From assembly GCF_018603435.1 (NCBI RefSeq), contig NZ_CP075682.1, positions 310,001 to 374,000 on the forward strand: a DNA stretch of 64,000 bases, given 5' to 3'. Position 1 is the stretch's first letter; the number at the start of each line of letters is the position of its first letter. Under the pieces are notes generated by a model. It worked only from the letters and a program-made list of their open reading frames with translations. It was not told the origin of the DNA and ran no database searches. The position numbers and the translations under genes are program-made. Shown in pieces: positions 1 through 64,000 of this stretch. Source of the DNA: Chryseobacterium sp. ZHDP1. GTDB lineage: Bacteria; Bacteroidota; Bacteroidia; Flavobacteriales; Weeksellaceae.

Positions 1-1226
1 AGCTTTTGGTTATTGATGAGGAGAAAGATGTTTTATTGAATTCCAAACAGTTGGTTTTTAATATTTTAAGCTATAAATCTCACAGGAATAATATTTCTGA
101 ACTCATCAACGACAGTACAAGGCTGATTTCGCATCTGATCACGAATCACACTGCTGAAACAGGAACCCATTACATTACTTCAAGTCGGAAAGAGTACATG
201 ACGATGTTCTACAAAGCGAGTGGAGGAGGAATTATTGTAGGTGCATTGTGCGTACTGAAAATGCTGTACGGATACATTCCCGGAAGCGATTTTTCCCATG
301 CCTTTTTGTATTCCATGAATTATGCGATGGGGTTTGTGATGATTTATCTCATGGGTTTCACTTTAGCAACAAAACAGCCAGCCATGACGGCGGCAACAAT
401 GACGAAAGTGCTTGCTGAAGAAGGAAATATCAAAAGCAGCAGTACAGAGTTTGCCCATTTGGTTTCCAAATTATTCAGAAGCCAGTTTATTGCTTTTGTC
501 GGAAATGTTTTGCTTTCCTTTCCTGTTGCTTTGCTGATTATTTACGGACTTGATGTATTTTTCTCACAAAATTTAGCCATAGAAAGATCAGATAAATTGC
601 TGAAAGATTTAGATCCCTTTAAATCCAAAGCCATTCTTCATGCGTGTATTGCCGGATTTTATCTTTTTATTTCAGGGATTATTTCAGGAAATATCGGAAA
701 CAACTCGGTATTTTATCAGATTCCGGAAAGAATTGCTAAAAATATTTCCATCAGCCGATTGTTCGGTAAAAATTTCGCTAAAGGATTATCCAAATATTAC
801 GCTAAAAACTGGCCCGGAATTGTATCCAACTTCTGGTTTGGTGTATTTCTTGGGGCAACAGCTCCGGTAGGATTATTCCTGGGACTGGATCTTGATATTC
901 GCCACATTACTTTTGCGGCAGGAAATTTAGCTTTGGGATTGTACGGCAAAGATTTCACAATTGATTCTTATACCTTTTTCATTTCTCTGATAACGGTTTT
1001 CCTGATCGGGTTTTTCAATTTTCTGGTAAGTTTCAGTCTGTCTATGTTTCTGGCTTTCAGATCCAGAAAACTGAATTTCGGACAGGTAGGAGAACTGTAC
1101 AAAGGAATTTTCAGGTATTTTTTAAAGCACCCGCTGAAATTTTTCCTTCCGATACGATCCGGTCTTGATAAAAGAGCAGACGAACTGATGAGTAGTACAA
1201 AAACGGCAAAATCTGAAGAAGAGTAA
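1..1226 (+). CDS. Site-specific recombinase family membrane protein (COG4389-like), 5' end outside window
   Basis: The reading frame is open to the left edge, so this is the C-terminal part (about 400 residues) of a longer protein; the TTG at 6 is only the first possible start inside the window. Several hydrophobic segments are visible (around residues 73-92, 103-121, 164-186, 212-232, 272-298 and 322-352), followed by a basic, charged tail. The pattern matches the Gcr/COG4389 'site-specific recombinase' family of integral membrane proteins, usually near 650-700 residues. The recombinase name is historical; no catalytic motif of a known recombinase is visible and membrane function is more plausible. 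It converges with the DUF721 gene, the two stop codons being only a few bases apart. Confidence 0.7.
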   Translation, partial: LLVIDEEKDVLLNSKQLVFNILSYKSHRNNISELINDSTRLISHLITNHTAETGTHYITSSRKEYMTMFYKASGGGIIVGALCVLKMLYGYIPGSDFSHAFLYSMNYAMGFVMIYLMGFTLATKQPAMTAATMTKVLAEEGNIKSSSTEFAHLVSKLFRSQFIAFVGNVLLSFPVALLIIYGLDVFFSQNLAIERSDKLLKDLDPFKSKAILHACIAGFYLFISGIISGNIGNNSVFYQIPERIAKNISISRLFGKNFAKGLSKYYAKNWPGIVSNFWFGVFLGATAPVGLFLGLDLDIRHITFAAGNLALGLYGKDFTIDSYTFFISLITVFLIGFFNFLVSFSLSMFLAFRSRKLNFGQVGELYKGIFRYFLKHPLKFFLPIRSGLDKRADELMSSTKTAKSEEE

Positions 1227-1230
1227 AATT

Positions 1231-1524
1231 TTACAATATCTGAAGATCATCAAACTTCTCCACACCGAATTTATCCTGAAATTTTCTCAGGAAAAAGCTT
1301 TTACGCATCTGGAAATCATGCTTCAAAAGCGGCGAGTTTATTTTTATAAAAACGCATTTGTTTTCAATATTTACACTCTGTATTTCGTTGAAAAGGCTTT
1401 CATCAAGATAATCCGAAAGAAAATCTTTAATCTCAAAAGCTAAAAGTTTATGCTCAAAACCATGAATTTTGGCAAAAGATTTTACAAGTTCTGAGGACTG
1501 GAATTCACGTTTTTTCTTCTTCAT
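1231..1524 (-). CDS. DUF721 (DciA-like) protein
   Basis: A 97-residue protein with a very basic N-terminus followed by a small alpha/beta fold typical of DUF721. Members related to DciA are replicative-helicase loaders in many bacteria, and a DUF721 gene next to recF is a recurring arrangement; that context supports the family call more than any single motif. The start codon overlaps the stop codon of the upstream lipoprotein gene by one base (TAATG), so translation is probably coupled. It is the last gene of the minus-strand recF operon. A replication role is inferred from the family, not visible here. Confidence 0.75.
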   Translation of the reverse strand: MKKKKREFQSSELVKSFAKIHGFEHKLLAFEIKDFLSDYLDESLFNEIQSVNIENKCVFIKINSPLLKHDFQMRKSFFLRKFQDKFGVEKFDDLQIL

Positions 1525-2180
1525 TATTTACTGATGTATTGTGTTTGCAAACCTTTGCTTTGGAAAAATTTTTCTAATTCAGGATATATAAATTCACAGG
1601 CTTTTTTCCAGTTGAAAAATTTTGAAGGATAGCTTTCTACATTTCCGCACTCAAAGCAAATTTCAATTATTTCGAATATTCTGTCGTTTTCATCATAAAA
1701 AACAATGGCATTTCTTGGGAAAAAGCATCCTGACTGAGAAAACATGGTGATAACATGTTTATTACAGGTATTAAAAATAATATGACTGAGTTTTGATATT
1801 TCTTCTAAATTCAGAGTTTTAGATTCTTCAATTTCTTTTTCAGATTGATTTTCTATAATCTCTCTAAAATCTATGGACTTGGGAAGATTATAAAATTCGT
1901 TCAATTTTACAGAATCTTCTTTTGTTTTTGGCGGCGGTGGAGGTGGTATATAGCCTGAACTCTTTTTAAAATTTAAGTTATAAGAAACGATTTTGATTTT
2001 ACTTGCTTTATTAAAAGGATAGTTTTTTATTCTCTGACCGAATGAAACCGGCTGATAATTTTTATTGATTTCACCTTCTGAAAAAGCATAATCATCAGGC
2101 AAGTCTTTCGCATTTTTCTTCTTTTGACCTGAATGAAAACAAGAACAAAAAGCAAAGAATAAAAACAGTATATTTTTCAT
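1524..2180 (-). CDS. Hypothetical lipoprotein
   Basis: A 218-residue protein starting with a short hydrophobic leader and cysteines at about positions 12 and 14, giving a plausible lipoprotein signal. A run of six prolines lies near residue 80, and a CFEC motif near residue 170 could bind metal or form a disulfide. I do not recognise a family. It sits 3 bases after recF and overlaps the DUF721 start by one base, so it is co-transcribed with a DNA-repair gene although its own role is probably in the envelope. Its presence between recF and the DUF721 gene looks like an insertion into a conserved neighbourhood. Confidence 0.6.
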   Translation of the reverse strand: MKNILFLFFAFCSCFHSGQKKKNAKDLPDDYAFSEGEINKNYQPVSFGQRIKNYPFNKASKIKIVSYNLNFKKSSGYIPPPPPPKTKEDSVKLNEFYNLPKSIDFREIIENQSEKEIEESKTLNLEEISKLSHIIFNTCNKHVITMFSQSGCFFPRNAIVFYDENDRIFEIIEICFECGNVESYPSKFFNWKKACEFIYPELEKFFQSKGLQTQYISK

Positions 2181-2183
2181 GGC

Positions 2184-3263
2184 TTAAATCTCAAAAATGA
2201 TACTTTCTTCATTAATCTTCTTCACCACACTTTCCGTGCGTTCACGATGTGTATCCGTAATAAAAATCTGTCCGAAATTCTCCTGATTCACCAGTTCTAT
2301 CAATTGAGAAACACGGCTGTCGTCCAGTTTATCAAAAATATCATCCAGCAAAAGAATAGGCGTTTTCTTTGTTAACTCTTTTATCAGGCTCATTTGTGCC
2401 AGTTTCAAAGAGATTAAGAAGGATTTCTGCTGTCCCTGAGAACCTATTTTCTTAATTAAAACGGAATCCATTTCAAAAAGAAGATCATCCTTGTGAATTC
2501 CTTTCGAAGTATAAGTCAGCATTCGGTCTCTTTCCAGACTTTCCTTTAGCAGATTTTCAAAGGAATTTTCAAGCAAATGAGACTCATAAAGCACAGAAAC
2601 CGTTTCCTTTCCTCCGGAAATAATCCTGTAAAAATTCTGAACAATCGGATTTAACTTTTCAACGAATGTTTTTCTTTTAGTAAAGATTTTGGTTCCGAAT
2701 TTAATGATCGGATCATCATAGATTTCCAGCGAATCTTTATCCCAAACCCTATTTTTGGAGAAATATTTTAGCAAAGCATTTCTCTGCTGAATCGTTTTCT
2801 GGTACTGAATTAAATCAAAAAGATACTCAGAATCCGTTTGTGAGATCATCGAATCCAGAAATTTTCTTCTGCTTTCTCCCGAATCCGAAATTAAATTTGA
2901 ATCGTACGGCGAAATCATCACACTGGGTAAATAGCCGATGTGATCCGCCATTCTGTCGTAGCTCTTATCGTTTTTCTTAATGACTTTTTTTGCTTCTTTA
3001 GGCTGAAGTACTTTGATGTTATCCTCACTGTCATCATTCTGAATTTCAGCATCTATCGTGAAGAAATCTTCGTCATTTTTAATATTGTTGAGATCTGTAT
3101 TTCCCAAAAAACTTTTGCCTACGGAAAGATAATGAAGCGCATCCAGAATATTGGTTTTTCCCACGCCGTTATTCCCTACAAAGCAGTTGATTTGCGGAGA
3201 AAATTCGAATTTTTTCTCGGTGTGGTTCTTAAAATTGTACAGGGAAAGCTTCTTGATAATCAT
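2184..3263 (-). CDS. recF: DNA replication/repair protein RecF
   Basis: A 359-residue SMC/ABC-type ATPase that, with RecO and RecR, loads RecA on gapped DNA. The Walker A motif GNNGVGKT is at residues 30-37 after the typical start with LSLYNFKNH. The ABC signature region appears as GSQGQQKSF in the C-terminal third, followed by the Walker B stretch PILLLDDIFDKLD and a D-loop. Length is normal for RecF. The gene is second in a tight minus-strand operon (3 bases after the upstream membrane protein gene and 3 bases before the lipoprotein gene). Confidence 0.95.
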   Translation of the reverse strand: MIIKKLSLYNFKNHTEKKFEFSPQINCFVGNNGVGKTNILDALHYLSVGKSFLGNTDLNNIKNDEDFFTIDAEIQNDDSEDNIKVLQPKEAKKVIKKNDKSYDRMADHIGYLPSVMISPYDSNLISDSGESRRKFLDSMISQTDSEYLFDLIQYQKTIQQRNALLKYFSKNRVWDKDSLEIYDDPIIKFGTKIFTKRKTFVEKLNPIVQNFYRIISGGKETVSVLYESHLLENSFENLLKESLERDRMLTYTSKGIHKDDLLFEMDSVLIKKIGSQGQQKSFLISLKLAQMSLIKELTKKTPILLLDDIFDKLDDSRVSQLIELVNQENFGQIFITDTHRERTESVVKKINEESIIFEI

Positions 3264-3266
3264 TCG

Positions 3267-4022
3267 TCAAAAATACTTCATTATTCCTAAAAATAAAAAG
3301 GGAAGTGCCGAACAAGTTTCTACCCCGAAGGAAAAATACACATCATCTCTTTCATTTTCAGAGAAATAGATGAAAATATGCGTAATGATGCTTGAAAGAA
3401 AAAAAGCAAGAGCATAATTGAATTCAAGATAAAAAACAGACAGAATATTGCTGATAAAAATAAGCAGATAAGCCAGATATTTCGTATTCTGAATGCCGAT
3501 CATCGTGGGAAACGTTTTCACGGTATCTACATTCATGTCCCGAATGTCGAAAGGTAAAACCAAAGCCGTAATGAAGAAAAAACTGATCAGAAAGATGGGA
3601 ATACTGAATTCCGGAAGGCTAAGCCAGCAATTCATCAGTCCCCAGACCAATCCTACATAAAATACCTTCAGCAGAGGAATTTTCCTGATATAAACATCGA
3701 GAAAAAAGCTGTTGTACAGTAAACCTAAAACAACGATGACAAACCATTTCATCAACCGTACTTCATTATGGTTATGAATAATTAAAAAAGCACAGATAAT
3801 TCCCGCAAAAGCATTGACAATTAAAATTTTAAAGAAATGCTTTGTTTTCTGGTATTTGGTATACAGATAACCGCTGAAATACGTTATGAAAAGAAGGAAA
3901 ACCGTCGGATAGCGGAACGTATTTTGCTCCAGCATGAAAAATACTGCAAAAAGAGTTCCCGTTAAGGATACGTAAAACTGACTATCTATAACGGATTTTT
4001 TCAGTACTTTTAAGAAATTCAT
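3267..4022 (-). CDS. UbiA-superfamily-like integral membrane protein
   Basis: A 251-residue protein with about eight hydrophobic segments and almost no soluble domain. The stretch FDIRDMNVD near residues 160-170 resembles the second aspartate-rich motif of UbiA/MenA prenyltransferases (DxRDxxxD). The first motif of that family, NDxxDxxxD, is not visible: the matching loop reads YTKYQKTKHFF. It may therefore be a divergent or non-catalytic relative. It is first in the recF operon and divergent from the alpha-2-macroglobulin gene with 18 bases between start codons, so both promoters must overlap the neighbouring gene or be very compact. Confidence 0.6.
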   Translation of the reverse strand: MNFLKVLKKSVIDSQFYVSLTGTLFAVFFMLEQNTFRYPTVFLLFITYFSGYLYTKYQKTKHFFKILIVNAFAGIICAFLIIHNHNEVRLMKWFVIVVLGLLYNSFFLDVYIRKIPLLKVFYVGLVWGLMNCWLSLPEFSIPIFLISFFFITALVLPFDIRDMNVDTVKTFPTMIGIQNTKYLAYLLIFISNILSVFYLEFNYALAFFLSSIITHIFIYFSENERDDVYFSFGVETCSALPFLFLGIMKYF

Positions 4023-4040
4023 TTATCAAAAATAACATAT

Positions 4041-7000
4041 ATGAAAAGATTTTCCAAGATTTTTATGCTTTTGCTTCTCCTGCTGAATTTTTCGGAGATT
4101 TTTGCCCAGAAATATTATGAAGAGCAATGGAAAAAAATATCAGCAAATTCCCAGAAAGGAGCGTATAAATCTAATCTTCCCATCATTTCAGAAATACAGA
4201 AACAGGCGATGAAAGATAACAATACTTTACAGCTTATCCAGTCTTTAAAGGCAGAATTCAGTATCGTAAACCAAACACAGGACGATGAAAAGAACGATTC
4301 CGTAAGCAGGCTTTTCAAAAAACTGAGTGATGTAAAAAAACAACTGAAAGACGATGACAGGATATTATTTGAAGTTCTGCTGAACGGTTTTTTCCTCGAT
4401 TATTACAACCAACATTCTTGGGAGATCGAACAGCGTACCAATATCAATTCTCAGGATCTCTCGCAGATCGAGACATGGAGCAAGCTTGATTTTAAAAATT
4501 ATCTGAATAAAAAATATCAGGAACTTGATCTGCAAAAAGATAAAATGAGAAAAATTTCTCTTATAAAATATGAGAAAGCTTTTTCATACAACGATTATAT
4601 TTCCTATTTCCCGACTTTATGGGATTGGTATTCGACCAAAAAGATCGAATTTCTTTCTGATAATGGTCTCTTTACCAAAAATGAACTTACGGAAAATCAA
4701 ATAAAGATTAACACGATCTATGATGATCTGATAGCGCAGAATTTGGGCAATCCCAAATTGTATTTCATGCATAAAAAATTGCAGGCCAACTGTAATCTCA
4801 CACTGTGTAAAGATCGTCCGACTCAGCTTCAAAACCTTTTGAAAACGGAAACGGAAGGCGATTATAAAGTTCTGATCATGGAAGATATAATGGAACAGTT
4901 GCTTTCCCAAAAAAAGGAAAAAGAAGCTCTTGCAATTGCGGATCAAGCAAAAAAGCAGTATCCCAAATCTCCTTTTATTGATAATATTAAAAATAAAGAA
5001 AATCAGATCTTAAATCCGTTTCTGAATATTAAATATGAACAGCAGACCCAAAGCAATAAGCCGATTCATTTTGTAGCAGAATATAAAAATGTTTCCACCT
5101 TTTCAATTAATATTTATGAAGTAAAAGAGGATCTCACTACTTTTTTGCAGTACGCCAAAAGCTCGTATTCTACTAAATTTAATAAGATTAAAAAAAATCT
5201 GGTTAGGAAAGAAGCGTACAAACTGGATGATCCGAAAGATTTTAAGAATCATAAAACGTCCTTAGAAATACAATCTCTTCCGCCGGGAATTTATCTTGCC
5301 GAATACAACGTTGCCGGAATCAGCGACAATGAAGCCGAAGCGGAAAAAGACTTTTATTTTCTGGTTTCGGATAACAGAATTATTTATCAGTCAAAAACAG
5401 ACAGAGATCAGTTATCCAATCAATTAAAATTAGTGAGCAGTGAAAACGGACAACCCGTAATTAACGAAAATCTTACGTTTTATGAATTTGTTTCCAATAA
5501 TAATTTAACCAAAATAAATGGTAAAACTGATAATAATGGTATTTTCAGATTTCCTGCAACAAAAAACAATGATTATTACAGAACATTCCTGATCCGACAG
5601 CCAAAAACCAATGATGTTCAGATCATGGAAGTCTATGGAGAAAGGGGCTACAATAATGATCAGAATACGGAAACAATACGCAGTAAGGCGCAGATTTTCA
5701 CAGATAGGGCAATTTACAGACCGGGACAGACGGTTTATTTTAAAGTCATTAATACACAGCGTGATAAAGATATAGAATCTGTAGTGGCCGGATTAAAACA
5801 GAAAATTACATTAACCGACACCAACGGACAGGAAGTTTCTTCGCAGACATTTACCACCAATGAATTCGGTTCTTATCACGGAAGTTTTGTGCTTCCGAAA
5901 GGGAAACTAAACGGAACTTTTTATATGAGAACGGATGGAAATGACGGGTATAAAAATTTCAGAGTGGAGGAATATAAAAGACCGAAATTTGAAGTGACGC
6001 TCGATCCTGTAAAAGACGAATACAAATACGGACAAACGATAGAACTGAAAGGAAAAGCCATGATGTTTTCCGGAGTTGCTTTAAGCAATACAACCGTTAA
6101 TTATGAAATTAAAAAACGAAATATCCGCGGGAGATATTTTTCATGGTATCCGCAAAATGATGATGATAATGAAAACTCAGTTTTAGGAGAAGCAAAAACC
6201 AATGAAAAAGGAGAATTTATCATTAAAATTGATCCTGAAAAAGACGAAAATGTAGAAGGAATTCAGATTGATAATTATGAAATTAGTGCCTCTGTAACTG
6301 ATATTAACGGTGAGACACAGACTGCAGATACCCAGTTGAAAGTGGCTTCCGTTTCTCATTATATTCAGGCTGATGAAATAAAGAATGTTTTTTCTGATGA
6401 AAATGTAAAACTGAATGTTGAAACAAAAAATTACAACGAACAGCTTCTTAAAAAATCGTATCAGGTAAAATTATCAAAACTGGTTTCTCCGGACACAATT
6501 TTCAGACAGAATTTCAAATCGGAAGTTCAGGATTTACCAAAATTATCAAAAGAAGAATTCATCAGCAGATTTCCGCATGATTTTTACGATAAAAATGATG
6601 AACCTAAAAACCGGAAATCAACCGTAATTCTTGAGAAAACACAGCAACCAATAACTAACGACCAACAATCATCAACCAATCTGGACTTAGGAAAGCTGGA
6701 AGCCGGAGATTATCAGTTGGAACTGTATAATATTGAAGGAAAAGACACGATAAAAACGCTGCAGAATTTCAGTGTTTGGGATAAAAAATTGCTTAAACCT
6801 GATCAAAAAACTTTCCTGACGGTTGTACAGTCCAAAAAAGAACTGAAAAGAGGAGAAAAAGCTGCATTTACGGTTTATTCTTCGGTTCCGAACGCTCTTC
6901 TGAATATTTTTGTACAGAATGGTTCAGGAAAAACGGTTTCTGAGGTTCTGCCTTTCAAAAACGGAATGCTGGAATATACTGCAGCTATTCCAAAAGATAG

Positions 7001-9977
7001 AGATATACGAATTTTGAATGTACAGTTTCAGGTAGTTGCCTTTAATGACGTTCAGACAGAATCTGTAAATCTGGATATAGATGATACCGATAAGTCTTTA
7101 ACGATTGAAACCCTTACTTTCAGAGATAAAATTCAGCCGAATTCAAAAGAAAAATGGTCTGTAAAAATTTCAGGAAATGAGAAAGAGAAAATCAACGCCG
7201 AAGTTTTAGCGAATATGTATGATATGTCTTTGGATAAATTTACTGTTAATCGATATGAATGGTACACTTTGTATGCATCGTTTATAAGTACAGTATCATA
7301 CGATATAAGAGATTATCTGCGACAAAAATATTACCAGAAAAGTATTCAATATTTCAAGGAAAATAATATAGAGGTTCCTCAATTTAATTGGTTCGATAGA
7401 AGCTTTATATATTCTTTACAAGGTGCGGTTGCAGGAATATCTGTGCAAAATAAAGTTTTTTCAGAGCCAGCTAGAGCTCCTAAATCTGAAATGTCTCCAA
7501 GAATGAAATTATCAAGTGTAAGAATGGATGATGCGGCAATTGATATTCTTAATTCAGGAAGACAACTTACAGAGCAGGAAAAGAAAGAATATTATGATGG
7601 AACCGATGGAGATGGTATAATGGATAAAGATGATAAACCTTTGGAAAATATTCCCGTGCGCCAAAACCTAAACGAAACCGCATTTTTCTACCCGGATCTG
7701 AGAACCGATTCCGAAGGCAATGTAAGCTTCGAATTTACTTCTCCTGAAGCACTGACAAAATGGAAGCTGATGTTTTTGGCACATACGAAAGACGCAAAAG
7801 CAGGAACACTGGAAAAAGAAGTCGTAACGCAGAAAGAATTTTCGGTAACGCCAAACTACCCAAGATTTTTGAGAGAAGGGGATGAACTGAATTTCCAGTC
7901 CAAACTATCTAACCTAACGAGCAAAAAACTAAATGGTTCGGCTCAATTGCAGATTCTGGATGCGTTCACCAATGAAGATATTTCGTCTCAGTTTGGGTTA
8001 AATTCTGGCATTCAGAACTTTGATCTGAATGAAAACGGAAACTCAGCCTTGACATGGAAAATAAAAGTTCCGGAGAATGTTTCATCCATTATTTTAAAAG
8101 TGGTGGCAAAAGCAGGACAATATTCCGATGGAGAACAGAAAGCCATCGCGGTTCTACCCAACAGAATGCTCGTAACCGATGCGGTTCCGGTTTTTGTAAA
8201 AGAAGGTGAAACCAAAACATTTGAACTGGAAAACCTTAAAAATGCGACTTCAAGCACGATTTCCAATGTCTCCAATACACTGGAACTCACGACCAACCCA
8301 ATCTGGGAAATCATGTTTGCGCTTCCGAGCCTGAAAAATGACCAGAACAATTCAGCGGATGTGATCTTTAACAAATGGTTTGCCGATGTTTTGGCATCAG
8401 AAATCTTTAAAGCCAATCCGAAGCTGAAAACCGTTTTCGAAGAATATCAGAATAAAGGATTATTGAATTCCAGTCTTGAAAAAAATCAGGAACTGAAACA
8501 GTTGTTACTGGAAGAAACACCGTGGGTTCTGGAAAGTAAAAATGAAGAAGAACAGATGTCGAAACTGGCTTTGCTGTTCGATGTCAATTCAATGAAAAAT
8601 TCAATTCATCAGGATTGGGAAGATTTAGAGAGACTGCAGAATCCGGATGGAGGATTTTCGTGGTATAAAGGTTATCCGAGTTCATATTCCACATCATTGT
8701 ACATTCTTAAAAATTTAGGAAAAATCAATGTCTGGCTGAAAGATAACGTAAAAGATTACCAAAGTTCAGAACAGAATGAAATGGTTTCCAACCTGATCAA
8801 ATACGTAGACAATGAAATTGAAAAATACACTTCGACTTCGCTCAGTGCGGGAAAAGAAAATGTAATCAATAACTGGACTTTAGACTATCTCGACACGCGA
8901 AATTACTGGGAAAAACAATATCCGTTAAAAGGAAAAGGAGCTACTTTAAAATCTTTGGTAAAACAGAAAGTAAAAACGATGAAAATTACAGATTTTACCT
9001 TCTTCGGACTGCATCGTGCCGCTTTACTGATGAATGATTATGGTTTAAAAGAGGTTTCAGATAAATTATTAAATTATTTAAAAGAAACTTCCGTAGATTC
9101 AAAAACGCAGGGCGTGTACTGGAAACAGAATCTTGATGACTGGGGCTGGTTCAGCTCGAAAGTGGTGAATCATGCAGGAGCATTGGAAGTATTTAACAGA
9201 TTAAAAACCAACGATCAGAAGTTCATTGAAGACATGAAAATCTGGCTGATCACGCAGAAGGAAGTGAATTCATGGGGAAACTCAAGAGGAACTTCGGAAG
9301 TTATTTTTACGATTTTAAATTCAGGAAAATCATGGACGACTGCGGAAAGTGATAAAGCAACGATTGTTTGGGGCGGAAAAGAGCTTCAGCCGCAAACTGA
9401 AGCGACAGGTTATGTAAAATCTACCGTGAAATCGGATGTTTTAGATAAGAATTTAGCCACCGTTACCGTCACAAAACCGGGAGCAGGAATTGTTCAGGGA
9501 GGTTTATTCTGGCAGTATTACGAAGATCTGGATAAAATTAAATCTTCCGAAAATCATATTTCGGTTACCAAAGAATTATACAAAAAAATCAAAACCGTGA
9601 ATGGGGAAGAATTGCAGGAAATCACTTTTGAAACTCCATTGAAAGTAGGCGATAAAGTGACGGTACGAATGATTTTAAACACGGATCGACCGATGGAATT
9701 CATTCACATCAAAGACATGAGAGCTGCAGGATTTGAGCCTTTGGACGTCCTTTCAGGGTATCAGTGGAAAAATGGTTTGGGCTATTATCAGTCGACCAAA
9801 GATGCTTCCACTAATTTCTATATTGAACAGATGCCGAAAGGAAAATATGTTTTTGAGTATGATTACGTTGCCAATGCATCCGGAAGATTCTCGAACGGAA
9901 TTACCACGATCCAGAATTATTACGCACCGCAGATGAATGCGCATACGAAAGGAAGTAATGTGATGATTTCGGAATGA
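4041..9977 (+). CDS. Alpha-2-macroglobulin family protein, thioester motif absent
   Basis: A 1978-residue secreted protein. Residues 1-22 are a Sec signal peptide ending FAQ. The MG2-like region is recognisable near residue 550 (DRAIYRPGQTVYFKV), the A2M domain signature near 1235 (SPEALTKWKLMFLAHT) and the terpenoid-cyclase-like thioester domain near 1420-1750 (NPDGGFSWYKGYPSS). The family's thioester sequence CxEQ is missing: the expected position reads ALPSLKNDQNNSAD with no cysteine, so covalent protease trapping is unlikely. Near residue 1185 there is a Ca-binding-like loop DGTDGDGIMDKDD of thrombospondin type 3 style. Bacterial relatives guard the periplasm against proteases. No penicillin-binding protein 1C gene is adjacent, unlike in proteobacteria. 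Confidence 0.9.
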   Translation: MKRFSKIFMLLLLLLNFSEIFAQKYYEEQWKKISANSQKGAYKSNLPIISEIQKQAMKDNNTLQLIQSLKAEFSIVNQTQDDEKNDSVSRLFKKLSDVKKQLKDDDRILFEVLLNGFFLDYYNQHSWEIEQRTNINSQDLSQIETWSKLDFKNYLNKKYQELDLQKDKMRKISLIKYEKAFSYNDYISYFPTLWDWYSTKKIEFLSDNGLFTKNELTENQIKINTIYDDLIAQNLGNPKLYFMHKKLQANCNLTLCKDRPTQLQNLLKTETEGDYKVLIMEDIMEQLLSQKKEKEALAIADQAKKQYPKSPFIDNIKNKENQILNPFLNIKYEQQTQSNKPIHFVAEYKNVSTFSINIYEVKEDLTTFLQYAKSSYSTKFNKIKKNLVRKEAYKLDDPKDFKNHKTSLEIQSLPPGIYLAEYNVAGISDNEAEAEKDFYFLVSDNRIIYQSKTDRDQLSNQLKLVSSENGQPVINENLTFYEFVSNNNLTKINGKTDNNGIFRFPATKNNDYYRTFLIRQPKTNDVQIMEVYGERGYNNDQNTETIRSKAQIFTDRAIYRPGQTVYFKVINTQRDKDIESVVAGLKQKITLTDTNGQEVSSQTFTTNEFGSYHGSFVLPKGKLNGTFYMRTDGNDGYKNFRVEEYKRPKFEVTLDPVKDEYKYGQTIELKGKAMMFSGVALSNTTVNYEIKKRNIRGRYFSWYPQNDDDNENSVLGEAKTNEKGEFIIKIDPEKDENVEGIQIDNYEISASVTDINGETQTADTQLKVASVSHYIQADEIKNVFSDENVKLNVETKNYNEQLLKKSYQVKLSKLVSPDTIFRQNFKSEVQDLPKLSKEEFISRFPHDFYDKNDEPKNRKSTVILEKTQQPITNDQQSSTNLDLGKLEAGDYQLELYNIEGKDTIKTLQNFSVWDKKLLKPDQKTFLTVVQSKKELKRGEKAAFTVYSSVPNALLNIFVQNGSGKTVSEVLPFKNGMLEYTAAIPKDRDIRILNVQFQVVAFNDVQTESVNLDIDDTDKSLTIETLTFRDKIQPNSKEKWSVKISGNEKEKINAEVLANMYDMSLDKFTVNRYEWYTLYASFISTVSYDIRDYLRQKYYQKSIQYFKENNIEVPQFNWFDRSFIYSLQGAVAGISVQNKVFSEPARAPKSEMSPRMKLSSVRMDDAAIDILNSGRQLTEQEKKEYYDGTDGDGIMDKDDKPLENIPVRQNLNETAFFYPDLRTDSEGNVSFEFTSPEALTKWKLMFLAHTKDAKAGTLEKEVVTQKEFSVTPNYPRFLREGDELNFQSKLSNLTSKKLNGSAQLQILDAFTNEDISSQFGLNSGIQNFDLNENGNSALTWKIKVPENVSSIILKVVAKAGQYSDGEQKAIAVLPNRMLVTDAVPVFVKEGETKTFELENLKNATSSTISNVSNTLELTTNPIWEIMFALPSLKNDQNNSADVIFNKWFADVLASEIFKANPKLKTVFEEYQNKGLLNSSLEKNQELKQLLLEETPWVLESKNEEEQMSKLALLFDVNSMKNSIHQDWEDLERLQNPDGGFSWYKGYPSSYSTSLYILKNLGKINVWLKDNVKDYQSSEQNEMVSNLIKYVDNEIEKYTSTSLSAGKENVINNWTLDYLDTRNYWEKQYPLKGKGATLKSLVKQKVKTMKITDFTFFGLHRAALLMNDYGLKEVSDKLLNYLKETSVDSKTQGVYWKQNLDDWGWFSSKVVNHAGALEVFNRLKTNDQKFIEDMKIWLITQKEVNSWGNSRGTSEVIFTILNSGKSWTTAESDKATIVWGGKELQPQTEATGYVKSTVKSDVLDKNLATVTVTKPGAGIVQGGLFWQYYEDLDKIKSSENHISVTKELYKKIKTVNGEELQEITFETPLKVGDKVTVRMILNTDRPMEFIHIKDMRAAGFEPLDVLSGYQWKNGLGYYQSTKDASTNFYIEQMPKGKYVFEYDYVANASGRFSNGITTIQNYYAPQMNAHTKGSNVMISE

Positions 9978-10141
9978 TTTGTTTACAAATGATAAAACGG
10001 TAAAAAAGATATTTTAAAAAATCATAAAAGATAACGCGATAATTAGAATATCTTAAGTTTTCAAAAAGAATAAAATTTCAATTTTAAGATTTGGAAAATA
10101 TAAAAATTAAAATACAGCTTCATAAAAATTGGATACATGAT

Positions 10142-10151
10142 AAAGGAGGAG
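10142..10151 (+). promoter_or_regulatory. Strong Shine-Dalgarno sequence
   Basis: AAAGGAGGAG ends 5 bases before the ATG at 10157. Bacteroidota rarely use such sites, so it decides the start of the pentapeptide-repeat gene if real. The alternative TTG start at 10091 would place these bases inside the coding sequence as DKGGEQ. Confidence 0.5.
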
Positions 10152-10156
10152 AGCAG

Positions 10157-10660
10157 ATGAACGTTGAAAATGAAGAGTTGAGCAATATGGAATTATTTGA
10201 TGAAAATTTAAATTCAGCTGTGTTTTGTAATACAAAATTTATAAACGGAGTTTTCCGAAATGTAAATCTGGGCGGAAGTTCTTTCTTTAACTGTGTTTTT
10301 TCTTCGGTCAATTTTGAAAATTCGTATCTCAGAAAGTGTGAATTTCACCAGTGTAGATTCCAAAACTGTATTTTTTTAGAAAGTGAAACAACAAAAGCAG
10401 AGTTTTATGATACTTCCGTGGAGTTTTGTCATTTTAAGAATTTAAAATTAGGCTGGAGTTATTTTGGAAATTGTATAATTTCTGGCTCAAATTTTCAGTT
10501 GGTAAAAGTGGATGGCTTAATTTTTTCTGACTGTCAGTTTCAGAATCTTGATTTTAAAGATCTGAAATTCAGCAAAGCTTATCCTGTGAAGATAAATGAC
10601 TGTACAAATATTATTGCTGTAGAAGAATTAAAAAAACAAATGAAATGTACATCCGCCTGA
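10157..10660 (+). CDS. Pentapeptide-repeat-like protein
   Basis: The protein consists mainly of short repeats with phenylalanine or leucine every fifth residue (F-x-N-x-x-F pattern: NTKF, NGVF, NVNL, NCVF, NSYL, KCEF, QCRF, NCIF), the hallmark of the pentapeptide-repeat right-handed beta helix. The open frame extends back to a TTG at 10091, but the first ATG at 10157 is preceded by AAAGGAGGAG, an unusually perfect ribosome binding site for this phylum, so I chose it. It heads a row of small genes that look like orphan immunity genes. Some pentapeptide proteins mimic DNA and protect gyrase; nothing here shows the target. Confidence 0.7.
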   Translation: MNVENEELSNMELFDENLNSAVFCNTKFINGVFRNVNLGGSSFFNCVFSSVNFENSYLRKCEFHQCRFQNCIFLESETTKAEFYDTSVEFCHFKNLKLGWSYFGNCIISGSNFQLVKVDGLIFSDCQFQNLDFKDLKFSKAYPVKINDCTNIIAVEELKKQMKCTSA

Positions 10661-10671
10661 ACAGTGAAAAA

Positions 10672-11286
10672 ATGAGACAAGTGTATAGAGATAGCCTTAA
10701 TCTGGCTACACAGAAAACGGAGGAACTAATTAAGTTATTTCCTGAAATTCCAATGTATCATTCCATCTATAATCAATTACTGGATATTGATGAAAAAATA
10801 GTAAAGAATACTATTGTTTTTTCTGAAAACGAATTATACAAAAGGTATTCTTTAGGACATTTGGCGGTGAAAAATTTCGATTACGAAAATGATGAATATG
10901 CAAAATTATTAATTGATATCTTCGGAGGAGTATTTGATTATCATGTATCACCCGAAAGTTTTAGACAGCTTCTCTTTGATGGAGATGAAAGAGAAGCTGT
11001 GAACAAAGTGTTTGAAGTTAATCGGCAGAAAATCAGGTTGATCGATTTTTGTGGCAATCCGTTAAAAGAACTGAAAAAAGAAATAGATCATGAAAGTTTT
11101 GATCTGATGGTGGAAGAAAACAGCTTTAAACGAATAAATATTATTATTGAAAAATATATTTCTGAAAAACGACTGGAAATATATTATCTGAAGAAAAATG
11201 ATCTGATTTATTTATTTTCTTACGGCGAATATCAACCAGGAAGATATATGCTTTTTTTAGAAGACATCCGGATCTGGAACTCTTAA
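10672..11286 (+). CDS. Tsi6-like putative immunity protein
   Basis: About 204 residues, soluble, acidic. The N-terminal half (a helical stretch with PEIPMYHSIYNQLLDI, then YKRYSLGHLAVKNFD) resembles the Tsi6 family of immunity proteins against type VI effectors, by my recollection of the family rather than by a search. The second half, rich in lysine and acidic residues and ending in IRIWNS, I do not recognise. The open frame begins at an ATG at 10645 that overlaps the previous gene by 16 bases; the ATG at 10672, 11 bases after that stop, fits the family start better. No toxin gene is visible nearby. Confidence 0.45.
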   Translation: MRQVYRDSLNLATQKTEELIKLFPEIPMYHSIYNQLLDIDEKIVKNTIVFSENELYKRYSLGHLAVKNFDYENDEYAKLLIDIFGGVFDYHVSPESFRQLLFDGDEREAVNKVFEVNRQKIRLIDFCGNPLKELKKEIDHESFDLMVEENSFKRINIIIEKYISEKRLEIYYLKKNDLIYLFSYGEYQPGRYMLFLEDIRIWNS

Positions 11287-11331
11287 AATTACGGATATTT
11301 TAACTGAAATAAATTATTTAATTAATAAGAA

Positions 11332-11970
11332 TTGGAAAACGAAATATATGATACGCTGTACTATTACAGCGAAGATGGCGAAGAAGGTTATGATCTTACA
11401 GAAGTGCAGCTGATCGGTAAAACAGACGAAAACCGTGTTGAAAAACTGAAACTTCTGCTTCATCATAAAAATGCCTACATTTCTTATCAGGTAATGCTTA
11501 TTTTGGTTGCTTGGGCAATTCCGGAAGGATTCCATCAGCTTGACCGTTTCATTTCTGAAAAATGGGATGAAAAGCACAGCTTTGAACCTCACAGAATTTA
11601 TAATGAAGATAATGTGTATGATGTTATCGTGGATGCATTATACATTTCGACACTCAATGGAAAAGAAGAACAGGAGTTATATCCTTATGTAAAACATTTC
11701 TTAAGCATTTACGGAGATAGGTTTTTCGAATCCTGTTTGAAAGATTTTCTGTTGAAAAAAGACTGCAAACCGCTATTGAAAGAAATTGAAGAGGCGATGA
11801 AAAGTGCTTTGAAAAATAAAAAATACTATCAGGCAAGTCAGCTTTTTCCGGTTATCGTTCATTACGATAAACACAGGTTTGAGGAATATTTTGAGGTTTT
11901 CAGTTCTTTATTAAAAGATGATAAGAGGATTGAATACAATATTGAAGAGGCTGAAAAAATCAGATCATAG
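11332..11970 (+). CDS. Hypothetical helical protein, TTG start
   Basis: A 212-residue, acidic, predicted all-helical protein; the spacing of hydrophobic residues in the first half (HHKNAYISYQVMLILVAWAI) suggests HEAT-like helical pairs. A stop codon lies two codons before the TTG at 11332 and the next in-frame methionine is about 54 residues downstream, so TTG is the only sensible start. It belongs to the plus-strand row of small putative immunity genes. Function unknown. Confidence 0.55.
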   Translation: MENEIYDTLYYYSEDGEEGYDLTEVQLIGKTDENRVEKLKLLLHHKNAYISYQVMLILVAWAIPEGFHQLDRFISEKWDEKHSFEPHRIYNEDNVYDVIVDALYISTLNGKEEQELYPYVKHFLSIYGDRFFESCLKDFLLKKDCKPLLKEIEEAMKSALKNKKYYQASQLFPVIVHYDKHRFEEYFEVFSSLLKDDKRIEYNIEEAEKIRS

Positions 11971-12031
11971 ATGGTTAGATCTGAATGAAGGAAATTATAT
12001 TTTAATGTTTTAAGACCAATAAAAAATAATC

Positions 12032-12262
12032 ATGAAAAACCTTTTAGAAAAAAAAGACTGGTATTATTATATTTATAAAAACGGCGACACCATTGAATTA
12101 TCCGTTCCGATTTCTACTCCGGCACCGGGTTTTGATGCAATCCATACGCTGACTGATTCTGAAAAAAAGGAATATCTTACAAAAGGAATTACAGCTCTCG
12201 AAGACCGAATAAAAGATATGGAAATGAATTTTACAAAGTACGTTTTGAATTCTTGGAGGTAA
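12032..12262 (+). CDS. Small hypothetical protein
   Basis: A 76-residue protein starting MKNLLEKKDWYYYIYKNGD, with an aromatic-rich first third, a PISTPAPGFDAIHTLT segment and an amphipathic helix near the C-terminus (ALEDRIKDMEMNF). No signal peptide or membrane segment. No family recognised. Its position among likely immunity genes and the short leader AAATAATC before the ATG support that it is expressed. Confidence 0.5.
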   Translation: MKNLLEKKDWYYYIYKNGDTIELSVPISTPAPGFDAIHTLTDSEKKEYLTKGITALEDRIKDMEMNFTKYVLNSWR

Positions 12263-12417
12263 AATAATAATGAGAGTAAATTTTTATTGTAATAATGTTT
12301 GAAATAAAATTGAATACAACAGAAAAATCGGAAGTGTATAAATTCTGAATATTATAGTTTTTAAAAACAATAATCTACAAGATTAAACGATCTTCCTGTT
12401 TTTATTATATTTGTTTT

Positions 12418-13527
12418 ATGGGAAGATATTACGGGCTTAATGCAAAAACCGAAGAAGAATTCAACTCCAATCTTGAGAATTTGGTAAAGGCGATAAAAAA
12501 GCACAAACATCAATTGTCTAAAATTAAAAATTTTGATGATTTTTTCAATTTTATTAGTGCTTTTAAAAATGATGCAGATTACGAAAATCCAATCTGGATC
12601 AATGAGAAAAAAAGTGTTAATTCCGACGAAATAGATCTCCTCAGAAGCCATAATTATCCTGAAGATTATATAGAGTGGTGCCAAAAATACGGTCAGTACA
12701 GCATTGGATTGGGTATACAATTATCATCTGTATCCGATGTGCTGGATAATATTTCCGAAGAATATTACGCTCTGCAGGTTAAAAACAAATATATGTATTT
12801 CGCGACCGACGGATCAGGGAATGACTTTGCATTCGATACTGCTGATAACGGAAAACAGATACGGATCTTTTATCACGATGCAGCGATTACTTCAGAAAGT
12901 ATTTCAGATATTTACAGTGAATTCTATTATTTTTATTTTAATGATGAAACTAACGAATACGAAAATCCTGAAGAACTGGATATTTCGCTAATCTTTGACG
13001 AAAAAGACGAATACATAGAAGATTCAGTTTATATAAAAAACTATTTGAAAACTGAGGAAGCCAGCAAAATTGTTGGTAACAAAGGATTTTTATCTTTCCT
13101 GATTGAAAATACCATTGAAGGACTTGATACTGTTGTTAACTACTACTGTTACGATATTGAGAATCTGGCACTCTCATATCAGGAAAGAGGCAATTTAGAT
13201 CATGCTTTTTCATTATACGATACCACTATTGAAGCCAATACACAAAAAGCGCTCGCATACAATAATCGTGCTTATAAATTGCGGACTGCAGGTTTTACAG
13301 AAAAAAGTATGGATTATATCGATAAAGCATTAGATCTGGAACCTGAAGTTGGTTTATATCACGGTACAAAAGCGGAAATACTTTTCGATATGGGATCAGA
13401 AGAGCGGTTTTTCCAAAGTCTTGAGCTTGCCTTAAAATTCGGAATGGATAAAAGTCTGATTGATGATGCAATGATTGAAAAATATAAGAACGACAGCAGA
13501 TTTAATAGGATCTTATCTCGTTATTGA
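12418..13527 (+). CDS. SMI1/KNR4 (SUKH)-like protein with TPR tail
   Basis: A 369-residue soluble protein. The N-terminal half contains features of the SUKH superfamily (a helical start, then SHNYPEDYIEWCQKYGQYSIG and KYMYFATDGSGNDFAFDTAD), which is dominated by immunity proteins of polymorphic toxins. The C-terminal part, about residues 230-350, has at least two TPR-like helix pairs (NLALSYQERGNLDHAFSLYD and AYNNRAYKLRTAGFTEKSMD). A TATATTTG sequence ends just before the ATG; if used as a promoter the mRNA would be leaderless. I infer an immunity or regulatory role from the family and neighbours. Confidence 0.65.
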   Translation: MGRYYGLNAKTEEEFNSNLENLVKAIKKHKHQLSKIKNFDDFFNFISAFKNDADYENPIWINEKKSVNSDEIDLLRSHNYPEDYIEWCQKYGQYSIGLGIQLSSVSDVLDNISEEYYALQVKNKYMYFATDGSGNDFAFDTADNGKQIRIFYHDAAITSESISDIYSEFYYFYFNDETNEYENPEELDISLIFDEKDEYIEDSVYIKNYLKTEEASKIVGNKGFLSFLIENTIEGLDTVVNYYCYDIENLALSYQERGNLDHAFSLYDTTIEANTQKALAYNNRAYKLRTAGFTEKSMDYIDKALDLEPEVGLYHGTKAEILFDMGSEERFFQSLELALKFGMDKSLIDDAMIEKYKNDSRFNRILSRY

Positions 13528-13638
13528 TAGTTTATTTTTTTACATTTCATAGAATTTTTAACAAATTAAGATATAATAGAATAAGATAAAAAATATTCGA
13601 GTAAAACACTTAAAAAACTGTCTCTGATCAAAATAACC

Positions 13639-14337
13639 ATGGAAGACCAATACATTTACACCGACGAATTTGGTAATGAATCTGTTTTTCTCAGAAGAAA
13701 ATATTACAAACTCGTCTGTGCAACAATTACAGATTTTTTTGAAGAGCCGTTGCCGGAAAACGGGTTTCACAGACATTTTTTAAATCTATTAAATACACTT
13801 GAAGATTATCACGACGTGTATATTATAACTACTGAAATGCCTTTCTACTGGGCAATTTGTATTATAGAGAATAACTGGACTATAAAGCATCTTTTAAAAA
13901 ATAAAACAAACGAACAATATCGGGAATGGTATATTCGCTATAAAAAAGAGAACGATATTGTAAGCTTTATCATTGAAGGAATTAATGAAGAAACTTACGA
14001 ATTTACAAACAACGACGGCGATAAAAGCTTATTTTTAAGAAAGAAATACTATGAGTTTATTTGCAGCCTTGTTACAGATTTTTTTAAGAAACCTCTTGAA
14101 TACAATTCGTTGAATGCAGGCTTAATAAGTTCTCTTAATGCTTTATTTGCAGATGGAAAACAGAAGGATGTCGACAGGTTTATCGGACAGGAAATTTATT
14201 GGGCAATGTCCGTTATTGAAGATAAGGAATTCCAAAACCTATTAATTTTTACAAATTTAGAAGGGTATAATGAATTTCTTGCTGACTGTTACAGGGAAAA
14301 TAAAATAAATTCCTTTGTTATTCAGGAGTTTAAATGA
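13639..14337 (+). CDS. Hypothetical protein with two copies of one domain
   Basis: A 232-residue soluble protein made of two similar halves of about 110 residues. YTDEFGNESVFLRRKYYKL in the first half aligns with FTNNDGDKSLFLRKKYYEF in the second, followed in both by a similar stretch (TDFFEEPL and TDFFKKPL) and by a WAI/WAMSVIE segment. The halves have diverged, so the duplication is not recent. No family recognised. It lies in the row of likely immunity genes, and a duplicated immunity domain would be consistent with that. Confidence 0.6.
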   Translation: MEDQYIYTDEFGNESVFLRRKYYKLVCATITDFFEEPLPENGFHRHFLNLLNTLEDYHDVYIITTEMPFYWAICIIENNWTIKHLLKNKTNEQYREWYIRYKKENDIVSFIIEGINEETYEFTNNDGDKSLFLRKKYYEFICSLVTDFFKKPLEYNSLNAGLISSLNALFADGKQKDVDRFIGQEIYWAMSVIEDKEFQNLLIFTNLEGYNEFLADCYRENKINSFVIQEFK

Positions 14338-14529
14338 AAAAATATGCGGTAAGAATCTGTCCTGTATTTTGAAAATATATTAAATTATTGAAAATTAATA
14401 GATTGTATTTCTTTGTGATTAAAAAATTAATGAGTTTACAGGTATTTAAAAGCAAATGTTGATAAAAGTAAAACAGAAAAATCTTTGAACTTAAATTTAA
14501 TACATATTGGTTAATTTCTGAAAATATTT

Positions 14530-14991
14530 ATGATTAAAAAAATTATTGAAGTCGACAACCTCATGCAGCAAATCGCTTCAAAATACAGGCTCGAAACGTT
14601 AAATAAAGAAAGAATAGAAAATCTCTGGGAAGAAGAAACTCTGGGAATCATGAAGCAGGCAGTATTTATAAAAGACGATGCTTATTTTTATTTTTTAAGT
14701 CAGTACGGAGGCTGCAATATTTATGGAGACGGTTTTGATATTGGGATTTTTGGTTTTGACGACTGGCTGAATCCAAGTCTTTTGACCACTCCGTTACTGA
14801 ATGATGCGGATATTTATTTGTTGGCAGATCAGGATCATCATGATGAGATAATTTTTTACGGATATCACGCCACACAGGAAAATGAAAATTCAATCTGGGT
14901 TTCTATTGAATTGGAGTCGGGATACAAACCGGTTTATAAAGATTTTACAGATTTTTTACAATATATTTTAACCATTGAAGATGGAGAATAA
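14530..14991 (+). CDS. SUKH-like hypothetical protein
   Basis: A 153-residue acidic protein. The order of elements (N-terminal helix, AYFYFLSQYGGCNIYGDGFDIGIFGFDDW, then a C-terminal KPVYKDFTDFLQYIL helix) is reminiscent of SMI1/KNR4-type immunity proteins, which end with a helix bearing F-x-x-F/L. The similarity is weak and rests on pattern only. The last 17 bases overlap the start of the AlkB-like gene, so the two are probably translated together. Confidence 0.5.
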   Translation: MIKKIIEVDNLMQQIASKYRLETLNKERIENLWEEETLGIMKQAVFIKDDAYFYFLSQYGGCNIYGDGFDIGIFGFDDWLNPSLLTTPLLNDADIYLLADQDHHDEIIFYGYHATQENENSIWVSIELESGYKPVYKDFTDFLQYILTIEDGE

Positions 14992-15541
14992 GATAATTAA
15001 AGGTCTTTATTATAAGGAATATTTTTTAAGTGCAGACGAAGAAATAGCAATTCTTTCACAGATTGAAAAAGAAGAGTGGGATAGCAGTCTGAAGCGAAGA
15101 GTTCAGCATTACGGTTATATTTACGACTACAAAAAGAAAAATATCAGTCAGGACTCAAGAAAAGGTGAACTTCCGGATTGGCTTTTTGAATTGGAAAAAA
15201 AGATTAAAGCAACTTTTAATATAGAACAGTCTTTTGATCAGGTCATCATCAACGAATACGAACCGGGACAGGGAATATCAAACCATATAGACTGTGTACC
15301 TTGCTTTGAAGACATAATAGTTTCCGTAAGCTTACTTTCTTCCTGCGTGATGCAGTTTTCAAAAGATTCGGAAAAACATGAAATAATACTGAATCCCCGA
15401 AGTATTCTTCTACTCAGCGGAGACGCAAGATACCTTTGGAAACATGGGATCAAAGCCGTAAAAAACGATCAATGGCAAAATACAGCAATCCCAAGAAAGA
15501 GAAGGATATCAATAACCTTCAGAAAGATAAAGAAGGCATAA
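14975..15541 (+). CDS. AlkB-like 2-oxoglutarate/Fe(II) dioxygenase
   Basis: A 188-residue protein of the AlkB family, which removes methyl or etheno adducts from nucleic acids by oxidation. Iron ligands are visible: HxD as NHID near residue 108-110 in the stretch EYEPGQGISNHIDC, and the distal histidine in LWKHGI near residue 155. The 2-oxoglutarate-binding arginines follow in RRISITFR. Length is typical. ATG at 14975 or 14981 are both possible. It overlaps the upstream SUKH-like gene by 17 bases. Substrate (DNA, RNA or protein) cannot be told from the sequence. Confidence 0.8.
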   Translation: MKMENKIIKGLYYKEYFLSADEEIAILSQIEKEEWDSSLKRRVQHYGYIYDYKKKNISQDSRKGELPDWLFELEKKIKATFNIEQSFDQVIINEYEPGQGISNHIDCVPCFEDIIVSVSLLSSCVMQFSKDSEKHEIILNPRSILLLSGDARYLWKHGIKAVKNDQWQNTAIPRKRRISITFRKIKKA

Positions 15542-15642
15542 GTAAAAATTCGTATTTTAATTTACAGTGCGTTTTTTACTGTGGTATTTCATGTTCAATA
15601 AAAACTTCCTATATTTCGAAGAATTTAAAAATTTTAAAAACC

Positions 15643-16053
15643 ATGAAAAAAACACTATTCGTTTGTGCTGTTTTGTTTAACTTATCTCTATTAAGCGCAC
15701 AAACCATAGAATCGGGAAGCCGCAGTACAGCAGGATACATCAAAAGCAACGGAACCATTGAAAACAGCAGCCATTCCACAGTAGGTTATATTACAAGCAA
15801 CGGAACCATCGAAAACAGCAGTCATTCTACAATCGGTTATATTAAAAGTGACGGTACCATACAGAACAAAAACAGTTCTACCGTAGGCTACGTAAAAAAG
15901 GACGGAACCGTAGAGAACAGCAGCCATTCAACCATTGGTTATATAAAAGATAACGGAACGGTAGAAAACGGTAGTCATTCCACCATCGGTTATGCAAGCG
16001 GAATTAAAAAAGAATGGGCGGCCGTTGCATTTTTCTTTTTCAAGCTGAATTAA
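15643..16053 (+). CDS. Small secreted protein with 17-residue repeats
   Basis: A 136-residue protein: signal peptide about residues 1-18 (ending LLSAQ), then five tandem copies of a 17-residue unit with consensus HSTIGYIKSDGTIENSS, and a C-terminal hydrophobic tail WAAVAFFFFKLN. The repeats alternate short beta strands and turns and probably form a small solenoid or fibre. The open frame extends upstream to 15436 inside the AlkB-like gene, but the signal peptide fixes the start at 15643. No family recognised with certainty; it may sit in the outer membrane or be exported. Confidence 0.7.
   Translation: MKKTLFVCAVLFNLSLLSAQTIESGSRSTAGYIKSNGTIENSSHSTVGYITSNGTIENSSHSTIGYIKSDGTIQNKNSSTVGYVKKDGTVENSSHSTIGYIKDNGTVENGSHSTIGYASGIKKEWAAVAFFFFKLN
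15711..15995 (+). repeat. 51-bp tandem coding repeats
   Basis: About five units of 51 bases encode the 17-residue repeats of the small secreted protein. The units differ by a few synonymous and conservative changes, for instance GGTTATATT against GGCTACGTA. Such in-frame arrays readily gain or lose units. Confidence 0.8.
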
Positions 16054-16096
16054 TAAATGGTTCAACAGACTTTAAATCAGTTTAAACAGACAATAA

Positions 16097-16137
16097 AAAA
16101 ATACTCCTGACAATTACTGTCAGGAATATTATTTTTA
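16097..16137. terminator. Hairpin terminator between convergent genes
   Basis: TCCTGACA at 16105-16112 pairs with TGTCAGGA at 16118-16125 and is flanked by A-rich and T-rich runs on both sides, so it can serve the plus-strand secreted repeat protein and the minus-strand polysaccharide locus. Confidence 0.7.
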
Positions 16138-16186
16138 TTAAGGGCAAATAAGGGCGAAATAATAATTTTTACATCAAAATTTGGTT

Positions 16187-17254
16187 TTATGAATTTTCCA
16201 TGTCTTTGATATTCTTTTTCCATGTGAGGAAAAGATTCAGCACTTTAATAATTTTAAAGATGAAAATAAAGACAAAGAATGAAATAAGCGTTGTATAAAT
16301 AGAGTAGTTCGGGAAAAACATATACTGAACAATAAATGTCACAATATTCAGAACTACAAAAGTTAAAGTGATTCTTTTGTGAGACAGTCCCAATTCTAAA
16401 AGATGATGATGGATGTGCGATTTATCTGCCTTGAATGGCGATTTTCCCCGCGAAATTCTGTCTGCATACACTCTCACGGAATCAATAACAGGAATCGTAA
16501 ATACAAATAGGATAAAGAAAATACCGTAAGGAAACTCTTCCGAACCTCTGTCGAATTTCGTAATATAAATTCCTAAGCAGATTAATAAATATCCTAAAAA
16601 TAGAGATCCGGAATTTCCTAAGAAAATTTTATTTTTCAGAGAGAAATTATACCTTAAAAAAGCGGCAATACTCCCTACGAAAAGCAACCCGATTCTTGCC
16701 AGTCCGAAATGTCCTTCAATTAAAGCAATAACGAAAAACAAAGCAAAACCTACTCCCGCAACACTCCCTGCCAAACCATCAATTCCGTCAATTAAATTAA
16801 AAGCATTTACAGCCGTTGTAATGATCAGTACTGTAAGAATATACTGAAAATAAACATTCATTTCATGGATTCCGAAAAGTCCGTAAAGAGTGGTAATCCG
16901 GATTCCTGACGTTGCAATAATCACACTCACACAAATCTGTATTCCCAGTTTATAAATCGCTCTGATGTCTGTTTTATCATCCAGCGTTCCCACAAAAAGC
17001 ATAATGTAAGACGTAATGATGATCGGAAGAATATCTTTCCAGCTTTTATCATCAGAAATCCATAAAAGCAAAAAAACAACAAGCCCGATCACAAGTCCTC
17101 CGATCAGCGGAATAGCAGTCTGGTGCACTTTTCTTGCATTGGGAACATCCACAAGCTTAATTTTCTGGGCAATCATTCTCATGAGCGGAATTACACACAT
17201 CGAAAGTATAAATGCAAGAATTCCGTATATAGACAGTTCTACAAAGTTTTTCAT
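16187..17254 (-). CDS. WecA/MraY-family UDP-sugar:undecaprenyl-phosphate sugar-1-phosphate transferase
   Basis: A 355-residue polytopic enzyme that starts a lipid-linked polysaccharide unit by moving a HexNAc-1-phosphate onto undecaprenyl phosphate. Family motifs are clear: LDDKTDIRA near residue 90-100, NAFNLIDGIDGLA near 150-162, FLGNSGS near 213 and KSHIHHHLL near 278, the HIHHH signature separating WecA/TagO types from MraY. About ten membrane segments. It is the last gene of the minus-strand exopolysaccharide locus and the only initiating transferase in it, so it probably starts synthesis of this polymer. Confidence 0.88.
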   Translation of the reverse strand: MKNFVELSIYGILAFILSMCVIPLMRMIAQKIKLVDVPNARKVHQTAIPLIGGLVIGLVVFLLLWISDDKSWKDILPIIITSYIMLFVGTLDDKTDIRAIYKLGIQICVSVIIATSGIRITTLYGLFGIHEMNVYFQYILTVLIITTAVNAFNLIDGIDGLAGSVAGVGFALFFVIALIEGHFGLARIGLLFVGSIAAFLRYNFSLKNKIFLGNSGSLFLGYLLICLGIYITKFDRGSEEFPYGIFFILFVFTIPVIDSVRVYADRISRGKSPFKADKSHIHHHLLELGLSHKRITLTFVVLNIVTFIVQYMFFPNYSIYTTLISFFVFIFIFKIIKVLNLFLTWKKNIKDMENS

Positions 17255-17274
17255 AGCCTTCGTTTTTTAGCAAT

Positions 17275-18486
17275 TTATTTAGAGTTGTTGAATAGTTTAA
17301 TGTGTTTAAGATGCTCTACATTATACTTTTCCAGAATAGTTTTGTCCAGTTCGGAGATGGCAGGCATTACATTTGTTTTCTCATTGATAGTAAAGGTTTC
17401 TTCTATAAGCTGACTGTATTTTTTTGCAATTCTTTTCCAGGTGTATCTTCTTTCCGCTATTTTTTTCATCGTTCCGGCACAAATCTCAAGATCCTTTCCG
17501 GTTAGCTGTTCCAGAATATTTCTGAGCTCATTTTCATTGGAGAAATAAAAAGCCTGATTTTCGGTTGTCGTTCTGTTGTAAGAAACACCGTTGCTGATGA
17601 TCGGCAGACCTAAAAACATGGCTTCCACAAGCGAAGGATTGGTTCCTCCCGCAGAATGTCCGTGAATGTAAAGCGAAGCATTTCCGCGGATAAGATCGAT
17701 GGTTTCCTGTTCATAAATTGGATCGAGCAGGAGAATATTTTCAAATCCGGAGTATTGTTCTTTCAGATTTTTACCGTATTCACTGTTTTTCCAGTTTCCT
17801 ACCAATACCAACTTGCGGTCCGGAAGCGTGCTGAATACTTTTAAAATTGTATGCACATGGTTTTCAGGTTCAATTCTGCATACTTTTACCGCATATTCTT
17901 CATTCAGAAAAGGATATTTTTCAAGATTTTCAGCAGATGGGAGATGATTTATTTTTGTATGATCGGCTCCGTATTCAATAACGCGGCTTATCGTTTTGTA
18001 CCGTACAGAAGTATAATCCTGAATCGATTCGTTGTCGGAAATATCAATATGAGAGAATTTTACCGCCAGTTTTTCTGCCCACCACAGATATAATTTTGCA
18101 GGAACAGACCATTTATCTCTTTTCCATTCGATACCATCAATGGAAATAATAATTCTTTTATTGGTGAATAATCTTACTAAAGGTAAAAGCCATGCTCCCG
18201 CAACGCCTAAAATCAGAAGAACATCACTTCGGAATAAAGCATGAAAAATAGACCATGTATCGTAAGGAATGCTCTGGATTCCGTTTGCGTCCAGCGGAAG
18301 GTATTTCAGTTTTGCTCCTTTCCAGCTTTTAATTCTCTCTTCTTTGCTGTATTTTTTGGAAGAACAGTATACAGTAAAATCATACATATCGGAAAGCTCT
18401 TCTACAAGATGAGCAGTTAAGGTTTCGAAGCCTCCGTATTTTGCAGGCAGACCTACAGTTCCTATAATTGCCACTTTGGTTTTCAT
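17275..18486 (-). CDS. DUF1972-type glycosyltransferase
   Basis: A 403-residue GT-B enzyme. The N-terminus VAIIGTVGLPAKYGGFETL is the DUF1972 signature seen in rhamnosyl- and related transferases of capsule and O-antigen loci; the C-terminal domain has the family-4 stretch SAGGTNPSLVEAMFLGLPII near residues 275-300 with the acidic E-x7-E type motif. It begins its own transcription unit with the WecA-like gene (20 bases between them) downstream of a palindrome and a possible sigma-54 promoter. The sugar donor cannot be assigned. Confidence 0.85.
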   Translation of the reverse strand: MKTKVAIIGTVGLPAKYGGFETLTAHLVEELSDMYDFTVYCSSKKYSKEERIKSWKGAKLKYLPLDANGIQSIPYDTWSIFHALFRSDVLLILGVAGAWLLPLVRLFTNKRIIISIDGIEWKRDKWSVPAKLYLWWAEKLAVKFSHIDISDNESIQDYTSVRYKTISRVIEYGADHTKINHLPSAENLEKYPFLNEEYAVKVCRIEPENHVHTILKVFSTLPDRKLVLVGNWKNSEYGKNLKEQYSGFENILLLDPIYEQETIDLIRGNASLYIHGHSAGGTNPSLVEAMFLGLPIISNGVSYNRTTTENQAFYFSNENELRNILEQLTGKDLEICAGTMKKIAERRYTWKRIAKKYSQLIEETFTINEKTNVMPAISELDKTILEKYNVEHLKHIKLFNNSK

Positions 18487-18515
18487 AATTGTTTTATTTT
18501 ATTATGTAATGACCA

Positions 18516-18531
18516 TTAATATTCCAAATGA
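18516..18531 (-). promoter_or_regulatory. Possible sigma-54 promoter, weak
   Basis: On the minus strand TGGAATATTAATGGT shows GG, ten bases, then GT at the -24/-12 positions. GG is correct but the -12 dinucleotide should be GC. It lies 75 bases downstream of the TTCCA-N5-TGGAA palindrome, similar to the spacing in the other two units, which is the main reason for listing it. Confidence 0.3.
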
Positions 18532-18592
18532 TAAAAAATATTTTAATTAGTTGATAATTAGATAGTTAAAATTCAAAGAAAATGTTTTGAAT

Positions 18593-18607
18593 TTCCACAA
18601 TCTGGAA
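18593..18607. promoter_or_regulatory. TTCCA-N5-TGGAA operator, copy 1
   Basis: TTCCACAATCTGGAA followed by AATGGA, 107 bases upstream of the DUF1972 glycosyltransferase start. It shares the palindrome and the AATG extension with copies at 24016 and 31113, each upstream of a transcription unit of the same locus. Likely binding site of a dimeric regulator. Confidence 0.6.
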
Positions 18608-18613
18608 AATGGA

Positions 18614-19690
18614 TTATAAATTGGAAATAATTTCGAGAGATTTTCTCTCGAAATAGGCTTCAGAAAACAAAAGGCTTTTCTCGTAAGATGCTTCACTAAA
18701 AGATTGATAGACAGATGGGTTGTTCAATATGTAGTTTAATTTTTCAGAAAGTTCATTTGTGTTTTTAGAATCAATTAAAAAACCGTTTTTATTATCTTCA
18801 ACCAGTTCTGTAACGCCTCCTATAGGCGCAACGATCGCAGGTAAGCCGTAACGCATTCCTTCCAGAATCGTAAGTCCGAATGTTTCCACCCAAAGATCGG
18901 GATGAGACAGGTTAAGAATTACGCTGGCTTCCTGATAAAAAGGATGCGTATCGGTTTGGGTAGGATAAATAATAAGCTGTTTTGGAATTTCCTTTCCTTT
19001 AAAATATTCCTGAATTTCCTTTTCCGTAGCATTTACCACAAGTTTGAATATGTAAGAAGGATTTTTTCTGGCTAATTCCAGAAATTCATCAACTCCTTTG
19101 TAAATTTTTAAAGAACAGATCATTAAAACTACTGGGATTTCTTTTTCCACATTTCGGAAACGGTCTGCTTTTTCGGCAAAATCACTTTCCAGAACATTGT
19201 ACAGCAATTCCTGATTGTTAATTAAAGATTCCTGTTTCAGAAGATATTCCGAAACAAAAACAATTTTAGCGGCAGTCATTTTTGCCGTTCCGAAAAGAAA
19301 ATTTTTAAATATTTTCGGCTTTACCGAAGTTTCATGGATATGATAAATAATCTTACAGCCTCTCAGCTTTCCTGCAATTGCCGCCCCGAAAGGCAGCACT
19401 GTATTGATGTAAACAACATCACTTTTTTTTAGGAAAAAGAGCAATTTAATCATCAGAAAAAACTGACTGAGAAAGAAATTAACAATTCTTACCAGTGCGT
19501 TGGACGAAAAGCGATACCAGAACAGATGATTTTTAACCTTCGGAATATCAGACAAAAACCCCTTTCTTCCGCCTGAAGTAAAAAGATGCGCATCCATCCC
19601 GTTTTTTATCCAGGATTTCAGAAGCTGCATCAGAACTTTCGGGCTTCCGCTATAATCATTCAGAAGATGAACAGATACAATTCTTTTCAT
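18614..19690 (-). CDS. Glycosyltransferase family 4
   Basis: A 358-residue GT-B enzyme. The N-terminus VHLLNDYSGSPKVLMQLL and the C-terminal donor-site stretch ETFGLTILEGMRYGLPAIVAP near residues 270-290 are typical of family 4; EGMRYGLP carries the acidic catalytic-type motif. A hydrophobic patch near residues 70-90 may attach it to the membrane. It lies 2 bases after the upstream glycosyltransferase gene and closes the transcription unit that begins at 23919. Confidence 0.85.
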   Translation of the reverse strand: MKRIVSVHLLNDYSGSPKVLMQLLKSWIKNGMDAHLFTSGGRKGFLSDIPKVKNHLFWYRFSSNALVRIVNFFLSQFFLMIKLLFFLKKSDVVYINTVLPFGAAIAGKLRGCKIIYHIHETSVKPKIFKNFLFGTAKMTAAKIVFVSEYLLKQESLINNQELLYNVLESDFAEKADRFRNVEKEIPVVLMICSLKIYKGVDEFLELARKNPSYIFKLVVNATEKEIQEYFKGKEIPKQLIIYPTQTDTHPFYQEASVILNLSHPDLWVETFGLTILEGMRYGLPAIVAPIGGVTELVEDNKNGFLIDSKNTNELSEKLNYILNNPSVYQSFSEASYEKSLLFSEAYFERKSLEIISNL

Positions 19691-19692
19691 GG

Positions 19693-20925
19693 CTAGATTT
19701 GGTTATAGATTGTATTGAGATGATCGCCTCTTTTTTCCCAGGAGAATCGGTCAAGATAATGCTTTCTGGCTTCGATGCTCATTTTTTGCTGAAGATCTTT
19801 GTCTGAAAATAATTTCGTTAAAACATTGCTTAATTCCGTTACCGTTTGATCATATTCCTGCTGTGGAACAGTAAAACCGCATTTTTCGGTAATAAATTCT
19901 CCGGGACCTTCATTTTGGAGGCAGACAACCGGAAGTCCGAAAGAAAGAGCTTCCGGAACCACCATTCCTGCTCCTTCATGAGACGGAAAGAGAAAAACCG
20001 AAGCTTTTTCATACATTTTCATCAGTTCTCTGCGGTCGATCCATTCAATGATTTCAATATAATTTTCAGCGTTATTTTGCTGAATTAAATCTTTGTAAAA
20101 CTGCTTTTGTTCGCCGGTTCCCACCAAAATTAACTTGCATTTCGCTTTTTCTTCTTCCGAAAGCCGACTGATAAACTGAATGAATGAACGAATCGTAAGA
20201 TCAAAACCTTTCAACGGAACAAATCTTCCTACACTGATTACGGCAAAATCTGATTTTACCGCTACTTCATCTTTTTGATAAAAATCTTCCGAAGCAACAG
20301 AAGGATAGAGCGAATACTGATTTTCTTTAAGTTTAAGCTTATCCGGAACTCCGCTGTTCATGCACCAGATGTGATTGGAATGCTTCAAGGTTTTTTTCAG
20401 GGAAGGCGAAAGTTTCCAGAAAAAGTTTTTCACCATCCATGTTAAACGGTCTTTAAGGAAGTATTTTTGGGAATAATCGTTCAGATATTGTTTAGGAATG
20501 AGAGGATGGTGTCCTACAGGACCCCAAACCAACGGCTTTTTTAATTTCCATAAAAAACTGGGTGTCCAGTCGTTATGAAAATTCACATTGTGGGCAATGT
20601 CAAAATTCACCTTCTGTTTTTTTATAAACGAAACAATTCCCCGTTGCCATAAATAATAGTACAGAAGCGCACCACGACTTCCTTTTTTCCAGAAACGCAT
20701 CCAGTAAGGAAGATCAAAATAAAGGAAATTCATGTTCTGATATAACGGATCTGGATTTTCCTTCATGTATTTTTCAATATGTGTTTTATTGTTTTCTCTT
20801 GTTACGACAAAAACTTTACGAAATCTGGCGATCTGATACACAAAATTCCATCCCATCGCATCTTCCGATCCTTTATACGGATTGATAGCGTAGCAAGTTG
20901 CGAGTATCGTCTGATTGGTTTTCAT
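19693..20925 (-). CDS. Glycosyltransferase family 4
   Basis: A 410-residue GT-B enzyme. The N-terminal ATCYAINPYKGSEDAMGW and the donor domain (ISVGRFVPLKGFDLTIRSF, then PSHEGAGMVVPEALSFGLPVV near residues 315-340) are clear family-4 features. Its start lies 53 bases inside the upstream acyltransferase gene in a different frame, an unusually long overlap; both readings look genuine because the glycosyltransferase N-terminus is conserved and the acyltransferase tail is needed only beyond its last hexapeptide turn. Confidence 0.87.
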   Translation of the reverse strand: MKTNQTILATCYAINPYKGSEDAMGWNFVYQIARFRKVFVVTRENNKTHIEKYMKENPDPLYQNMNFLYFDLPYWMRFWKKGSRGALLYYYLWQRGIVSFIKKQKVNFDIAHNVNFHNDWTPSFLWKLKKPLVWGPVGHHPLIPKQYLNDYSQKYFLKDRLTWMVKNFFWKLSPSLKKTLKHSNHIWCMNSGVPDKLKLKENQYSLYPSVASEDFYQKDEVAVKSDFAVISVGRFVPLKGFDLTIRSFIQFISRLSEEEKAKCKLILVGTGEQKQFYKDLIQQNNAENYIEIIEWIDRRELMKMYEKASVFLFPSHEGAGMVVPEALSFGLPVVCLQNEGPGEFITEKCGFTVPQQEYDQTVTELSNVLTKLFSDKDLQQKMSIEARKHYLDRFSWEKRGDHLNTIYNQI

Positions 20926-21613
20926 GGGTTCTTGTTTTTAAAAGTTTAGCGGGAACTCCGCCGATAATGCTGTTGTCCGGAAAAGATTTGGTAATTACAC
21001 TTCCTGCAGCCAGAATACATCCGTCTCCGATTTCCACACCATCCAGAATGGTGACTTTACTTCCGATCCAGCAGTTTTTCCCGATCTTTATTCCTTTTCT
21101 GTTGACACCCTGAAGCCGGATTGAAGTTTCGGGATCTTCATAGTTGTGATTTTCGGGGTGACAGCTCAGATATTGTCCTACAATGCATTCATCACCGATT
21201 TCTAGACCTCCGGAACCGCCAAGATAAGCAAATTCCCCGATCCCTACGTTGTTTCCTATTTTAATTTTTTCTCCGATATTGTTAAAAGAGGTGGAAACAA
21301 TTACTCTGCTGAAAGCTCCGATCGATACATTGTCTCCAAATTCAATTCCGTGTTTTGCAAGGGCAGAAACGTAGACATCATTTCCCAGACGCAGAAATTT
21401 TCCCCATTTTATTTTAGAAACATTAAAGAAACTTACTCTTCTGCCTAGAAGCATTCCTTTGGGATTTCTGAAAGAGAGAAGCATCCTGAAACCTCTGATG
21501 ATGCTCCAGAGCTGGATCCAGATAAACTGCAGAACCGCTCCGGAGTTCAAATCATCATCTATAGTAAAGTAGGGACTTCTTAGTTTTATAATTTTTACGA
21601 CAAGCTTTTTCAT
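20873..21613 (-). CDS. Hexapeptide-repeat acyltransferase
   Basis: A 246-residue protein with left-handed beta-helix hexapeptide repeats from about residue 60 to 225 (IGNNVGIGEFAYLGGSG, IGKNCWIGSKVTILDGVEIGDGCILAAGSVI) and the terminal PDNSIIGGVPAKLLK motif of the CatB/WcaF/maltose O-acetyltransferase type. It probably acetylates a sugar of the polymer, using acetyl-CoA. The start overlaps the stop of the upstream fusion kinase gene by four bases (ATGA). The C-terminal 17 residues are encoded in the overlap with the next glycosyltransferase. Confidence 0.85.
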   Translation of the reverse strand: MKKLVVKIIKLRSPYFTIDDDLNSGAVLQFIWIQLWSIIRGFRMLLSFRNPKGMLLGRRVSFFNVSKIKWGKFLRLGNDVYVSALAKHGIEFGDNVSIGAFSRVIVSTSFNNIGEKIKIGNNVGIGEFAYLGGSGGLEIGDECIVGQYLSCHPENHNYEDPETSIRLQGVNRKGIKIGKNCWIGSKVTILDGVEIGDGCILAAGSVITKSFPDNSIIGGVPAKLLKTRTHENQSDDTRNLLRYQSV

Positions 21614-23919
21614 CTCTGTGCAATTATTGTGTTCATGATCGTTCCTAATGTCACATCAAGATCATTGTTTTCGATTGCTAAATACTTCACTCTCTGGTTC
21701 TTTCTTTCCAGTTTAGAGAAAAGGGAACTGTATTCTGAAGTAAGGTCACAAATCGAATGATACGAAAGTTCTTTTTTTCTACTAAGTATTTTTTCAGGCG
21801 CAGCATACAGGAAGAAGTTGAATTCCGGCTTCATCAGGAAATGATATCCTGTCTCCGTTACGGATTTCGGAAGCTGAATGTTGCTTCTTCTTGCATCGGC
21901 AATAAAATCGAAATAATACCTGTCGTATAAAACTATTTTTCCCCGCAAAACATATTTTGTGTATATAACAAATTGTCCTAAAATATAATCTGTATAATAA
22001 TATCCGAATCTTAATAAGGAAGAAAGGGAGTTTTTGTTGTTTCCCTGTCTGGGTAAAGAATTTACCGCGTCCTCATGTGCTTTTTCCTTTCCTTTGGTCC
22101 ATACACTCAGGATGGGAAGCAGGGAAGGTCTGTGTCTCAGTACTTTTACAGGTCTTCTGTAGCGTTTTTCAATCAGTTCAGAAACTTCCGAGATCACTGT
22201 GGATTTTCCTGCTCCGTCCACGCCACTGAATGTGATGATGAAGCCTTTTTCCGCAAAGGAATCTCTTAAATAATGAAATGTATTTTTAAAATAACTGAAT
22301 CCTTTATTATAATTCTTCATTTTCAGCGTTTTAATCGTGAGTTCTCTGTCGGTTATTTTGTTTGATTTTAAATGTTCTGAAACAAATTTAGCGTACGTTT
22401 CAGGAATTTCTGCGCCGTTCAGACTGTAAAAAAGATCAATAAATCGGGCAGTGTCTTTTTCTGAAACTTTATAAACGCCATATCTGTTTTTCCTTCTGTT
22501 TTCCATAATTTTAGAAATATCCATAATCTGCATATGCTTCCATTTTACCTGATGGATAAGATCCAGATTAAGAATCTCGTTTTGAAGAGTAACAATTCTT
22601 ACCGTCTGCATGAAAGATTTCTTTACTGTTGAAACTTTCTTTACAAGGCTGTGTCCGGATAAATAACTGACTAATTTCTGGGCGTTTTCAGAAGAAATAA
22701 TCATATCAATATCAGAATTCAGCTTCAGTTTTTCAGGTTCTTCACTGTGGAATTTCAAAGCCGCATAATCTGTGTGATAAAGCGCATCGAAAGTATCTAA
22801 AATGACCAGTTCTCTTTCGGTAGAATAGTTTTTTAGAATGATATTTAAAGCTTCATTCCATGTTTTTAACAGCCAGTGAATCTGAAGATGCCATTCTTCC
22901 TGTGCAGCATAAATGGTAAGATAAGACAGCGTATTGGTCAGAAGATAGTACTTCAGATAGTTCTGAAGTTCGGCTTCGCTGAACCGGAAGGTTATTTTAT
23001 TTTTTTCTTTAATCTCTGCATAAATTTCTTTCCAGCTTTTTTTCTGGATTAGAATTCCGTTCTGGATAATAAAATGAAAGAAATCAAACGCTTTTGGCTT
23101 TTCTGTAGAAGACAGCTCCCAGTCATAAACAGCAAGTTTTCCATTTTTTATGTAACAGTTCCACGAGGTAAAATCTCCATGAGAAAATGCAACTTTAATG
23201 TTTTCTTCTTCATTGGTATGTCTTAAGATCGCTTTTATCTTTCGGATGATATTTTTCGGAATTCTTTCATCCTCAATTGTTAAAAACTGTTCTTTTACAC
23301 TTTGAAAATACTTCCATTCCGATATTTTTACGCTTCTTTCATGGTGTGCTGCAATCTTTTTTACGGCTTCCGCATGAATTCCGGTAAAAGCGTTTTCACG
23401 AATTCCTTTGTTTGAAACATCCGATAACCGAAGAATATTTTCACTGATCATTGAAGCTTCAGGAACCTGTAATATATTGCCCGAAATAATTTTTCTCACG
23501 TTTTTGTTTTCCGTAGCAATGAGCTTCTTTGCTGTTTCTGTTTCTGCAATTTTATAAAAGTATCCTTCGCTGTACAGAAGCGCTTTGTTATTCGGACCTA
23601 CTGTTCCCGTAAAAATTGCCCAGTCGTTTTCGATATCAAAAACCGGCTGACCATTTTTTACATAATACAGCGTTTCTTTCTTAAAAACAATTCTCTGCAG
23701 ATGTAGTGCAAAAACAGTTTTTACCAACAGTTCAAAAAGTTTTGCCTTCGGAGTAGCCGCATTATAAAATTTTAGAAATAACGGTTTTGCGGAATCTGAG
23801 TTCCAAAACCATCTTACTGTTCCGTCAGGATTTTTTATATAAGAAAAAGAAATCTTTTTACTGTTCTTTTCCTGTTTTGTAAATAGTTTGTACCCTGTAT
23901 TTCTAAATAATGTTTTCAT
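21610..23919 (-). CDS. Three-domain fusion: APH-like, nucleotidyltransferase-like and thymidylate-kinase-like
   Basis: A 769-residue soluble protein. The first part contains the aminoglycoside-phosphotransferase-type catalytic loop SHGDFTSWN at 246-254 and the metal-site YDWE at 265-268 (in place of the usual IDWE/DFG). The middle part has NSDIDMII at 401-408, resembling a nucleotidyltransferase DxD within a DALYHTDYAALKFH context. The last part is a P-loop kinase of the dTMP-kinase type, FSGVDGAGKST at 564-574, with DRYYFDFI at 666-673 as the usual DRY-like motif. It is the first gene of a transcription unit with the acyltransferase and two glycosyltransferases. Substrates are unknown; a role in activating or phosphorylating a polymer component is inferred. 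Confidence 0.75.
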   Translation of the reverse strand: MKTLFRNTGYKLFTKQEKNSKKISFSYIKNPDGTVRWFWNSDSAKPLFLKFYNAATPKAKLFELLVKTVFALHLQRIVFKKETLYYVKNGQPVFDIENDWAIFTGTVGPNNKALLYSEGYFYKIAETETAKKLIATENKNVRKIISGNILQVPEASMISENILRLSDVSNKGIRENAFTGIHAEAVKKIAAHHERSVKISEWKYFQSVKEQFLTIEDERIPKNIIRKIKAILRHTNEEENIKVAFSHGDFTSWNCYIKNGKLAVYDWELSSTEKPKAFDFFHFIIQNGILIQKKSWKEIYAEIKEKNKITFRFSEAELQNYLKYYLLTNTLSYLTIYAAQEEWHLQIHWLLKTWNEALNIILKNYSTERELVILDTFDALYHTDYAALKFHSEEPEKLKLNSDIDMIISSENAQKLVSYLSGHSLVKKVSTVKKSFMQTVRIVTLQNEILNLDLIHQVKWKHMQIMDISKIMENRRKNRYGVYKVSEKDTARFIDLFYSLNGAEIPETYAKFVSEHLKSNKITDRELTIKTLKMKNYNKGFSYFKNTFHYLRDSFAEKGFIITFSGVDGAGKSTVISEVSELIEKRYRRPVKVLRHRPSLLPILSVWTKGKEKAHEDAVNSLPRQGNNKNSLSSLLRFGYYYTDYILGQFVIYTKYVLRGKIVLYDRYYFDFIADARRSNIQLPKSVTETGYHFLMKPEFNFFLYAAPEKILSRKKELSYHSICDLTSEYSSLFSKLERKNQRVKYLAIENNDLDVTLGTIMNTIIAQR

Positions 23920-23945
23920 GATGATTATTTATATACCAAAATAGT

Positions 23946-23961
23946 ATAAAAATATCTGCCA
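23946..23961 (-). promoter_or_regulatory. Possible sigma-54 promoter, partial
   Basis: On the minus strand TGGCAGATATTTTTA has an excellent -24 half (TGGCA) but TTTTA where TTGC is expected at -12. It lies 63 bases downstream of the palindrome at 24016. The match is incomplete and is supported mainly by analogy with the wza unit. Confidence 0.3.
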
Positions 23962-24015
23962 TAAATTCAAATTACTTATAATCAGTTAGTTATATTATTT
24001 TTAATCTGATTTTCA

Positions 24016-24030
24016 TTCCAGAATCTGGAA
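24016..24030. promoter_or_regulatory. TTCCA-N5-TGGAA operator, copy 2
   Basis: TTCCAGAATCTGGAA followed by AATGGA, 97 bases upstream of the start of the three-domain fusion gene. Nearly identical to copy 1 at 18593, including the flanking AATGGA, in the same orientation. Confidence 0.6.
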
Positions 24031-24052
24031 AATGGAACTGTCCTGTGGAATT

Positions 24053-25345
24053 TTAATCAGCAAATAGATCCGGTCTTTTCTTCTTCAGGATAATTTTCTG
24101 CCATCTTGTAAGATGATTATTGTTGCGGAATGCAATAGAAAATATAATGATCTGATAGAACATGATCCCATAATTACTTTCTCCAAAAATCCCGAATTCT
24201 GTAAAGGAATTAATAACGATAGGAATAAGAATCCCGATGAGCATCAGTTTCTGTTCTTTCTGTTCAGACAAGATCGATTTTACAGTAAAAAATACCTGAA
24301 AAAGTACAATGGTAAACCCGATAAATCCAAGATTCATCAGAACCTGCATAAAAGTGTTGTGCGTCATTTTTCCCGGATAGGTATGTGCGCTCTGGAAAAA
24401 CTCTTTGTAATCGATCCTCATAAAGCCAAAGCCCAAAAGCGGTTCTCTTGGTAAACCTTCTGTAATTAAAGCCTGCCAGAAAGGAAGCCTTCCGGTAAGA
24501 CTCATGATTTCTTCCAGCCTTTCCTGATCTCCGCCTTTCAGAATAACGGTGTATACCGCAAAAGGTGCAACCATCGCAACAAGCGCAATAATGGCAAACT
24601 TCAGGGTTTTCTGTTTGGTCTGGTTGATGTGGAAAAATACGATCAGCAAAACGCCGATCAGGGAAGATCGCGATCCGGTCATAAATAAGGCATACAGAAT
24701 CACCATAATTTTTATAATGGTCCAGACTTTCTTTTTAAAACGGTAAAGATCAAAAATAAGACATGCAGAACCTACTCCTGCAAGCATTCCAAGCTCATTG
24801 GGATTCATCATTGTTCCTCCAAGCCTTGCTTCTTCGCCACCGTCGGTTAACCGGAAAAATATATCCGGAGCAACCCACATTCCGATCACGAAAATAAGCT
24901 GAAGAACGAAAACGGTGTTTCCCAGAAGATGATATAATCTGATGTTGTGTCCTTCAAAATAAACGTCTAAAACCTTCAGACTTTTTACGAAAAAATAAGC
25001 AAAAACAAAGCTCTGAAAGGTCATAAACCATTGTAACGCACTGAATCCCGGATTGGTACTCCACGAAAATGAAATGAATCCCAAGATTAAATAGCAGATG
25101 TATAAAATCGGCGAAAATATGTTTTTGTATTCCAGAGAATTGATGCTTCCGTATCGGATGATTTTAAAGTAAATGAGAATAGAAGAAATCATAACGCCCA
25201 TTCTTCCGACTACTTTGATGGCTCGTGTAATGTTTACATTTTCGCTCCATGTAAAAAAACATCCCACCATAAGCAGAAGAATGATGAAGAGCTGGTTGTT
25301 CAGCTTTTTAAGAAATTGCTGATGATGAAGAGGTAGCGTTTCCAT
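24053..25345 (-). CDS. O-antigen ligase/polymerase-like protein (Wzy type)
   Basis: A 430-residue protein with about eleven membrane segments and the large periplasmic loop of the Wzy_C/O-antigen ligase family. The loop contains SLTGRLPFWQALI, GFGFMRIDYKEFF and SAHTYPGKMTHNTFMQVLMNLG near residues 280-345; the conserved histidine in THNTF is the expected catalytic position. Given the Wzx and co-polymerase genes directly upstream it is most likely the polymerase of this locus. It is the last gene of the unit beginning at 31013. Confidence 0.85.
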   Translation of the reverse strand: METLPLHHQQFLKKLNNQLFIILLLMVGCFFTWSENVNITRAIKVVGRMGVMISSILIYFKIIRYGSINSLEYKNIFSPILYICYLILGFISFSWSTNPGFSALQWFMTFQSFVFAYFFVKSLKVLDVYFEGHNIRLYHLLGNTVFVLQLIFVIGMWVAPDIFFRLTDGGEEARLGGTMMNPNELGMLAGVGSACLIFDLYRFKKKVWTIIKIMVILYALFMTGSRSSLIGVLLIVFFHINQTKQKTLKFAIIALVAMVAPFAVYTVILKGGDQERLEEIMSLTGRLPFWQALITEGLPREPLLGFGFMRIDYKEFFQSAHTYPGKMTHNTFMQVLMNLGFIGFTIVLFQVFFTVKSILSEQKEQKLMLIGILIPIVINSFTEFGIFGESNYGIMFYQIIIFSIAFRNNNHLTRWQKIILKKKRPDLFAD

Positions 25346-25347
25346 TT

Positions 25348-26463
25348 TCAGCAGTTGTAGAGTTTGGTATTCATTTCATGAAGAATTCTATTCCAGTCGA
25401 AAGCTTCTTCTACCATTTGTATTGCATTTGCGCAAATCTTTTCATAGTTCTGCTGGTCTTTCCAAATTTTGGAAATATCGAAAAATGCTTTGGTAAGGAG
25501 TGTTGTCTTAGGTGAAGGGATATTGATTCCCGCATTGTATTGTTCAACAAGATAGCCGATATTGGTGTTTTTTGTTACAATACAGGGTTTGCCGAAATTT
25601 GCAGCTTCGATTACGGAAACCGGCAATCCTTCGTTTCTGGAAGGATGCACAAAAATGTCCATCTTTTTCAAGAGATCATTTTTTTCTTCTCCAAATTTAC
25701 TTCCGAAAAGAATTGTTTTATCTTCAATTCCCAGTGCTTTTATTTTTTGATGAAGTTCATCTTTTTCATCGCTGTCGCCCACAATCCACAATTCAGAAAA
25801 GGGATCCGCTTTAGAAAATTCAGCAAAACTCTCCACAAGCAGATCCAGACCTTTTGTGTAAATATCCAGCCTTCCGATAAAACCGAAAATTAAAGTTTCT
25901 TTGTACGGATTAGAACAGACTTCATCCTTTATCCTTTCAAATCCATAGGGAATCAAAGTACCTTTTCGGGTTGTATAAATCGACTGTAAACCCTCCATCT
26001 CGCTTTCGCCAATGCAGTGAATTTTTGAAGCATTTTTGATGACGCTTTTTTCAAAAAACTCGAAGTAAAGCTTTTTGGTAATCATACTTTTCTGCATTGC
26101 GACAGCATTGTACGCTCCGTGGGGCGTAATAATATAATTGAATTTGTGTTTCCGCAAAAATCTGCTTAAGGACGAAAATACAGGAATCCATCCGCCATGA
26201 AGGTGAAAGACTGTAGATTCGCTGCTGTTAATTATTTCTTTCTGAAGATCTTCCGGAATGGAAAAAGGATTTTTTTTCCGTTTAAAAATCTTCGTTTTAA
26301 AGTTTCTTTCGGGGTAATTAACCTCTGTATTTTCGGAGATTCCCCAAACTTCTACATCCTGTTTATTTTCAGCCTGTTTTGTCGCGATATTATAAACGAC
26401 TTTATTTACGCCGTTCACCTTTTCAGGATTTGCTTTTCCTAATATCAAATGTACTATGCCCAT
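25348..26463 (-). CDS. Glycosyltransferase family 4
   Basis: A 371-residue GT-B enzyme. The N-terminus contains NGVNKVVYNIATKQ (glycine-rich acceptor loop), and the donor domain has IFGFIGRLDIYTKGLDLLV near residue 195 and HPSRNEGLPVSVIEAANFGKP near 285-305, with the E-x7-E type motif. The start overlaps the flippase gene by ten bases, so translation is coupled. Donor and acceptor are not assignable. Confidence 0.87.
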   Translation of the reverse strand: MGIVHLILGKANPEKVNGVNKVVYNIATKQAENKQDVEVWGISENTEVNYPERNFKTKIFKRKKNPFSIPEDLQKEIINSSESTVFHLHGGWIPVFSSLSRFLRKHKFNYIITPHGAYNAVAMQKSMITKKLYFEFFEKSVIKNASKIHCIGESEMEGLQSIYTTRKGTLIPYGFERIKDEVCSNPYKETLIFGFIGRLDIYTKGLDLLVESFAEFSKADPFSELWIVGDSDEKDELHQKIKALGIEDKTILFGSKFGEEKNDLLKKMDIFVHPSRNEGLPVSVIEAANFGKPCIVTKNTNIGYLVEQYNAGINIPSPKTTLLTKAFFDISKIWKDQQNYEKICANAIQMVEEAFDWNRILHEMNTKLYNC

Positions 26464-27680
26464 ACTGAAATCTGTTTTCTGCTAAGTAAAATTTTCCAGT
26501 ACACGATCATTAAAATCTGGTTAATCACAAGTCCCGCAACTGCGCCGTAAAGTGCTCCGTATTTCAGTAAAAAATGAAAACTGAGTAATGAAAACACAAA
26601 CGAAATGCAGTATCCTGTAAAAAAAGCTTTATTCTGCTCCAGAACTCTTATGGAAAGCCGGGTAGGGTAGCTGTACAAAATCACGACATATAGTACCGAA
26701 ACCAGTTTAATTACAAAACCATACTGTTTGTATTGTTCTCCGCCCAATAGCGTAATGAGAGGTTCTGAAAAGATGAAGAAACTGATGATTAAAATTCCTA
26801 AAGCCAGCATTCCTTTCGACATACTGAAAAGCAGGGATTTTTTTTCTTCTTTTTTGTCCTGATAATGAAGCTTCGCAGTTTTCGGGAGGTAATAATTTTC
26901 AACAGTCTGAAGAATAACATTAATAACCCCGAAAAACGACTGAACCAGCCTCAAAGCTCCCAAAGCATTAACTCCTAAATAGATTCCCGCAGCCAGAGTG
27001 AAGAAATTACCCGAAAACCACTGAACTATAGAAGCGCTTAAAAGCCATTTTCCTTCTGTAAAATGATAATGAAACAGGGAAGCGTTACTGAAGCTGAAGT
27101 CTGCATTTTTCAGACCATACCAAACTCCGGGAATGGAAGCAATGACATTAACAATTCCTATAATCAGAAGGCTTTTTCCTAAATCGAGACTGTTTTCAAA
27201 CCATATTAAAGGAAAAACAAGGAGAAAAATACTGTCGATAAAAAGTACAAGTTGTATGCGGTCTATCGTAAGTAAAACTTTTCTCATAAAGTCCTGAAAA
27301 ACATACGCTGCTGCAAAAACAATGATTGCCACTGTATTCTCTTTAATAAATGACAGTGCCGAAACCGGTATAAATTTAACAGCAGAAATAAGAGCAGCAA
27401 AAATAAGAATTAAAGGTACTGCTGCCTGAAAAACGAAGCCCAGAGACTTTTTACTGTATTCTTTTGCTGCCAGAATCTGGAAAGGCTGTACCACAATGGC
27501 GTTGCAGATGCCTACCAAAAGATACGTAACCAAAAGCACAGACGAAAACAGACCAAAATCTGAAATATTCAGTTTTCGGGCAAGTAAAAACGTCAGAAGA
27601 AAATTGCTTCCGCTGAAAATCAGCTGGTCTGCGAAAACCAGAGATGTGGGTCTGCGAAATATTTCTGTAAGCTTTTTCAC
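26454..27680 (-). CDS. Wzx-like polysaccharide flippase
   Basis: A 408-residue protein with about twelve membrane segments and the MOP-superfamily N-terminus (VFADQLIFSGSNFLLTFLLARKLNISDFGLFS). It should move the lipid-linked repeat unit across the inner membrane. Length is normal. It overlaps the co-polymerase gene by four bases and the downstream glycosyltransferase by ten, placing it firmly in the wza unit. Confidence 0.87.
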   Translation of the reverse strand: MKKLTEIFRRPTSLVFADQLIFSGSNFLLTFLLARKLNISDFGLFSSVLLVTYLLVGICNAIVVQPFQILAAKEYSKKSLGFVFQAAVPLILIFAALISAVKFIPVSALSFIKENTVAIIVFAAAYVFQDFMRKVLLTIDRIQLVLFIDSIFLLVFPLIWFENSLDLGKSLLIIGIVNVIASIPGVWYGLKNADFSFSNASLFHYHFTEGKWLLSASIVQWFSGNFFTLAAGIYLGVNALGALRLVQSFFGVINVILQTVENYYLPKTAKLHYQDKKEEKKSLLFSMSKGMLALGILIISFFIFSEPLITLLGGEQYKQYGFVIKLVSVLYVVILYSYPTRLSIRVLEQNKAFFTGYCISFVFSLLSFHFLLKYGALYGAVAGLVINQILMIVYWKILLSRKQISVWA

Positions 27681-29824
27681 GATCTTTTTCTGTTTATAAA
27701 ACGTTTAATAGAGGTCATTAAACTCGGGTTATAGCCTTCTTTATTCAGAACAAACCAAAGATTCGTCAGTTTGTATTCATCCTTCAGAAGTTCTACGTTC
27801 ATAATTGTTTTTTCGGCTGTTCTTCGGCTGTCTAAAACAAAAAGATTCTGATCTGCCATTTTCAGGAATAATAAAGGAAGTTTTCCTTGTTTTATTGACT
27901 GGTTATTGATGATGCAGATTTCGTTTCCTGTCATTCTTTCACGGATCAGATTCTCAATATCCGTGGAAGTTAATCTTAAATTTTTTTCTTCTGAAAAGTC
28001 GATATAATCGATATTTTCAATATTTTCTAAATTTCCCGCTACATCAATTACCAATACTTTTCTGGATTGCGCCTGCAAAGCTTTTATGATATTTTTTGAA
28101 TGAAACAAATGCTGTTTCGATTTATCATATGAAGTGATGCAGATGAGATTTTTATCTTTAATAATTTCTTTCAGTTCCATTTCCAATACGTTCTCGAGAA
28201 AGTGATGCATTATGTTTTCCCTGTTTTTAATAAAAGGGGTTGTAAATGCAACAGGAATGGTGCTGTTTTTTTCGATGGTATACACATCATTTACTTTGGC
28301 TTTTGCAAAATGTACAGCGTAGATCAGCGCAATAGACCCGATCATACTCATAATGGCTGCAACAATGATGATGATGGAGCGCATCGGTGAAACCGGCTGT
28401 TTAGGAAGTTCCCCTTTTGTAATAATTTTATGAAAAGAAATTTTTGCCGCTTTTGCAATTTCTGCATCTATTCTTTTTTCGTTCAGGAAATTATAATTCT
28501 TTTCGTAAAGATTAAACTCACGGTTCATGATGTTCAGCAGTTTTTCCTTTTCAGGCAGACCTATAAAAGCCTGTTCTGCAATCTGGATATCGCGGTCGAT
28601 ATCGTTATACTTAATCTGTAAGTTTCTCTGTGTGTTTCTTATGCTTTCTGTTTGATAATCAGTAAGATCTTTAATTTTAGCATCAATTACTTTTACCTTT
28701 TCATGTTCGGGCGTATAAGTAAGCAGGAGTTCTTTTTTTTCAGCCTGAAGCAGCTTCATATTTTTAATCATTTCCGTAGAAAGAAGGTCGTTGAATGCTT
28801 CAAAATTTGGGGCAAGTTCAAGATAATTGTCTTTTCCTTCAGAAATATAGCTGTTGAGATTTTTAATCGCATCCAGATTCATTTTCAGGTTGCTCTTCTG
28901 GATTTTAAGCTGAGAGATCTTTCTGAGATCGGTTTCTGTTTCCTGCGGTATATTAATGATATTTTTTCTGTCTCTGTAGTTTTCGATGCGGTTTTCTGCA
29001 TCGCTAAGTTTGTTGTTTGCCTGCCCGATTTCTCCTTTGAGAAAGTCTACGGTTGTATTGGCAGCGCGGTATTTATTTTCAATATAATCTTCAATATATG
29101 TTTCTGCAAGTGTATTCACGAGAAGACTTGCTTTTTCCGGAACGTTGCTTTTATAATTGATTCTGATAACGGGAACGTCTTTATCTACCGAAACAATATC
29201 AAGATTCTTATTTATCTTGTCCAAAAGTTTTTCTCTGCTCAGGAATTCAACTTCATAATGATCGATGATTTTAGCAGCAGGTTTAAACTTAAGTAAGCTG
29301 TCGTTTTTAGTGACGAGAATTTTCCCTCCTTTAATATCTGTGGGCGTTCCGAAAGTTCCCTTTATTTCTTTTGTGGAGTCTGAAGCAGCTATCGTAAAAT
29401 TCTGGGTTGATGTTACGTGGATGCTGAATTTTTTATCGTAATTTTTTTCATCTGTTAAAAAGCCCTCAACTTTTATCGGAGAATCGTTAAAAAGTTCTAC
29501 GGAGCGCACTTTTCCTTTTCTGTAAATTTCGGTGGAAAAGGGTAGTTTTTCAAGTGTTTTTTCAATTAAAGATGTAGATTTAAGAACTTCAATTTCTGTG
29601 CTTATCTTATTTGGGGTAGCAAAAACGTCGAAATCTTTGAATAGATTTGCACTTGGTACACCTTCCTGTGTATCTGCAAGTTTCAGTTTTGCAGTACTTT
29701 CGTACATAGGTGTTACGTAGTTAAGGTACTTTTTTGCTGCCAAAACCGCAATAATCATTGCGAGAACCACGATAGGAAATCCTCGTAACAGCGGTTTCAG
29801 AAATCTTACATTCTCGTTGTTCAT
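27677..29824 (-). CDS. Wzc/GumC-like polysaccharide co-polymerase with degenerate kinase domain
   Basis: A 715-residue inner-membrane protein. TM1 is at about residues 12-30, followed by the Wzz domain, a long coiled-coil periplasmic part (about 260-440) and TM2 near 485-505 after the P-rich KQPVSPMR motif. The cytoplasmic tail is shaped like a BY-kinase (ICITSYDKSK near 555, then KVLVIDVAG near 590), but the Walker A consensus GEGKS is absent and there is no C-terminal tyrosine cluster. It should therefore control chain length without autophosphorylation. It lies between wza-like and wzx-like genes. Confidence 0.85.
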   Translation of the reverse strand: MNNENVRFLKPLLRGFPIVVLAMIIAVLAAKKYLNYVTPMYESTAKLKLADTQEGVPSANLFKDFDVFATPNKISTEIEVLKSTSLIEKTLEKLPFSTEIYRKGKVRSVELFNDSPIKVEGFLTDEKNYDKKFSIHVTSTQNFTIAASDSTKEIKGTFGTPTDIKGGKILVTKNDSLLKFKPAAKIIDHYEVEFLSREKLLDKINKNLDIVSVDKDVPVIRINYKSNVPEKASLLVNTLAETYIEDYIENKYRAANTTVDFLKGEIGQANNKLSDAENRIENYRDRKNIINIPQETETDLRKISQLKIQKSNLKMNLDAIKNLNSYISEGKDNYLELAPNFEAFNDLLSTEMIKNMKLLQAEKKELLLTYTPEHEKVKVIDAKIKDLTDYQTESIRNTQRNLQIKYNDIDRDIQIAEQAFIGLPEKEKLLNIMNREFNLYEKNYNFLNEKRIDAEIAKAAKISFHKIITKGELPKQPVSPMRSIIIIVAAIMSMIGSIALIYAVHFAKAKVNDVYTIEKNSTIPVAFTTPFIKNRENIMHHFLENVLEMELKEIIKDKNLICITSYDKSKQHLFHSKNIIKALQAQSRKVLVIDVAGNLENIENIDYIDFSEEKNLRLTSTDIENLIRERMTGNEICIINNQSIKQGKLPLLFLKMADQNLFVLDSRRTAEKTIMNVELLKDEYKLTNLWFVLNKEGYNPSLMTSIKRFINRKRS

Positions 29825-29835
29825 GGTAATAAGTT

Positions 29836-30567
29836 TTATAATAATCCTATGAGGATGGCTGCTGCGGAAGTAACGGTTGCGAAAGGAATAATGGTTGAAA
29901 TTCTTTTATCGAAATCTTTACTTTTCTTGGAAGGAACAATGATGTAATCTCCCGGATGAAGAAGGATATTCTGGTTGGGAACATCTTTCATTTTGGTAAG
30001 ATCAATATTGGTTACGCGAACGTTTTCCCCTTCCTGCCGCAGAATTTTAATTGATTTTAAATTGGCGTACATTTCAAATCCTCCCGCTTTGGAAACCAGC
30101 TCCAGTAAAGTATTCTGGTCTTTATCTACCTGAATTACAGCCGGGTTTCTCACTTCACCCATCACTGCAATTTCTTTATTCAGAACTTTTACATCCACGA
30201 TAGGATTTACCAGCCATTTTTTAAGCTTTGTTTTTATTTCTTCCTTCAGCTCCGGAACCGATTTTCCTACAACTGGAGTTGTTCCCAATTTTGGAATTTC
30301 TATATTTCCGTTGATGTCTACCAGAAGCCATTTTCCGTATACTTCATTAGAATTGTAAATTCCGTACACGGAGCCCACACTTAAATCATCTTCACCCCAA
30401 ACGGAAAGCGTAATTTTATCGTCCTTACGGATTCTGTATTCGTAATTCGGATCATAGCTGAAATCCTGCATATTTCGGGTAGCCTGCTCTTCTTCAAGTA
30501 CATTGTACGTTTTACAGGATACCAGAAGCATCAGGAAAAAGAATGATAGTGTGAGTTTTTTTAACAT
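29836..30567 (-). CDS. Wza-like polysaccharide export lipoprotein
   Basis: A 243-residue lipoprotein: signal peptide with lipobox LLVSC (Cys18), the Poly_export domain (YRIRKDDKITLSVWGEDDLS, DINGNIEIPKLG), a SLBB-type domain (EVRNPAVIQVDKDQNTLLELVSKAGGF region) and a C-terminal hydrophobic segment. It should form the outer-membrane or periplasmic export channel with the co-polymerase. It lies five bases after the receiver gene, so a response regulator and the exporter share one transcript. Confidence 0.88.
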   Translation of the reverse strand: MLKKLTLSFFFLMLLVSCKTYNVLEEEQATRNMQDFSYDPNYEYRIRKDDKITLSVWGEDDLSVGSVYGIYNSNEVYGKWLLVDINGNIEIPKLGTTPVVGKSVPELKEEIKTKLKKWLVNPIVDVKVLNKEIAVMGEVRNPAVIQVDKDQNTLLELVSKAGGFEMYANLKSIKILRQEGENVRVTNIDLTKMKDVPNQNILLHPGDYIIVPSKKSKDFDKRISTIIPFATVTSAAAILIGLL

Positions 30568-30572
30568 AAGAT

Positions 30573-31013
30573 TTAAAATAAAACTGTAAAGAATTTTCTA
30601 AAACCTTTCCGTTGGTTCTGAGACATTTCTTCTTTAATTTTTAATATTTTCTCTATTGTATCCGTCATTTTATCGCATACATCCGCATCTTTTACGATGT
30701 AATCGAATGCTCCGTACTTCAGGGCGTTTACTGCGGTGTCTATATTTTCCTGCGCAGAGACCATGATCACGTAAATGTTCGGATCATATCTTTTTATCTT
30801 TTTTAAAACCTCAAAACCGTTAAGATCTTCCATGTTGTGATCCAGAAAAATAATATCGGGTTTCTGGTAAAGCTCGTCCAGACATTCTTCTCCGCTGCTG
30901 AATGAGGTAATATCTTCGTAATGGTTATTCTTTAAATACTGCTCATAAACTGTAGCACAAAATCTGTCATCATCTACAATAAAAAATTTCAATTTTTTGT
31001 TATTTGTTTCCAT
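30573..31013 (-). CDS. Single-domain response regulator
   Basis: A 146-residue receiver: acidic pocket DDD near residues 15-17, phospho-acceptor aspartate in IIFLDHNMEDLNG near 57, and the conserved lysine in DYIVKD near 109. About 35 residues follow without a DNA-binding domain. It is very similar to the receiver of the sigma-54 activator at 34534-35889 (both have DDPFF, SSG.ECL.ELY..PDII and YIVK), so they are paralogues. It is the first gene of the polysaccharide export unit, directly behind the palindrome and the best sigma-54-like promoter. Confidence 0.88.
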   Translation of the reverse strand: METNNKKLKFFIVDDDRFCATVYEQYLKNNHYEDITSFSSGEECLDELYQKPDIIFLDHNMEDLNGFEVLKKIKRYDPNIYVIMVSAQENIDTAVNALKYGAFDYIVKDADVCDKMTDTIEKILKIKEEMSQNQRKGFRKFFTVLF

Positions 31014-31035
31014 CTCTTTTATTTGATAATGATAA

Positions 31036-31051
31036 CGCGATTACCATGCCT
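31036..31051 (-). promoter_or_regulatory. Sigma-54-like promoter of the wza unit
   Basis: On the minus strand AGGCATGGTAATCGCG carries GG at -24 and GC at -12 with exactly ten bases between, and agrees with TGGCACG-N4-TTGC at ten of the twelve defined positions listed (GGCA, G, T, GC and spacing). Transcription would start about 12 bases before the ATG at 31013. The centre of the palindrome at 31113 is 70 bases upstream, a normal distance for an enhancer-binding protein. Confidence 0.55.
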
Positions 31052-31112
31052 TTATTTAAGTTGTTGATAATCAGTGCTTGTTTGATTGTTTAAATTCCAA
31101 AATAAAGACATT

Positions 31113-31127
31113 TTCCATATTTTGGAA
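31113..31127. promoter_or_regulatory. TTCCA-N5-TGGAA operator, copy 3
   Basis: TTCCATATTTTGGAA, 100 bases upstream of the receiver gene. Read on the minus strand it is TTCCAAAATATGGAA followed by AATG, sharing palindrome and extension with copies 1 and 2 but in opposite orientation. An extra half site TTCCAAAAT lies at 31095. Confidence 0.6.
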
Positions 31128-31132
31128 TAAAA

Positions 31133-33391
31133 CTATGTTATTTCCTTTTCCAGTTGTTCTATAGCGGTGGAAAGTGTGTTTTTCACTTCTAAGAACATGG
31201 TGTAAAGCTCTGTAAAATCTGTCTGTTGGTCTTTAGATTTTACCTCAAGTTCTTTTACGGTTTCTTTGATGGAGTAGATGCCGACTCCTTCAATACTTGG
31301 TTTTATTCTGTGAATAAGACGTGATATTTCTGCATAATTTTTTTCTTCGAATGCCTGTTCTACCAAAGGAATCGTCTGCTGCGTCTGAGTAATGAATATG
31401 GAAAGCATTTTTTGAATGAAATCTTCATTTCCCCGGCTTAAAGCCTGAATATTTTTAAGGTCATAAAGTGCTTTTTCTGCTCCTGAATCATTGGTTTCCG
31501 GGGCATTTTGCATTTTAATATTTTTATAAATTACTTTCAGAAGCTCATCCTCATCAAAGGGTTTGGTGATGTAGCTGTTCATTCCGGCAGCAATACAATT
31601 GTCTATTTCTGTTTTAAAGGCATTTGCTGTAAGGGCAATAATGGGTGTGGTAAGCCTGAAATCTTTACGGATGATTTTTGTGGCTTCAATACCATCGAGC
31701 TCAGGCATCTGAATGTCCATTAAAATAATATCAAACTGTTTTTTCGAAAGAATATCTATGGCTCTTCTGCCATTATCTGCTTTTGTAACTTCACATCCGA
31801 AGTGCGTAAGAGAATTTTCGGCAACAAGCTGATTAAGTTCGTTGTCTTCCACCAGCAAAACACGGGTTCCTTCGATGGAAACATGTTCTTTTACTTCAAT
31901 GTTTTTCAATGTTGTTTTTTCTTTACTTTTATCCATATCCAGAAAAATACTGATCTCAGTTCCTACATTTTTTTTACTTTTAATTTTAATTTCTCCTTTC
32001 ATCAGGTAGATAAGTTCCCGGGTAATTGCCATTCCGAGACCGGTTCCTCCGTATTTTCTGGAAATGGAGCTGTCTTCCTGATTAAATTTCTTAAAGATCT
32101 GCTTTACATATTCTTCGCTCATTCCTATTCCGGTATCAATAATACAGATCTGAAGAGATTGATGGTTGGGGAAATCTTTTATGACATTGCATTCTACCCG
32201 TATTTCTCCTACGTTTGTAAATTTTAGGGAATTTCCGATAATATTGTACAAAATCTGTTTTATTTTCAGGGCATCGGCTTTGAATTCTGAAAAAAGATCA
32301 TCAGAAAATTTAGCTTTAAGCATTATTTTTTTCTGTCTTGCTTTGGGCTGAAGAATACTGATGATATTACTAATGCATTCTTTCAGCGAAAAAACAGTAT
32401 TATCCAGAGACATTTCGCCGGATTCTATTTTGGAGATATCCAGAATGTTGTTAATGATGGATAAAAGATGCTGCGCGGCGTTGAAGCTGTTTTCTACAAA
32501 CTGATTCTGGGTTGTTGTAAGATCAAGCCTTTTAAGTTCCCGGAGAAAACCGATGATGGCATTAAGCGGAGTTCTGATTTCATGGCTCATGTTGCCTAAA
32601 AATACCTCTTTCGCCTTGGAAGCTTCAATTGCTTTAGATTTTTCCTGCTTTAGATCTTCTTCCAGCTTTTTCTGGTCTGTAATATCAAGGTGGATACCTA
32701 TGGAGCCTAACAGATTTCCGTGATCGTCATAATTGGGAGCACCGCTGATTGCCCACCATCTCAGTTCGCCTCTTTTATTTTTTATAGGAAGCTGATAAAC
32801 GCTGGAAATTCCTTTCTCTCTAAGGTCAATCTGTTCCTGTATAAATTCCAGATTGGCTTCCCCCTGTACAAAAAGCTGCGAAGGATTTTTACCGATAATT
32901 TCGTCCAGCTCAAAACCTGAAACGTTGCAGAAACTCTGGTTCGCATAGCGTACAATCTCATCATTATCCACTTCAATAAGTCCGAGATTCATATTCGCAA
33001 TAATGTTGCGGTATTTTTCTTCCTGACGTTTGATGTTATCCTGCGCTCTTTTTCGCTCTTTAAGCTGTTCTGCCAGATATAAGGAAAGTTCTTTAAGGTC
33101 TTTATTTTTTTTCGTATCAAAAGAATAATCCAGTAAGCTTAATGATTCATAAAGGCTCGAAATGGATTCCTGCTTGAGTTCATTTTCTTTCTTCAGATCA
33201 TTAAACAATTCTTTATATTCTTTTTCGCTTTGCCTGAATGCATGATCGGTAAGTTCTTTATCGCGCTCAAAAGATTTATAAGAATCGTTGATTGCATTAA
33301 TAAAGTTCTTAAATTTCGGGTCGCTGTGGCAATCTTCGGGCAGATGTCTTTTAATCTGTCTTCTGAGTAAATTGTGCAAATCGATTTCCAT
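31133..33391 (-). CDS. Hybrid sensor histidine kinase (PAS-HisKA-HATPase-REC-HPt)
   Basis: A 752-residue cytoplasmic kinase without membrane segments. Order: helical N-terminus with coiled coil (40-130), PAS/PAC (126-243), HisKA with phospho-acceptor His270 in NMSHEIRTPLN, HATPase with DTGIG (419-423) and GGTGLGMAI (448-456), receiver with Asp559 in LMDIQMPELDG, and an HPt domain with His694 in LIHRIKP. It can therefore run a complete phosphorelay internally and pass phosphate to the neighbouring receiver and activator. The FIST gene ends two bases before its start, making FIST the likely input partner. Confidence 0.92.
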   Translation of the reverse strand: MEIDLHNLLRRQIKRHLPEDCHSDPKFKNFINAINDSYKSFERDKELTDHAFRQSEKEYKELFNDLKKENELKQESISSLYESLSLLDYSFDTKKNKDLKELSLYLAEQLKERKRAQDNIKRQEEKYRNIIANMNLGLIEVDNDEIVRYANQSFCNVSGFELDEIIGKNPSQLFVQGEANLEFIQEQIDLREKGISSVYQLPIKNKRGELRWWAISGAPNYDDHGNLLGSIGIHLDITDQKKLEEDLKQEKSKAIEASKAKEVFLGNMSHEIRTPLNAIIGFLRELKRLDLTTTQNQFVENSFNAAQHLLSIINNILDISKIESGEMSLDNTVFSLKECISNIISILQPKARQKKIMLKAKFSDDLFSEFKADALKIKQILYNIIGNSLKFTNVGEIRVECNVIKDFPNHQSLQICIIDTGIGMSEEYVKQIFKKFNQEDSSISRKYGGTGLGMAITRELIYLMKGEIKIKSKKNVGTEISIFLDMDKSKEKTTLKNIEVKEHVSIEGTRVLLVEDNELNQLVAENSLTHFGCEVTKADNGRRAIDILSKKQFDIILMDIQMPELDGIEATKIIRKDFRLTTPIIALTANAFKTEIDNCIAAGMNSYITKPFDEDELLKVIYKNIKMQNAPETNDSGAEKALYDLKNIQALSRGNEDFIQKMLSIFITQTQQTIPLVEQAFEEKNYAEISRLIHRIKPSIEGVGIYSIKETVKELEVKSKDQQTDFTELYTMFLEVKNTLSTAIEQLEKEIT

Positions 33392-33393
33392 AG

Positions 33394-34533
33394 CTATCGT
33401 ATTTCATTTACAGTGGTAATGGTAATTGTCTGATTGTGAAGTGCACAGTCTCCGAAAGGCTTCACCGGGGAAATTTCTCCATAAGAATAAAAGCCGTTAA
33501 GAAAGGTATTTTCACCCAAAACATCTCTCACAATCTCTACTTCTTCAGCAACTCGCTCTCCGAGAACCATTTTTCTTCCAACGCAGCTTACAATAATCCC
33601 CAGTTTAGGATCCGGATTCATCTGAAGACATGCATTGGCAGCATCATTCGCTGCATCAATGAGGCGGTCCAGATTGGCTTTCATAAATCTTACATGGCTT
33701 CCTTCCGGCAGATCTCCTGCGAAAATCATCATGTTATTCTTTTCATTGATGGAAAGTATGGTTCTTACCACAGGAGCCGAATCTTCGTCAATTTTTAAAG
33801 ATAGTGGAAAGAGCAGGGCAGAACTTGGAAGTTCTTCTGCATATTTTCCCAGATAGCTTTTATAGAGGTCAAGAGCATTTTTATTATCGATCTCAACAAG
33901 GATATTGTTTTGGGATTTGGTAACAGTTCTTTCCAGCCCGAAGCTTTCCCAGCCGCCAAATGATGCGTGAGAAAGTTTCAGCGTATGGCCATAAAAACCG
34001 ATGGCAACGATTTTATTGCTCACCGGAGCTTCATTAAGACCTACAACGGTTTTTTCGAAACGGTCGCTGTCACCCGCCAATCCTCCGGATATTAATACGC
34101 CTTCCGGCCGTCCTTCATTAAGGCCTTTCACCAGCTGGCTTCCGTTCACTTTGCTTCCGTCCGACAAAACAAAAACCCATCTGAGGTTTTCATGAGGCAG
34201 ATTTCCGATTAGTGCCTTTCCGGCTTCATAACTGTTTTGGAAATCATTAATATCAATCTGTTGGGTTTTTATCTGTGCAGAGAAAAATTCAATGGCGGTA
34301 ACTGTTACAGTTTCATCAAATACTTCATTGCAGAAAATTTCTCCCGAAGAAGAACATAAGGCAATTTCCGCGTTTGGGAACTTTGTTTTTATGATATCAA
34401 AAAAATCTGGGTTTTCAAGGATGTTTCGGCAGCCGTATCCCAGTATCAATTGAACTTTATGATCGTCCAGTTCATCATCGTTTCTTTCAGATATCCAGTT
34501 TCCGCCTGCAAAAAGTAGTTTAGCAACTTTCAT
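33394..34533 (-). CDS. FIST-domain sensor protein
   Basis: A 379-residue soluble protein with FIST_N (about 25-220: FPNAEIALCSSSGEIFC, VLISGGLAGDSDRFEKTVVGLNEAP) and FIST_C (about 225-360: LPSSALLFPLSLKI, PDPKLGIIVSCVGRKMVLG, FYSYGEISP). FIST domains bind small ligands, probably amino acids or NO-related compounds, and usually modulate a histidine kinase or chemotaxis output. It is located between the hybrid kinase and the sigma-54 activator with one to two bases between genes. The ligand is unknown. Confidence 0.9.
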   Translation of the reverse strand: MKVAKLLFAGGNWISERNDDELDDHKVQLILGYGCRNILENPDFFDIIKTKFPNAEIALCSSSGEIFCNEVFDETVTVTAIEFFSAQIKTQQIDINDFQNSYEAGKALIGNLPHENLRWVFVLSDGSKVNGSQLVKGLNEGRPEGVLISGGLAGDSDRFEKTVVGLNEAPVSNKIVAIGFYGHTLKLSHASFGGWESFGLERTVTKSQNNILVEIDNKNALDLYKSYLGKYAEELPSSALLFPLSLKIDEDSAPVVRTILSINEKNNMMIFAGDLPEGSHVRFMKANLDRLIDAANDAANACLQMNPDPKLGIIVSCVGRKMVLGERVAEEVEIVRDVLGENTFLNGFYSYGEISPVKPFGDCALHNQTITITTVNEIR

Positions 34534-35889
34534 TTATTCTTTAGTTTTTTTTAGATCTACACTGTTGATGAGGTTATAAACAGTGGATTTTCCTATGTCT
34601 AATATTTTGGCCGTCTTAATAACATCATTATTATTTTCTTTCAGAAAATGAAGAATAATATCTGTAGTGTACTGTTTCAGCGTCTTTTGCTCAGAAAGAA
34701 AAACTTCGGATTCTTTTTCCAGGCTGTAAAAACTGATATCGTCCGCGGTTATTTCATTACCTTCTGCCATTACACAGGCAAGATCCACTACAGATTTCAG
34801 TTCTCTTATATTCCCCGGAAAACTGTATTTCATGAGTTTTTTTCTGGCATCCGAAGACAGGCTCAGTGGTTTTATTTTGTTTTCTTTGGCAAAAAGATCA
34901 ATAAAATGTTTTGCAAGAATTAAAGTGTCCTGATCTCTTTCCCGCAGTGGCGGTAATTCTATCGGAAGACCAATAACACGATAATAAAGATCTTCTCTGA
35001 AGTTCCCTTTTTTTACTTCATTTGCAAGGTTTTTATGAGTGGCAATAATGAGTCTTACATCTAATTTTATTTTTTGAGTTCCGCCAACTCTTGTAATTTC
35101 TCTTTCCTGTAAAGCGCGGAGAAGCTTGCTCTGAAGATTGAGATCCAGTTCTGCAATTTCGTCCAGAAAAATAGTTCCGCCGTTTGCCTGTTCAAATTTT
35201 CCGACCGATTTATCTGTAGCGCCTGTAAATGCGCCTTTTTCATGTCCGAAAAATTCACTTTCTACCAGATCTTTTGGGATTGCTGCCATATTTACCGCAA
35301 CAAAAGGTTTGTTTTTTCGGGAGGAATGGTAATGAATTGCCCTTGCTACTACTTCTTTACCGGTTCCCGTTTCTCCGGTTACAGAGACATTGATGTTGGA
35401 TTTCAGAGCCTTATTAATTTTTGAAAAAATATTTTTAATAGATTCGCTTTGTCCGATGATCGTTTTCTCGAAACTGTATTTTTTTTCAAGTTCATCTTTC
35501 AGTTCTTCAACCTCCTGTTTTAGAGAGATATTTTCTCTAAGACGGATGATGGAGTTCCACAAAAGTTCTTTTGTATGTTCATTTTTTACAATATAATCTT
35601 TTGCTCCCTGTTTTAGAAAATCTATAGCAACGGAAATATTTTCCTGACCGCTGATTACGATGATCGGCAGGCTTGGATATATGCCTTTAATCTGCTTAAA
35701 AAGATCATCTCCCTGTATGTCCGGCAGTCCAAAATCAATACAAATGATATCAGGATTCCGGTAAAGTTCAGAAAGACATTCTCTGCCCGAACTATAAAGA
35801 AAAACTTCATAATCAGGATTAAGCTCAAGATGATATTTTAGCATTTCTCCGAAGAATGGATCATCATCCACAAGGAAAATTCTGACCAT
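34534..35889 (-). CDS. NtrC-type sigma-54-dependent response regulator
   Basis: A 451-residue activator. Receiver with DDD 8-10 and Asp52 (CIDFGLPD); AAA+ domain with Walker A GETGTGKE 172-179, the sigma-54 contact loop GAFTGA 219-224 and Walker B TIFLDE 239-244; Fis-type helix-turn-helix about 405-445 (NDVIKTAKILDIGKSTVYN). All residues needed for sigma-54 activation are present. It heads the module with the FIST and kinase genes and is the obvious candidate to bind the three TTCCA-N5-TGGAA sites of the downstream polysaccharide units. No sigma-54-like sequence was seen upstream of itself. Confidence 0.93.
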   Translation of the reverse strand: MVRIFLVDDDPFFGEMLKYHLELNPDYEVFLYSSGRECLSELYRNPDIICIDFGLPDIQGDDLFKQIKGIYPSLPIIVISGQENISVAIDFLKQGAKDYIVKNEHTKELLWNSIIRLRENISLKQEVEELKDELEKKYSFEKTIIGQSESIKNIFSKINKALKSNINVSVTGETGTGKEVVARAIHYHSSRKNKPFVAVNMAAIPKDLVESEFFGHEKGAFTGATDKSVGKFEQANGGTIFLDEIAELDLNLQSKLLRALQEREITRVGGTQKIKLDVRLIIATHKNLANEVKKGNFREDLYYRVIGLPIELPPLRERDQDTLILAKHFIDLFAKENKIKPLSLSSDARKKLMKYSFPGNIRELKSVVDLACVMAEGNEITADDISFYSLEKESEVFLSEQKTLKQYTTDIILHFLKENNNDVIKTAKILDIGKSTVYNLINSVDLKKTKE

Positions 35890-36462
35890 TATGATATTTA
35901 TTAAAAATTCTGATTAAAAGTAAAATTTTTTATTTACATAATGAAATATTTTAATCAATATCTGAACTATAATCCTTTGTTAATGGGTTTTGTATTGATT
36001 TTTGTCTAGTTAAGCCAGAAATTTTATTTGATGAATAAATTTACATATAAATATTTACACGTTTATAATATTCAATGTTTTTAAAAGTTTAATATCGTAA
36101 AGTGTTGATTTTTAAATTGTTGTTTCTTTTTTTTGTAAAGTAATAATAACATTTTCGGGGTGGAAATTCAGATTGTTAGAATACTTTACATTTTCAGTTC
36201 GAAGTAATTGAAATAGTGTTGAAATCAATAATAAAAGATAAAGTTCTTCCCAGAGAGATCTGCAATATTTAAAATGACAAAAAATACAACTGCAGCAACT
36301 TTGGATATAGACAAAACTCTTTTGATGAGCTGATCGGAGAAATTCTACTAAAAAGCTTCCGGTAAAATGTTGTAGTAATACGTATTAAATATTGTGAATA
36401 TAATCGCTGTTTTTAGGGTATTTTCATTTAAATTTTAAAAATTTAACTTTATTAAAGAAAAT
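35890..36462. other. AT-rich intergenic region between divergent genes
   Basis: About 570 bases without a convincing gene. The only structures I see are a perfect 12-base palindrome TAATACGTATTA at 36376-36387, about 82 bases before the -24 element of the next gene, and a short open stretch near 36276-36365 that reads YNCSNFGYRQNSFDELIGEI but has no start codon and may be a gene remnant. The palindrome could be an activator site of a different specificity. Confidence 0.4.
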
Positions 36463-36478
36463 TGGCAAAGAAATTGTG
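36463..36478 (+). promoter_or_regulatory. Sigma-54-like promoter of small gene
   Basis: TGGCAAAGAAATTGTG has TGGCA at -24 and TTG at -12 with correct ten-base spacing between GG and the -12 pair (GT instead of GC). The predicted start of transcription, about 36489, leaves a leader of roughly 25 bases before the ATG at 36514. Confidence 0.5.
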
Positions 36479-36513
36479 TATATCTATTTGAAACTCTTAA
36501 AAAAAACAAAGCT

Positions 36514-36729
36514 ATGATTTCTTACTACGATTTTAAAAATTTGCCAAATCAGGCACAGTGCAGTTTCGTGATGAATGAAGGACGTGTCATGAGCGAAAGA
36601 ACAGTAAATTCTGTAAAATACGTACTTTATGAAGTCTCTTATTTTACGGTCGAAGTTATTTGCAATACAGTTAATAATAAAACGGAAGTCATTAATGTTT
36701 TTCAGAACAAAGGAGCTTACGCAATATAA
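36514..36729 (+). CDS. Small hypothetical protein, probably sigma-54 controlled
   Basis: A 71-residue soluble protein (starts MISYYDFKNLPNQAQ, ends FQNKGAYAI), rich in beta-forming residues (VKYVLYEVSYFTVEVICN). No signal or membrane segment and no family recognised. It is divergent from the NtrC-type activator, has a sigma-54-like promoter at a proper distance and a strong terminator directly after it, so it is a monocistronic gene. It may be a target or modulator of the neighbouring signalling module. Confidence 0.6.
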   Translation: MISYYDFKNLPNQAQCSFVMNEGRVMSERTVNSVKYVLYEVSYFTVEVICNTVNNKTEVINVFQNKGAYAI

Positions 36730-36757
36730 ACATACTTAAAGCGACATATAATTTATT

Positions 36758-36790
36758 AAAACAGATCTTTTTAAGGTCTGTTTTTTGTTT
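36758..36790 (+). terminator. Rho-independent terminator
   Basis: AAAACAGATC at 36758-36767 pairs with GGTCTGTTTT at 36775-36784 (one G-T wobble) and is followed by TTGTTTT. It ends the small gene at 36514-36729. Confidence 0.8.
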
Positions 36791-36810
36791 TAAAACTGGT
36801 TGATGAAAAA

Positions 36811-36880
36811 TAAAAAATCCTCAGAGAGAATCTGAGGATAAAAACTAATAACCATGAAAACTCAAATTAAACATGAGTAT
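36811..36880 (-). ncRNA. Probable small RNA, copy 1 (conserved 42-base block plus terminator)
   Basis: Positions 36836-36877 are identical over about 42 bases to 44849-44890. Read on the minus strand, the block runs into a hairpin (ATCCTCAGA at 36831-36839 complement, loop, TCTGAGGAT) followed by TTTTTTATTTTTC, a good terminator. In the second copy the hairpin sequence is different but the shape is the same, which argues for a transcribed minus-strand RNA rather than a chance repeat. I see no clear TAnnTTTG box upstream of this copy, so it may be weakly expressed or processed from a longer transcript. Alternatively the plus strand encodes MKTQIKHE as a short leader peptide. Confidence 0.5.
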
Positions 36881-37055
36881 TAGAGAATATTAAAATATTG
36901 TGCCAAGAAAATAGAGCGGCTACATTATTTAAGATTAATTAAGAATATTAACGAAAATTTATATTATTAAATATTAGTTTAAAACAAGATTGACTTTAAA
37001 GTGGAAATTGGAATTCCAGTTAAAATTATTCACAAGATTTAAATTTAACTTGAAA

Positions 37056-37103
37056 ATTATGCTCGTTATGGCATAATAATAGGTTGATTATGGATAATTA
37101 ACC
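37056..37103. promoter_or_regulatory. Two inverted repeats before the SDR gene
   Basis: ATTATGC (37056-37062) and GCATAAT (37071-37077) form one inverted repeat; GGTTGATTAT (37082-37091) and ATAATTAACC (37094-37103) form a second, 16 bases before the ATG at 37119. They are candidates for operators controlling the dehydrogenase gene. Confidence 0.35.
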
Positions 37104-37118
37104 AAAAACCATCACAAA

Positions 37119-38117
37119 ATGAATTCTAATAATGAACAAAAAAATCTCAGAGGAAAAACCGTAGTAATTACCGGAGGAAGCAGTGGGGTAGGAAGAGCGG
37201 CTGCGGAAGCATTTGCTTTGGAAGGCTGCAATATTGTAGTTGCGGCAAGAGGTAAGGAAGCTCTGGACGAAACAGTTGCTCTGTGCAGGGATTTAGGCGT
37301 TTCGGCGATGGCTGTTCCAACGGATGTTTCTATTGCGGGCGATGTTCAGAATTTAGCCAATAAAGCATTGCAGTTCAACGGCAGAATAGATATTTGGGTA
37401 AACAATGCAGGGGTAATGTCGAGCGGAAAATTCGAAGAAATCCCAATGGATATCAACGAACAGGTGATTAAGACTAATCTTTTTGGCTATATGCATGGTG
37501 CGTACAGTGCTTTGCCTGTCTTTAAAAAGCAGGAAGAAGGAATTTTAATTAATAATGTTTCTATCGGCGGTTTTATGCCTGCTCCGTACAGTGCGGTTTA
37601 TTCGTCCACAAAATTTGGCATTCGTGGACTGATGGAATGTCTTCACGGCGAAATTTCAGATTTTCCGCAGATCCATATCTGTAATATTTATCCGCAGATC
37701 CAGCGTTCAACGGGAAATATGCATTCTGCAAAATATTCAGGGCTGGATTTTAAAATTCCTCCTTTTGCAGCAGATCCGAGAGATACGGCTGCTAAAATGG
37801 TAGAATTAGCTAAAAATCCTAAAAAAGATTTGTTTCCGGATTTTACGTCTATGGTCCTTAAAAATGTGTACGGATTATTTCCAAAGCATGTAATTAACAG
37901 TGCTTCAGCAGTTATGAGGCTTATGATGAAGGTGAAAAATGCTCCTTCAGATTCTGGTAATATTTTAGAACCATCTTCGGAACCTCACCGGATTTACGGA
38001 GAAACAATGCTTCCGGTTCCTTCCAGAAAGACAAAAATAGCACTTTTAGCGGGATTGGGATTAGGGCTGGCTTATATGTTTGTGAAAATAAAATCCGGCT
38101 CTTCTGATAATGCTTAA
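37119..38117 (+). CDS. Short-chain dehydrogenase/reductase with C-terminal membrane anchor
   Basis: A 332-residue SDR. The NAD(P)-binding TGGSSGVG is at about residues 18-25, NNAG near 93, the catalytic serine in NNVSIGG near 147 and YSSTK (Tyr/Lys) near 161-165. The C-terminus adds about 80 residues beyond the usual 250-residue core and ends with one hydrophobic segment (IALLAGLGLGLAYMFV), so it is likely tethered to the inner membrane. Substrate unknown. It is monocistronic, with inverted repeats before the start. Confidence 0.88.
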   Translation: MNSNNEQKNLRGKTVVITGGSSGVGRAAAEAFALEGCNIVVAARGKEALDETVALCRDLGVSAMAVPTDVSIAGDVQNLANKALQFNGRIDIWVNNAGVMSSGKFEEIPMDINEQVIKTNLFGYMHGAYSALPVFKKQEEGILINNVSIGGFMPAPYSAVYSSTKFGIRGLMECLHGEISDFPQIHICNIYPQIQRSTGNMHSAKYSGLDFKIPPFAADPRDTAAKMVELAKNPKKDLFPDFTSMVLKNVYGLFPKHVINSASAVMRLMMKVKNAPSDSGNILEPSSEPHRIYGETMLPVPSRKTKIALLAGLGLGLAYMFVKIKSGSSDNA

Positions 38118-38127
38118 TAAATGCAAT

Positions 38128-38172
38128 GCTAAGTCTGTTTAAACTTTTATTTAACCGCAAAAGGTACTGTGT
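38128..38172. repeat. Left remnant of an interrupted palindromic element
   Basis: CTGTTTAAACTTTTATTTAA then CCGCAAAAGG matches, in inverted form, the sequence ending the element at 39640-39690 and both ends of the intact copy at 63264-63462. The IS110 copy begins just after it, so the older element appears split. Confidence 0.55.
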
Positions 38173-39495
38173 TAATATGCAAATTATTTTTTAAATTTGT
38201 ATAAACTATTTTTTGGGAAAGCTATTGTTTATCCCGTTCAGACAGGCGAAACCCTGTCTGTATTTTTATTTTCTTCATAATTGATATTGAATTCTTCCTC
38301 TTTTTTCCAGAGAACGTAGATTAAACACAATAACTTTCTCGCTACGGCTGTTACCGCTATCTTTTTTGCAGGTTTCCGTTCCGTTAAATTTCTGTAAAAA
38401 GATTTCATCGAGGGATTAAATCTACTGGCACACAATGCCGGCATATAGAGCGCATACCGAATAAAGCTATTTCCTTTTTTCGAAATTCTTGTTTTTCCCT
38501 CTCTGCTGCCAGACTGGTTCTGCTGTATATCAAGACCCGCATAGCTGGTAAGCTGTTTGCAATTGGAGATTAAGGCAAATGCATTTGTTTCAGCCACAAC
38601 GCAAACAACTGTTATAAAACTCACTCCCGGGATCGTGCATACCCGCTGTATTTTATCATAAAAGAGCGGTCTGTCATCACCAAAGTTCTTATTTTTGCCT
38701 CTATCTCCAGTGCCTGAGTTTCGAGCAATACAATCTGTCTTTTTAATCTTTGTTCTGTACTTTCAGGGCATTGATAACTGTAAAACCTTGCATGAAGCTG
38801 GTTTTTGACCTGATTTATTTTATATTTTATCTCACGATACTCTCTGCTTAAGAACTTAAGCTCCCGCATGATTCCGGATGGTTTTTGCCAAAATCTAAGT
38901 CTTCTTTCCAAGCCCAGCCTACATAAAACTTCAGCATCTACCTTATCCGTTTTCGTCTTTATGTTCAAACTTTTGACATAGTGTTTTACCATATTGGGCA
39001 ATAAAACCGATGCTTTACAGTCGTTTTCTGTGAGATAATAAATCAGATTTTCATAATAAACTCCTGTAGCCTCCATTACATACATCAAATTTTCTGTAAC
39101 CTGAAGATCTGAAACCCAATGCTGCAGTGCCTTAAAACCGGTTTCATTATTCGAAAACCTTTTGTTATTTTGCAGCTTATGATTCTGGTCAGAATCTATA
39201 CATCCGATACAGCAATCAAGATGATCCTTGGATATGTCAATGCCAACACACTGTTTTTTCATCATATTATTTTTTATAAAGCCACAGTTCCCGATCATCT
39301 TTTCTCGTAATTATCCGGGATATTTATTCATTCCCTAAGTACTGTTCAGATTTTGAAGAAACTTAGAGACAGAGAATCTTTCTTTTCACGGTATATTAAA
39401 ATCAAATCAACTACCTGTCACAAAATATTTCTTCTGTCCCTTAGCTTTTTGGTTATCCTATATAAACGTAAAGTTTTGATATGCAAACATACGAG
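38173..39495 (-). mobile_element. IS110-family insertion sequence (inactive)
   Basis: The element holds the frameshifted IS110 transposase and about 190 bases upstream of its start. ATATGCAAA occurs at 38175-38183 and 39479-39487 in the same orientation and probably marks the subterminal ends; IS110 elements lack long inverted repeats. The roughly 1.3-kb length is normal. The non-coding stretch 39300-39480 before the transposase is where IS110 members carry their bridge RNA. Ends are estimated from the flanking repeat, not from a target duplication. Confidence 0.7.
38238..39298 (-). pseudogene. IS110 transposase, frameshifted
   Basis: The N-terminal 225-residue frame carries the DEDD-type catalytic residues of IS110 recombinases: GIDISKDHLD, VMEATGVY and KTDKVDA. 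The C-terminal 128-residue frame carries the transposase_20 part with SYAGLDIQQNQSGS and RISKKGNSFIRYALY, the serine-containing motif. Reading the minus strand in the second frame before its ATG gives DRPLFYDKIQRVCTIPGV, the expected junction, so a one-base loss near 38675 (GTG-ATGAC) broke the gene. The likely true start is the ATG giving MKKQCVGIDIS, about 12 codons inside the open frame. Confidence 0.85.
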
Positions 39496-39499
39496 TACA

Positions 39500-39692
39500 A
39501 AAGATGAACTAAACGTTTATTTAAAGCTGATTATTATAAATGAAAAAGCTCACAATAGTTTTTAAAAATCTTTGATTTTTATTCTTTTGAATGCTTTGAT
39601 TATTCTGGAAATTCGCTTTAACATTATCTTTTGTCCCTTTTGCGGTTAATTCTGAAATTAGTTTAAAGTTTGCTATAAAAATACCACCTTCA
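39500..39692. repeat. Right part of the interrupted palindromic element
   Basis: The stretch ends with CCCTTTTGCGGTTAATTCTG followed by AATTAGTTTAAAG, the inverted counterpart of the left remnant at 38128. It resembles the right half of the intact copy near 63345-63462, including the GATTTTT and TTTTG tracts. No gene is visible here; the remaining bases up to 39956 show nothing I recognise. Confidence 0.5.
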
Positions 39693-39956
39693 GATTCTTA
39701 ATTTGAAGGTTTTTTTATTGACGTTTCTGATAAAACAATTTATTCTTGAAATTTCATGACTGCGGTCATAAATCAATAGTTTGTTGAAATTGTAAATTTG
39801 AGATAGATGATCTCTCAGATTGATTTATAAATGCAAATTTGTAGTCCGTTGTCAATTCAAAAATGATAATTTTTAGTTGATGATCACATATTATATGCTG
39901 CAATAATCTGAGAAAACAAGGGTTAATTGTTTCGGATTTTAATTAAACAATAAATT

Positions 39957-41480
39957 ATGAACAGAGACGGAGCTAGGAAAAGCATTTGGCAGGAAGAAAT
40001 TAAAAGTTTCTCTTCCGATCCGGATTTTGAAACGGTATATGATGTAGTAATTGTCGGAGGCGGTATTACCGGAGTTTCAACAGCGCTGAAACTTCAGCAG
40101 GAAGGAAAAAAATGCATCATTCTTGAGGCATCAAATATAGGTTTCGGAACAACGGGAGGAACAACGGCACATCTTAATGATTTTTTTGATACCACTTTTT
40201 CGCAGGCTGTCAAGGATTTTGGTCTCGACAATGCAAAAATATTTGCAAAAGCAGGGCAGGATGCGATTCAACTGATAAAAAATAATATTCAACAGTTTAA
40301 TATAGACTGTGATTTTGAACATAAATCGGCTTACCTTTTTGCGCTCGACGAAAAGCAGGATAAGCAGTTGAAAGATATTGTGGAAGGAGCTTTAAAAGTA
40401 AATCACACGATGCATTTTACCAGAGAAATTCCCTTTCCTATTCCTTTTGTAAATGCGGTACTTATTCCAAATCAGGCTCAGTTTCATCCGGTAAAATATA
40501 TAAAGGCGCTGTGTGAAGCTTTTTTAAATCTGGGAGGTGAAATTTTAGAAGACTGTCTCTGTGAAAATCATGAAGAACAGGAAGATTTCATTATCGTAAC
40601 GACCTCAAAAGAAAAGATCAGAGCCAGAAATCTTGTTTATGCAACGCACATTCCTCCCGGTAAAAATGTGCTGAGTTTCGTAAATGCACCTTACAGAAGC
40701 TATGCAATGGCGTTCAGCTTAAAAAATAAAAACTATCCGGCGGAACTGGGGTATGATCTTGTAGATCCTTATCATTATTACAGAACTCAGACAATTGGCG
40801 GTGAGACACTTTTGATTGCTGGAGGAGAAGATCATAAAACCGGACATGCGGAAGATACAGGAGAATGTTTTTCAAAACTTGAAAATTACGTTCGTAAATA
40901 TTTTGAAGTTGATCTTGTTTATTTTAGCTGGTCAAGTCAGTATTATGAACCGATAGATGGCTTTCCTTACATCGGAAAAAGTCCGGGAAGTAACGGGAGC
41001 GTCTTCGTTGCAACGGGATTCAGAGGAAACGGTATGATTTTCGGAACGCTGTCCTCACAAATTATAACCGATCTCATCCTCAGACGCGAAAATAAATATG
41101 CAGATCTTTTTAACCCTTCAAGAATTAAACCGGTTGCGGGAATGGCAGATTTTATAAAAGAAACTGCTGCCGCTGCATTCGATTTTATCAAAGATAAGCT
41201 TCTCAAGGAAAAGATTGAGTCTTTGGGAGAAATTACCGAAGGTGAAGCTAAAGTAGTAAAGTATGAGGGGAATTCTTACGCGCTCTACAAAGAATCGAAT
41301 GGAAAAGTACATCTGTTAAAAAGCAGCTGCACTCATGCACATTGCGATGTACGGTGGAACAGTGCGGAGTTGAGTTGGGATTGTCCTTGTCATGGCTCCA
41401 GATTTAATGTGAATGGTAAAATATTAACAGCACCTGCCGTAAAAGGACTTCAAAGGGTTGATTCTGATGAGAATTCTTAA
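39957..41480 (+). CDS. FAD-dependent oxidoreductase with C-terminal Rieske domain
   Basis: A 507-residue protein. The DAO-type FAD fold starts with DVVIVGGGITGVSTALKLQ near residues 30-48, and FVATGFRGNGMIFG near 350 is the second FAD contact. The C-terminal 100 residues form a Rieske domain with ligands CTH (about 458-460) and CPCH (about 478-481) in WDCPCHGSRF. Electrons probably pass from an amine or similar substrate through FAD to the 2Fe-2S cluster. No signal peptide. The DUF6766 gene follows after 11 bases and is likely co-transcribed. Confidence 0.88.
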   Translation: MNRDGARKSIWQEEIKSFSSDPDFETVYDVVIVGGGITGVSTALKLQQEGKKCIILEASNIGFGTTGGTTAHLNDFFDTTFSQAVKDFGLDNAKIFAKAGQDAIQLIKNNIQQFNIDCDFEHKSAYLFALDEKQDKQLKDIVEGALKVNHTMHFTREIPFPIPFVNAVLIPNQAQFHPVKYIKALCEAFLNLGGEILEDCLCENHEEQEDFIIVTTSKEKIRARNLVYATHIPPGKNVLSFVNAPYRSYAMAFSLKNKNYPAELGYDLVDPYHYYRTQTIGGETLLIAGGEDHKTGHAEDTGECFSKLENYVRKYFEVDLVYFSWSSQYYEPIDGFPYIGKSPGSNGSVFVATGFRGNGMIFGTLSSQIITDLILRRENKYADLFNPSRIKPVAGMADFIKETAAAAFDFIKDKLLKEKIESLGEITEGEAKVVKYEGNSYALYKESNGKVHLLKSSCTHAHCDVRWNSAELSWDCPCHGSRFNVNGKILTAPAVKGLQRVDSDENS

Positions 41481-41491
41481 ATTTTTCTGAA

Positions 41492-42148
41492 ATGTCTAAA
41501 AGAAATTTTTTTTACCGGAACAGTTTAAGTATTGTCCTGCTTATTTTTATGATAATCTGTTTGTTGGGTCAGTTTCTTACAGGCTGGAAAACAGAAAATA
41601 AGGAACTCGCCGAAAATGGGAAATCTCTTTTGTCAATAGCAGAGTACATCCACAGCGGACATTTTATTCAGGCAACATTTGAAAATTGGGAAAGCGAATT
41701 TCTGCAAATGATGCTGTATGTAATTCTTACCGTCTCTTTAAGGCAGAAAGGATCCAGCGAATCTAAATCCTTAGATGAAAAAGAGGAGGTTGACAGAGAG
41801 CCTAAAGTGCATCCGAAAGCTCCATGGGCAGTAAAAAAAGGCGGAATCTGGCTTCAATTGTATAAGCATTCCTTATCGACGGCATTTGCGGTTTTGTTTT
41901 TGGCGAGTTTCCTGATGCATTTTTATGGAAGTCTGAAAGATTATAATGAAGAACAGATTATGAAAAATAAAGAGACAGCAACAGCGTTACAGTATATTGT
42001 GGATTCCAGATTCTGGTTTGAATCTTTTCAAAACTGGCAAAGCGAATTTCTTGCGGTATTTTCACTGGTCGTTCTCTCCATCTGGCTCCGTGAAAAAGGC
42101 TCCCCTGAATCTAAACCCGTAGATGCCGCGCATGATGAGAACGCCTGA
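41492..42148 (+). CDS. DUF6766 family membrane protein
   Basis: A 218-residue protein with four hydrophobic segments arranged as two similar halves. HFIQATFENWESEFLQ...LRQKGSSESK in the first half corresponds to RFWFESFQNWQSEFLA...LREKGSPESK in the second, so the protein arose by internal duplication. This composition matches DUF6766. Function unknown. It lies 11 bases after the FAD/Rieske gene and before a strong bidirectional terminator. Confidence 0.75.
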   Translation: MSKRNFFYRNSLSIVLLIFMIICLLGQFLTGWKTENKELAENGKSLLSIAEYIHSGHFIQATFENWESEFLQMMLYVILTVSLRQKGSSESKSLDEKEEVDREPKVHPKAPWAVKKGGIWLQLYKHSLSTAFAVLFLASFLMHFYGSLKDYNEEQIMKNKETATALQYIVDSRFWFESFQNWQSEFLAVFSLVVLSIWLREKGSPESKPVDAAHDENA

Positions 42149-42165
42149 ATTTTCAGATGGGATAA

Positions 42166-42205
42166 TAAAAAAATCCTTCAAAATTTACTTTGAAGGATTT
42201 TTTTT
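42166..42205. terminator. Bidirectional terminator
   Basis: AAAATCCTTCAAA and TTTGAAGGATTTT form a perfect stem around ATTTAC with A-run before and T-run after. It separates the DUF6766 gene from the tRNA gene on the opposite strand and serves both. Confidence 0.85.
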
Positions 42206-42206
42206 G

Positions 42207-42291
42207 CGGAGAGTGAGGGATTCGAACCCCCGGACCTGTTACAGTCAACAGTTTTCAAGACTGCCGCAATCGACCACTCTGCCAACTCTCC
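42207..42291 (-). tRNA. tRNA-Ser (anticodon UGA)
   Basis: The minus strand folds as a class II tRNA: acceptor GGAGAGT with ACTCTCC, discriminator G, D arm GCAGAGTGGTCGATTGC, anticodon stem GCAGT/ACTGT with loop CTTGAAA (anticodon TGA), a long variable arm and the T arm GGGGGTTCGAATCCC. The long variable arm and anticodon identify serine. CCA is not encoded. Confidence 0.95.
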
Positions 42292-42325
42292 AGAAACACC
42301 GATTGTATCGTTGTTTTCAGTGGTG

Positions 42326-42357
42326 CAAATATAGAAAGATTTTTTTATTCCCACAAA
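42326..42357 (-). promoter_or_regulatory. Bacteroidota-type promoter of tRNA-Ser
   Basis: On the minus strand TTTG (42354-42357) is followed after exactly 20 bases by TATATTTG (42326-42333). This matches the -33/-7 consensus TTTG-N19-21-TAnnTTTG. Transcription should begin about 30 bases before the mature tRNA 5' end. Confidence 0.85.
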
Positions 42358-42416
42358 ATAAATTTTCAGGTTTTGCTGAGAAATATTAAAAGCTACTTAA
42401 TATCAGTAAGATAATT

Positions 42417-42478
42417 TTAAAAAAAATTAAGGCAGCCATTTCTCCGTGATTTAAAAAAAGAAAAGCTGCCTTAATAAA
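42417..42478 (-). terminator. Terminator of the secreted-protein gene
   Basis: ATTAAGGCAGC at 42426-42436 and GCTGCCTTAAT at 42465-42475 form an 11-base stem with a long loop; on the minus strand it is followed by TTTTTTTTAAAA. Confidence 0.7.
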
Positions 42479-42533
42479 CTAATTGTACGTAAAATTTTAA
42501 TTCCGATATAAGTACGGAAATGTATAGAATCTC

Positions 42534-43130
42534 TTATTTTAAAGTGATTGTTCTGTTGAATGTATTGCCGTTTTCTTCAATACTGATGATGTATTGGTCT
42601 GCAGTTTTAGGATCAAAATTAAAAGTCATATTCAGTTCGTTGGCATTTCCTTCTTTCACGGAAGAATAATACGTATTTCCCGAATAATCGGTTACGGAAA
42701 TATTTACCTTGTTTTTCAGATTGGCAATATGCAGATTAACAATATTTCCGGAAATGCTGTATTCCGGTTTACTGATAACCGCGAAAGGAGTCTTTTCAAT
42801 AGTTACCGTATGATCATCACTGATTTTAATCTTATATTTTTCGATCTTTTGTTCAGATTCCGCTATAAGATAATAGGTTCCCTCTGTCAAATCTTCAAGA
42901 TTGTAGGTTTTAATAACGGAATCCTCTTTCTCAAGCCTCTCCGAAAAAACCTCCCCGTAAGAATCATTATATATAATCAGCGATAGATTTTTAGCATTGC
43001 TCAATTCAAAACTTAAAGTTTTGGATGTTGTCGTTCCAAAAGAAAGAGAAAAATCTCTGTCTTTAGCCATTGCTTCTGTAGAAACAAAAAGAAATCCTGC
43101 AAAGAAAACGGACTGTAATAATTTTTTCAT
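42534..43130 (-). CDS. Secreted protein with Ig-like beta-sandwich
   Basis: A 198-residue exported protein: signal peptide about 1-22 (ending AMA), then two beta-rich repeats. LSFELSNAKNLSLIIYNDSYGEVFSE and VNLHIANLKNKVNISVTDYSGNTYYS have the same layout as Por-secretion/DUF3244-like sandwich domains. It ends FNRTITLK, similar in style to but not a full T9SS sorting domain. Upstream at 43166-43173 the complement TACATTTG fits a -7 box, with no good -33 element. Function unknown; an envelope role is likely. Confidence 0.65.
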   Translation of the reverse strand: MKKLLQSVFFAGFLFVSTEAMAKDRDFSLSFGTTTSKTLSFELSNAKNLSLIIYNDSYGEVFSERLEKEDSVIKTYNLEDLTEGTYYLIAESEQKIEKYKIKISDDHTVTIEKTPFAVISKPEYSISGNIVNLHIANLKNKVNISVTDYSGNTYYSSVKEGNANELNMTFNFDPKTADQYIISIEENGNTFNRTITLK

Positions 43131-43260
43131 AATGATAAGGGTTTTATTATCAGTTATTTATATTGCAAATGTAGACTTCTTTTAAGACAGCTGCTACCAT
43201 ACAATTTTCATATTTATGTTTTATTTTAACCTTTATTTTTATTAATTAATAAATATTTGT

Positions 43261-43268
43261 TAATTTTG
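43261..43268 (+). promoter_or_regulatory. -7 promoter element of AraC gene
   Basis: TAATTTTG fits TAnnTTTG and lies 22 bases before the ATG at 43290. A matching -33 TTG at about 20 bases upstream was not found, so the site is tentative. Confidence 0.4.
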
Positions 43269-43289
43269 TGTATGATTTAACCGTTGGCT

Positions 43290-44162
43290 ATGAAACATTC
43301 GCATCCTGCTTTTGAAGCTGTAAAACCCAATATTGGAAGCAGTTTTACAAGTCTTAAATTCCTTCGTAACGAAAATATAAAATCTCATGTCTGGCATTAT
43401 CATCCGGAAATAGAGCTGATTTTTGTATGCGGAGGTTCCGGAAAAAGGCAGATTGGAAGTAATATTTCCTATTTTTCAGACGGAGATCTTGTGCTTATGG
43501 GAAGTAATCTGCCGCATTGCGGAATGACGAATGAAAACACCAATAACGATTACGAAATGGTTATTCAGTTTAAACCCGATTTTTTAGGAGAACATTTCTT
43601 CGGACTTCCCGAAATGCAGAGAATTTCTGCTCTCTTGGAAAAATCAAAGGCAGGAATTGTTTTTTCTGAAAATATTAAAAAAGAAATAGGAGAAAAAATC
43701 GTGGAAATGCACGAGTCTTCCTCTTTGGAAAAACTTGTGAAATTTTTGCAGATTCTGGATACTTTGGCTTCAACTTCAGATTACAGAATTCTCAATGCCG
43801 GAAAATATTATCTTCAGACTCAGGTGGAAGATAATGAAAGGATTAATCTTATTTTTAATTATGTAAAAGACCATTTTAAAGAACAGATAACCCTGGAGCA
43901 GGTTGCGGATCTTGCCAATATGAGAGTGCCTTCATTTTGTCGTTACTTTAAAAAAATTACCAATAAGACCTTTACTCAGTTTGTTAACGAATACAGAATT
44001 ACCCATTCACTCAAGCTTCTTGCCGAGCAGCCTTTAAGCATTACTGAGGTTTGCTTTGAATCCGGCTTTAATAATTTCAGTTATTTCAATAAGACTTTCA
44101 AAGAATATACACAGAAAAGTCCCTCTCAATACAGAAAAGAATTTAATTTTCTGATAGATTAA
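43290..44162 (+). CDS. AraC-family transcriptional regulator
   Basis: About 290 residues. An N-terminal cupin-like sensor (VWHYHPEIELIFVCGGSGKRQIGSN, then DLVLMGSNLPHCG) precedes a C-terminal AraC DNA-binding domain with two helix-turn-helix motifs (LEQVADLANMRVPSFCRYFKK and ITEVCFESGFNNFSYFNKTFKEYTQKSPSQYR). The open frame includes TTG GCT before the ATG at 43290; I chose the ATG. The histidines in the cupin suggest binding of a sugar or similar ligand. No target genes are obvious nearby. Confidence 0.88.
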   Translation: MKHSHPAFEAVKPNIGSSFTSLKFLRNENIKSHVWHYHPEIELIFVCGGSGKRQIGSNISYFSDGDLVLMGSNLPHCGMTNENTNNDYEMVIQFKPDFLGEHFFGLPEMQRISALLEKSKAGIVFSENIKKEIGEKIVEMHESSSLEKLVKFLQILDTLASTSDYRILNAGKYYLQTQVEDNERINLIFNYVKDHFKEQITLEQVADLANMRVPSFCRYFKKITNKTFTQFVNEYRITHSLKLLAEQPLSITEVCFESGFNNFSYFNKTFKEYTQKSPSQYRKEFNFLID

Positions 44163-44178
44163 TTTTATCAAAAAAAAG

Positions 44179-44221
44179 AAGTATTTAAGGTAAGTTGTAA
44201 AGCTTACATTCTTAAATACTT
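44179..44221. terminator. Hairpin between convergent genes
   Basis: AAGTATTTAAG (44179-44189) pairs with CTTAAATACTT (44211-44221), with GTAAG/CTTAC as inner stem. It separates the AraC gene from the opposite-strand gene. Confidence 0.65.
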
Positions 44222-44252
44222 GAATAGGAAAGGGTAAAATCGAATATTTCAG

Positions 44253-44684
44253 TTAACGGAATTTTCTGCCCGAACTTCCATAATGATTGGCAGAGCTTAG
44301 TCCGTGAAAATTATTGTAGGTGTGGTAAAGATCCTTAAAATAGATTTCATTATCAGTTTCCTGTTTTTCAGGAACAAAATGATTGGTGGGAATGTTGTAA
44401 ATTTCCTTTTGAGAATATACCCTTTTCTGAATGGCTTTCTTTGCGCAATTACAATTCAGATGATCATTTTTTTCATGTTCAGTAAGATCCATGATGATGA
44501 CTTTTGTATTTTCTAAGTTTCTGTATTTATCAAAAGTTTTCTGATCCAGAGTAAACGCAGGTTCGCCATGATATAAAAAATGGTCGACGATTTCCGGATG
44601 ATAAGTATGTTTGGAATCGAGTGGGGCAGCGGAAGTGTAGCCTTTGCATTCTGTACATTGGGCAACTTGTATCTGTATCGGCAT
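44253..44684 (-). CDS. Hypothetical cysteine-containing protein
   Basis: A 143-residue soluble protein. C10-x2-C13 near the start (AQCTECKGY) and H-x-N-C-N-C near residue 77-82 could bind zinc or iron. The C-terminus is rich in Asn, His and Tyr (HTYNNFHGLSSANHYGS) and probably flexible. No family recognised. It is convergent with the AraC gene and appears monocistronic. Confidence 0.5.
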   Translation of the reverse strand: MPIQIQVAQCTECKGYTSAAPLDSKHTYHPEIVDHFLYHGEPAFTLDQKTFDKYRNLENTKVIIMDLTEHEKNDHLNCNCAKKAIQKRVYSQKEIYNIPTNHFVPEKQETDNEIYFKDLYHTYNNFHGLSSANHYGSSGRKFR

Positions 44685-44823
44685 ATCTATGATTTTAAGT
44701 GTGTCTTACTTATATCACAAGTTGTGCCATCATCTTTACTTTTTTAAACAAATTGATGAGATTTAAGAATAATATTCAGAAAATAAGTGCTTTAAAAAAG
44801 TGAAATATGTTGAATAAAATACA

Positions 44824-44896
44824 TAAAAAAATCCCCGACTTTCGGCGGGGATAAAAACTAATAACCATGAAAACTCAAATTAAACATGAGAAATTC
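44824..44896 (-). ncRNA. Probable small RNA, copy 2
   Basis: The 42-base block 44849-44890 is identical to the one at 36836-36877. On the minus strand a promoter-like TATATTTG (44901-44908) lies just upstream, with TTG 22 bases further up. Transcription from there would give about 70 bases: AATTTCTCATGTTTAATTTG, the conserved block, and a terminator hairpin ATCCCCG/CGGGGAT followed by TTTTTTTATG. The hairpin sequence is unrelated to copy 1, yet structure and T-run are kept. This is the better supported of the two copies. Confidence 0.6.
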
Positions 44897-44900
44897 ACTG

Positions 44901-44934
44901 CAAATATAAGAACAATAAAACAAACCCACGCAAT
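44901..44934 (-). promoter_or_regulatory. Promoter of small RNA copy 2
   Basis: TATATTTG on the minus strand (44901-44908) with TTG at about 22 bases upstream fits the Bacteroidota -7/-33 pattern. The upstream element overlaps an inverted repeat AACCCACG/CGTGGGTT (44923-44930, 44939-44946), which could be a terminator of an upstream transcript or an operator. Confidence 0.5.
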
Positions 44935-44949
44935 AAAACGTGGGTTAAT

Positions 44950-45206
44950 TTTGAAAAATATATTTAAGTGAAAAAGTGTTGTTATCCTGTATTCAAACAC
45001 TGTGCCGTGAATAATTTTATTAAATTAAAATTTTAACTAAAAATGTGGTATGTGGTTAAAATTTTACTCTTAAATCACTGAATTGAAGAAAGAAAAAAAA
45101 TCAGAATTTTTTTTTTAAAATTTACAGATGATAAATTTTTTTTCAGCTATTGTGGTATGTGTTTTGATAATAGGTAAAAAATTCCTGTTTTTCGAAATAT
45201 TGTGAG
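44950..45206. other. AT-rich intergenic region, nothing recognised
   Basis: Together with the small RNA region this fills the gap between the genes at 44684 and 45256. No open frame of interest and no strong repeat were seen apart from the hairpin at 44923-44946. Confidence 0.5.
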
Positions 45207-45214
45207 TATTTTTG
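45207..45214 (+). promoter_or_regulatory. -7 promoter element of the signalling operon
   Basis: TATTTTTG fits TAnnTTTG and lies 41 bases before the ATG at 45256. A CTG about 20 bases upstream could be a weak -33 element. Confidence 0.5.
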
Positions 45215-45255
45215 AAGCTGAAGTAAATATAATTAATTATTGATTTTAAGTTTAT

Positions 45256-46728
45256 ATGATCTTAATTGTTGATGACAACCAAAGTAATCTCTATTCACTC
45301 AAAAAATTACTCGAATCCAAGGATTTTCAGGTGGATACAGCCGATTCCGGTGAAGAAGCTCTAATAAAAGCTTTGAAAAATGATTACGCACTGATTATTT
45401 TGGATGTTCAAATGCCGGATATGGATGGCTTTGAAGTCGCGGAAACTTTAGCAGGATACAGCAAAACAAAGGAAGTACCTATTATTTTCCTTTCGGCTGT
45501 AAATACCGAGAAAAGATTTATCACACGCGGCTATGCTTCCGGAGGAAAAGATTATGTAACGAAACCCGTAGATCCGGAAATTCTGATGCTGAAAGTAAAA
45601 ACCTTCTACAACCTTCAGGAGCAGAATCTTGCGATGAAAAAAACGCAGCAGAGTCTTGAGCTTGAGGTAAAAGGAAGAAGAGAATCTCAGGTAACCATGA
45701 AATCGCAGATCGATCATTTTCATTTAATGCTTGAATCTCTCCCTCAGATTGCTTTTACCCTGAATGAGCAGGGAATAGTAGATTTCGTAAACGGTAAATG
45801 GTATGAGTATTCTGATTCTGAAAAAGACTTTCCCGAAACGCATCCGGATGATTATAAAATTAAAGAAGAATTTGAACGATGCAGGAAAAGAGGAAAATCC
45901 TTAGATCTTGAAGTCAGGATAAAAAATAGAGAAACGGGCGATTTTCGCTACCATCTTTTGCGCGTAACTCCCGTGTACGAAGAAAACGCAATCAAAAACT
46001 GGGTAGGAACCTTCACAGATATAGACGATCAGAAGAAGGTGGAAAAAGAAAAAGATGAATTCCTGAGTATTGCGAGCCACGAACTAAAAACGCCTTTAAC
46101 CAGTATAAAAGCATATGTACAGCTGCTGGAAAGAAAATTAAAACTTGATAAAGAAAGTGCGGAAGCCGGTTTTCTTACCAAAGTACAGGATCAGATCGAA
46201 AAACTGAATACTTTAATTACAGATCTTCTTGATGTTTCCAAAATCGAAAACGGAAAGCTGAAAATCACCAAAAAACCTACAAATCTGGAAGGCGTTATCA
46301 GCAACGCAATAGATACAATAGTGCAGACTCACGAAAGCAGAGTGAAGATCAAACGAGACGGAGTAAAACCGGATATTTTGATTCCGCTGGATGAAATTCG
46401 TATCGAGCAGGTTCTCATTAACTTTTTAACGAACGCCATAAAATATTCACCACAGAACAATCAGGTTATTGTAACCACTTTTGTAGATGAAGAAGAACAG
46501 GAAGTAAGAGTAAGTGTTACAGACTTCGGAATTGGGATTCCGGATTTTAAGCAGGAAGCTGTTTTTAATAAATTTTACCGTGTAGAAGAATCTTCACTCC
46601 AGTTTCAGGGAATGGGGATCGGTCTTTTCATCTGTTCCGAAATCATCAAACAGCACCACGGAAATATTGGAGTTTCCAGCAAAGTAGATGAAGGATCTAC
46701 GTTTTATTTCACTTTACCTTTAAATTAA
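45256..46728 (+). CDS. Receiver-PAS-histidine kinase
   Basis: A 490-residue cytoplasmic protein. The receiver (1-120) has VDDNQSN at the start, the acceptor aspartate in LIILDVQMPDMDG near 54 and the lysine in DYVTKPVD near 104. A PAS-like domain (about 150-265) is followed by HisKA with the phospho-histidine near 275 in IASHELKTPLTS and HATPase (about 375-490) with DFGIGIP and GMGIGLFIC. Kinases with an N-terminal receiver often act as relay hubs. First gene of a plus-strand operon that continues to 52538. Confidence 0.92.
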   Translation: MILIVDDNQSNLYSLKKLLESKDFQVDTADSGEEALIKALKNDYALIILDVQMPDMDGFEVAETLAGYSKTKEVPIIFLSAVNTEKRFITRGYASGGKDYVTKPVDPEILMLKVKTFYNLQEQNLAMKKTQQSLELEVKGRRESQVTMKSQIDHFHLMLESLPQIAFTLNEQGIVDFVNGKWYEYSDSEKDFPETHPDDYKIKEEFERCRKRGKSLDLEVRIKNRETGDFRYHLLRVTPVYEENAIKNWVGTFTDIDDQKKVEKEKDEFLSIASHELKTPLTSIKAYVQLLERKLKLDKESAEAGFLTKVQDQIEKLNTLITDLLDVSKIENGKLKITKKPTNLEGVISNAIDTIVQTHESRVKIKRDGVKPDILIPLDEIRIEQVLINFLTNAIKYSPQNNQVIVTTFVDEEEQEVRVSVTDFGIGIPDFKQEAVFNKFYRVEESSLQFQGMGIGLFICSEIIKQHHGNIGVSSKVDEGSTFYFTLPLN

Positions 46729-46734
46729 TTTTCC

Positions 46735-49700
46735 ATGCCGAAAAAATTTATAAGAAATCTTCAGTTCGGGGTAGGATTTTCCATCCTGATCCTGATCGCA
46801 AGTTCACTGGCTTCATACTTCAGTATACAGAACCAGATGGATCACCGCGAAAGTGTTGGTAAAAGCAGACGTGTCGTAACGGCAGTAAAAGATGTTTTGG
46901 TGGCTGTTCTGGATGCGGAAACAGGAAACAGGGGATATCAGCTTACCGGTCAGGAAAGTTTTCTGGAACCCTTTAAAAGAAGTATTTCTGAATATTCCAA
47001 AACCTTTGAATATGCAAGAAGTCTCGGAATTACAGATCCGCATCAGAAAAGACTTCTGGATCTGCTGGAGAAAAATGTAGAGATGAACCTTGCCAACATG
47101 AAGCTCTTTGTAGAAAACCGAAGAAGAGGAGTCATGATGACGCAGGAACAGATCGAGGAAAGCAAGCAGCATATGGACCGATGCAGACAGATTGTAAAAG
47201 AATTTTCTCAGTACGAAGAAAATCAGCTTGCCATAAAAACCAAAGATCTTAATAAATCTTCCCGAACTACCGTTTTCTTCATTATATTTTCTTCTATCGC
47301 AGCAGTTGTGGTTACTGCGTTTTTCTACATCAAATTAAGAGCAGATCTCATCAGAAGAGACAAACTTGAAAAAATGCTGAAAGCAAAAGATCAGGAAATG
47401 TCCAGAAGAGTAAGTGCCATTAAGCAGATTGCCAACAGAATTGCCAACGGAGATTATGACCAGAGAGTCGTAGATACGGCAGAAGATGATCTCGGAGAAT
47501 TGGTAGATTCTTTAAATAATATGACGGAGTCCCTGAAATTGTCTTTCGATACCATTAATAAAAGTGACTGGAGACAGAAAGGTCTTGCCATTCTTAATGA
47601 ATCTCTCGTAGGAAACAAATCGGTGAAAGACGTTGCCAAAGCATCTCTTCATCAGCTTATCGAATACGGCAACTGCATCAATGGTTCAATCTACCTCTAT
47701 GATGAAGGATTACTTAAGCTGAACGTAGCTTTTGGTCTGGAAAACAACATGAAAAAAGTTTTCGAGCCCGGAGAAGGAATGGTAGGTCAGACTTTCATCA
47801 GCGAAAAAACTCAGGTGTACAATAATCTTCATGAAGATGATTTTGTGGTAACCTTTGCAAGCAGCACCATTCAGATTTACGGTATTATGCTGATCCCGAT
47901 TTTTGCAGACGGTTTCATCATCGGAGTTCTGGAATTAGGTTCAACTACCAACTTTGAAAAAGACAGAGTCGATTATTTCGTAGAGTGCAGCAGAAATATA
48001 GGAATTGCTTTAAGCGCAGCAAGAGGCCGCGAAAAAGAACAGCAGTTACTTGAAGAAACACAGGCGCAGTCAGAAGAACTGCAGGTGCAGCATTCCGAGC
48101 TTGAAAATCTGAATACCGAGCTCGAAGCACAGACCCAAAAACTTCAGGCTTCGGAAGAAGAGCTGAAAGTTCAGCAGGAAGAATTAATGCAGGCAAATGC
48201 AGAGCTGGAAGAACGTTCAAGATTATTGGAAGAAAAAAATCATCTGATTGCAGAACGCAACACAGAAATTCAGAAAAAAGTAGAAGAACTTGCGCTAAGC
48301 ACGAAATACAAATCGGAGTTCCTTGCAAATATGTCTCATGAGCTTCGTACACCGCTGAATTCAATTCTCCTTCTTTCCAGACTGATGGCAGAAAATCCGG
48401 ATGAAAATCTTAATGAAGATCAGATCGAATCCGCTAAAGTTATTCAAAGCTCAGGAAGCAGCTTATTAACGTTAATTGATGAAATACTGGATCTTGCAAA
48501 AATAGAATCAGGAAAAATGACTCTTGAATATCAGGATGTGGTGATCAATGACGTGGTAAAAGATTTAAAAGACCTTTTCAATCCGGTATTTCAGGAGAAA
48601 AAGCTAGAGTTTAACATCAATATCGACGAATCCGTTCAGAAAAACATTGAAACCGACCGTTTAAGAGTCGATCAGGTTTTGAGAAACCTATTATCGAATG
48701 CGCTAAAATTTACTACAAAAGGAAGCATCGATTTAAATATTAAAAAAGATCCTAAAAAAGCAGATTTTATCATCTTTTCCGTAAAAGATACGGGAATCGG
48801 GATCGCAGAAGACAAACAGAAAATCATTTTTGAAGCATTTCAGCAGGCAGACGGTTCTACAAGAAGAAAATTCGGCGGCACAGGTCTCGGATTATCGATC
48901 AGTCGTGAAATTGCCAGATTATTAGGCGGAGAGCTTACCTTAAAAAGTAAAGTGGATGAAGGAAGTGAGTTCAGTTTAAGCATTCCTGTAAAAGCAGTTC
49001 CTGAAGTTCCTCATGTTGAAAAAGATCAGAATCTGGTAGAAATCATCCGTGAAGATGTTGAAGAAATCCAGAATATTCTTGATGAAAAACAGACGGAAGA
49101 AAAAGAAGCGGTGAATACACTTCAGATTCCTGAAAATGTGGACGATGACAGAAATACCATTCAGGAAGGAGATAAAACCATTTTGATTATCGAAGATGAT
49201 ACCAATTTTGCCAAAGCATTGCTGAAATATGCTCATTTGCAGAACTATAAAGCTGTGATTGAAGTAAGAGGAGACCGCGGTCTGGCTGCTGCACTGGAAT
49301 ATCGTCCGCAGGCAATTCTGCTGGATGTTCAGCTTCCTGTAAAAGACGGATGGCAGGTAATGGATGATTTAAAATCCAATCAGGAAACAAAACACATTCC
49401 GGTACACATGATGTCTGCGCTTCATGTAAAGAATGAAAGTCTGATGAAAGGTGCAATTGATTTCATCAGCAAACCTGTTGCACTCGATCAGATGACGGAT
49501 GTTTTCAGAAAGATTGAAGAAGCCCTTAAAAAAGGTCCGCAGAAAGTATTAATTGTAGAAGAAAACGCAAAACACGCAAGCGCATTGTCTTATTTCCTCA
49601 GCAATTTCAATATTTCGTTGTCGGTAGAAAATAATGTGGAAGACAGCGTAAAAGCTTTAACAGCCAATCATGTAGACTGCGTCATTCTGGACATCGGAGC

Positions 49701-50346
49701 TTCAAGAGGAAACGAATACGAAATTATAGAATCCATAAAAAGTTATGAAGGGCTGGAGAATCTTCCGATCATCATCTTTACCGAAAGAAATTTATCCAAA
49801 TCCGAAGAACTGAAAATCAAGCAGTATGCAGATTCTATTGTTGTAAAAACAGCACATTCTTACCAGAGAATTCTGGATGAAGTAGGATTGTTCCTGCATC
49901 TGGTGGAAGAGAAAAATAATTCCATTGAAAACGTAAGAAGCAAAACAATGGGATCGCTTACGGAAGTTTTAAGCGGTAAAAAAATACTCATTACCGATGA
50001 TGATGTCCGAAATATTTTCTCCCTTACCAAAGCACTGGAAAAATATAAAGTGGAAGTTGTTGTCGCCATGGATGGAAACCATGCGATTCAGCAGATTAAA
50101 GAAAATCCTGATGTGGATGTTATTTTGATGGATATGATGATGCCTGAACTTGATGGTTACGAGGCAATCAAAGAGATCAGAAAAATGCCTAAATTCAAAA
50201 GACTGCCGATTATTGCCATTACAGCAAAATCCATGATCGGAGAACGTGAAAAATGCATTACCGCAGGGGCTTCAGATTATATCTCCAAACCGGTGGATAT
50301 CGATCAGCTGCTATCCTTACTCCGTGTTTGGTTATATGAAAGTTAA
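46735..50346 (+). CDS. Large membrane hybrid kinase (CHASE3-HAMP-GAF-HisKA-HATPase-REC x3)
   Basis: A 1203-residue sensor. TM1 about 11-33, CHASE3 periplasmic domain (DAETGNRGYQLTGQESFLEP near 60), TM2 about 178-202, HAMP about 205-270, GAF about 300-425, a glutamine/glutamate-rich coiled coil about 430-520, HisKA with His535 in NMSHELRTPLN, HATPase to about 755, then three receivers near 815-925, 938-1050 and 1083-1200. The second receiver is divergent (VEEN for the acidic pair, LDIGASRGN around the acceptor aspartate). The third closely resembles the separate receiver encoded next. It should be the main input of the operon. Confidence 0.92.
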   Translation: MPKKFIRNLQFGVGFSILILIASSLASYFSIQNQMDHRESVGKSRRVVTAVKDVLVAVLDAETGNRGYQLTGQESFLEPFKRSISEYSKTFEYARSLGITDPHQKRLLDLLEKNVEMNLANMKLFVENRRRGVMMTQEQIEESKQHMDRCRQIVKEFSQYEENQLAIKTKDLNKSSRTTVFFIIFSSIAAVVVTAFFYIKLRADLIRRDKLEKMLKAKDQEMSRRVSAIKQIANRIANGDYDQRVVDTAEDDLGELVDSLNNMTESLKLSFDTINKSDWRQKGLAILNESLVGNKSVKDVAKASLHQLIEYGNCINGSIYLYDEGLLKLNVAFGLENNMKKVFEPGEGMVGQTFISEKTQVYNNLHEDDFVVTFASSTIQIYGIMLIPIFADGFIIGVLELGSTTNFEKDRVDYFVECSRNIGIALSAARGREKEQQLLEETQAQSEELQVQHSELENLNTELEAQTQKLQASEEELKVQQEELMQANAELEERSRLLEEKNHLIAERNTEIQKKVEELALSTKYKSEFLANMSHELRTPLNSILLLSRLMAENPDENLNEDQIESAKVIQSSGSSLLTLIDEILDLAKIESGKMTLEYQDVVINDVVKDLKDLFNPVFQEKKLEFNINIDESVQKNIETDRLRVDQVLRNLLSNALKFTTKGSIDLNIKKDPKKADFIIFSVKDTGIGIAEDKQKIIFEAFQQADGSTRRKFGGTGLGLSISREIARLLGGELTLKSKVDEGSEFSLSIPVKAVPEVPHVEKDQNLVEIIREDVEEIQNILDEKQTEEKEAVNTLQIPENVDDDRNTIQEGDKTILIIEDDTNFAKALLKYAHLQNYKAVIEVRGDRGLAAALEYRPQAILLDVQLPVKDGWQVMDDLKSNQETKHIPVHMMSALHVKNESLMKGAIDFISKPVALDQMTDVFRKIEEALKKGPQKVLIVEENAKHASALSYFLSNFNISLSVENNVEDSVKALTANHVDCVILDIGASRGNEYEIIESIKSYEGLENLPIIIFTERNLSKSEELKIKQYADSIVVKTAHSYQRILDEVGLFLHLVEEKNNSIENVRSKTMGSLTEVLSGKKILITDDDVRNIFSLTKALEKYKVEVVVAMDGNHAIQQIKENPDVDVILMDMMMPELDGYEAIKEIRKMPKFKRLPIIAITAKSMIGEREKCITAGASDYISKPVDIDQLLSLLRVWLYES

Positions 50347-50361
50347 ACAGCTAAAATTCTG

Positions 50362-50727
50362 ATGAATAAAAAAATTCTGATCGTGGACGACGATCCGCGG
50401 AATATATTTGCTTTAAAGCTCACCCTGAAAGCCAGAGGCTACCAGATTGAAAGCAGTACAATGGCACAGGAAGCCATTGAAGTTTTAAATAAAGACAACC
50501 ATTTTGATGTGGTTCTGATGGATATGATGATGCCGGAAATGGATGGGTATGAAGCCATAAAGATGATAAAAAATACCCCTTCTATCAGCAATATTCCCGT
50601 AATCGCAGTTACTGCACAGGCAATGCCGGAAGACCGCCAGAAATGTCTGGATGCGGGAGCTGCAGATTATGTTTCCAAGCCGATAGATGTAGACCTTTTA
50701 ATGAACGCTATTGAAAAATTATCGTAA
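50362..50727 (+). CDS. Single-domain response regulator
   Basis: A 121-residue CheY-like receiver: DDD near 10-12, acceptor aspartate in VVLMDMMMPEMDG near 53, lysine in DYVSKPID near 108. It is strikingly similar to the last receiver of the large kinase before it (NIFAL/NIFSL, LMDMMMPE.DGYEAIK, AGA.DY.SKP), suggesting duplication and separation. No output domain. Its stop codon is directly followed by the CheR start. Confidence 0.92.
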   Translation: MNKKILIVDDDPRNIFALKLTLKARGYQIESSTMAQEAIEVLNKDNHFDVVLMDMMMPEMDGYEAIKMIKNTPSISNIPVIAVTAQAMPEDRQKCLDAGAADYVSKPIDVDLLMNAIEKLS

Positions 50728-51558
50728 ATGCTGGAACCAAGTATTGTAAAAGATGAAGAAGTAGAGTATCTCATAAAAGATGTCTACGATATGTATGGTT
50801 ACGATTTTTCAGAATACAGCCGCGCTTCCTTCAAGCGCAGGGTGAACCGTATATGCCTGATCGACAGATTTACAAGCTTTGCCGAGTTGAGATATACAAT
50901 ACTTAATGATCCGGAATACCTGAAAAGATTCATCGAAGAAATTACCGTGAACGTTACGGAAATGTTCCGCGATCCTCAGTTTTTTAAAGCATTACGGGAG
51001 AAAATTCTTCCGCAGTTAGGAACTTATCCGCTCATCAGAATCTGGGTGGCGGGATGTTCCACAGGTGAAGAAGCCTATTCCATGGCTATTTTGCTGAAGG
51101 AAGCAAATCTTTACCATAAATCTTTAATTTACGGTACAGATCTTAATCCTTCCGTTCTGGAAACAGCAAGAGCCGGAGTTTTTCCTTTACAGCAGATGAA
51201 ACTGTATTCCGAAAACTACATTTTATCGGGCGGGAAAAAAGATTTTTCAGATTATTATACCGCGAATTATGACAGTGTAAAATTTGATAAAAGCCTTCAG
51301 GAAAAGCTGATTCTTTCTACGCATAATCTCGTTTCAGACAGCTCTTTCAACAGTTTTCAGCTGATTATTTGCAGAAACGTTCTTATCTATTTCGATCGGG
51401 GACTTCAGGAAAGAGTCTTCCGTCTTTTCGACAACAGTCTGGAAAATTTAGGTTTTTTAGCTTTAGGTGCAAAAGAAACGCTTAGATTTTCTAAATTAGA
51501 TAAAAATTATAATCAGGTGGATGATCAGAAGATCTGGAAAAAAGTAGATCATCAGTAA
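50728..51558 (+). CDS. cheR: CheR-family protein methyltransferase
   Basis: A 276-residue S-adenosylmethionine-dependent methyltransferase of glutamates. The CheR N-terminal helical domain (residues 1-75: YGYDFSEYSRASFKRRVNR) precedes the catalytic domain with VTEMFRDPQFF, the SAM-binding WVAGCSTGEEAYSMAI near 110-125 and IICRNVLIYFD near 212. The start follows the preceding stop codon without spacing. No methyl-accepting chemotaxis protein or flagellar gene is present; like other CheB/CheR pairs beside hybrid kinases it may modify a sensor's coiled coil. Confidence 0.92.
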   Translation: MLEPSIVKDEEVEYLIKDVYDMYGYDFSEYSRASFKRRVNRICLIDRFTSFAELRYTILNDPEYLKRFIEEITVNVTEMFRDPQFFKALREKILPQLGTYPLIRIWVAGCSTGEEAYSMAILLKEANLYHKSLIYGTDLNPSVLETARAGVFPLQQMKLYSENYILSGGKKDFSDYYTANYDSVKFDKSLQEKLILSTHNLVSDSSFNSFQLIICRNVLIYFDRGLQERVFRLFDNSLENLGFLALGAKETLRFSKLDKNYNQVDDQKIWKKVDHQ

Positions 51559-51569
51559 GCTGTTTTATC

Positions 51570-52142
51570 ATGAAAACGAATAATACAAATATTGAACTGA
51601 TTGCTATCGGAGGTTCCGCAGGAAGCTTGCAGGTCATTCTCGAAATGATTAAAAAAATAAAGGAAAAGCTGGATTTTGTCATTCTGCTTGTGGTTCACAG
51701 AAAGGCACATTCCAACAACATTCTGCAGACCTTGTTGCAGCAGTTTTCGCCTGTAGAAGTTATTGAGATTGAGGATAAAACAGAAATTCAGAACAATAAA
51801 ATTTACATTGCTCCCGCAGATTATCATTTATTGTTTGAAAATAAAAATCTGATGTCTCTGGACAGCTCGGAAAAAATGAATTATTCCCGCCCTTCTATTG
51901 ATGTCACCTTTAAATCTGCGGCGGAAGTGTATGGTGAAAAAATGATTGGTGTACTGCTTTCCGGAGCCAATGCAGACGGAGTGGAAGGTTTAGCATACAT
52001 CAAAAAAAATAACGGAAAAGTCTGGATTCAGGATCCTGAAACCGCAGAAGTGGATTATATGCTGAAACACGCCGTAGAAGAGATTGATTTTGACCTCATT
52101 ATTAAACCCGATAATCTGGCAGATTACATCAATCAGTTATAA
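51570..52142 (+). CDS. cheB: CheB-type methylesterase domain protein
   Basis: A 190-residue protein with only the methylesterase domain of CheB; the usual N-terminal receiver is absent. The catalytic triad is visible: Ser16 in IGGSAGS, His43 in VVHRKAHS and Asp136 in GANADGVEG. It lies 11 bases after the CheR gene. It should hydrolyse glutamyl methyl esters made by that enzyme. Regulation could come from the single receivers encoded on each side. Confidence 0.92.
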   Translation: MKTNNTNIELIAIGGSAGSLQVILEMIKKIKEKLDFVILLVVHRKAHSNNILQTLLQQFSPVEVIEIEDKTEIQNNKIYIAPADYHLLFENKNLMSLDSSEKMNYSRPSIDVTFKSAAEVYGEKMIGVLLSGANADGVEGLAYIKKNNGKVWIQDPETAEVDYMLKHAVEEIDFDLIIKPDNLADYINQL

Positions 52143-52175
52143 AAAAATGTAACCCCTAACTAAAGTTAAGTATAT

Positions 52176-52538
52176 ATGAATAAGAAGAAAATTTTGATTT
52201 TTGATGATGATAAAACTATTTTGGAAGTCATCACCATCATTTTTGAAGAAAATGGTTATCAGGTCGAAATTTCGGAAACTTCACATGATATTTTGGAGAA
52301 AGTAGAACAGTTCCAGCCGGATGTTATCCTTATGGACAACTGGATTCCCAAAATTGGTGGAGTGGAAGCAACAAGGCTTCTGAAGAATCATCAGGAATTT
52401 AAAAGCATTCCCGTGATCTATGTAACGGCAAATAACGACATTGTGGCTCTGGCGCAGGAAGCTCAGGCGGATGATTATGTTGCCAAACCTTTTAATCTTG
52501 AAGATTTAGAAGACAAAGTAGCAAAGTACCTGCAGTAA
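52176..52538 (+). CDS. Single-domain response regulator
   Basis: A 120-residue receiver: FDDDK near residues 8-12, acceptor aspartate in VILMDNWIPKIGG near 53 and lysine in DDYVAKPFN near 104. No output domain. It closes the signalling operon, followed by a strong terminator. Confidence 0.9.
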   Translation: MNKKKILIFDDDKTILEVITIIFEENGYQVEISETSHDILEKVEQFQPDVILMDNWIPKIGGVEATRLLKNHQEFKSIPVIYVTANNDIVALAQEAQADDYVAKPFNLEDLEDKVAKYLQ

Positions 52539-52573
52539 TCTTCGGAAAGTTTAAAGTAATTCTCTTAAAAAAT

Positions 52574-52609
52574 AAAACTCCCTGTACAAAAAGCTGTACA
52601 GGGAGTTTT
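52574..52609. terminator. Bidirectional terminator
   Basis: AAAACTCCCTGTACA (52574-52588) and TGTACAGGGAGTTTT (52595-52609) form a perfect 15-base stem with loop AAAAGC. It terminates the signalling operon and the convergent gene at 52612. Confidence 0.9.
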
Positions 52610-52611
52610 AT

Positions 52612-52914
52612 TTAAACAATTTCCTGCATTTCCCGCGAATCTGCTTCCGGATAATCCTGAACTGCTTTTCTCATCTGTTCTGTGGTACAGACGCCGATAT
52701 TAATTTCTGTAATTACAGATGTCAAAACCGTTTTTATATCGGGGCTGGACAAAACTCTTTCAGAGAAAGTAGTTGCTATAATAGGTTTTTTGGAAACCAG
52801 ATTTTCGGTAAATGTATATTCTCCTTTTAAATCAATTTCTGTATTGAATTGCAGTTTTATGACTAACTTTAAATAGTTGTTTATTAAATCTTTATTGGCT
52901 AACAGGTTTTCCAT
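52612..52914 (-). CDS. Hypothetical soluble protein
   Basis: About 100 residues from the ATG at 52914 (MENLLANKDLINNYLKLVIK); the open frame extends 12 codons further up to 52950 but that stretch is a low-complexity NIIIININT run and is unlikely to be coding. The sequence has a helical first half, then a beta stretch (KPIIATTFSE) and ends with acidic residues. No family recognised; opposite to the signalling operon. Confidence 0.5.
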   Translation of the reverse strand: MENLLANKDLINNYLKLVIKLQFNTEIDLKGEYTFTENLVSKKPIIATTFSERVLSSPDIKTVLTSVITEINIGVCTTEQMRKAVQDYPEADSREMQEIV

Positions 52915-53125
52915 CTTCAACGTGTTTATATTAATTATAATAATATTCATGCCATACTTTCATTTTAAGTCTTAAAATTTTCTTAATCAATTATTGAAAT
53001 TTTAAAGAAATTCTATTATCAGTGTAACCGATTGAATATTTTGCGGGAATTCCACGACGATAGGATTTACGGCAGGTAATTTGTTTTTGAAAATAAAATT
53101 CTTCAGTACACCAAAATCTCGAAAT

Positions 53126-54355
53126 ATGAAAATAACAAGCTATTATGGATTAATTGCCGTGTCTTTATTACTGGCAAACTGTTCAGACACTATCGATGAC
53201 AGCGGCGGAAATAACGGACTATCACTTCCTCCTGTTGAGACCAATTCGGCAAATACCAATTATCAGCCGGCTTTTGCAGGACAGACCAGAGCGAATGGCG
53301 CAAAAACTTCCACACCTTATGTAAGTGAAGTTGTTACCTCATCATTAGCTTCGCCGTGGGGAATTACATCTCTGCCGGATGGAAGACTTCTCGTAACCGA
53401 GAAAGCAGGAACCATGAGGATTATAAGCAGTAGCGGAACTGTAAGCAGTGCTATAACAGGACTTCCTTCCGTGAATTCCGGAGGGCAGGGTGGTCTGCTT
53501 GGCGTTTGTGTAGATCCGCAGTTTACTTCCAACAGAATGGTATACTGGGTTTTCTCTGAAAATGTTTCAGGCGGAAATATAACCTCAGTAGCCAAAGGAA
53601 GACTCTTCAGCTCAGAAACTATGATTGAAAATCCTGTGGTGATCTATAGGGCAAATCCTTCTGCCAATGTGGGAAATCTTCATTACGGAGGAAGAATTGC
53701 TTTTGATAACACAGGAAATCTCTTTGTGAGTACGGGAGAACGTTCCGATCTTTCTACAAGACCTCTTGCACAGTCTGTAACCGCAGCTTTAGGCAAGATC
53801 CTGAGAATTACAACCAGCGGACAACCCGCTCCCGGAAATCCTTCATTTTCGCAATCCGGAGCTTTGCCGGAATTATACAGCATCGGGCACAGAAATCCGC
53901 AGGGAATTGCCATCCATCCTGTAACGGGAGAATTATGGCAGAGTGAACATGGACCGAGAGGTGGAGATGAAATCAATAGGGTTTTAGCTGGTAAAAATTA
54001 TGGCTGGCCAACCATTACTTATGGAATTGAATACAGCGGAGCCACCATCGGAGCCGGAATTCAGCAGCAGGCAGGAATGGAACAGCCTGTTTATTACTGG
54101 GATCCTGTAATTTCGCCAAGCGGAATCACTTTTTATAAAGGAAACACCATTCCGGAATGGCAGAATAATCTTTTCGTAGCTTCCTTAAGCGGAATGCACA
54201 TTGCGAGACTGGTTATGGAAAACAACAAAGTAATAGGCGAAGAAAGGCTTCTTTCAAACGAAAACCAGCGTTTCAGAGATATTACACAGGGAACAGATAG
54301 TAATTTATATGCGGTGACGGACGGAGGCAGACTCTATCGAATCCGTAAACAGTAA
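53126..54355 (+). CDS. PQQ-dependent sugar dehydrogenase-like lipoprotein
   Basis: About 409 residues. The lipoprotein signal (MKITSYYGLIAVSLLLANC) fixes the start at 53126 rather than the upstream ATG at 53081. The rest is a six-bladed beta-propeller of the soluble glucose/aldose dehydrogenase family (YliI-like): SPWGITSLPDGRLLVTEKAG, GLLGVCVDPQF, RNPQGIAIHP, EHGPRGGDEIN with the catalytic-type histidine and DITQGTDSNLYAVTDGGRLYRI. It should oxidise aldose sugars at the cell surface or periplasm with PQQ. Monocistronic, with a strong terminator. Confidence 0.87.
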   Translation: MKITSYYGLIAVSLLLANCSDTIDDSGGNNGLSLPPVETNSANTNYQPAFAGQTRANGAKTSTPYVSEVVTSSLASPWGITSLPDGRLLVTEKAGTMRIISSSGTVSSAITGLPSVNSGGQGGLLGVCVDPQFTSNRMVYWVFSENVSGGNITSVAKGRLFSSETMIENPVVIYRANPSANVGNLHYGGRIAFDNTGNLFVSTGERSDLSTRPLAQSVTAALGKILRITTSGQPAPGNPSFSQSGALPELYSIGHRNPQGIAIHPVTGELWQSEHGPRGGDEINRVLAGKNYGWPTITYGIEYSGATIGAGIQQQAGMEQPVYYWDPVISPSGITFYKGNTIPEWQNNLFVASLSGMHIARLVMENNKVIGEERLLSNENQRFRDITQGTDSNLYAVTDGGRLYRIRKQ

Positions 54356-54378
54356 TTTCAAAGATTTTAAGAATCAGC

Positions 54379-54416
54379 GCCGGAAAAAGATGAAATATCT
54401 TTTTCCGGCTTTTTTT
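54379..54416 (+). terminator. Rho-independent terminator
   Basis: GCCGGAAAAAGA (54379-54390) pairs with TCTTTTTCCGGC (54398-54409), followed by seven T. Confidence 0.9.
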
Positions 54417-54496
54417 AAAGACTACATTTTCAGACTAAAAAAAGATAATGTAAAAGACTTTAACAAACTGATCTTGTCCAAAACTTTTTAAATACG

Positions 54497-55492
54497 ATGA
54501 TTAAAATTAACATGAATTTAATTCAAGAACAATACAAATTATCAGTAGGAATGGGCTTTAGCCCATTTTAATCTTTCTAAGAAATAAATTGGCTTTAGCC
54601 AAAACTTAAAGTGAAATTAAAATTTCAGAGACTTATAAACCATGATTATCATTAGCTGAGTTTACGCCGTTGCGCTCGAAAAAATATTCACACAAATTTT
54701 AAAGCAGCCTCAGCGAACTTAGCGTTTTTAAAAAAAAACGTTAAGTGTGATGACTAAAATTAACGTGAGTTCAATTCAAAACCAATACAAATTATCAATA
54801 GGAATGGGCTTTAGCCCATTTTAATATTTCTAAAAAATAAATTGGCTTTAGCCAAAACTTAAAGTGAAATAAAAATTTCACAGACTTAAAAGCCATGATT
54901 ATCATTAGCTGAGTTTCACGCCCTTGCGCCCGAAAAATATTCACATAAATTTCAAAGCAAAACTCAGCGAACTTAGCGTTTTTAAAAAAGGACATTAAGT
55001 ATGATGATTAAAATTAACGTGAGTTCAATTCAAAACCAAAACAAATTATCAGTAGGAATGGGCTTTAGTCCATTTTAATGTTTCCATGAAATAAATTTGC
55101 TTTAGCCAAAACTTAAAACGAAAGAAAATTTCATAGATCTAAAAACCATCATTATAATTAGCTGAGTTTACGCCGTTGCGCTCGAAAAATATTCACATAA
55201 ATTTCAAAGCAGCCTCAGCGAACTTAGCGTTTTCAAAAAAGAACGTTAAGTGTGATGATTAAAATTAACGTGAGTTCAATTCAAAACCAATACAAATTAT
55301 CAGTAGGAATGGGCTTTAGTCCATTTTAATATTTCTAAAAAATAAATTGGCTTTAGCCAAAACTTAAAGTGAAATTAAAAATTCAGAGATTTAAAAGTCA
55401 TGATTATCATTAGCTGAGTTTCACGCCCTTGCGCTCGAAAAAATATTCACATAAATTTCAAAGCAAAACTCAGCGAACTTAGCGTTTTTAAA
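54497..55492. repeat. Four tandem copies of a ~253-bp non-coding unit
   Basis: Units begin with ATGATTAAAATTAACGTG at 54497, 54750, 55004 and 55255; lengths are 253, 254, 251 and about 238 bases. Each contains two hairpins, ATGGGCTTTAGCCCAT and TTGGCTTTAGCCAA, and ends in CAGCGAACTTAGCG. In units 3 and 4 the first hairpin is ATGGGCTTTAGTCCAT, which would keep pairing as G-U in RNA. Units 1 and 3 share TTTACGCCGTTGCGCTCG and CAGCCTCAGCG; units 2 and 4 share TTTCACGCCCTTGCGC and CAAAACTCAGCG, so the array resembles a duplicated dimer with later exchange. No coding sequence is supported. Confidence 0.9.
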
Positions 55493-55593
55493 GAAGCTAT
55501 CATAGAACATAAAATTAAGATAAATTGAAAATGTATAAAAAAAACGGACAATGGAAATTCATCCATCATCCGTACTAAAATTTAACATTAAAA

Positions 55594-57777
55594 TTATTTT
55601 CCGCCGCCGCCGTTTTTCTCAACATCGGTTTTGGTATTTTCTTTTACTTTCTGGTTTCCGAAACGTTTTACAAATGAAATAGATGCTCCGTACCAGTCCC
55701 ATTTCGAAGCATTTCGGAAAGTTCCTCCCTGCACAAAAGTGGTGGCATCGTAATTCGGCCGCTGAAAAATATTCATGAGCTGAAGACTGACTTCCATCTG
55801 AGTTTTCGGGAATATCTTTGTGGCTGAAATATTATGGAAGACGTTCGCTTTGTTCGTCGTAGAATTTCCGTTGTTCTGATTAGAAACTTCCACCCATGCG
55901 CTCAGATTGATATTTTTATTAAACAGATTCGTATACGTAAGGTTCGTGGAAGCACTCAGGTAGCTGATGTAGTTATTCGCATTTTCCAAACCGTTTTTCT
56001 TGTTAAAATCGCTGTTGTCAATATAATACCATCCTAGACCAAGATTCACCGTAAATTTATTTTTGAAGAAAGTCTGGTTCGTATTGGCAAAGACGTAATA
56101 CTTATGCACTTTCCCGAAAAAGTTGGAGGGTTGGGTAATGGTGATATTCTGAGGATTTCCGTTGATATCATTAATGGTTCCCGTTACGTAATTAGTCCAG
56201 TAATCCTGATCGGTAAACATATATCTCGCAGAGATAAAGTATTTTTTATGAATGCCTAACTTCATATAAACCCTGTCGCTTGGGTTGGGTTCCAGATCGA
56301 TGCTTCCACGGCTGTAGAATCCGTCGCTGTTCGGGATCATAAACGGATTGAATTCCGCATACCACGGTCTCCAGATATTTTTGTTATACGTTAAACTTAA
56401 ATCATAATTGTCTGAAAAAGAATATTTCAATAAAATATTGGGCAGCAGTTTTCCGTAAGAATCTCTTCTTGAAGTTCCGGCATTATCCTGACGTATTTTA
56501 TAATCGATGTATTCATAACGGAGTCCGATCCTTGTTTCCAGCTTTTTGAAGAATGTTTTGCTGTAGTTGGCGTACAGGGAACTGATGTTGTCTTCATAGT
56601 GGAAAATATCTCCGGAACTGAGTCCCGTAAGCATATTTCCATATAAGCTGTTTGGGATCACATTATTATTGAAATCGATCTTTCCGCCGACTTCAAAATT
56701 TCCGCCTTCTTTTCCGATAGGCTGCGTGTAATCTACTTTCAGGTAATAATTTCTGTTTTCGGTATCTGTAAGAACTCCGATTTCCTGTTTTTCAGCCGGT
56801 TTAGATTTGTAAAGCATATTTTTTACGAAATAATCGTCACTCGACTGCCCGTAGTAATTGGAACCTAAATTAATATCAAGGATTTTATTCTTTTCCTTAT
56901 CATACCATTTATAAAAAACATTGGAACCAAAGTTTCTGTTAAGTCCCGTAGAATTTTGGTTCTGAAGATAAGAATTTTCGAAGAGTCCGTTAACATTTCT
57001 CAATCCGTCTGCATCGGTATTGGAAGAAGAGTTGCTTTGGTAATATTCAAGAATTACACCTACAGTATTTTTATTATTCAGTTCAAATTCTGAAGTAGAG
57101 GAAAGGGAAGGACTTTTGTATCTCCCTATGGTTTTAGAATTTCTGTAGGTTTCAGAATTTTCGGCATCCACTTTATAAAGACTGGAATTGCTCTGTACAT
57201 TGGTATTATCGCTGTAGCTTCCGATGAAGGTCTGTGTAAAGCTTTTACGGTGGTAATTTAAATTCAGGTTGGTATACTGAGAGTTTTTGGTGTTCTGCCT
57301 GTTGTTTAAGGTGACGCTCCCTTTAATTCCTTCATCATCACGCTTTTTCAATACAATGTTGATGACAGATCCTGTGGCTTCATAGCGCGAAGACGGACTT
57401 GTAATCACTTCAATCTTCATCAGATTATCCGCAGGAATGGTTTTCAGGTATTCTTTCAGTTCCTTTCCTGTAAAAACAGACTTCCTGTCGTTGATGTAAA
57501 CCGTTACGGTTTCTCCTTCAGCTTTTATGGCATCATTGTTATCGATACTTACCAGCGGAGTCATTCTCAAGACGTCCCAAGTGGTGTTTCCTGCAAGAAT
57601 AGAGCTGTTGGAAACATTAAAAACGGTTCTGTCTACTTTGGATTCAATGGTTGGTTTTCTTACCGTTACGGTGACTCCTTCAATAGCCTTTTCCTTAGAT
57701 TTTATGGTATCCTTTTCAGCCTGTGCAAATGTAAATATGCCTGCTAAAAAGGCAATGGGTATCAAAATATTTTTCAT
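55594..57777 (-). CDS. TonB-dependent receptor, OMP_b-brl_3 type
   Basis: A 727-residue outer-membrane protein. Signal peptide about 1-19 (ending FAQ), a plug domain from about 30 to 150 (TVTVRKPTIESKVDRTVFNVS, PADNLMKIEVITSPSSRYEATG), then a beta-barrel with aromatic-rich strands to the C-terminus. It lacks the carboxypeptidase-D-like N-terminal domain of its neighbour. The tail ends in a glycine run (NGGGGK) after the last strand, which is unusual for an outer-membrane barrel. Ligand unknown. Its promoter region (57778-57893) shows no clear consensus. Confidence 0.87.
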   Translation of the reverse strand: MKNILIPIAFLAGIFTFAQAEKDTIKSKEKAIEGVTVTVRKPTIESKVDRTVFNVSNSSILAGNTTWDVLRMTPLVSIDNNDAIKAEGETVTVYINDRKSVFTGKELKEYLKTIPADNLMKIEVITSPSSRYEATGSVINIVLKKRDDEGIKGSVTLNNRQNTKNSQYTNLNLNYHRKSFTQTFIGSYSDNTNVQSNSSLYKVDAENSETYRNSKTIGRYKSPSLSSTSEFELNNKNTVGVILEYYQSNSSSNTDADGLRNVNGLFENSYLQNQNSTGLNRNFGSNVFYKWYDKEKNKILDINLGSNYYGQSSDDYFVKNMLYKSKPAEKQEIGVLTDTENRNYYLKVDYTQPIGKEGGNFEVGGKIDFNNNVIPNSLYGNMLTGLSSGDIFHYEDNISSLYANYSKTFFKKLETRIGLRYEYIDYKIRQDNAGTSRRDSYGKLLPNILLKYSFSDNYDLSLTYNKNIWRPWYAEFNPFMIPNSDGFYSRGSIDLEPNPSDRVYMKLGIHKKYFISARYMFTDQDYWTNYVTGTINDINGNPQNITITQPSNFFGKVHKYYVFANTNQTFFKNKFTVNLGLGWYYIDNSDFNKKNGLENANNYISYLSASTNLTYTNLFNKNINLSAWVEVSNQNNGNSTTNKANVFHNISATKIFPKTQMEVSLQLMNIFQRPNYDATTFVQGGTFRNASKWDWYGASISFVKRFGNQKVKENTKTDVEKNGGGGK

Positions 57778-57893
57778 GTAAAAAAATAATGTTTCCTACA
57801 TAAGACACCGTAAAGAGAATATTTGTTACATCACATCGTATTAATTCTATAATAAATTTTTAAGAACTGAAAGGTCAGTTGTTTACAGAAGTC

Positions 57894-57926
57894 AAAAAAA
57901 GCTATCCGGAAGTACAGATAGCTTTT
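57894..57926 (-). terminator. Terminator of the DUF4249/TonB unit
   Basis: AAAAGCTATC and GATAGCTTTT form a ten-base stem with a ten-base loop; on the minus strand it is followed by TTTTTGAC. Confidence 0.8.
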
Positions 57927-57935
57927 ATTTAAATT

Positions 57936-58742
57936 TTACTGAATAACAGCGGTTCTTGTTCTTACAGTATGCGCTGAAAAATAGCCCAAAGCGCCGTTGC
58001 TGATGTTGCTTGGTGGATTGGCGGGAGTAATTCCTCCGCCGGGACCGCTTCCTGAAAGCTGAAGAAGTGCAGAATAAAAGGTATACACTTTATCATCAAT
58101 ACACTGCATTTCTACATGGATCACATCTCCTGCAACCACTTTGATATCATTCGCGTTGCTGTCATCGTTGGGAAGCAGAAGAGGTCTTTGGTTAGGTAAA
58201 CCGTTGTTCACATTATCGGAAAATTCGGAAAAGAATTTTTTCGGATTGTTGTTTACGGTATACACAAACAGATAACGGTTTCCTAAAGTTGCCGGATCAA
58301 CGAAAAGAGGCAGAAGCGTATAACTTGTCTGTCCTGCCACAAGGAAAGAATCCTGCTCCAGACCGTCGAAAGAAACAGCTTGTGGCATTGTACTTTGTGC
58401 GGTATACTGTTTTCCTTCTGCGTTGATGGTTAACGTATAAATTCTTCCGGGCTGTCCTGCAAAAGTGGACGTTTTGTAATTTCCGTTTCCTGCGTACTGA
58501 AGTGTTTCCGTCTGTCCGCTATTGTCACTCAAAATGACCTGCGCATTTGTAACGGCAGGATATTGGTTCGCCTGTGTAAAGGCAACGGATTTGGTAATCT
58601 TTACAAAGTAAGGTCCCGCCTGATCGGTAATGTTTCCCTCAATAACAATCTGTCCGCTCTGATCTTCGAGATCCAGATCTATTTCTTTTTCGCAGGAAGT
58701 GACTAAAAATAAAGACAGTATGATTAAAAATATATTTTTCAT
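57936..58742 (-). CDS. DUF4249 lipoprotein
   Basis: A 268-residue lipoprotein with lipobox LVTSC (Cys17), then the characteristic start CEKEIDLDLEDQSGQIVIEGNITDQ of DUF4249. A beta-sandwich (NAQVILSDNSGQTETL, GRIYTLTINAEGKQYTA) follows. DUF4249 proteins are encoded beside TonB receptors in many Bacteroidota and are thought to be surface partners. It lies three bases after the receptor gene and is clearly in its operon. Confidence 0.9.
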   Translation of the reverse strand: MKNIFLIILSLFLVTSCEKEIDLDLEDQSGQIVIEGNITDQAGPYFVKITKSVAFTQANQYPAVTNAQVILSDNSGQTETLQYAGNGNYKTSTFAGQPGRIYTLTINAEGKQYTAQSTMPQAVSFDGLEQDSFLVAGQTSYTLLPLFVDPATLGNRYLFVYTVNNNPKKFFSEFSDNVNNGLPNQRPLLLPNDDSNANDIKVVAGDVIHVEMQCIDDKVYTFYSALLQLSGSGPGGGITPANPPSNISNGALGYFSAHTVRTRTAVIQ

Positions 58743-58745
58743 GAA

Positions 58746-61088
58746 TTAAAATTTGAAATTATACGTAATGTTTGGAACCCATCTGAACAGGGCAGTCTGC
58801 ATTGCACGTGTTGTTCCCGGCTTATCCGGATTGTCTTCAAAAGTGATGGTGTAAGCATTTTCTCTGCCGTAAATATTATAAATTCCAAAAGACCATGATC
58901 CTTTAAAGCGTTTATTGTTTACAGGTTCATAGGTTGCATTAAAATCCAGTCTGTGGTAAGCAGGCATTCTGTCTGCATTTCTGCTGCTGTACTGGAAAAC
59001 CGTCTGTCCGTTCAGTTCATACTTTCCGGTTGGGAACGTGACTGCATTTCCGGTGCTGTACACAAAAAGCCCTGAAAAAGTCCATTTCGGATTCAGCTGA
59101 TAAGTGGCAACAATTGAAAGATCGTGCGTTTTGTCCTGTCTTGCGTTGTACCATTCGTTATTATTGATTCCGTCGATTTTTCTCTCCGTTTTAGATAAGG
59201 TGTAGGAAAGCCATCCGGTTAATCTTCCGCTCTTCTTTTTAGCGATAATTTCAAGTCCGTAAGCTCTTCCTTTCCCGAACAGCAGTTCGCTTTCTACATC
59301 CGCCGCTGTATCAAAAGTAATCTGGGCTCCATTTTTATAATCAATCTGATTCTGAAGAGACTTGTAGTAGATTTCAGTATTGATTTCGTAGTTGTTGTTG
59401 CTGAAATTTCTGCTGTAGCCTAAACTTACCTGATCTGCAATTTCAGGTTTTACCGTAAAGCTGCTTCCAATCCACTGATCGGTAGGATTTCCGCTTCCAC
59501 TGTTGCTTAAAAGGTGTAAATTCTGGGTATTTCTGGAATATCCTCCTTTAATGCTGCTTACTTCATTAATTCTGTAGTTTGCCGTAATTCTCGGTTCTAC
59601 ATTCACATATGTTTTCCCGAATTTTCCTTTCTCCACAAATTTAGAATCTGTGAGAACTCCGTTATCATACGTGTTAAATACATCTCCTCCCAAAACGCTG
59701 AACAGAGAAAGTCTGGCTCCGTAGTTGATCGTCAGGTTTTCGGCAGCTTTAAAATCATCATTAATATACAGAGCATTGTCCCAGGAATATCTCGGGTTTC
59801 TCGGATAACTGCTTACACTGGTTCCGGAAGCACTGCTTGGCGTAATGGTGTGATAAATAGACTGCAGCCCAAACTTCACCGAATGTTTATTTCCCGCAAA
59901 CCATGAAAAATCCTGTTTCAGGTTCCAGTCTTCAATCTTGGAGCTCAGTCCGAAAGTATTGTTATTGCTGCTTAAGCTTACATTATAATTGTAGTTGCTG
60001 TAGATTAATGAAGTATTGGAGAATAATTTGCTGCTGATAATGCTGTTCCAGCGCAGGGTAGCTGTTGTATTTCCCCAGTCGCTTGAAAACGTATCGCCTA
60101 AGCCTAAAACATCACGCCCGAAATAACCGGATAAATACAATCTGTTGTTTTCATTGATCTGATAGTTTGCCTTTAAATTCAGATCATAAAAATACAGTTT
60201 GCTGTCTTTGAAATCGTCTGTTGCTTTTAGAAAAAGATCGGCATACGTTCTTCTTCCGGACACAATGAAAGAAGATTTTTCCTTCTGAATGGGACCTTCC
60301 ACGCTCAGTCGGCTGCTGATTAATCCCAATCCTCCGTTTACATTGTATTCTTTGTTGTTTCCGTCCTTCATTTTTACATCCAGAACCGAAGAAAGCCTTC
60401 CTCCGTATTGGGCAGGACTGTTTCCTTTGATGATACTTGCATCTTTCAGCGCATCACTGTTAAAAGTACTGAAAAATCCAAGCAAATGAGACGCATTATA
60501 AACGGCTGCTTCATCCAGTAAGATCAGATTTTGATCTGTTGCACCGCCTCTTACACTGAATCCGCTGTTTCCTTCGCCGTTGCTTTTGATTCCCGGAAGG
60601 AGCTGTATGGTTTTCAGAACATCTTTTTCTCCAAACAGAACCGGAAGCTTTTCAATATTTTTAATGCTAAGAGTCTCGGTTCCCATCTGTGCAGAGGTGA
60701 GGTTCTTATCCTTTTTCACTCCGGAAATTACCACTTCATCAATTTTCCCGGTTCTTTCTTCAGCTTCCGCTTCTCCGGAACTCAGTTCGAGATCCTGCTT
60801 GATGTTATCTTCTACGGTAATACTTTTCGTAAAATCCTTAAAACCGGGATTAGAGATCATCAAAGTATAATTTCCTTTGGGAAGAGAAAGAGAGTAGAAG
60901 CCGTAATCGTTGGCAACCACAGCAATGGTGGGATCTTCAGCAACTTTCACTGTAACGCCTATGAGAAGCTCTCCGTTTTTCTTATCTTTTACAGTACCGC
61001 TCACAGAATATTTCTGCTGGGCAAAAACTGCCGTACTGAAGCAAATTGCTGCTGCGGTAGTGGCAATTTTAAATGATAATGTCTGCAT
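58746..61088 (-). CDS. TonB-dependent receptor with carboxypeptidase-D-like N-domain
   Basis: A 780-residue outer-membrane receptor. Signal peptide about 1-24 (ending FAQ), carboxypeptidase-regulatory-like domain about 27-105 (VSGTVKDKKNGELLIGVTVKV), plug about 125-240 (GFSVRGGATDQNLILLDEAAVYN, PAQYGGRLSSVLDVKM), then the barrel ending with the typical C-terminal aromatic strand (ITYNFKF). First gene of a two-gene unit with the DUF4249 lipoprotein, the standard arrangement for uptake of an unknown ligand. Confidence 0.92.
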   Translation of the reverse strand: MQTLSFKIATTAAAICFSTAVFAQQKYSVSGTVKDKKNGELLIGVTVKVAEDPTIAVVANDYGFYSLSLPKGNYTLMISNPGFKDFTKSITVEDNIKQDLELSSGEAEAEERTGKIDEVVISGVKKDKNLTSAQMGTETLSIKNIEKLPVLFGEKDVLKTIQLLPGIKSNGEGNSGFSVRGGATDQNLILLDEAAVYNASHLLGFFSTFNSDALKDASIIKGNSPAQYGGRLSSVLDVKMKDGNNKEYNVNGGLGLISSRLSVEGPIQKEKSSFIVSGRRTYADLFLKATDDFKDSKLYFYDLNLKANYQINENNRLYLSGYFGRDVLGLGDTFSSDWGNTTATLRWNSIISSKLFSNTSLIYSNYNYNVSLSSNNNTFGLSSKIEDWNLKQDFSWFAGNKHSVKFGLQSIYHTITPSSASGTSVSSYPRNPRYSWDNALYINDDFKAAENLTINYGARLSLFSVLGGDVFNTYDNGVLTDSKFVEKGKFGKTYVNVEPRITANYRINEVSSIKGGYSRNTQNLHLLSNSGSGNPTDQWIGSSFTVKPEIADQVSLGYSRNFSNNNYEINTEIYYKSLQNQIDYKNGAQITFDTAADVESELLFGKGRAYGLEIIAKKKSGRLTGWLSYTLSKTERKIDGINNNEWYNARQDKTHDLSIVATYQLNPKWTFSGLFVYSTGNAVTFPTGKYELNGQTVFQYSSRNADRMPAYHRLDFNATYEPVNNKRFKGSWSFGIYNIYGRENAYTITFEDNPDKPGTTRAMQTALFRWVPNITYNFKF

Positions 61089-61336
61089 GTAAGTTTGTTT
61101 ATTATTTGAATAATTCGCTAAATATAAATTATTACATCTCCTATATGTGAAGAGAGCATAAAATTAAGGCTTTAATCTGAACTTTAATCATGTTCGTGAA
61201 AAGTTCATAGTGAAAACGGTTTTTAAAGATTTTTATTGGCTTAAAGCATGTAAGAAAACATGAAATTTTCCGAAATTTAAATAAAATGGTTTAAACTTTT
61301 AAGTTGTTAAAGTAAATATTTTGTTCCTTTAAAAGC

Positions 61337-61475
61337 AGAATCTGTGTAGAAATAAGAATAAGGCTATCAATCAATCCATAGGATTTATATCTGTAATAGG
61401 ATATATTTTATAAAGATAGCGTTCCTAAGGAACGCCGAACTTCCTGCTAATATGATTTCTACACAGAGTTTTCTG
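61337..61475. repeat. MITE-like non-coding element
   Basis: TCTGTGTAGAAAT at 61341-61353 and its exact inverse ATTTCTACACAGA at 61455-61467 bound about 127 bases. The interior contains a near-perfect hairpin GCGTTCCTAAGGAACGC at 61419-61435. There is no open frame, so it is probably a non-autonomous palindromic element. The rest of the gap (61089-61336) is AT-rich with nothing recognised. Confidence 0.65.
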
Positions 61476-61514
61476 GCATTTTACTTAAACATCTCTAAAA
61501 ACAATTAAATATCC

Positions 61515-61522
61515 TATTTTTG
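61515..61522 (+). promoter_or_regulatory. -7 promoter element of the cytochrome peroxidase gene
   Basis: TATTTTTG fits TAnnTTTG. It includes the TTG at 61520, so that TTG cannot be the translation start if the promoter is real; the GTG at 61541 then becomes the start. Confidence 0.5.
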
Positions 61523-61540
61523 CTAAAACTCCGGATAATC

Positions 61541-62707
61541 GTGAAGAATAGTTTAAGTTGGATTTTGATCTTATTTCTTTTGGTTTCGCTTTTAAACAAC
61601 TGCTTAAACAGTAAGGTTCAAAAAGAAATCAACCAGAAAAATGCTTATTTGGATAACCTGAGAAAACGGTATTCTTCAGGGGACTCTTCGCAATGGCCAA
61701 AACCTGTTCTTGATCCTGAATCTGTGCCCACTTTTGTGGAAATCGGACATTTACCGGACGTGGAATTTCCAAAAGATAATCCCTATTCTTCCGAAAAAGA
61801 ACTGTTGGGAAAAACGCTTTTTTTCGATCCCAGACTTTCAAAATCCAACCAGATTGCCTGTGCTTCATGCCACGATCCGGAATTGGGATGGGGCGACAGC
61901 AGAACGTTTTCTTTCGGACACGACAGACAGCTCGGAACCCGAAACGCAATGACCATCCTGAATGCCGCTTTTGCAAAATCTCTATTTTGGGACGGAAGAG
62001 CAAAATCTCTGGAAGAACAGTCGCAGATGCCGATTCAGGATCAGAGAGAAATGAGTGAACATATTGATATTGCAGCAGGAAAAATTGCAAAAATAAAAGG
62101 CTATGAGATTTTATTTGAAAAAGCTTTTGGCGATAAAACCGTTACCAAAGACCGTATTTCCAAAGCTATTGCCACGTTTGAAAGAACCGTAAAAAGTTCT
62201 TCGAGTAAGTTTGATTTATTTATCGACGGAAAACAGGAAGTGTATACGAATGATGAATTGATGGGGCTTCATCTTTTCAGAACAAAAGCGCAGTGTATCA
62301 ACTGCCACAATTCCGGATATTTTTCAAATAACCGTTTTGAAAACGTGGGAACCTCCTTACTGGGCGAAAAAGGAGAGGATCTTGGCAGATATGCAGTGAC
62401 AAAAATTGCAGATGATGCAGGAAAATTTCGGGTTCCGGGTTTAAGGGAGGTTTCTAAAACTTCGCCTTATTTGCACAACGGATCTATGACAAGTTTAAAA
62501 GAAGTGATTGAATTTTACAGCAAAGGAAATCCCGAATATTCACAGAAAAGATCTACCGTGTATGAAGGAATTACTTTGCATTCTCAAAAATCGGGTATGG
62601 TGAGAATGCTTGAACTATCGGATGAAGAAATTGCACAGCTGGAAGCATTTTTAAAAACGTTATCCTCTAAAACGGAAAAAATAGATTTACCCGAATTACC
62701 AAAATAA
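61541..62707 (+). CDS. Di-haem cytochrome c peroxidase (MauG/CcpA family)
   Basis: About 388 residues from the GTG at 61541 (MKNSLSWILILFLLVSLLNNC), giving a hydrophobic signal ending at a cysteine, possibly a lipoprotein. Two haem-binding CxxCH motifs are present: CASCH near residue 107 and CINCH near 252, with the usual context FDPRLSKSNQIACASCHDP and FRVPGLREVSKTSPYLHNGS. It should reduce hydrogen peroxide with electrons from a small cytochrome. The frame is open up to a TTG at 61520, but a -7 promoter box covers that codon. Confidence 0.9.
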   Translation: MKNSLSWILILFLLVSLLNNCLNSKVQKEINQKNAYLDNLRKRYSSGDSSQWPKPVLDPESVPTFVEIGHLPDVEFPKDNPYSSEKELLGKTLFFDPRLSKSNQIACASCHDPELGWGDSRTFSFGHDRQLGTRNAMTILNAAFAKSLFWDGRAKSLEEQSQMPIQDQREMSEHIDIAAGKIAKIKGYEILFEKAFGDKTVTKDRISKAIATFERTVKSSSSKFDLFIDGKQEVYTNDELMGLHLFRTKAQCINCHNSGYFSNNRFENVGTSLLGEKGEDLGRYAVTKIADDAGKFRVPGLREVSKTSPYLHNGSMTSLKEVIEFYSKGNPEYSQKRSTVYEGITLHSQKSGMVRMLELSDEEIAQLEAFLKTLSSKTEKIDLPELPK

Positions 62708-62730
62708 AACCTCCGGAAATTCCGAAGGTT
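62708..62730. terminator. Weak hairpin after the peroxidase gene
   Basis: AACCTCCGGAA and TTCCGAAGGTT form an imperfect stem without a good T-run. Confidence 0.4.
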
Positions 62731-62889
62731 CTGGAAGCAGATGCATTCTTACATACCTCTGCGAATGTAAATATTAATAATTAATTTTTGTTAATTATAA
62801 GTTACTTTATACGAACATATTTAAAACTAACGCTTCCTTTTGATCGATAAATATTTCTCTAGATATACAAAATGTAAATGGTTTATTTG

Positions 62890-62897
62890 TATATTTG
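62890..62897 (+). promoter_or_regulatory. -7 promoter element of small gene
   Basis: TATATTTG matches TAnnTTTG and lies 22 bases before the ATG at 62920; no clear -33 element. Confidence 0.5.
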
Positions 62898-62919
62898 ATA
62901 ATTAAAAAAACATAAAATT

Positions 62920-63141
62920 ATGACTAAATTTATCGAGCTTGATGGCTTTAATGGAAAAGCCATCATTAATACAGCCAGTGTTTCATCAGTACACGAAGAA
63001 TCTCGTGGCAGAACAAACTATATTACTGTAAAACTTACAGATGGTTCTACAATATCCGTTGAAATGAAAATTGAAGACTTTCATAAATTGTTAACCGACG
63101 AGGAGACTTCTGAACCTAAATTTAAATCCTCTTCCTTTTAA
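62920..63141 (+). CDS. Small hypothetical protein
   Basis: A 73-residue soluble protein (MTKFIELDGFNGKAIINTAS). The layout, two short beta strands, S-x-V-x-E, then a conserved-looking KLTDGSTISVEM and a helix FHKLL, resembles small FlbD-like or DUF-type regulators but I cannot name a family. It has its own promoter-like TATATTTG and a hairpin afterwards, so it is monocistronic. Confidence 0.55.
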   Translation: MTKFIELDGFNGKAIINTASVSSVHEESRGRTNYITVKLTDGSTISVEMKIEDFHKLLTDEETSEPKFKSSSF

Positions 63142-63228
63142 AATATTTATAATTTGTTCAACATCTTTACCGAACTTCTCTTTAAAAATAGTTCTGTTTT
63201 GATTTTTCATTTCGTAAAATTTTAAATT

Positions 63229-63265
63229 AATATAAATACCAACTGTCATCGTTGGTATTTATATT
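63229..63265. terminator. Perfect 15-base inverted repeat, probable terminator
   Basis: AATATAAATACCAAC (63229-63243) and GTTGGTATTTATATT (63251-63265) form a perfect stem with loop TGTCATC. It lies between the small gene and the intact palindromic element. Confidence 0.6.
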
Positions 63266-63462
63266 AAACTTGTCTAAACTTTTTTTACCGCAAAAGATGC
63301 AAAAGATGGTAACACTTTAGTTGTTTAAGCTTAATACTTAAATGGAAAAAAGAGCACATAAGTTTAAGGTCAAAGATTTTTTTTCTTTACAGACTTTTGA
63401 AATACTTTAATAGAGTCTTCTGTCTCTTTTGCGGTTAAATTTAAAATGAGTTTAAACTTATT
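63264..63462. repeat. Intact palindromic element (same family as the IS110 target)
   Basis: The left end TCTAAACTTTTTTTACCGC then AAAAG and the right end CTTTTGCGGTTAAATTTA then AAATGAGTTTAAACTT are imperfect inverted repeats of about 30 bases around 140 bases of non-coding sequence. Both ends match the two halves flanking the IS110 copy at 38173-39495. Confidence 0.6.
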
Positions 63463-63485
63463 TGTGTGAAGCAGCGTATAGTTGC

Positions 63486-64000
63486 CTAATTTTTTATTGC
63501 TTTTACGGTATACTTAGAACCGTCTTTCAATTGGATAATCAACAGGTATAATCCTGAATTTAATGTGCTTACATTAATTTCTTTTGAAGGATTTTCAACA
63601 GTTTTAATTATTCTTCCTGAAACATCGCTGATGCTCACAGATTTTACTTTTTCAATATCTGAAATGCTTACAGTGTCTTTGAAAGGATTCGGATATATTT
63701 GAACTGCATTTTTAGCCGCTGAAACTTCACTTGTTGCCAGAATAGGATTCTGTTTTACCTCAACATTGTCCAGCAATACATCATCATAAAAATAACCGTT
63801 GCCATTTACATTTTTATCTACCGTAAATCTCACCTGAATAGTGGTGCCGTTATAAGAGGATGGCAAAGGAATTCCTACAGATCTCCACTGGTTGGAATTA
63901 GAAGTGTCGCTCCACAAAGAAACCCATCCGCTTCCGCTGTTTACTTCTACGATAAGTTTGTTGTTGTCATACGTTGAAGGGCTTACTGTAGTACTTGTAG
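63486..64000 (-). CDS. T9SS-secreted protein, 3' end only
   Basis: The frame is open to the right window edge, so the N-terminus is missing. The visible 171 residues comprise part of a jelly-roll/MAM-like carbohydrate- or protein-binding domain (QWRSVGIPLPSSYNGTTIQVRFTV, GYFYDDVLLDNVEV) and a C-terminal type A sorting domain of about 75 residues (VQIYPNPFKDTVSISD, SGRIIKTVENPSKEINVSTLNSGLYLLII). Such proteins are exported by the type IX system and often attached to the cell surface. The catalytic or binding domain lies outside the window. Confidence 0.85.
   Translation of the reverse strand, partial: TSTTVSPSTYDNNKLIVEVNSGSGWVSLWSDTSNSNQWRSVGIPLPSSYNGTTIQVRFTVDKNVNGNGYFYDDVLLDNVEVKQNPILATSEVSAAKNAVQIYPNPFKDTVSISDIEKVKSVSISDVSGRIIKTVENPSKEINVSTLNSGLYLLIIQLKDGSKYTVKAIKN

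Follow-up and report, generated by a model that had tools for sequence, protein, structure and literature searches.

A conserved TTCCA-N5-TGGAA palindrome as the predicted upstream activating sequence of three sigma-54 exopolysaccharide promoters in Chryseobacterium

We analyzed a stretch of 64,000 nucleotides from Chryseobacterium sp. ZHDP1 (hereafter the window) in which three units of exopolysaccharide genes lie next to genes for an NtrC-type activator, a FIST protein, and a hybrid histidine kinase.

34534..35889, minus strand: NtrC-type activator with a receiver, a sigma-54 AAA+ domain with GAFTGA, and a C-terminal helix-turn-helix; predicted binder (domain search, translation)
33394..34533, minus strand: FIST protein, predicted sensor (domain search)
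31133..33391, minus strand: hybrid histidine kinase, PAS-HisKA-HATPase-REC-Hpt (domain search)
24053..31013, minus strand: first target unit, with receiver, Wza, Wzc-like, Wzx-like, glycosyltransferase, and Wzy-like genes
30573..31013, minus strand: stand-alone receiver opening the first target unit; 38% identity to the receiver of the activator
18614..23919, minus strand: second target unit, with a 769-aa P-loop protein, an acyltransferase, and two glycosyltransferases
16187..18486, minus strand: third target unit, with a DUF1972 glycosyltransferase and a Glycos_transf_4 gene

The activator matches PF00158 with 238.4 bits, has an N-terminal receiver (PF00072, 72.9 bits; cut-off 30.2), and contains FGHEKGAFTGATDK (GAFTGA) in its translation. 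Its C-terminus had been described in the initial annotation as a Fis-type helix-turn-helix; position and alignment fit this description, but its backing in Pfam is weak, as both HTH_8 (12.4 bits, cut-off 22) and HTH_17 (18.3 bits, cut-off 27) fall below their cut-offs. The 769-aa protein of the second target unit has no Pfam match above cut-off. The genome encodes a single rpoN (PF04552, 178.5 bits in a 487-aa reading frame).

A scan of the window located exact copies of TTCCA-N5-TGGAA at 18593-18607, 24016-24030, and 31113-31127, all intergenic and all at the coordinates first reported. The distances reported from each palindrome to the first start codon of the following unit were likewise reproduced, at 107 (start 18486), 97 (23919), and 100 bases (31013). 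The window holds four exact copies in total, where 0.16 would be expected, and none of 100 dinucleotide-preserving shuffles reached at least four. The fourth copy, at 25460-25474, lies inside a glycosyltransferase gene (25348-26463). We regard this in-gene copy as chance, since only L016-L018 among 12 named relatives keep it there. An AATG extension had also been proposed, which is only partly borne out. AATG directly follows the plus-strand palindrome at 18593 and at 24016, whereas at 31113 it does so on the minus strand, and it was dropped as a part of the motif because relatives do not keep it.

The 4.92 Mb genome contains 16 exact palindromes, compared with 4 for the reversed pattern. Of the 12 copies outside the window, 11 sit in stop-to-stop frames of 456-2955 nt and 1 in a frame of 1233 nt; genes were judged without annotation in this sorting, a long stop-to-stop frame serving as a proxy for coding. 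Because these 12 copies sit in frames, the three intergenic palindromes of the window are the only exact copies in the genome outside long frames. We numbered the three sites 0, 1, and 2 and mapped the elements around each.

31113..31127, minus strand: site 0, exact palindrome in front of the receiver-Wza-Wzc operon; predicted to be bound by the activator
31095..31109, minus strand: second, degenerate copy with 3 mismatches, lying 18 bp downstream from site 0
31057..31069, minus strand: tentative IHF-like element, site 0 unit
31036..31051, minus strand: predicted sigma-54 box AGGCATGGTAATCGCG, 61 bp after site 0
24046..24050, minus strand: TTCCA half-site, 20 bp upstream of site 1
24016..24030, minus strand: site 1, exact palindrome
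23968..23980, minus strand: tentative IHF-like element with one mismatch, site 1 unit
23946..23961, minus strand: predicted sigma-54 box TGGCAGATATTTTTAT, 54 bp after site 1
18622..18626, minus strand: TTCCA half-site, 19 bp upstream of site 2
18593..18607, minus strand: site 2, exact palindrome
18544..18556, minus strand: tentative IHF-like element, site 2 unit
18511..18526, minus strand: predicted sigma-54 box TGGAATATTAATGGTC, 66 bp after site 2

Between each site and its start codon is a block resembling a -24/-12 promoter, the GG of which is kept in relatives. The boxes of the window are weak, matching 7, 8, and 6 of 11 positions, scores equalled by approximately 23-32%, 4%, and 40-53% of shuffles, respectively, and the site 1 box does not have the -12 GC. 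The palindrome had been explained as a dedicated operator. Its conservation and the lack of other exact copies outside long frames agree with a dedicated site; because a sigma-54-type box follows each copy, however, the site resembles an enhancer more than a simple operator. The IHF-like elements are not significant, as shuffles do as well in 17-25% of cases on average.

Conservation upstream of orthologous operons, proposed earlier as a check, was found in related species. Neither outcome named earlier as refuting, many random copies in the genome or a lack of such conservation, was thus observed, the genome having no further exact copy outside long frames. Twelve named relatives keep the palindrome at all three places, with 33 of the 36 copies exact. 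Within the Chryseobacteriaceae, the site 0 palindrome is present to within one mismatch in 22/22 loci, the window included, while site 1 is kept in 18/22 and site 2 in 17/22. Nearly all relatives show a second half-site 18-20 bp from sites 1 and 2, and in most of them the position of the degenerate copy near site 0 is occupied by a full palindrome. Other families, too, have counterparts of the window promoters: of site 0 in L060 and L069, of site 1 in L058, and of site 2 in L060 and L061. Genomes of the genus that encode the activator carry a mean of 6.35 palindrome copies (n = 17), compared with 4.01 in the others (n = 132; p 2.6e-4).

The palindrome also accompanies the activator gene in more distant loci. 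Among 39 activator-encoding loci from distant Bacteroidia, 14 have the palindrome in the 200 bp upstream of the gene for the activator itself, whereas each of 29 other orderings of the half-site letters occurs in at most 1/39 (0 or 1) of the same 200 bp regions. Within 260 bp upstream, TTCC-N7-GGAA is the commonest 4+4 palindrome (13/39, versus 0-2 at other spacers), although AT-only palindromes equal or exceed TTCCA-N5 in frequency in the distant loci. These locus counts are not independent because the loci share ancestry. No intergenic palindrome within one mismatch was found in 16 of the 39 distant loci, and the 200 bp before the activator gene have no palindrome in any of the 22 Chryseobacteriaceae loci. 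The association nevertheless lends support to the initial annotation's suggestion that the adjacent activator is the likely binder, which we retain as a prediction.

Spacing between site and box was compared across distant groups. The gap is 52-55 bp in 7 of 14 groups, and the gaps of all 14 fit a helical repeat (Monte Carlo 0.0001-0.00025, period scanned). This set omitted L064, whose gene end is unknown; the phasing signal weakens to 0.003 when L064 is included and to 0.0012 with all 18 groups. The seven gaps outside 52-55 bp alone give values from 0.02 (fixed 10.5 bp) to 0.06 (scanned). This pattern suggests that gaps beyond the preferred 52-55 bp may differ from it by helical steps.

Taken together, these comparisons of sequence favor, with a probability of roughly 0.85, a reading in which the palindrome is the upstream activating sequence of three sigma-54 exopolysaccharide promoters, where binding by the neighboring NtrC-type activator is predicted to turn them on. 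An improbable alternative is that a different regulator, either another sigma-54 activator or an unrelated protein, recognizes the palindrome and that the neighboring activator is a bystander. Three other strong sigma-54 activator AAA+ domains are indeed encoded in the genome, but one of these (L091) has a listed frame that ends without a helix-turn-helix, and the other two have recognition helices (IGIATLYRKL and ISQRTLYRKI) that differ from that of the neighboring activator (IGKSTVYNLI). The palindrome, moreover, tracks the activator gene into other families, both upstream of the gene itself and upstream of its receiver partner. Among the distant loci, exact palindromes occur in 9/16 with N, K, or Q after the recognition-helix Y and in 0/23 with R after GKST[IVL]Y, a contrast that is confounded by relatedness.

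Less probable still is a role of the palindrome as repressor operator, or as the site from which an activator serves an ordinary promoter, with the sigma-54 boxes being chance matches in AT-rich DNA. The shuffle-like scores of the boxes at sites 0 and 2 would agree with this, and those distant copies that stand approximately 24-157 bp ahead of the activator gene frequently lack a strong box on the same strand and could serve autorepression. Against it, the GG box is present in every aligned locus at sites 0, 1, and 2 (21/21, 17/17, and 15/15 loci examined), near-consensus boxes exist in distant loci (e.g., TGGCACACATTATGCA in L049/L050), a near-consensus box stands 53-54 bp after the palindrome in front of an RNA family in another genus, and the neighboring protein is a sigma-54 activator with GAFTGA. 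We consider it very unlikely that the palindrome acts as an RNA element, such as a weak terminator or the 3'-end hairpin of the gene ending just before it. Each copy does begin within 25 bases of the preceding stop codon, and a short hairpin is possible as RNA; none of the three palindromes, however, is among the terminator-like sites, and folding is no better than in shuffles at two of them (z -0.5 and -0.2), which led us to reject the terminator reading. At 31113, z is -3.0, but in this fold the pairing partner of the palindrome is the second half-site. In distant loci, the palindrome also precedes divergent genes and the activator gene itself.

If the palindrome is an upstream activating sequence, the activator would receive its phosphate through the hybrid kinase with its Hpt domain, with the FIST protein as the sensor. 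Two activator dimers may bind side by side, and the activator would then form a hexamer and reach the polymerase by DNA looping on a preferred helix face, perhaps assisted by an IHF/HU-type bend. The receiver of the first operon, which is like the activator's own, could act as a phosphate sink or provide feedback.

Sigma-54 control is well mapped in Proteobacteria; to our knowledge, a DNA site is known for few of the activators in Bacteroidota. The kind of system proposed here is already known from SypG, LuxO, and PrsR, and our literature searches gave no description in print of a TTCCA-N5-TGGAA operator or its regulon. According to excerpts of PMC10162802, SypG of Vibrio fischeri is a sigma-54 activator under sensor-kinase control that turns on the syp polysaccharide locus, and via overlapping upstream activating sequences LuxO as well as SypG is able to drive a regulatory RNA. 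The Chryseobacterium locus resembles syp in having a sigma-54 activator and a sensor kinase that are predicted to govern a polysaccharide locus, and differs from it in phylum and in the FIST gene and stand-alone receiver of its module. Compared by eye with the sites given in those excerpts, the window sites fit neither TTCTCANNNTGMDWN (SypG) nor TTGCAWWWTGCAA (LuxO), the latter differing by one letter of the half-site and two bases of the spacer. In the PrsK-PrsR/PEP-CTERM system, parts of PMC9850573 describe an RpoN-dependent promoter with a predicted enhancer, in bacteria whose floc formation depends on exopolysaccharide genes. TIGR02915, the PrsR family, is the activator's best NCBIfam match, but its 391.9 bits are below the family cut-off of 502.6. 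More generally, sigma-54 and its activators have been linked with exopolysaccharide genes (PMC3162934), and sigma-54 promoters have been predicted in Flavobacteriia (PMC12316311); the main text of the former has no match for Bacteroid-, Flavobacter-, TTCC, or TGGAA, and that of the latter has none for exopolysaccharide.

A single locus sufficed to read off the palindrome, the geometry of its promoters, and the probable activator, all of which recur across families, and a regulon is therefore predictable from sequence. This predicted regulon is testable in culturable Chryseobacterium, and it suggests how a bacterium co-ordinates three operons of one polymer pathway. We lean, with considerable reserve, toward a broader interpretation. 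TTCC-N7-GGAA, in many cases paired in tandem at 18-20 bp and on one helix face relative to a sigma-54 promoter, would be ancestral, as the enhancer of a Bacteroidia-wide phosphorelay regulon that has not been described before and comprises a hybrid kinase, an NtrC-type activator, and a receiver paralogue as the first target. Its outputs would differ by lineage. Chryseobacterium and other families would use it for an exopolysaccharide locus, and one genus would use it in a Qrr-like circuit outside Proteobacteria, with a new RNA family that depends on sigma-54 and has about seven members of ~190 nt, five of which lie together next to the activator gene.

In that other genus (L072), the enhancer and promoter recur in front of predicted RNAs of ~190 nt that form a multi-copy family. 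The family is reminiscent of LuxO-Qrr, with which, as far as the excerpts of PMC10162802 go, the system shares a sigma-54 activator, paired upstream sites and, in this one genus, multi-copy predicted RNA genes beside the activator gene; it may point to a Qrr-like circuit in a second phylum. The likeness has limits, as no Rfam match overlaps the RNA copies and the window contains no RNA like those of L072 at E 1 or better. Copies of the family outside the L072 cluster, found without use of the promoter, have the same site and box, with a gap of 54.

The window covers bases 310001–374000 of a genome that consists of a single contig of 4.92 Mb. Its exopolysaccharide locus is transcribed from the minus strand, with a Wzc-like protein 93–94% identical to counterparts in Chryseobacterium gambrini, C. 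mucoviscidosis, and C. binzhouense, which places the source in Chryseobacterium. Copies of the palindrome TTCCA-N5-TGGAA at 31113, 24016, and 18593 (sites 0, 1, and 2) each precede one operon.

Layout of the locus in minus-strand order
Regulatory genes (−): NtrC-type activator (34534–35889), FIST protein, hybrid kinase (PAS-HisKA-HATPase-REC-Hpt); then palindrome 31113
Unit after 31113 (−): receiver, Wza, Wzc-like, Wzx-like, glycosyltransferase, Wzy-like; then palindrome 24016
Unit after 24016 (−): 769-aa P-loop protein, acyltransferase, two glycosyltransferases; then palindrome 18593
Unit after 18593 (−): two further sugar transferases

The 769-aa protein that opens the second target unit (21610–23919) contains a P-loop region and has no Pfam match above the cut-off. 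Adjoining the locus, two overlapping frames at 38238–39298 match IS110-family transposases and are perhaps a broken insertion sequence; an Rfam match marks a tRNA gene at 42207–42291 (−).

The exact palindrome occurs four times in the 64-kb window versus 0.16 expected, a number attained in none of 100 shuffles. The initial annotation had described three copies, lying 107, 97, and 100 bases ahead of start codons; these intergenic copies are exact and their distances were confirmed, but the count missed a fourth exact copy within a glycosyltransferase gene (25460–25474), which is retained in L016–L018 alone among 12 named relatives. Genome-wide there are 16 exact copies versus 4 for a reversed control pattern. 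Many random copies across the genome would have weakened the case for a dedicated operator; all 12 copies outside the window fall in frames of 456–2955 nt, 11 in stop-to-stop frames of that range and one in a 1233-nt frame.

The proposed conservation upstream of orthologous operons was borne out: all 12 named relatives carry the palindrome at all three positions, with 33 of 36 copies exact and 3 one mismatch off. Across 22 Chryseobacteriaceae loci, which include the window, one same-species locus, and one locus of another genus, a palindrome with at most one mismatch is present at site 0 in 22, site 1 in 18, and site 2 in 17. Site 1 is missing in L034, L041, L046, and L047, and site 2 in these four and L045, where a one-mismatch copy exists that was not assigned to a site. 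Loci missing a site have an altered gene layout after the receiver in a protein-by-protein comparison made without L034 and L047. All five have altered gene content past the receiver and retain the palindrome ahead of the receiver gene. Among intergenic 5+5 palindromes with spacers of 0–12, TTCCA-N5 is exact in 22/22 of these near loci, and none of the 22 has the palindrome within 200 bp upstream of the activator's own gene. The activator itself is patchily distributed: of 296 family genomes, 18, counting that of the window, have orthologues at least 73% identical, and of 173 genus genomes, 22 have matches at E ≤ 1e-110, one of them truncated.

A class-wide search of 395 genomes gave an activator match at E ≤ 1e-105 in 129. 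Mainly from the top of this list, with some skipped, we drew 39 distant loci encoding activators 53–70% identical. Intergenic TTCCA-N5 palindromes are exact in 8 of these and within one mismatch in 21 (0–6 for TTCCA with other spacers), and AT-only palindromes equal or outnumber them (up to 10 exact, 29 one-mismatch). Within 200 bp before the activator gene, the palindrome (≤1 mismatch) occurs in 14/39 distant loci, versus 0 or 1 for 29 other letter orderings; within 260 bp, TTCC-N7-GGAA is the top 4+4 palindrome (13/39; other spacers, 0–2). In L049, L050, L055, L056, L057, and L060, palindromes, some with two mismatches, lie singly or in tandem about 10–65 bp ahead of the activator gene; they have no strong sigma-54 box and could possibly serve autorepression.

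A second TTCCA half-site lies 18–20 bp upstream of the palindrome at site 1 in 14/16 loci and at site 2 in 15/15. At site 0, exact partner half-sites occur in just a few among 21 loci; here the alignment places the full palindrome at one of two alternative positions separated by 18 bp, and in the window it occupies the upstream position. Among 48 distant palindrome copies, second copies likewise concentrate 18–20 bp to either side (e.g., L049, L050, L057, and L072).

Predicted promoter boxes were scored out of 11 positions against the sigma-54 consensus TGGCAC-N5-TTGCW. A GG-centred block of this kind follows sites 0, 1, and 2 in 21/21, 17/17, and 15/15 loci, with L028 excluded as same species, a wide search range at site 0, and, for L043–L045, a box differing from that of the earlier scoring. 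The window boxes score 7, 8, and 6, and taken alone are unconvincing because shuffles equal them in about 23–32%, 4%, and 40–53% of cases. Mean best scores are 6.98 versus 4.52 shuffled in near loci and 6.64 versus 4.75 shuffled in distant loci, where strong boxes score 10 (L049/L050) and 9 (L057, L058, L060). An element resembling the IHF consensus precedes many boxes by 18–19 or 29–30 bp, which shuffles equal in 17–25%; the genome has two HU/IHF-family genes.

The gap from palindrome to box is about 43 bp at site 0 (about 61 bp with the palindrome in the upstream position, window included), 53–56 bp at site 1, and 64–67 bp at site 2. Seven of 14 distant groups have gaps of 52–55 bp, and the others 64, 65, 76, 82, 84, 85, and 95 bp. 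These groups derive from 25 rows, less duplicates (L050, one L071, five L072), L055 and two L058 rows (no gene close behind), and L064 (gene end unknown). Monte Carlo tests for helical periodicity, run with a scan over the period, gave 0.0001–0.00025 for the 14 groups, and 0.00035 and 0.0012 for sets of 10 and 15 groups. A preferred distance is firm, whereas helical stepping is suggestive, because the signal weakens when L064 is added (0.003), with all 18 groups (0.0012), or for the seven outlying gaps alone (0.02 at a fixed 10.5 bp, 0.06 with the period scanned).

The predicted binder carries a receiver domain, an AAA+ domain, and GAFTGA. Besides one rpoN, the genome encodes a further three strong sigma-54 activator domains, whose proteins have C-termini unlike that of the neighbouring activator. 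In distant loci, exact palindromes accompany N/K/Q after GKST[IVL]Y in 9/16 and R in 0/23 (13/16 and 10/23 at ≤1 mismatch), an association of recognition-helix residue and palindrome that is confounded by relatedness of the loci. Among 149 same-genus genomes (147 from other genera excluded), mean TTCCANWWWNTGGAA copies were 6.35 with the activator (n = 17) and 4.01 without (n = 132; p = 2.6e-4), although per-genome counts are noisy (reversed control, 0–19). The excess of two to three copies approximates the contribution of the locus itself, and these counts therefore do not point to a regulon extending beyond the locus in this genus.

The window promoters recur in other bacterial families. Counterparts of the site-0 promoter precede a receiver-Wza operon in L060 and L069, and those of site 2 precede a DUF1972-type glycosyltransferase in L060 and L061, although the L061 site matches TTCC-N7-GGAA but is two letters from TTCCA-N5-TGGAA. 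The site-1 counterpart lies past the Wzy-like gene in L058, the following gene being outside the sequence examined. In 7/14 distant groups (L048, L057, L060, L069, L065, L067, and L071) the first target is a receiver-type gene, which is divergent from the activator gene in the last three; the best match of the L071 product is the activator itself (35%). The window receiver shares 38% identity with the receiver domain of the activator, and this first target product may act as a phosphate sink or in feedback.

A sigma-54 activator with upstream sites is an already known kind of system. Published accounts describe known or predicted sites for SypG-syp and LuxO-Qrr (PMC10162802) and PrsR (PMC9850573), link sigma-54 with exopolysaccharide genes (PMC3162934), and place activator sites about 100–150 bp upstream, with looping often helped by IHF (PMC7057263). 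The window activator scores under the PrsR family cut-off, and the SypG and LuxO sites (PMC10162802) differ from TTCCA-N5-TGGAA. A literature search with most subscription journals outside its coverage returned no description of this operator.

In L072, from genome G394 of another genus, five units lie opposite the activator gene strand, each with a tandem site, a gap of 53–54 bp, and a box of 9–10, followed by a 178–195-nt stretch closing in a terminator-like hairpin. Four pairs are changed on both sides yet kept, all within this hairpin. A covariance model built from the predicted transcript part was searched, with stricter filters, in 147 genomes of the G394 family. Strong copies (at least 134 bits) occur in two genomes of one genus only (G394, seven copies; G830, six copies), and weak matches (≤41 bits) in these and two other genomes.

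Copies of the predicted RNA family
L072:3686–5809 (−): five copies by the activator gene
L108:1501–1689: one copy
L114:1501–1697: one copy
L113:1501–1691 (−): one copy

The three copies outside the cluster, which were located without recourse to the promoter, have the same site, a 10-of-11 box, and a gap of 54 bp. No Rfam family matches the RNA, and a search over 42 sequence sources placed no copy in the window. From these sequence comparisons, we predict a new multi-copy RNA family behind sigma-54 boxes with a shared enhancer. Close to the L108 copy, a TPP riboswitch match at L108:602–695 (−) scores slightly below the gathering score.
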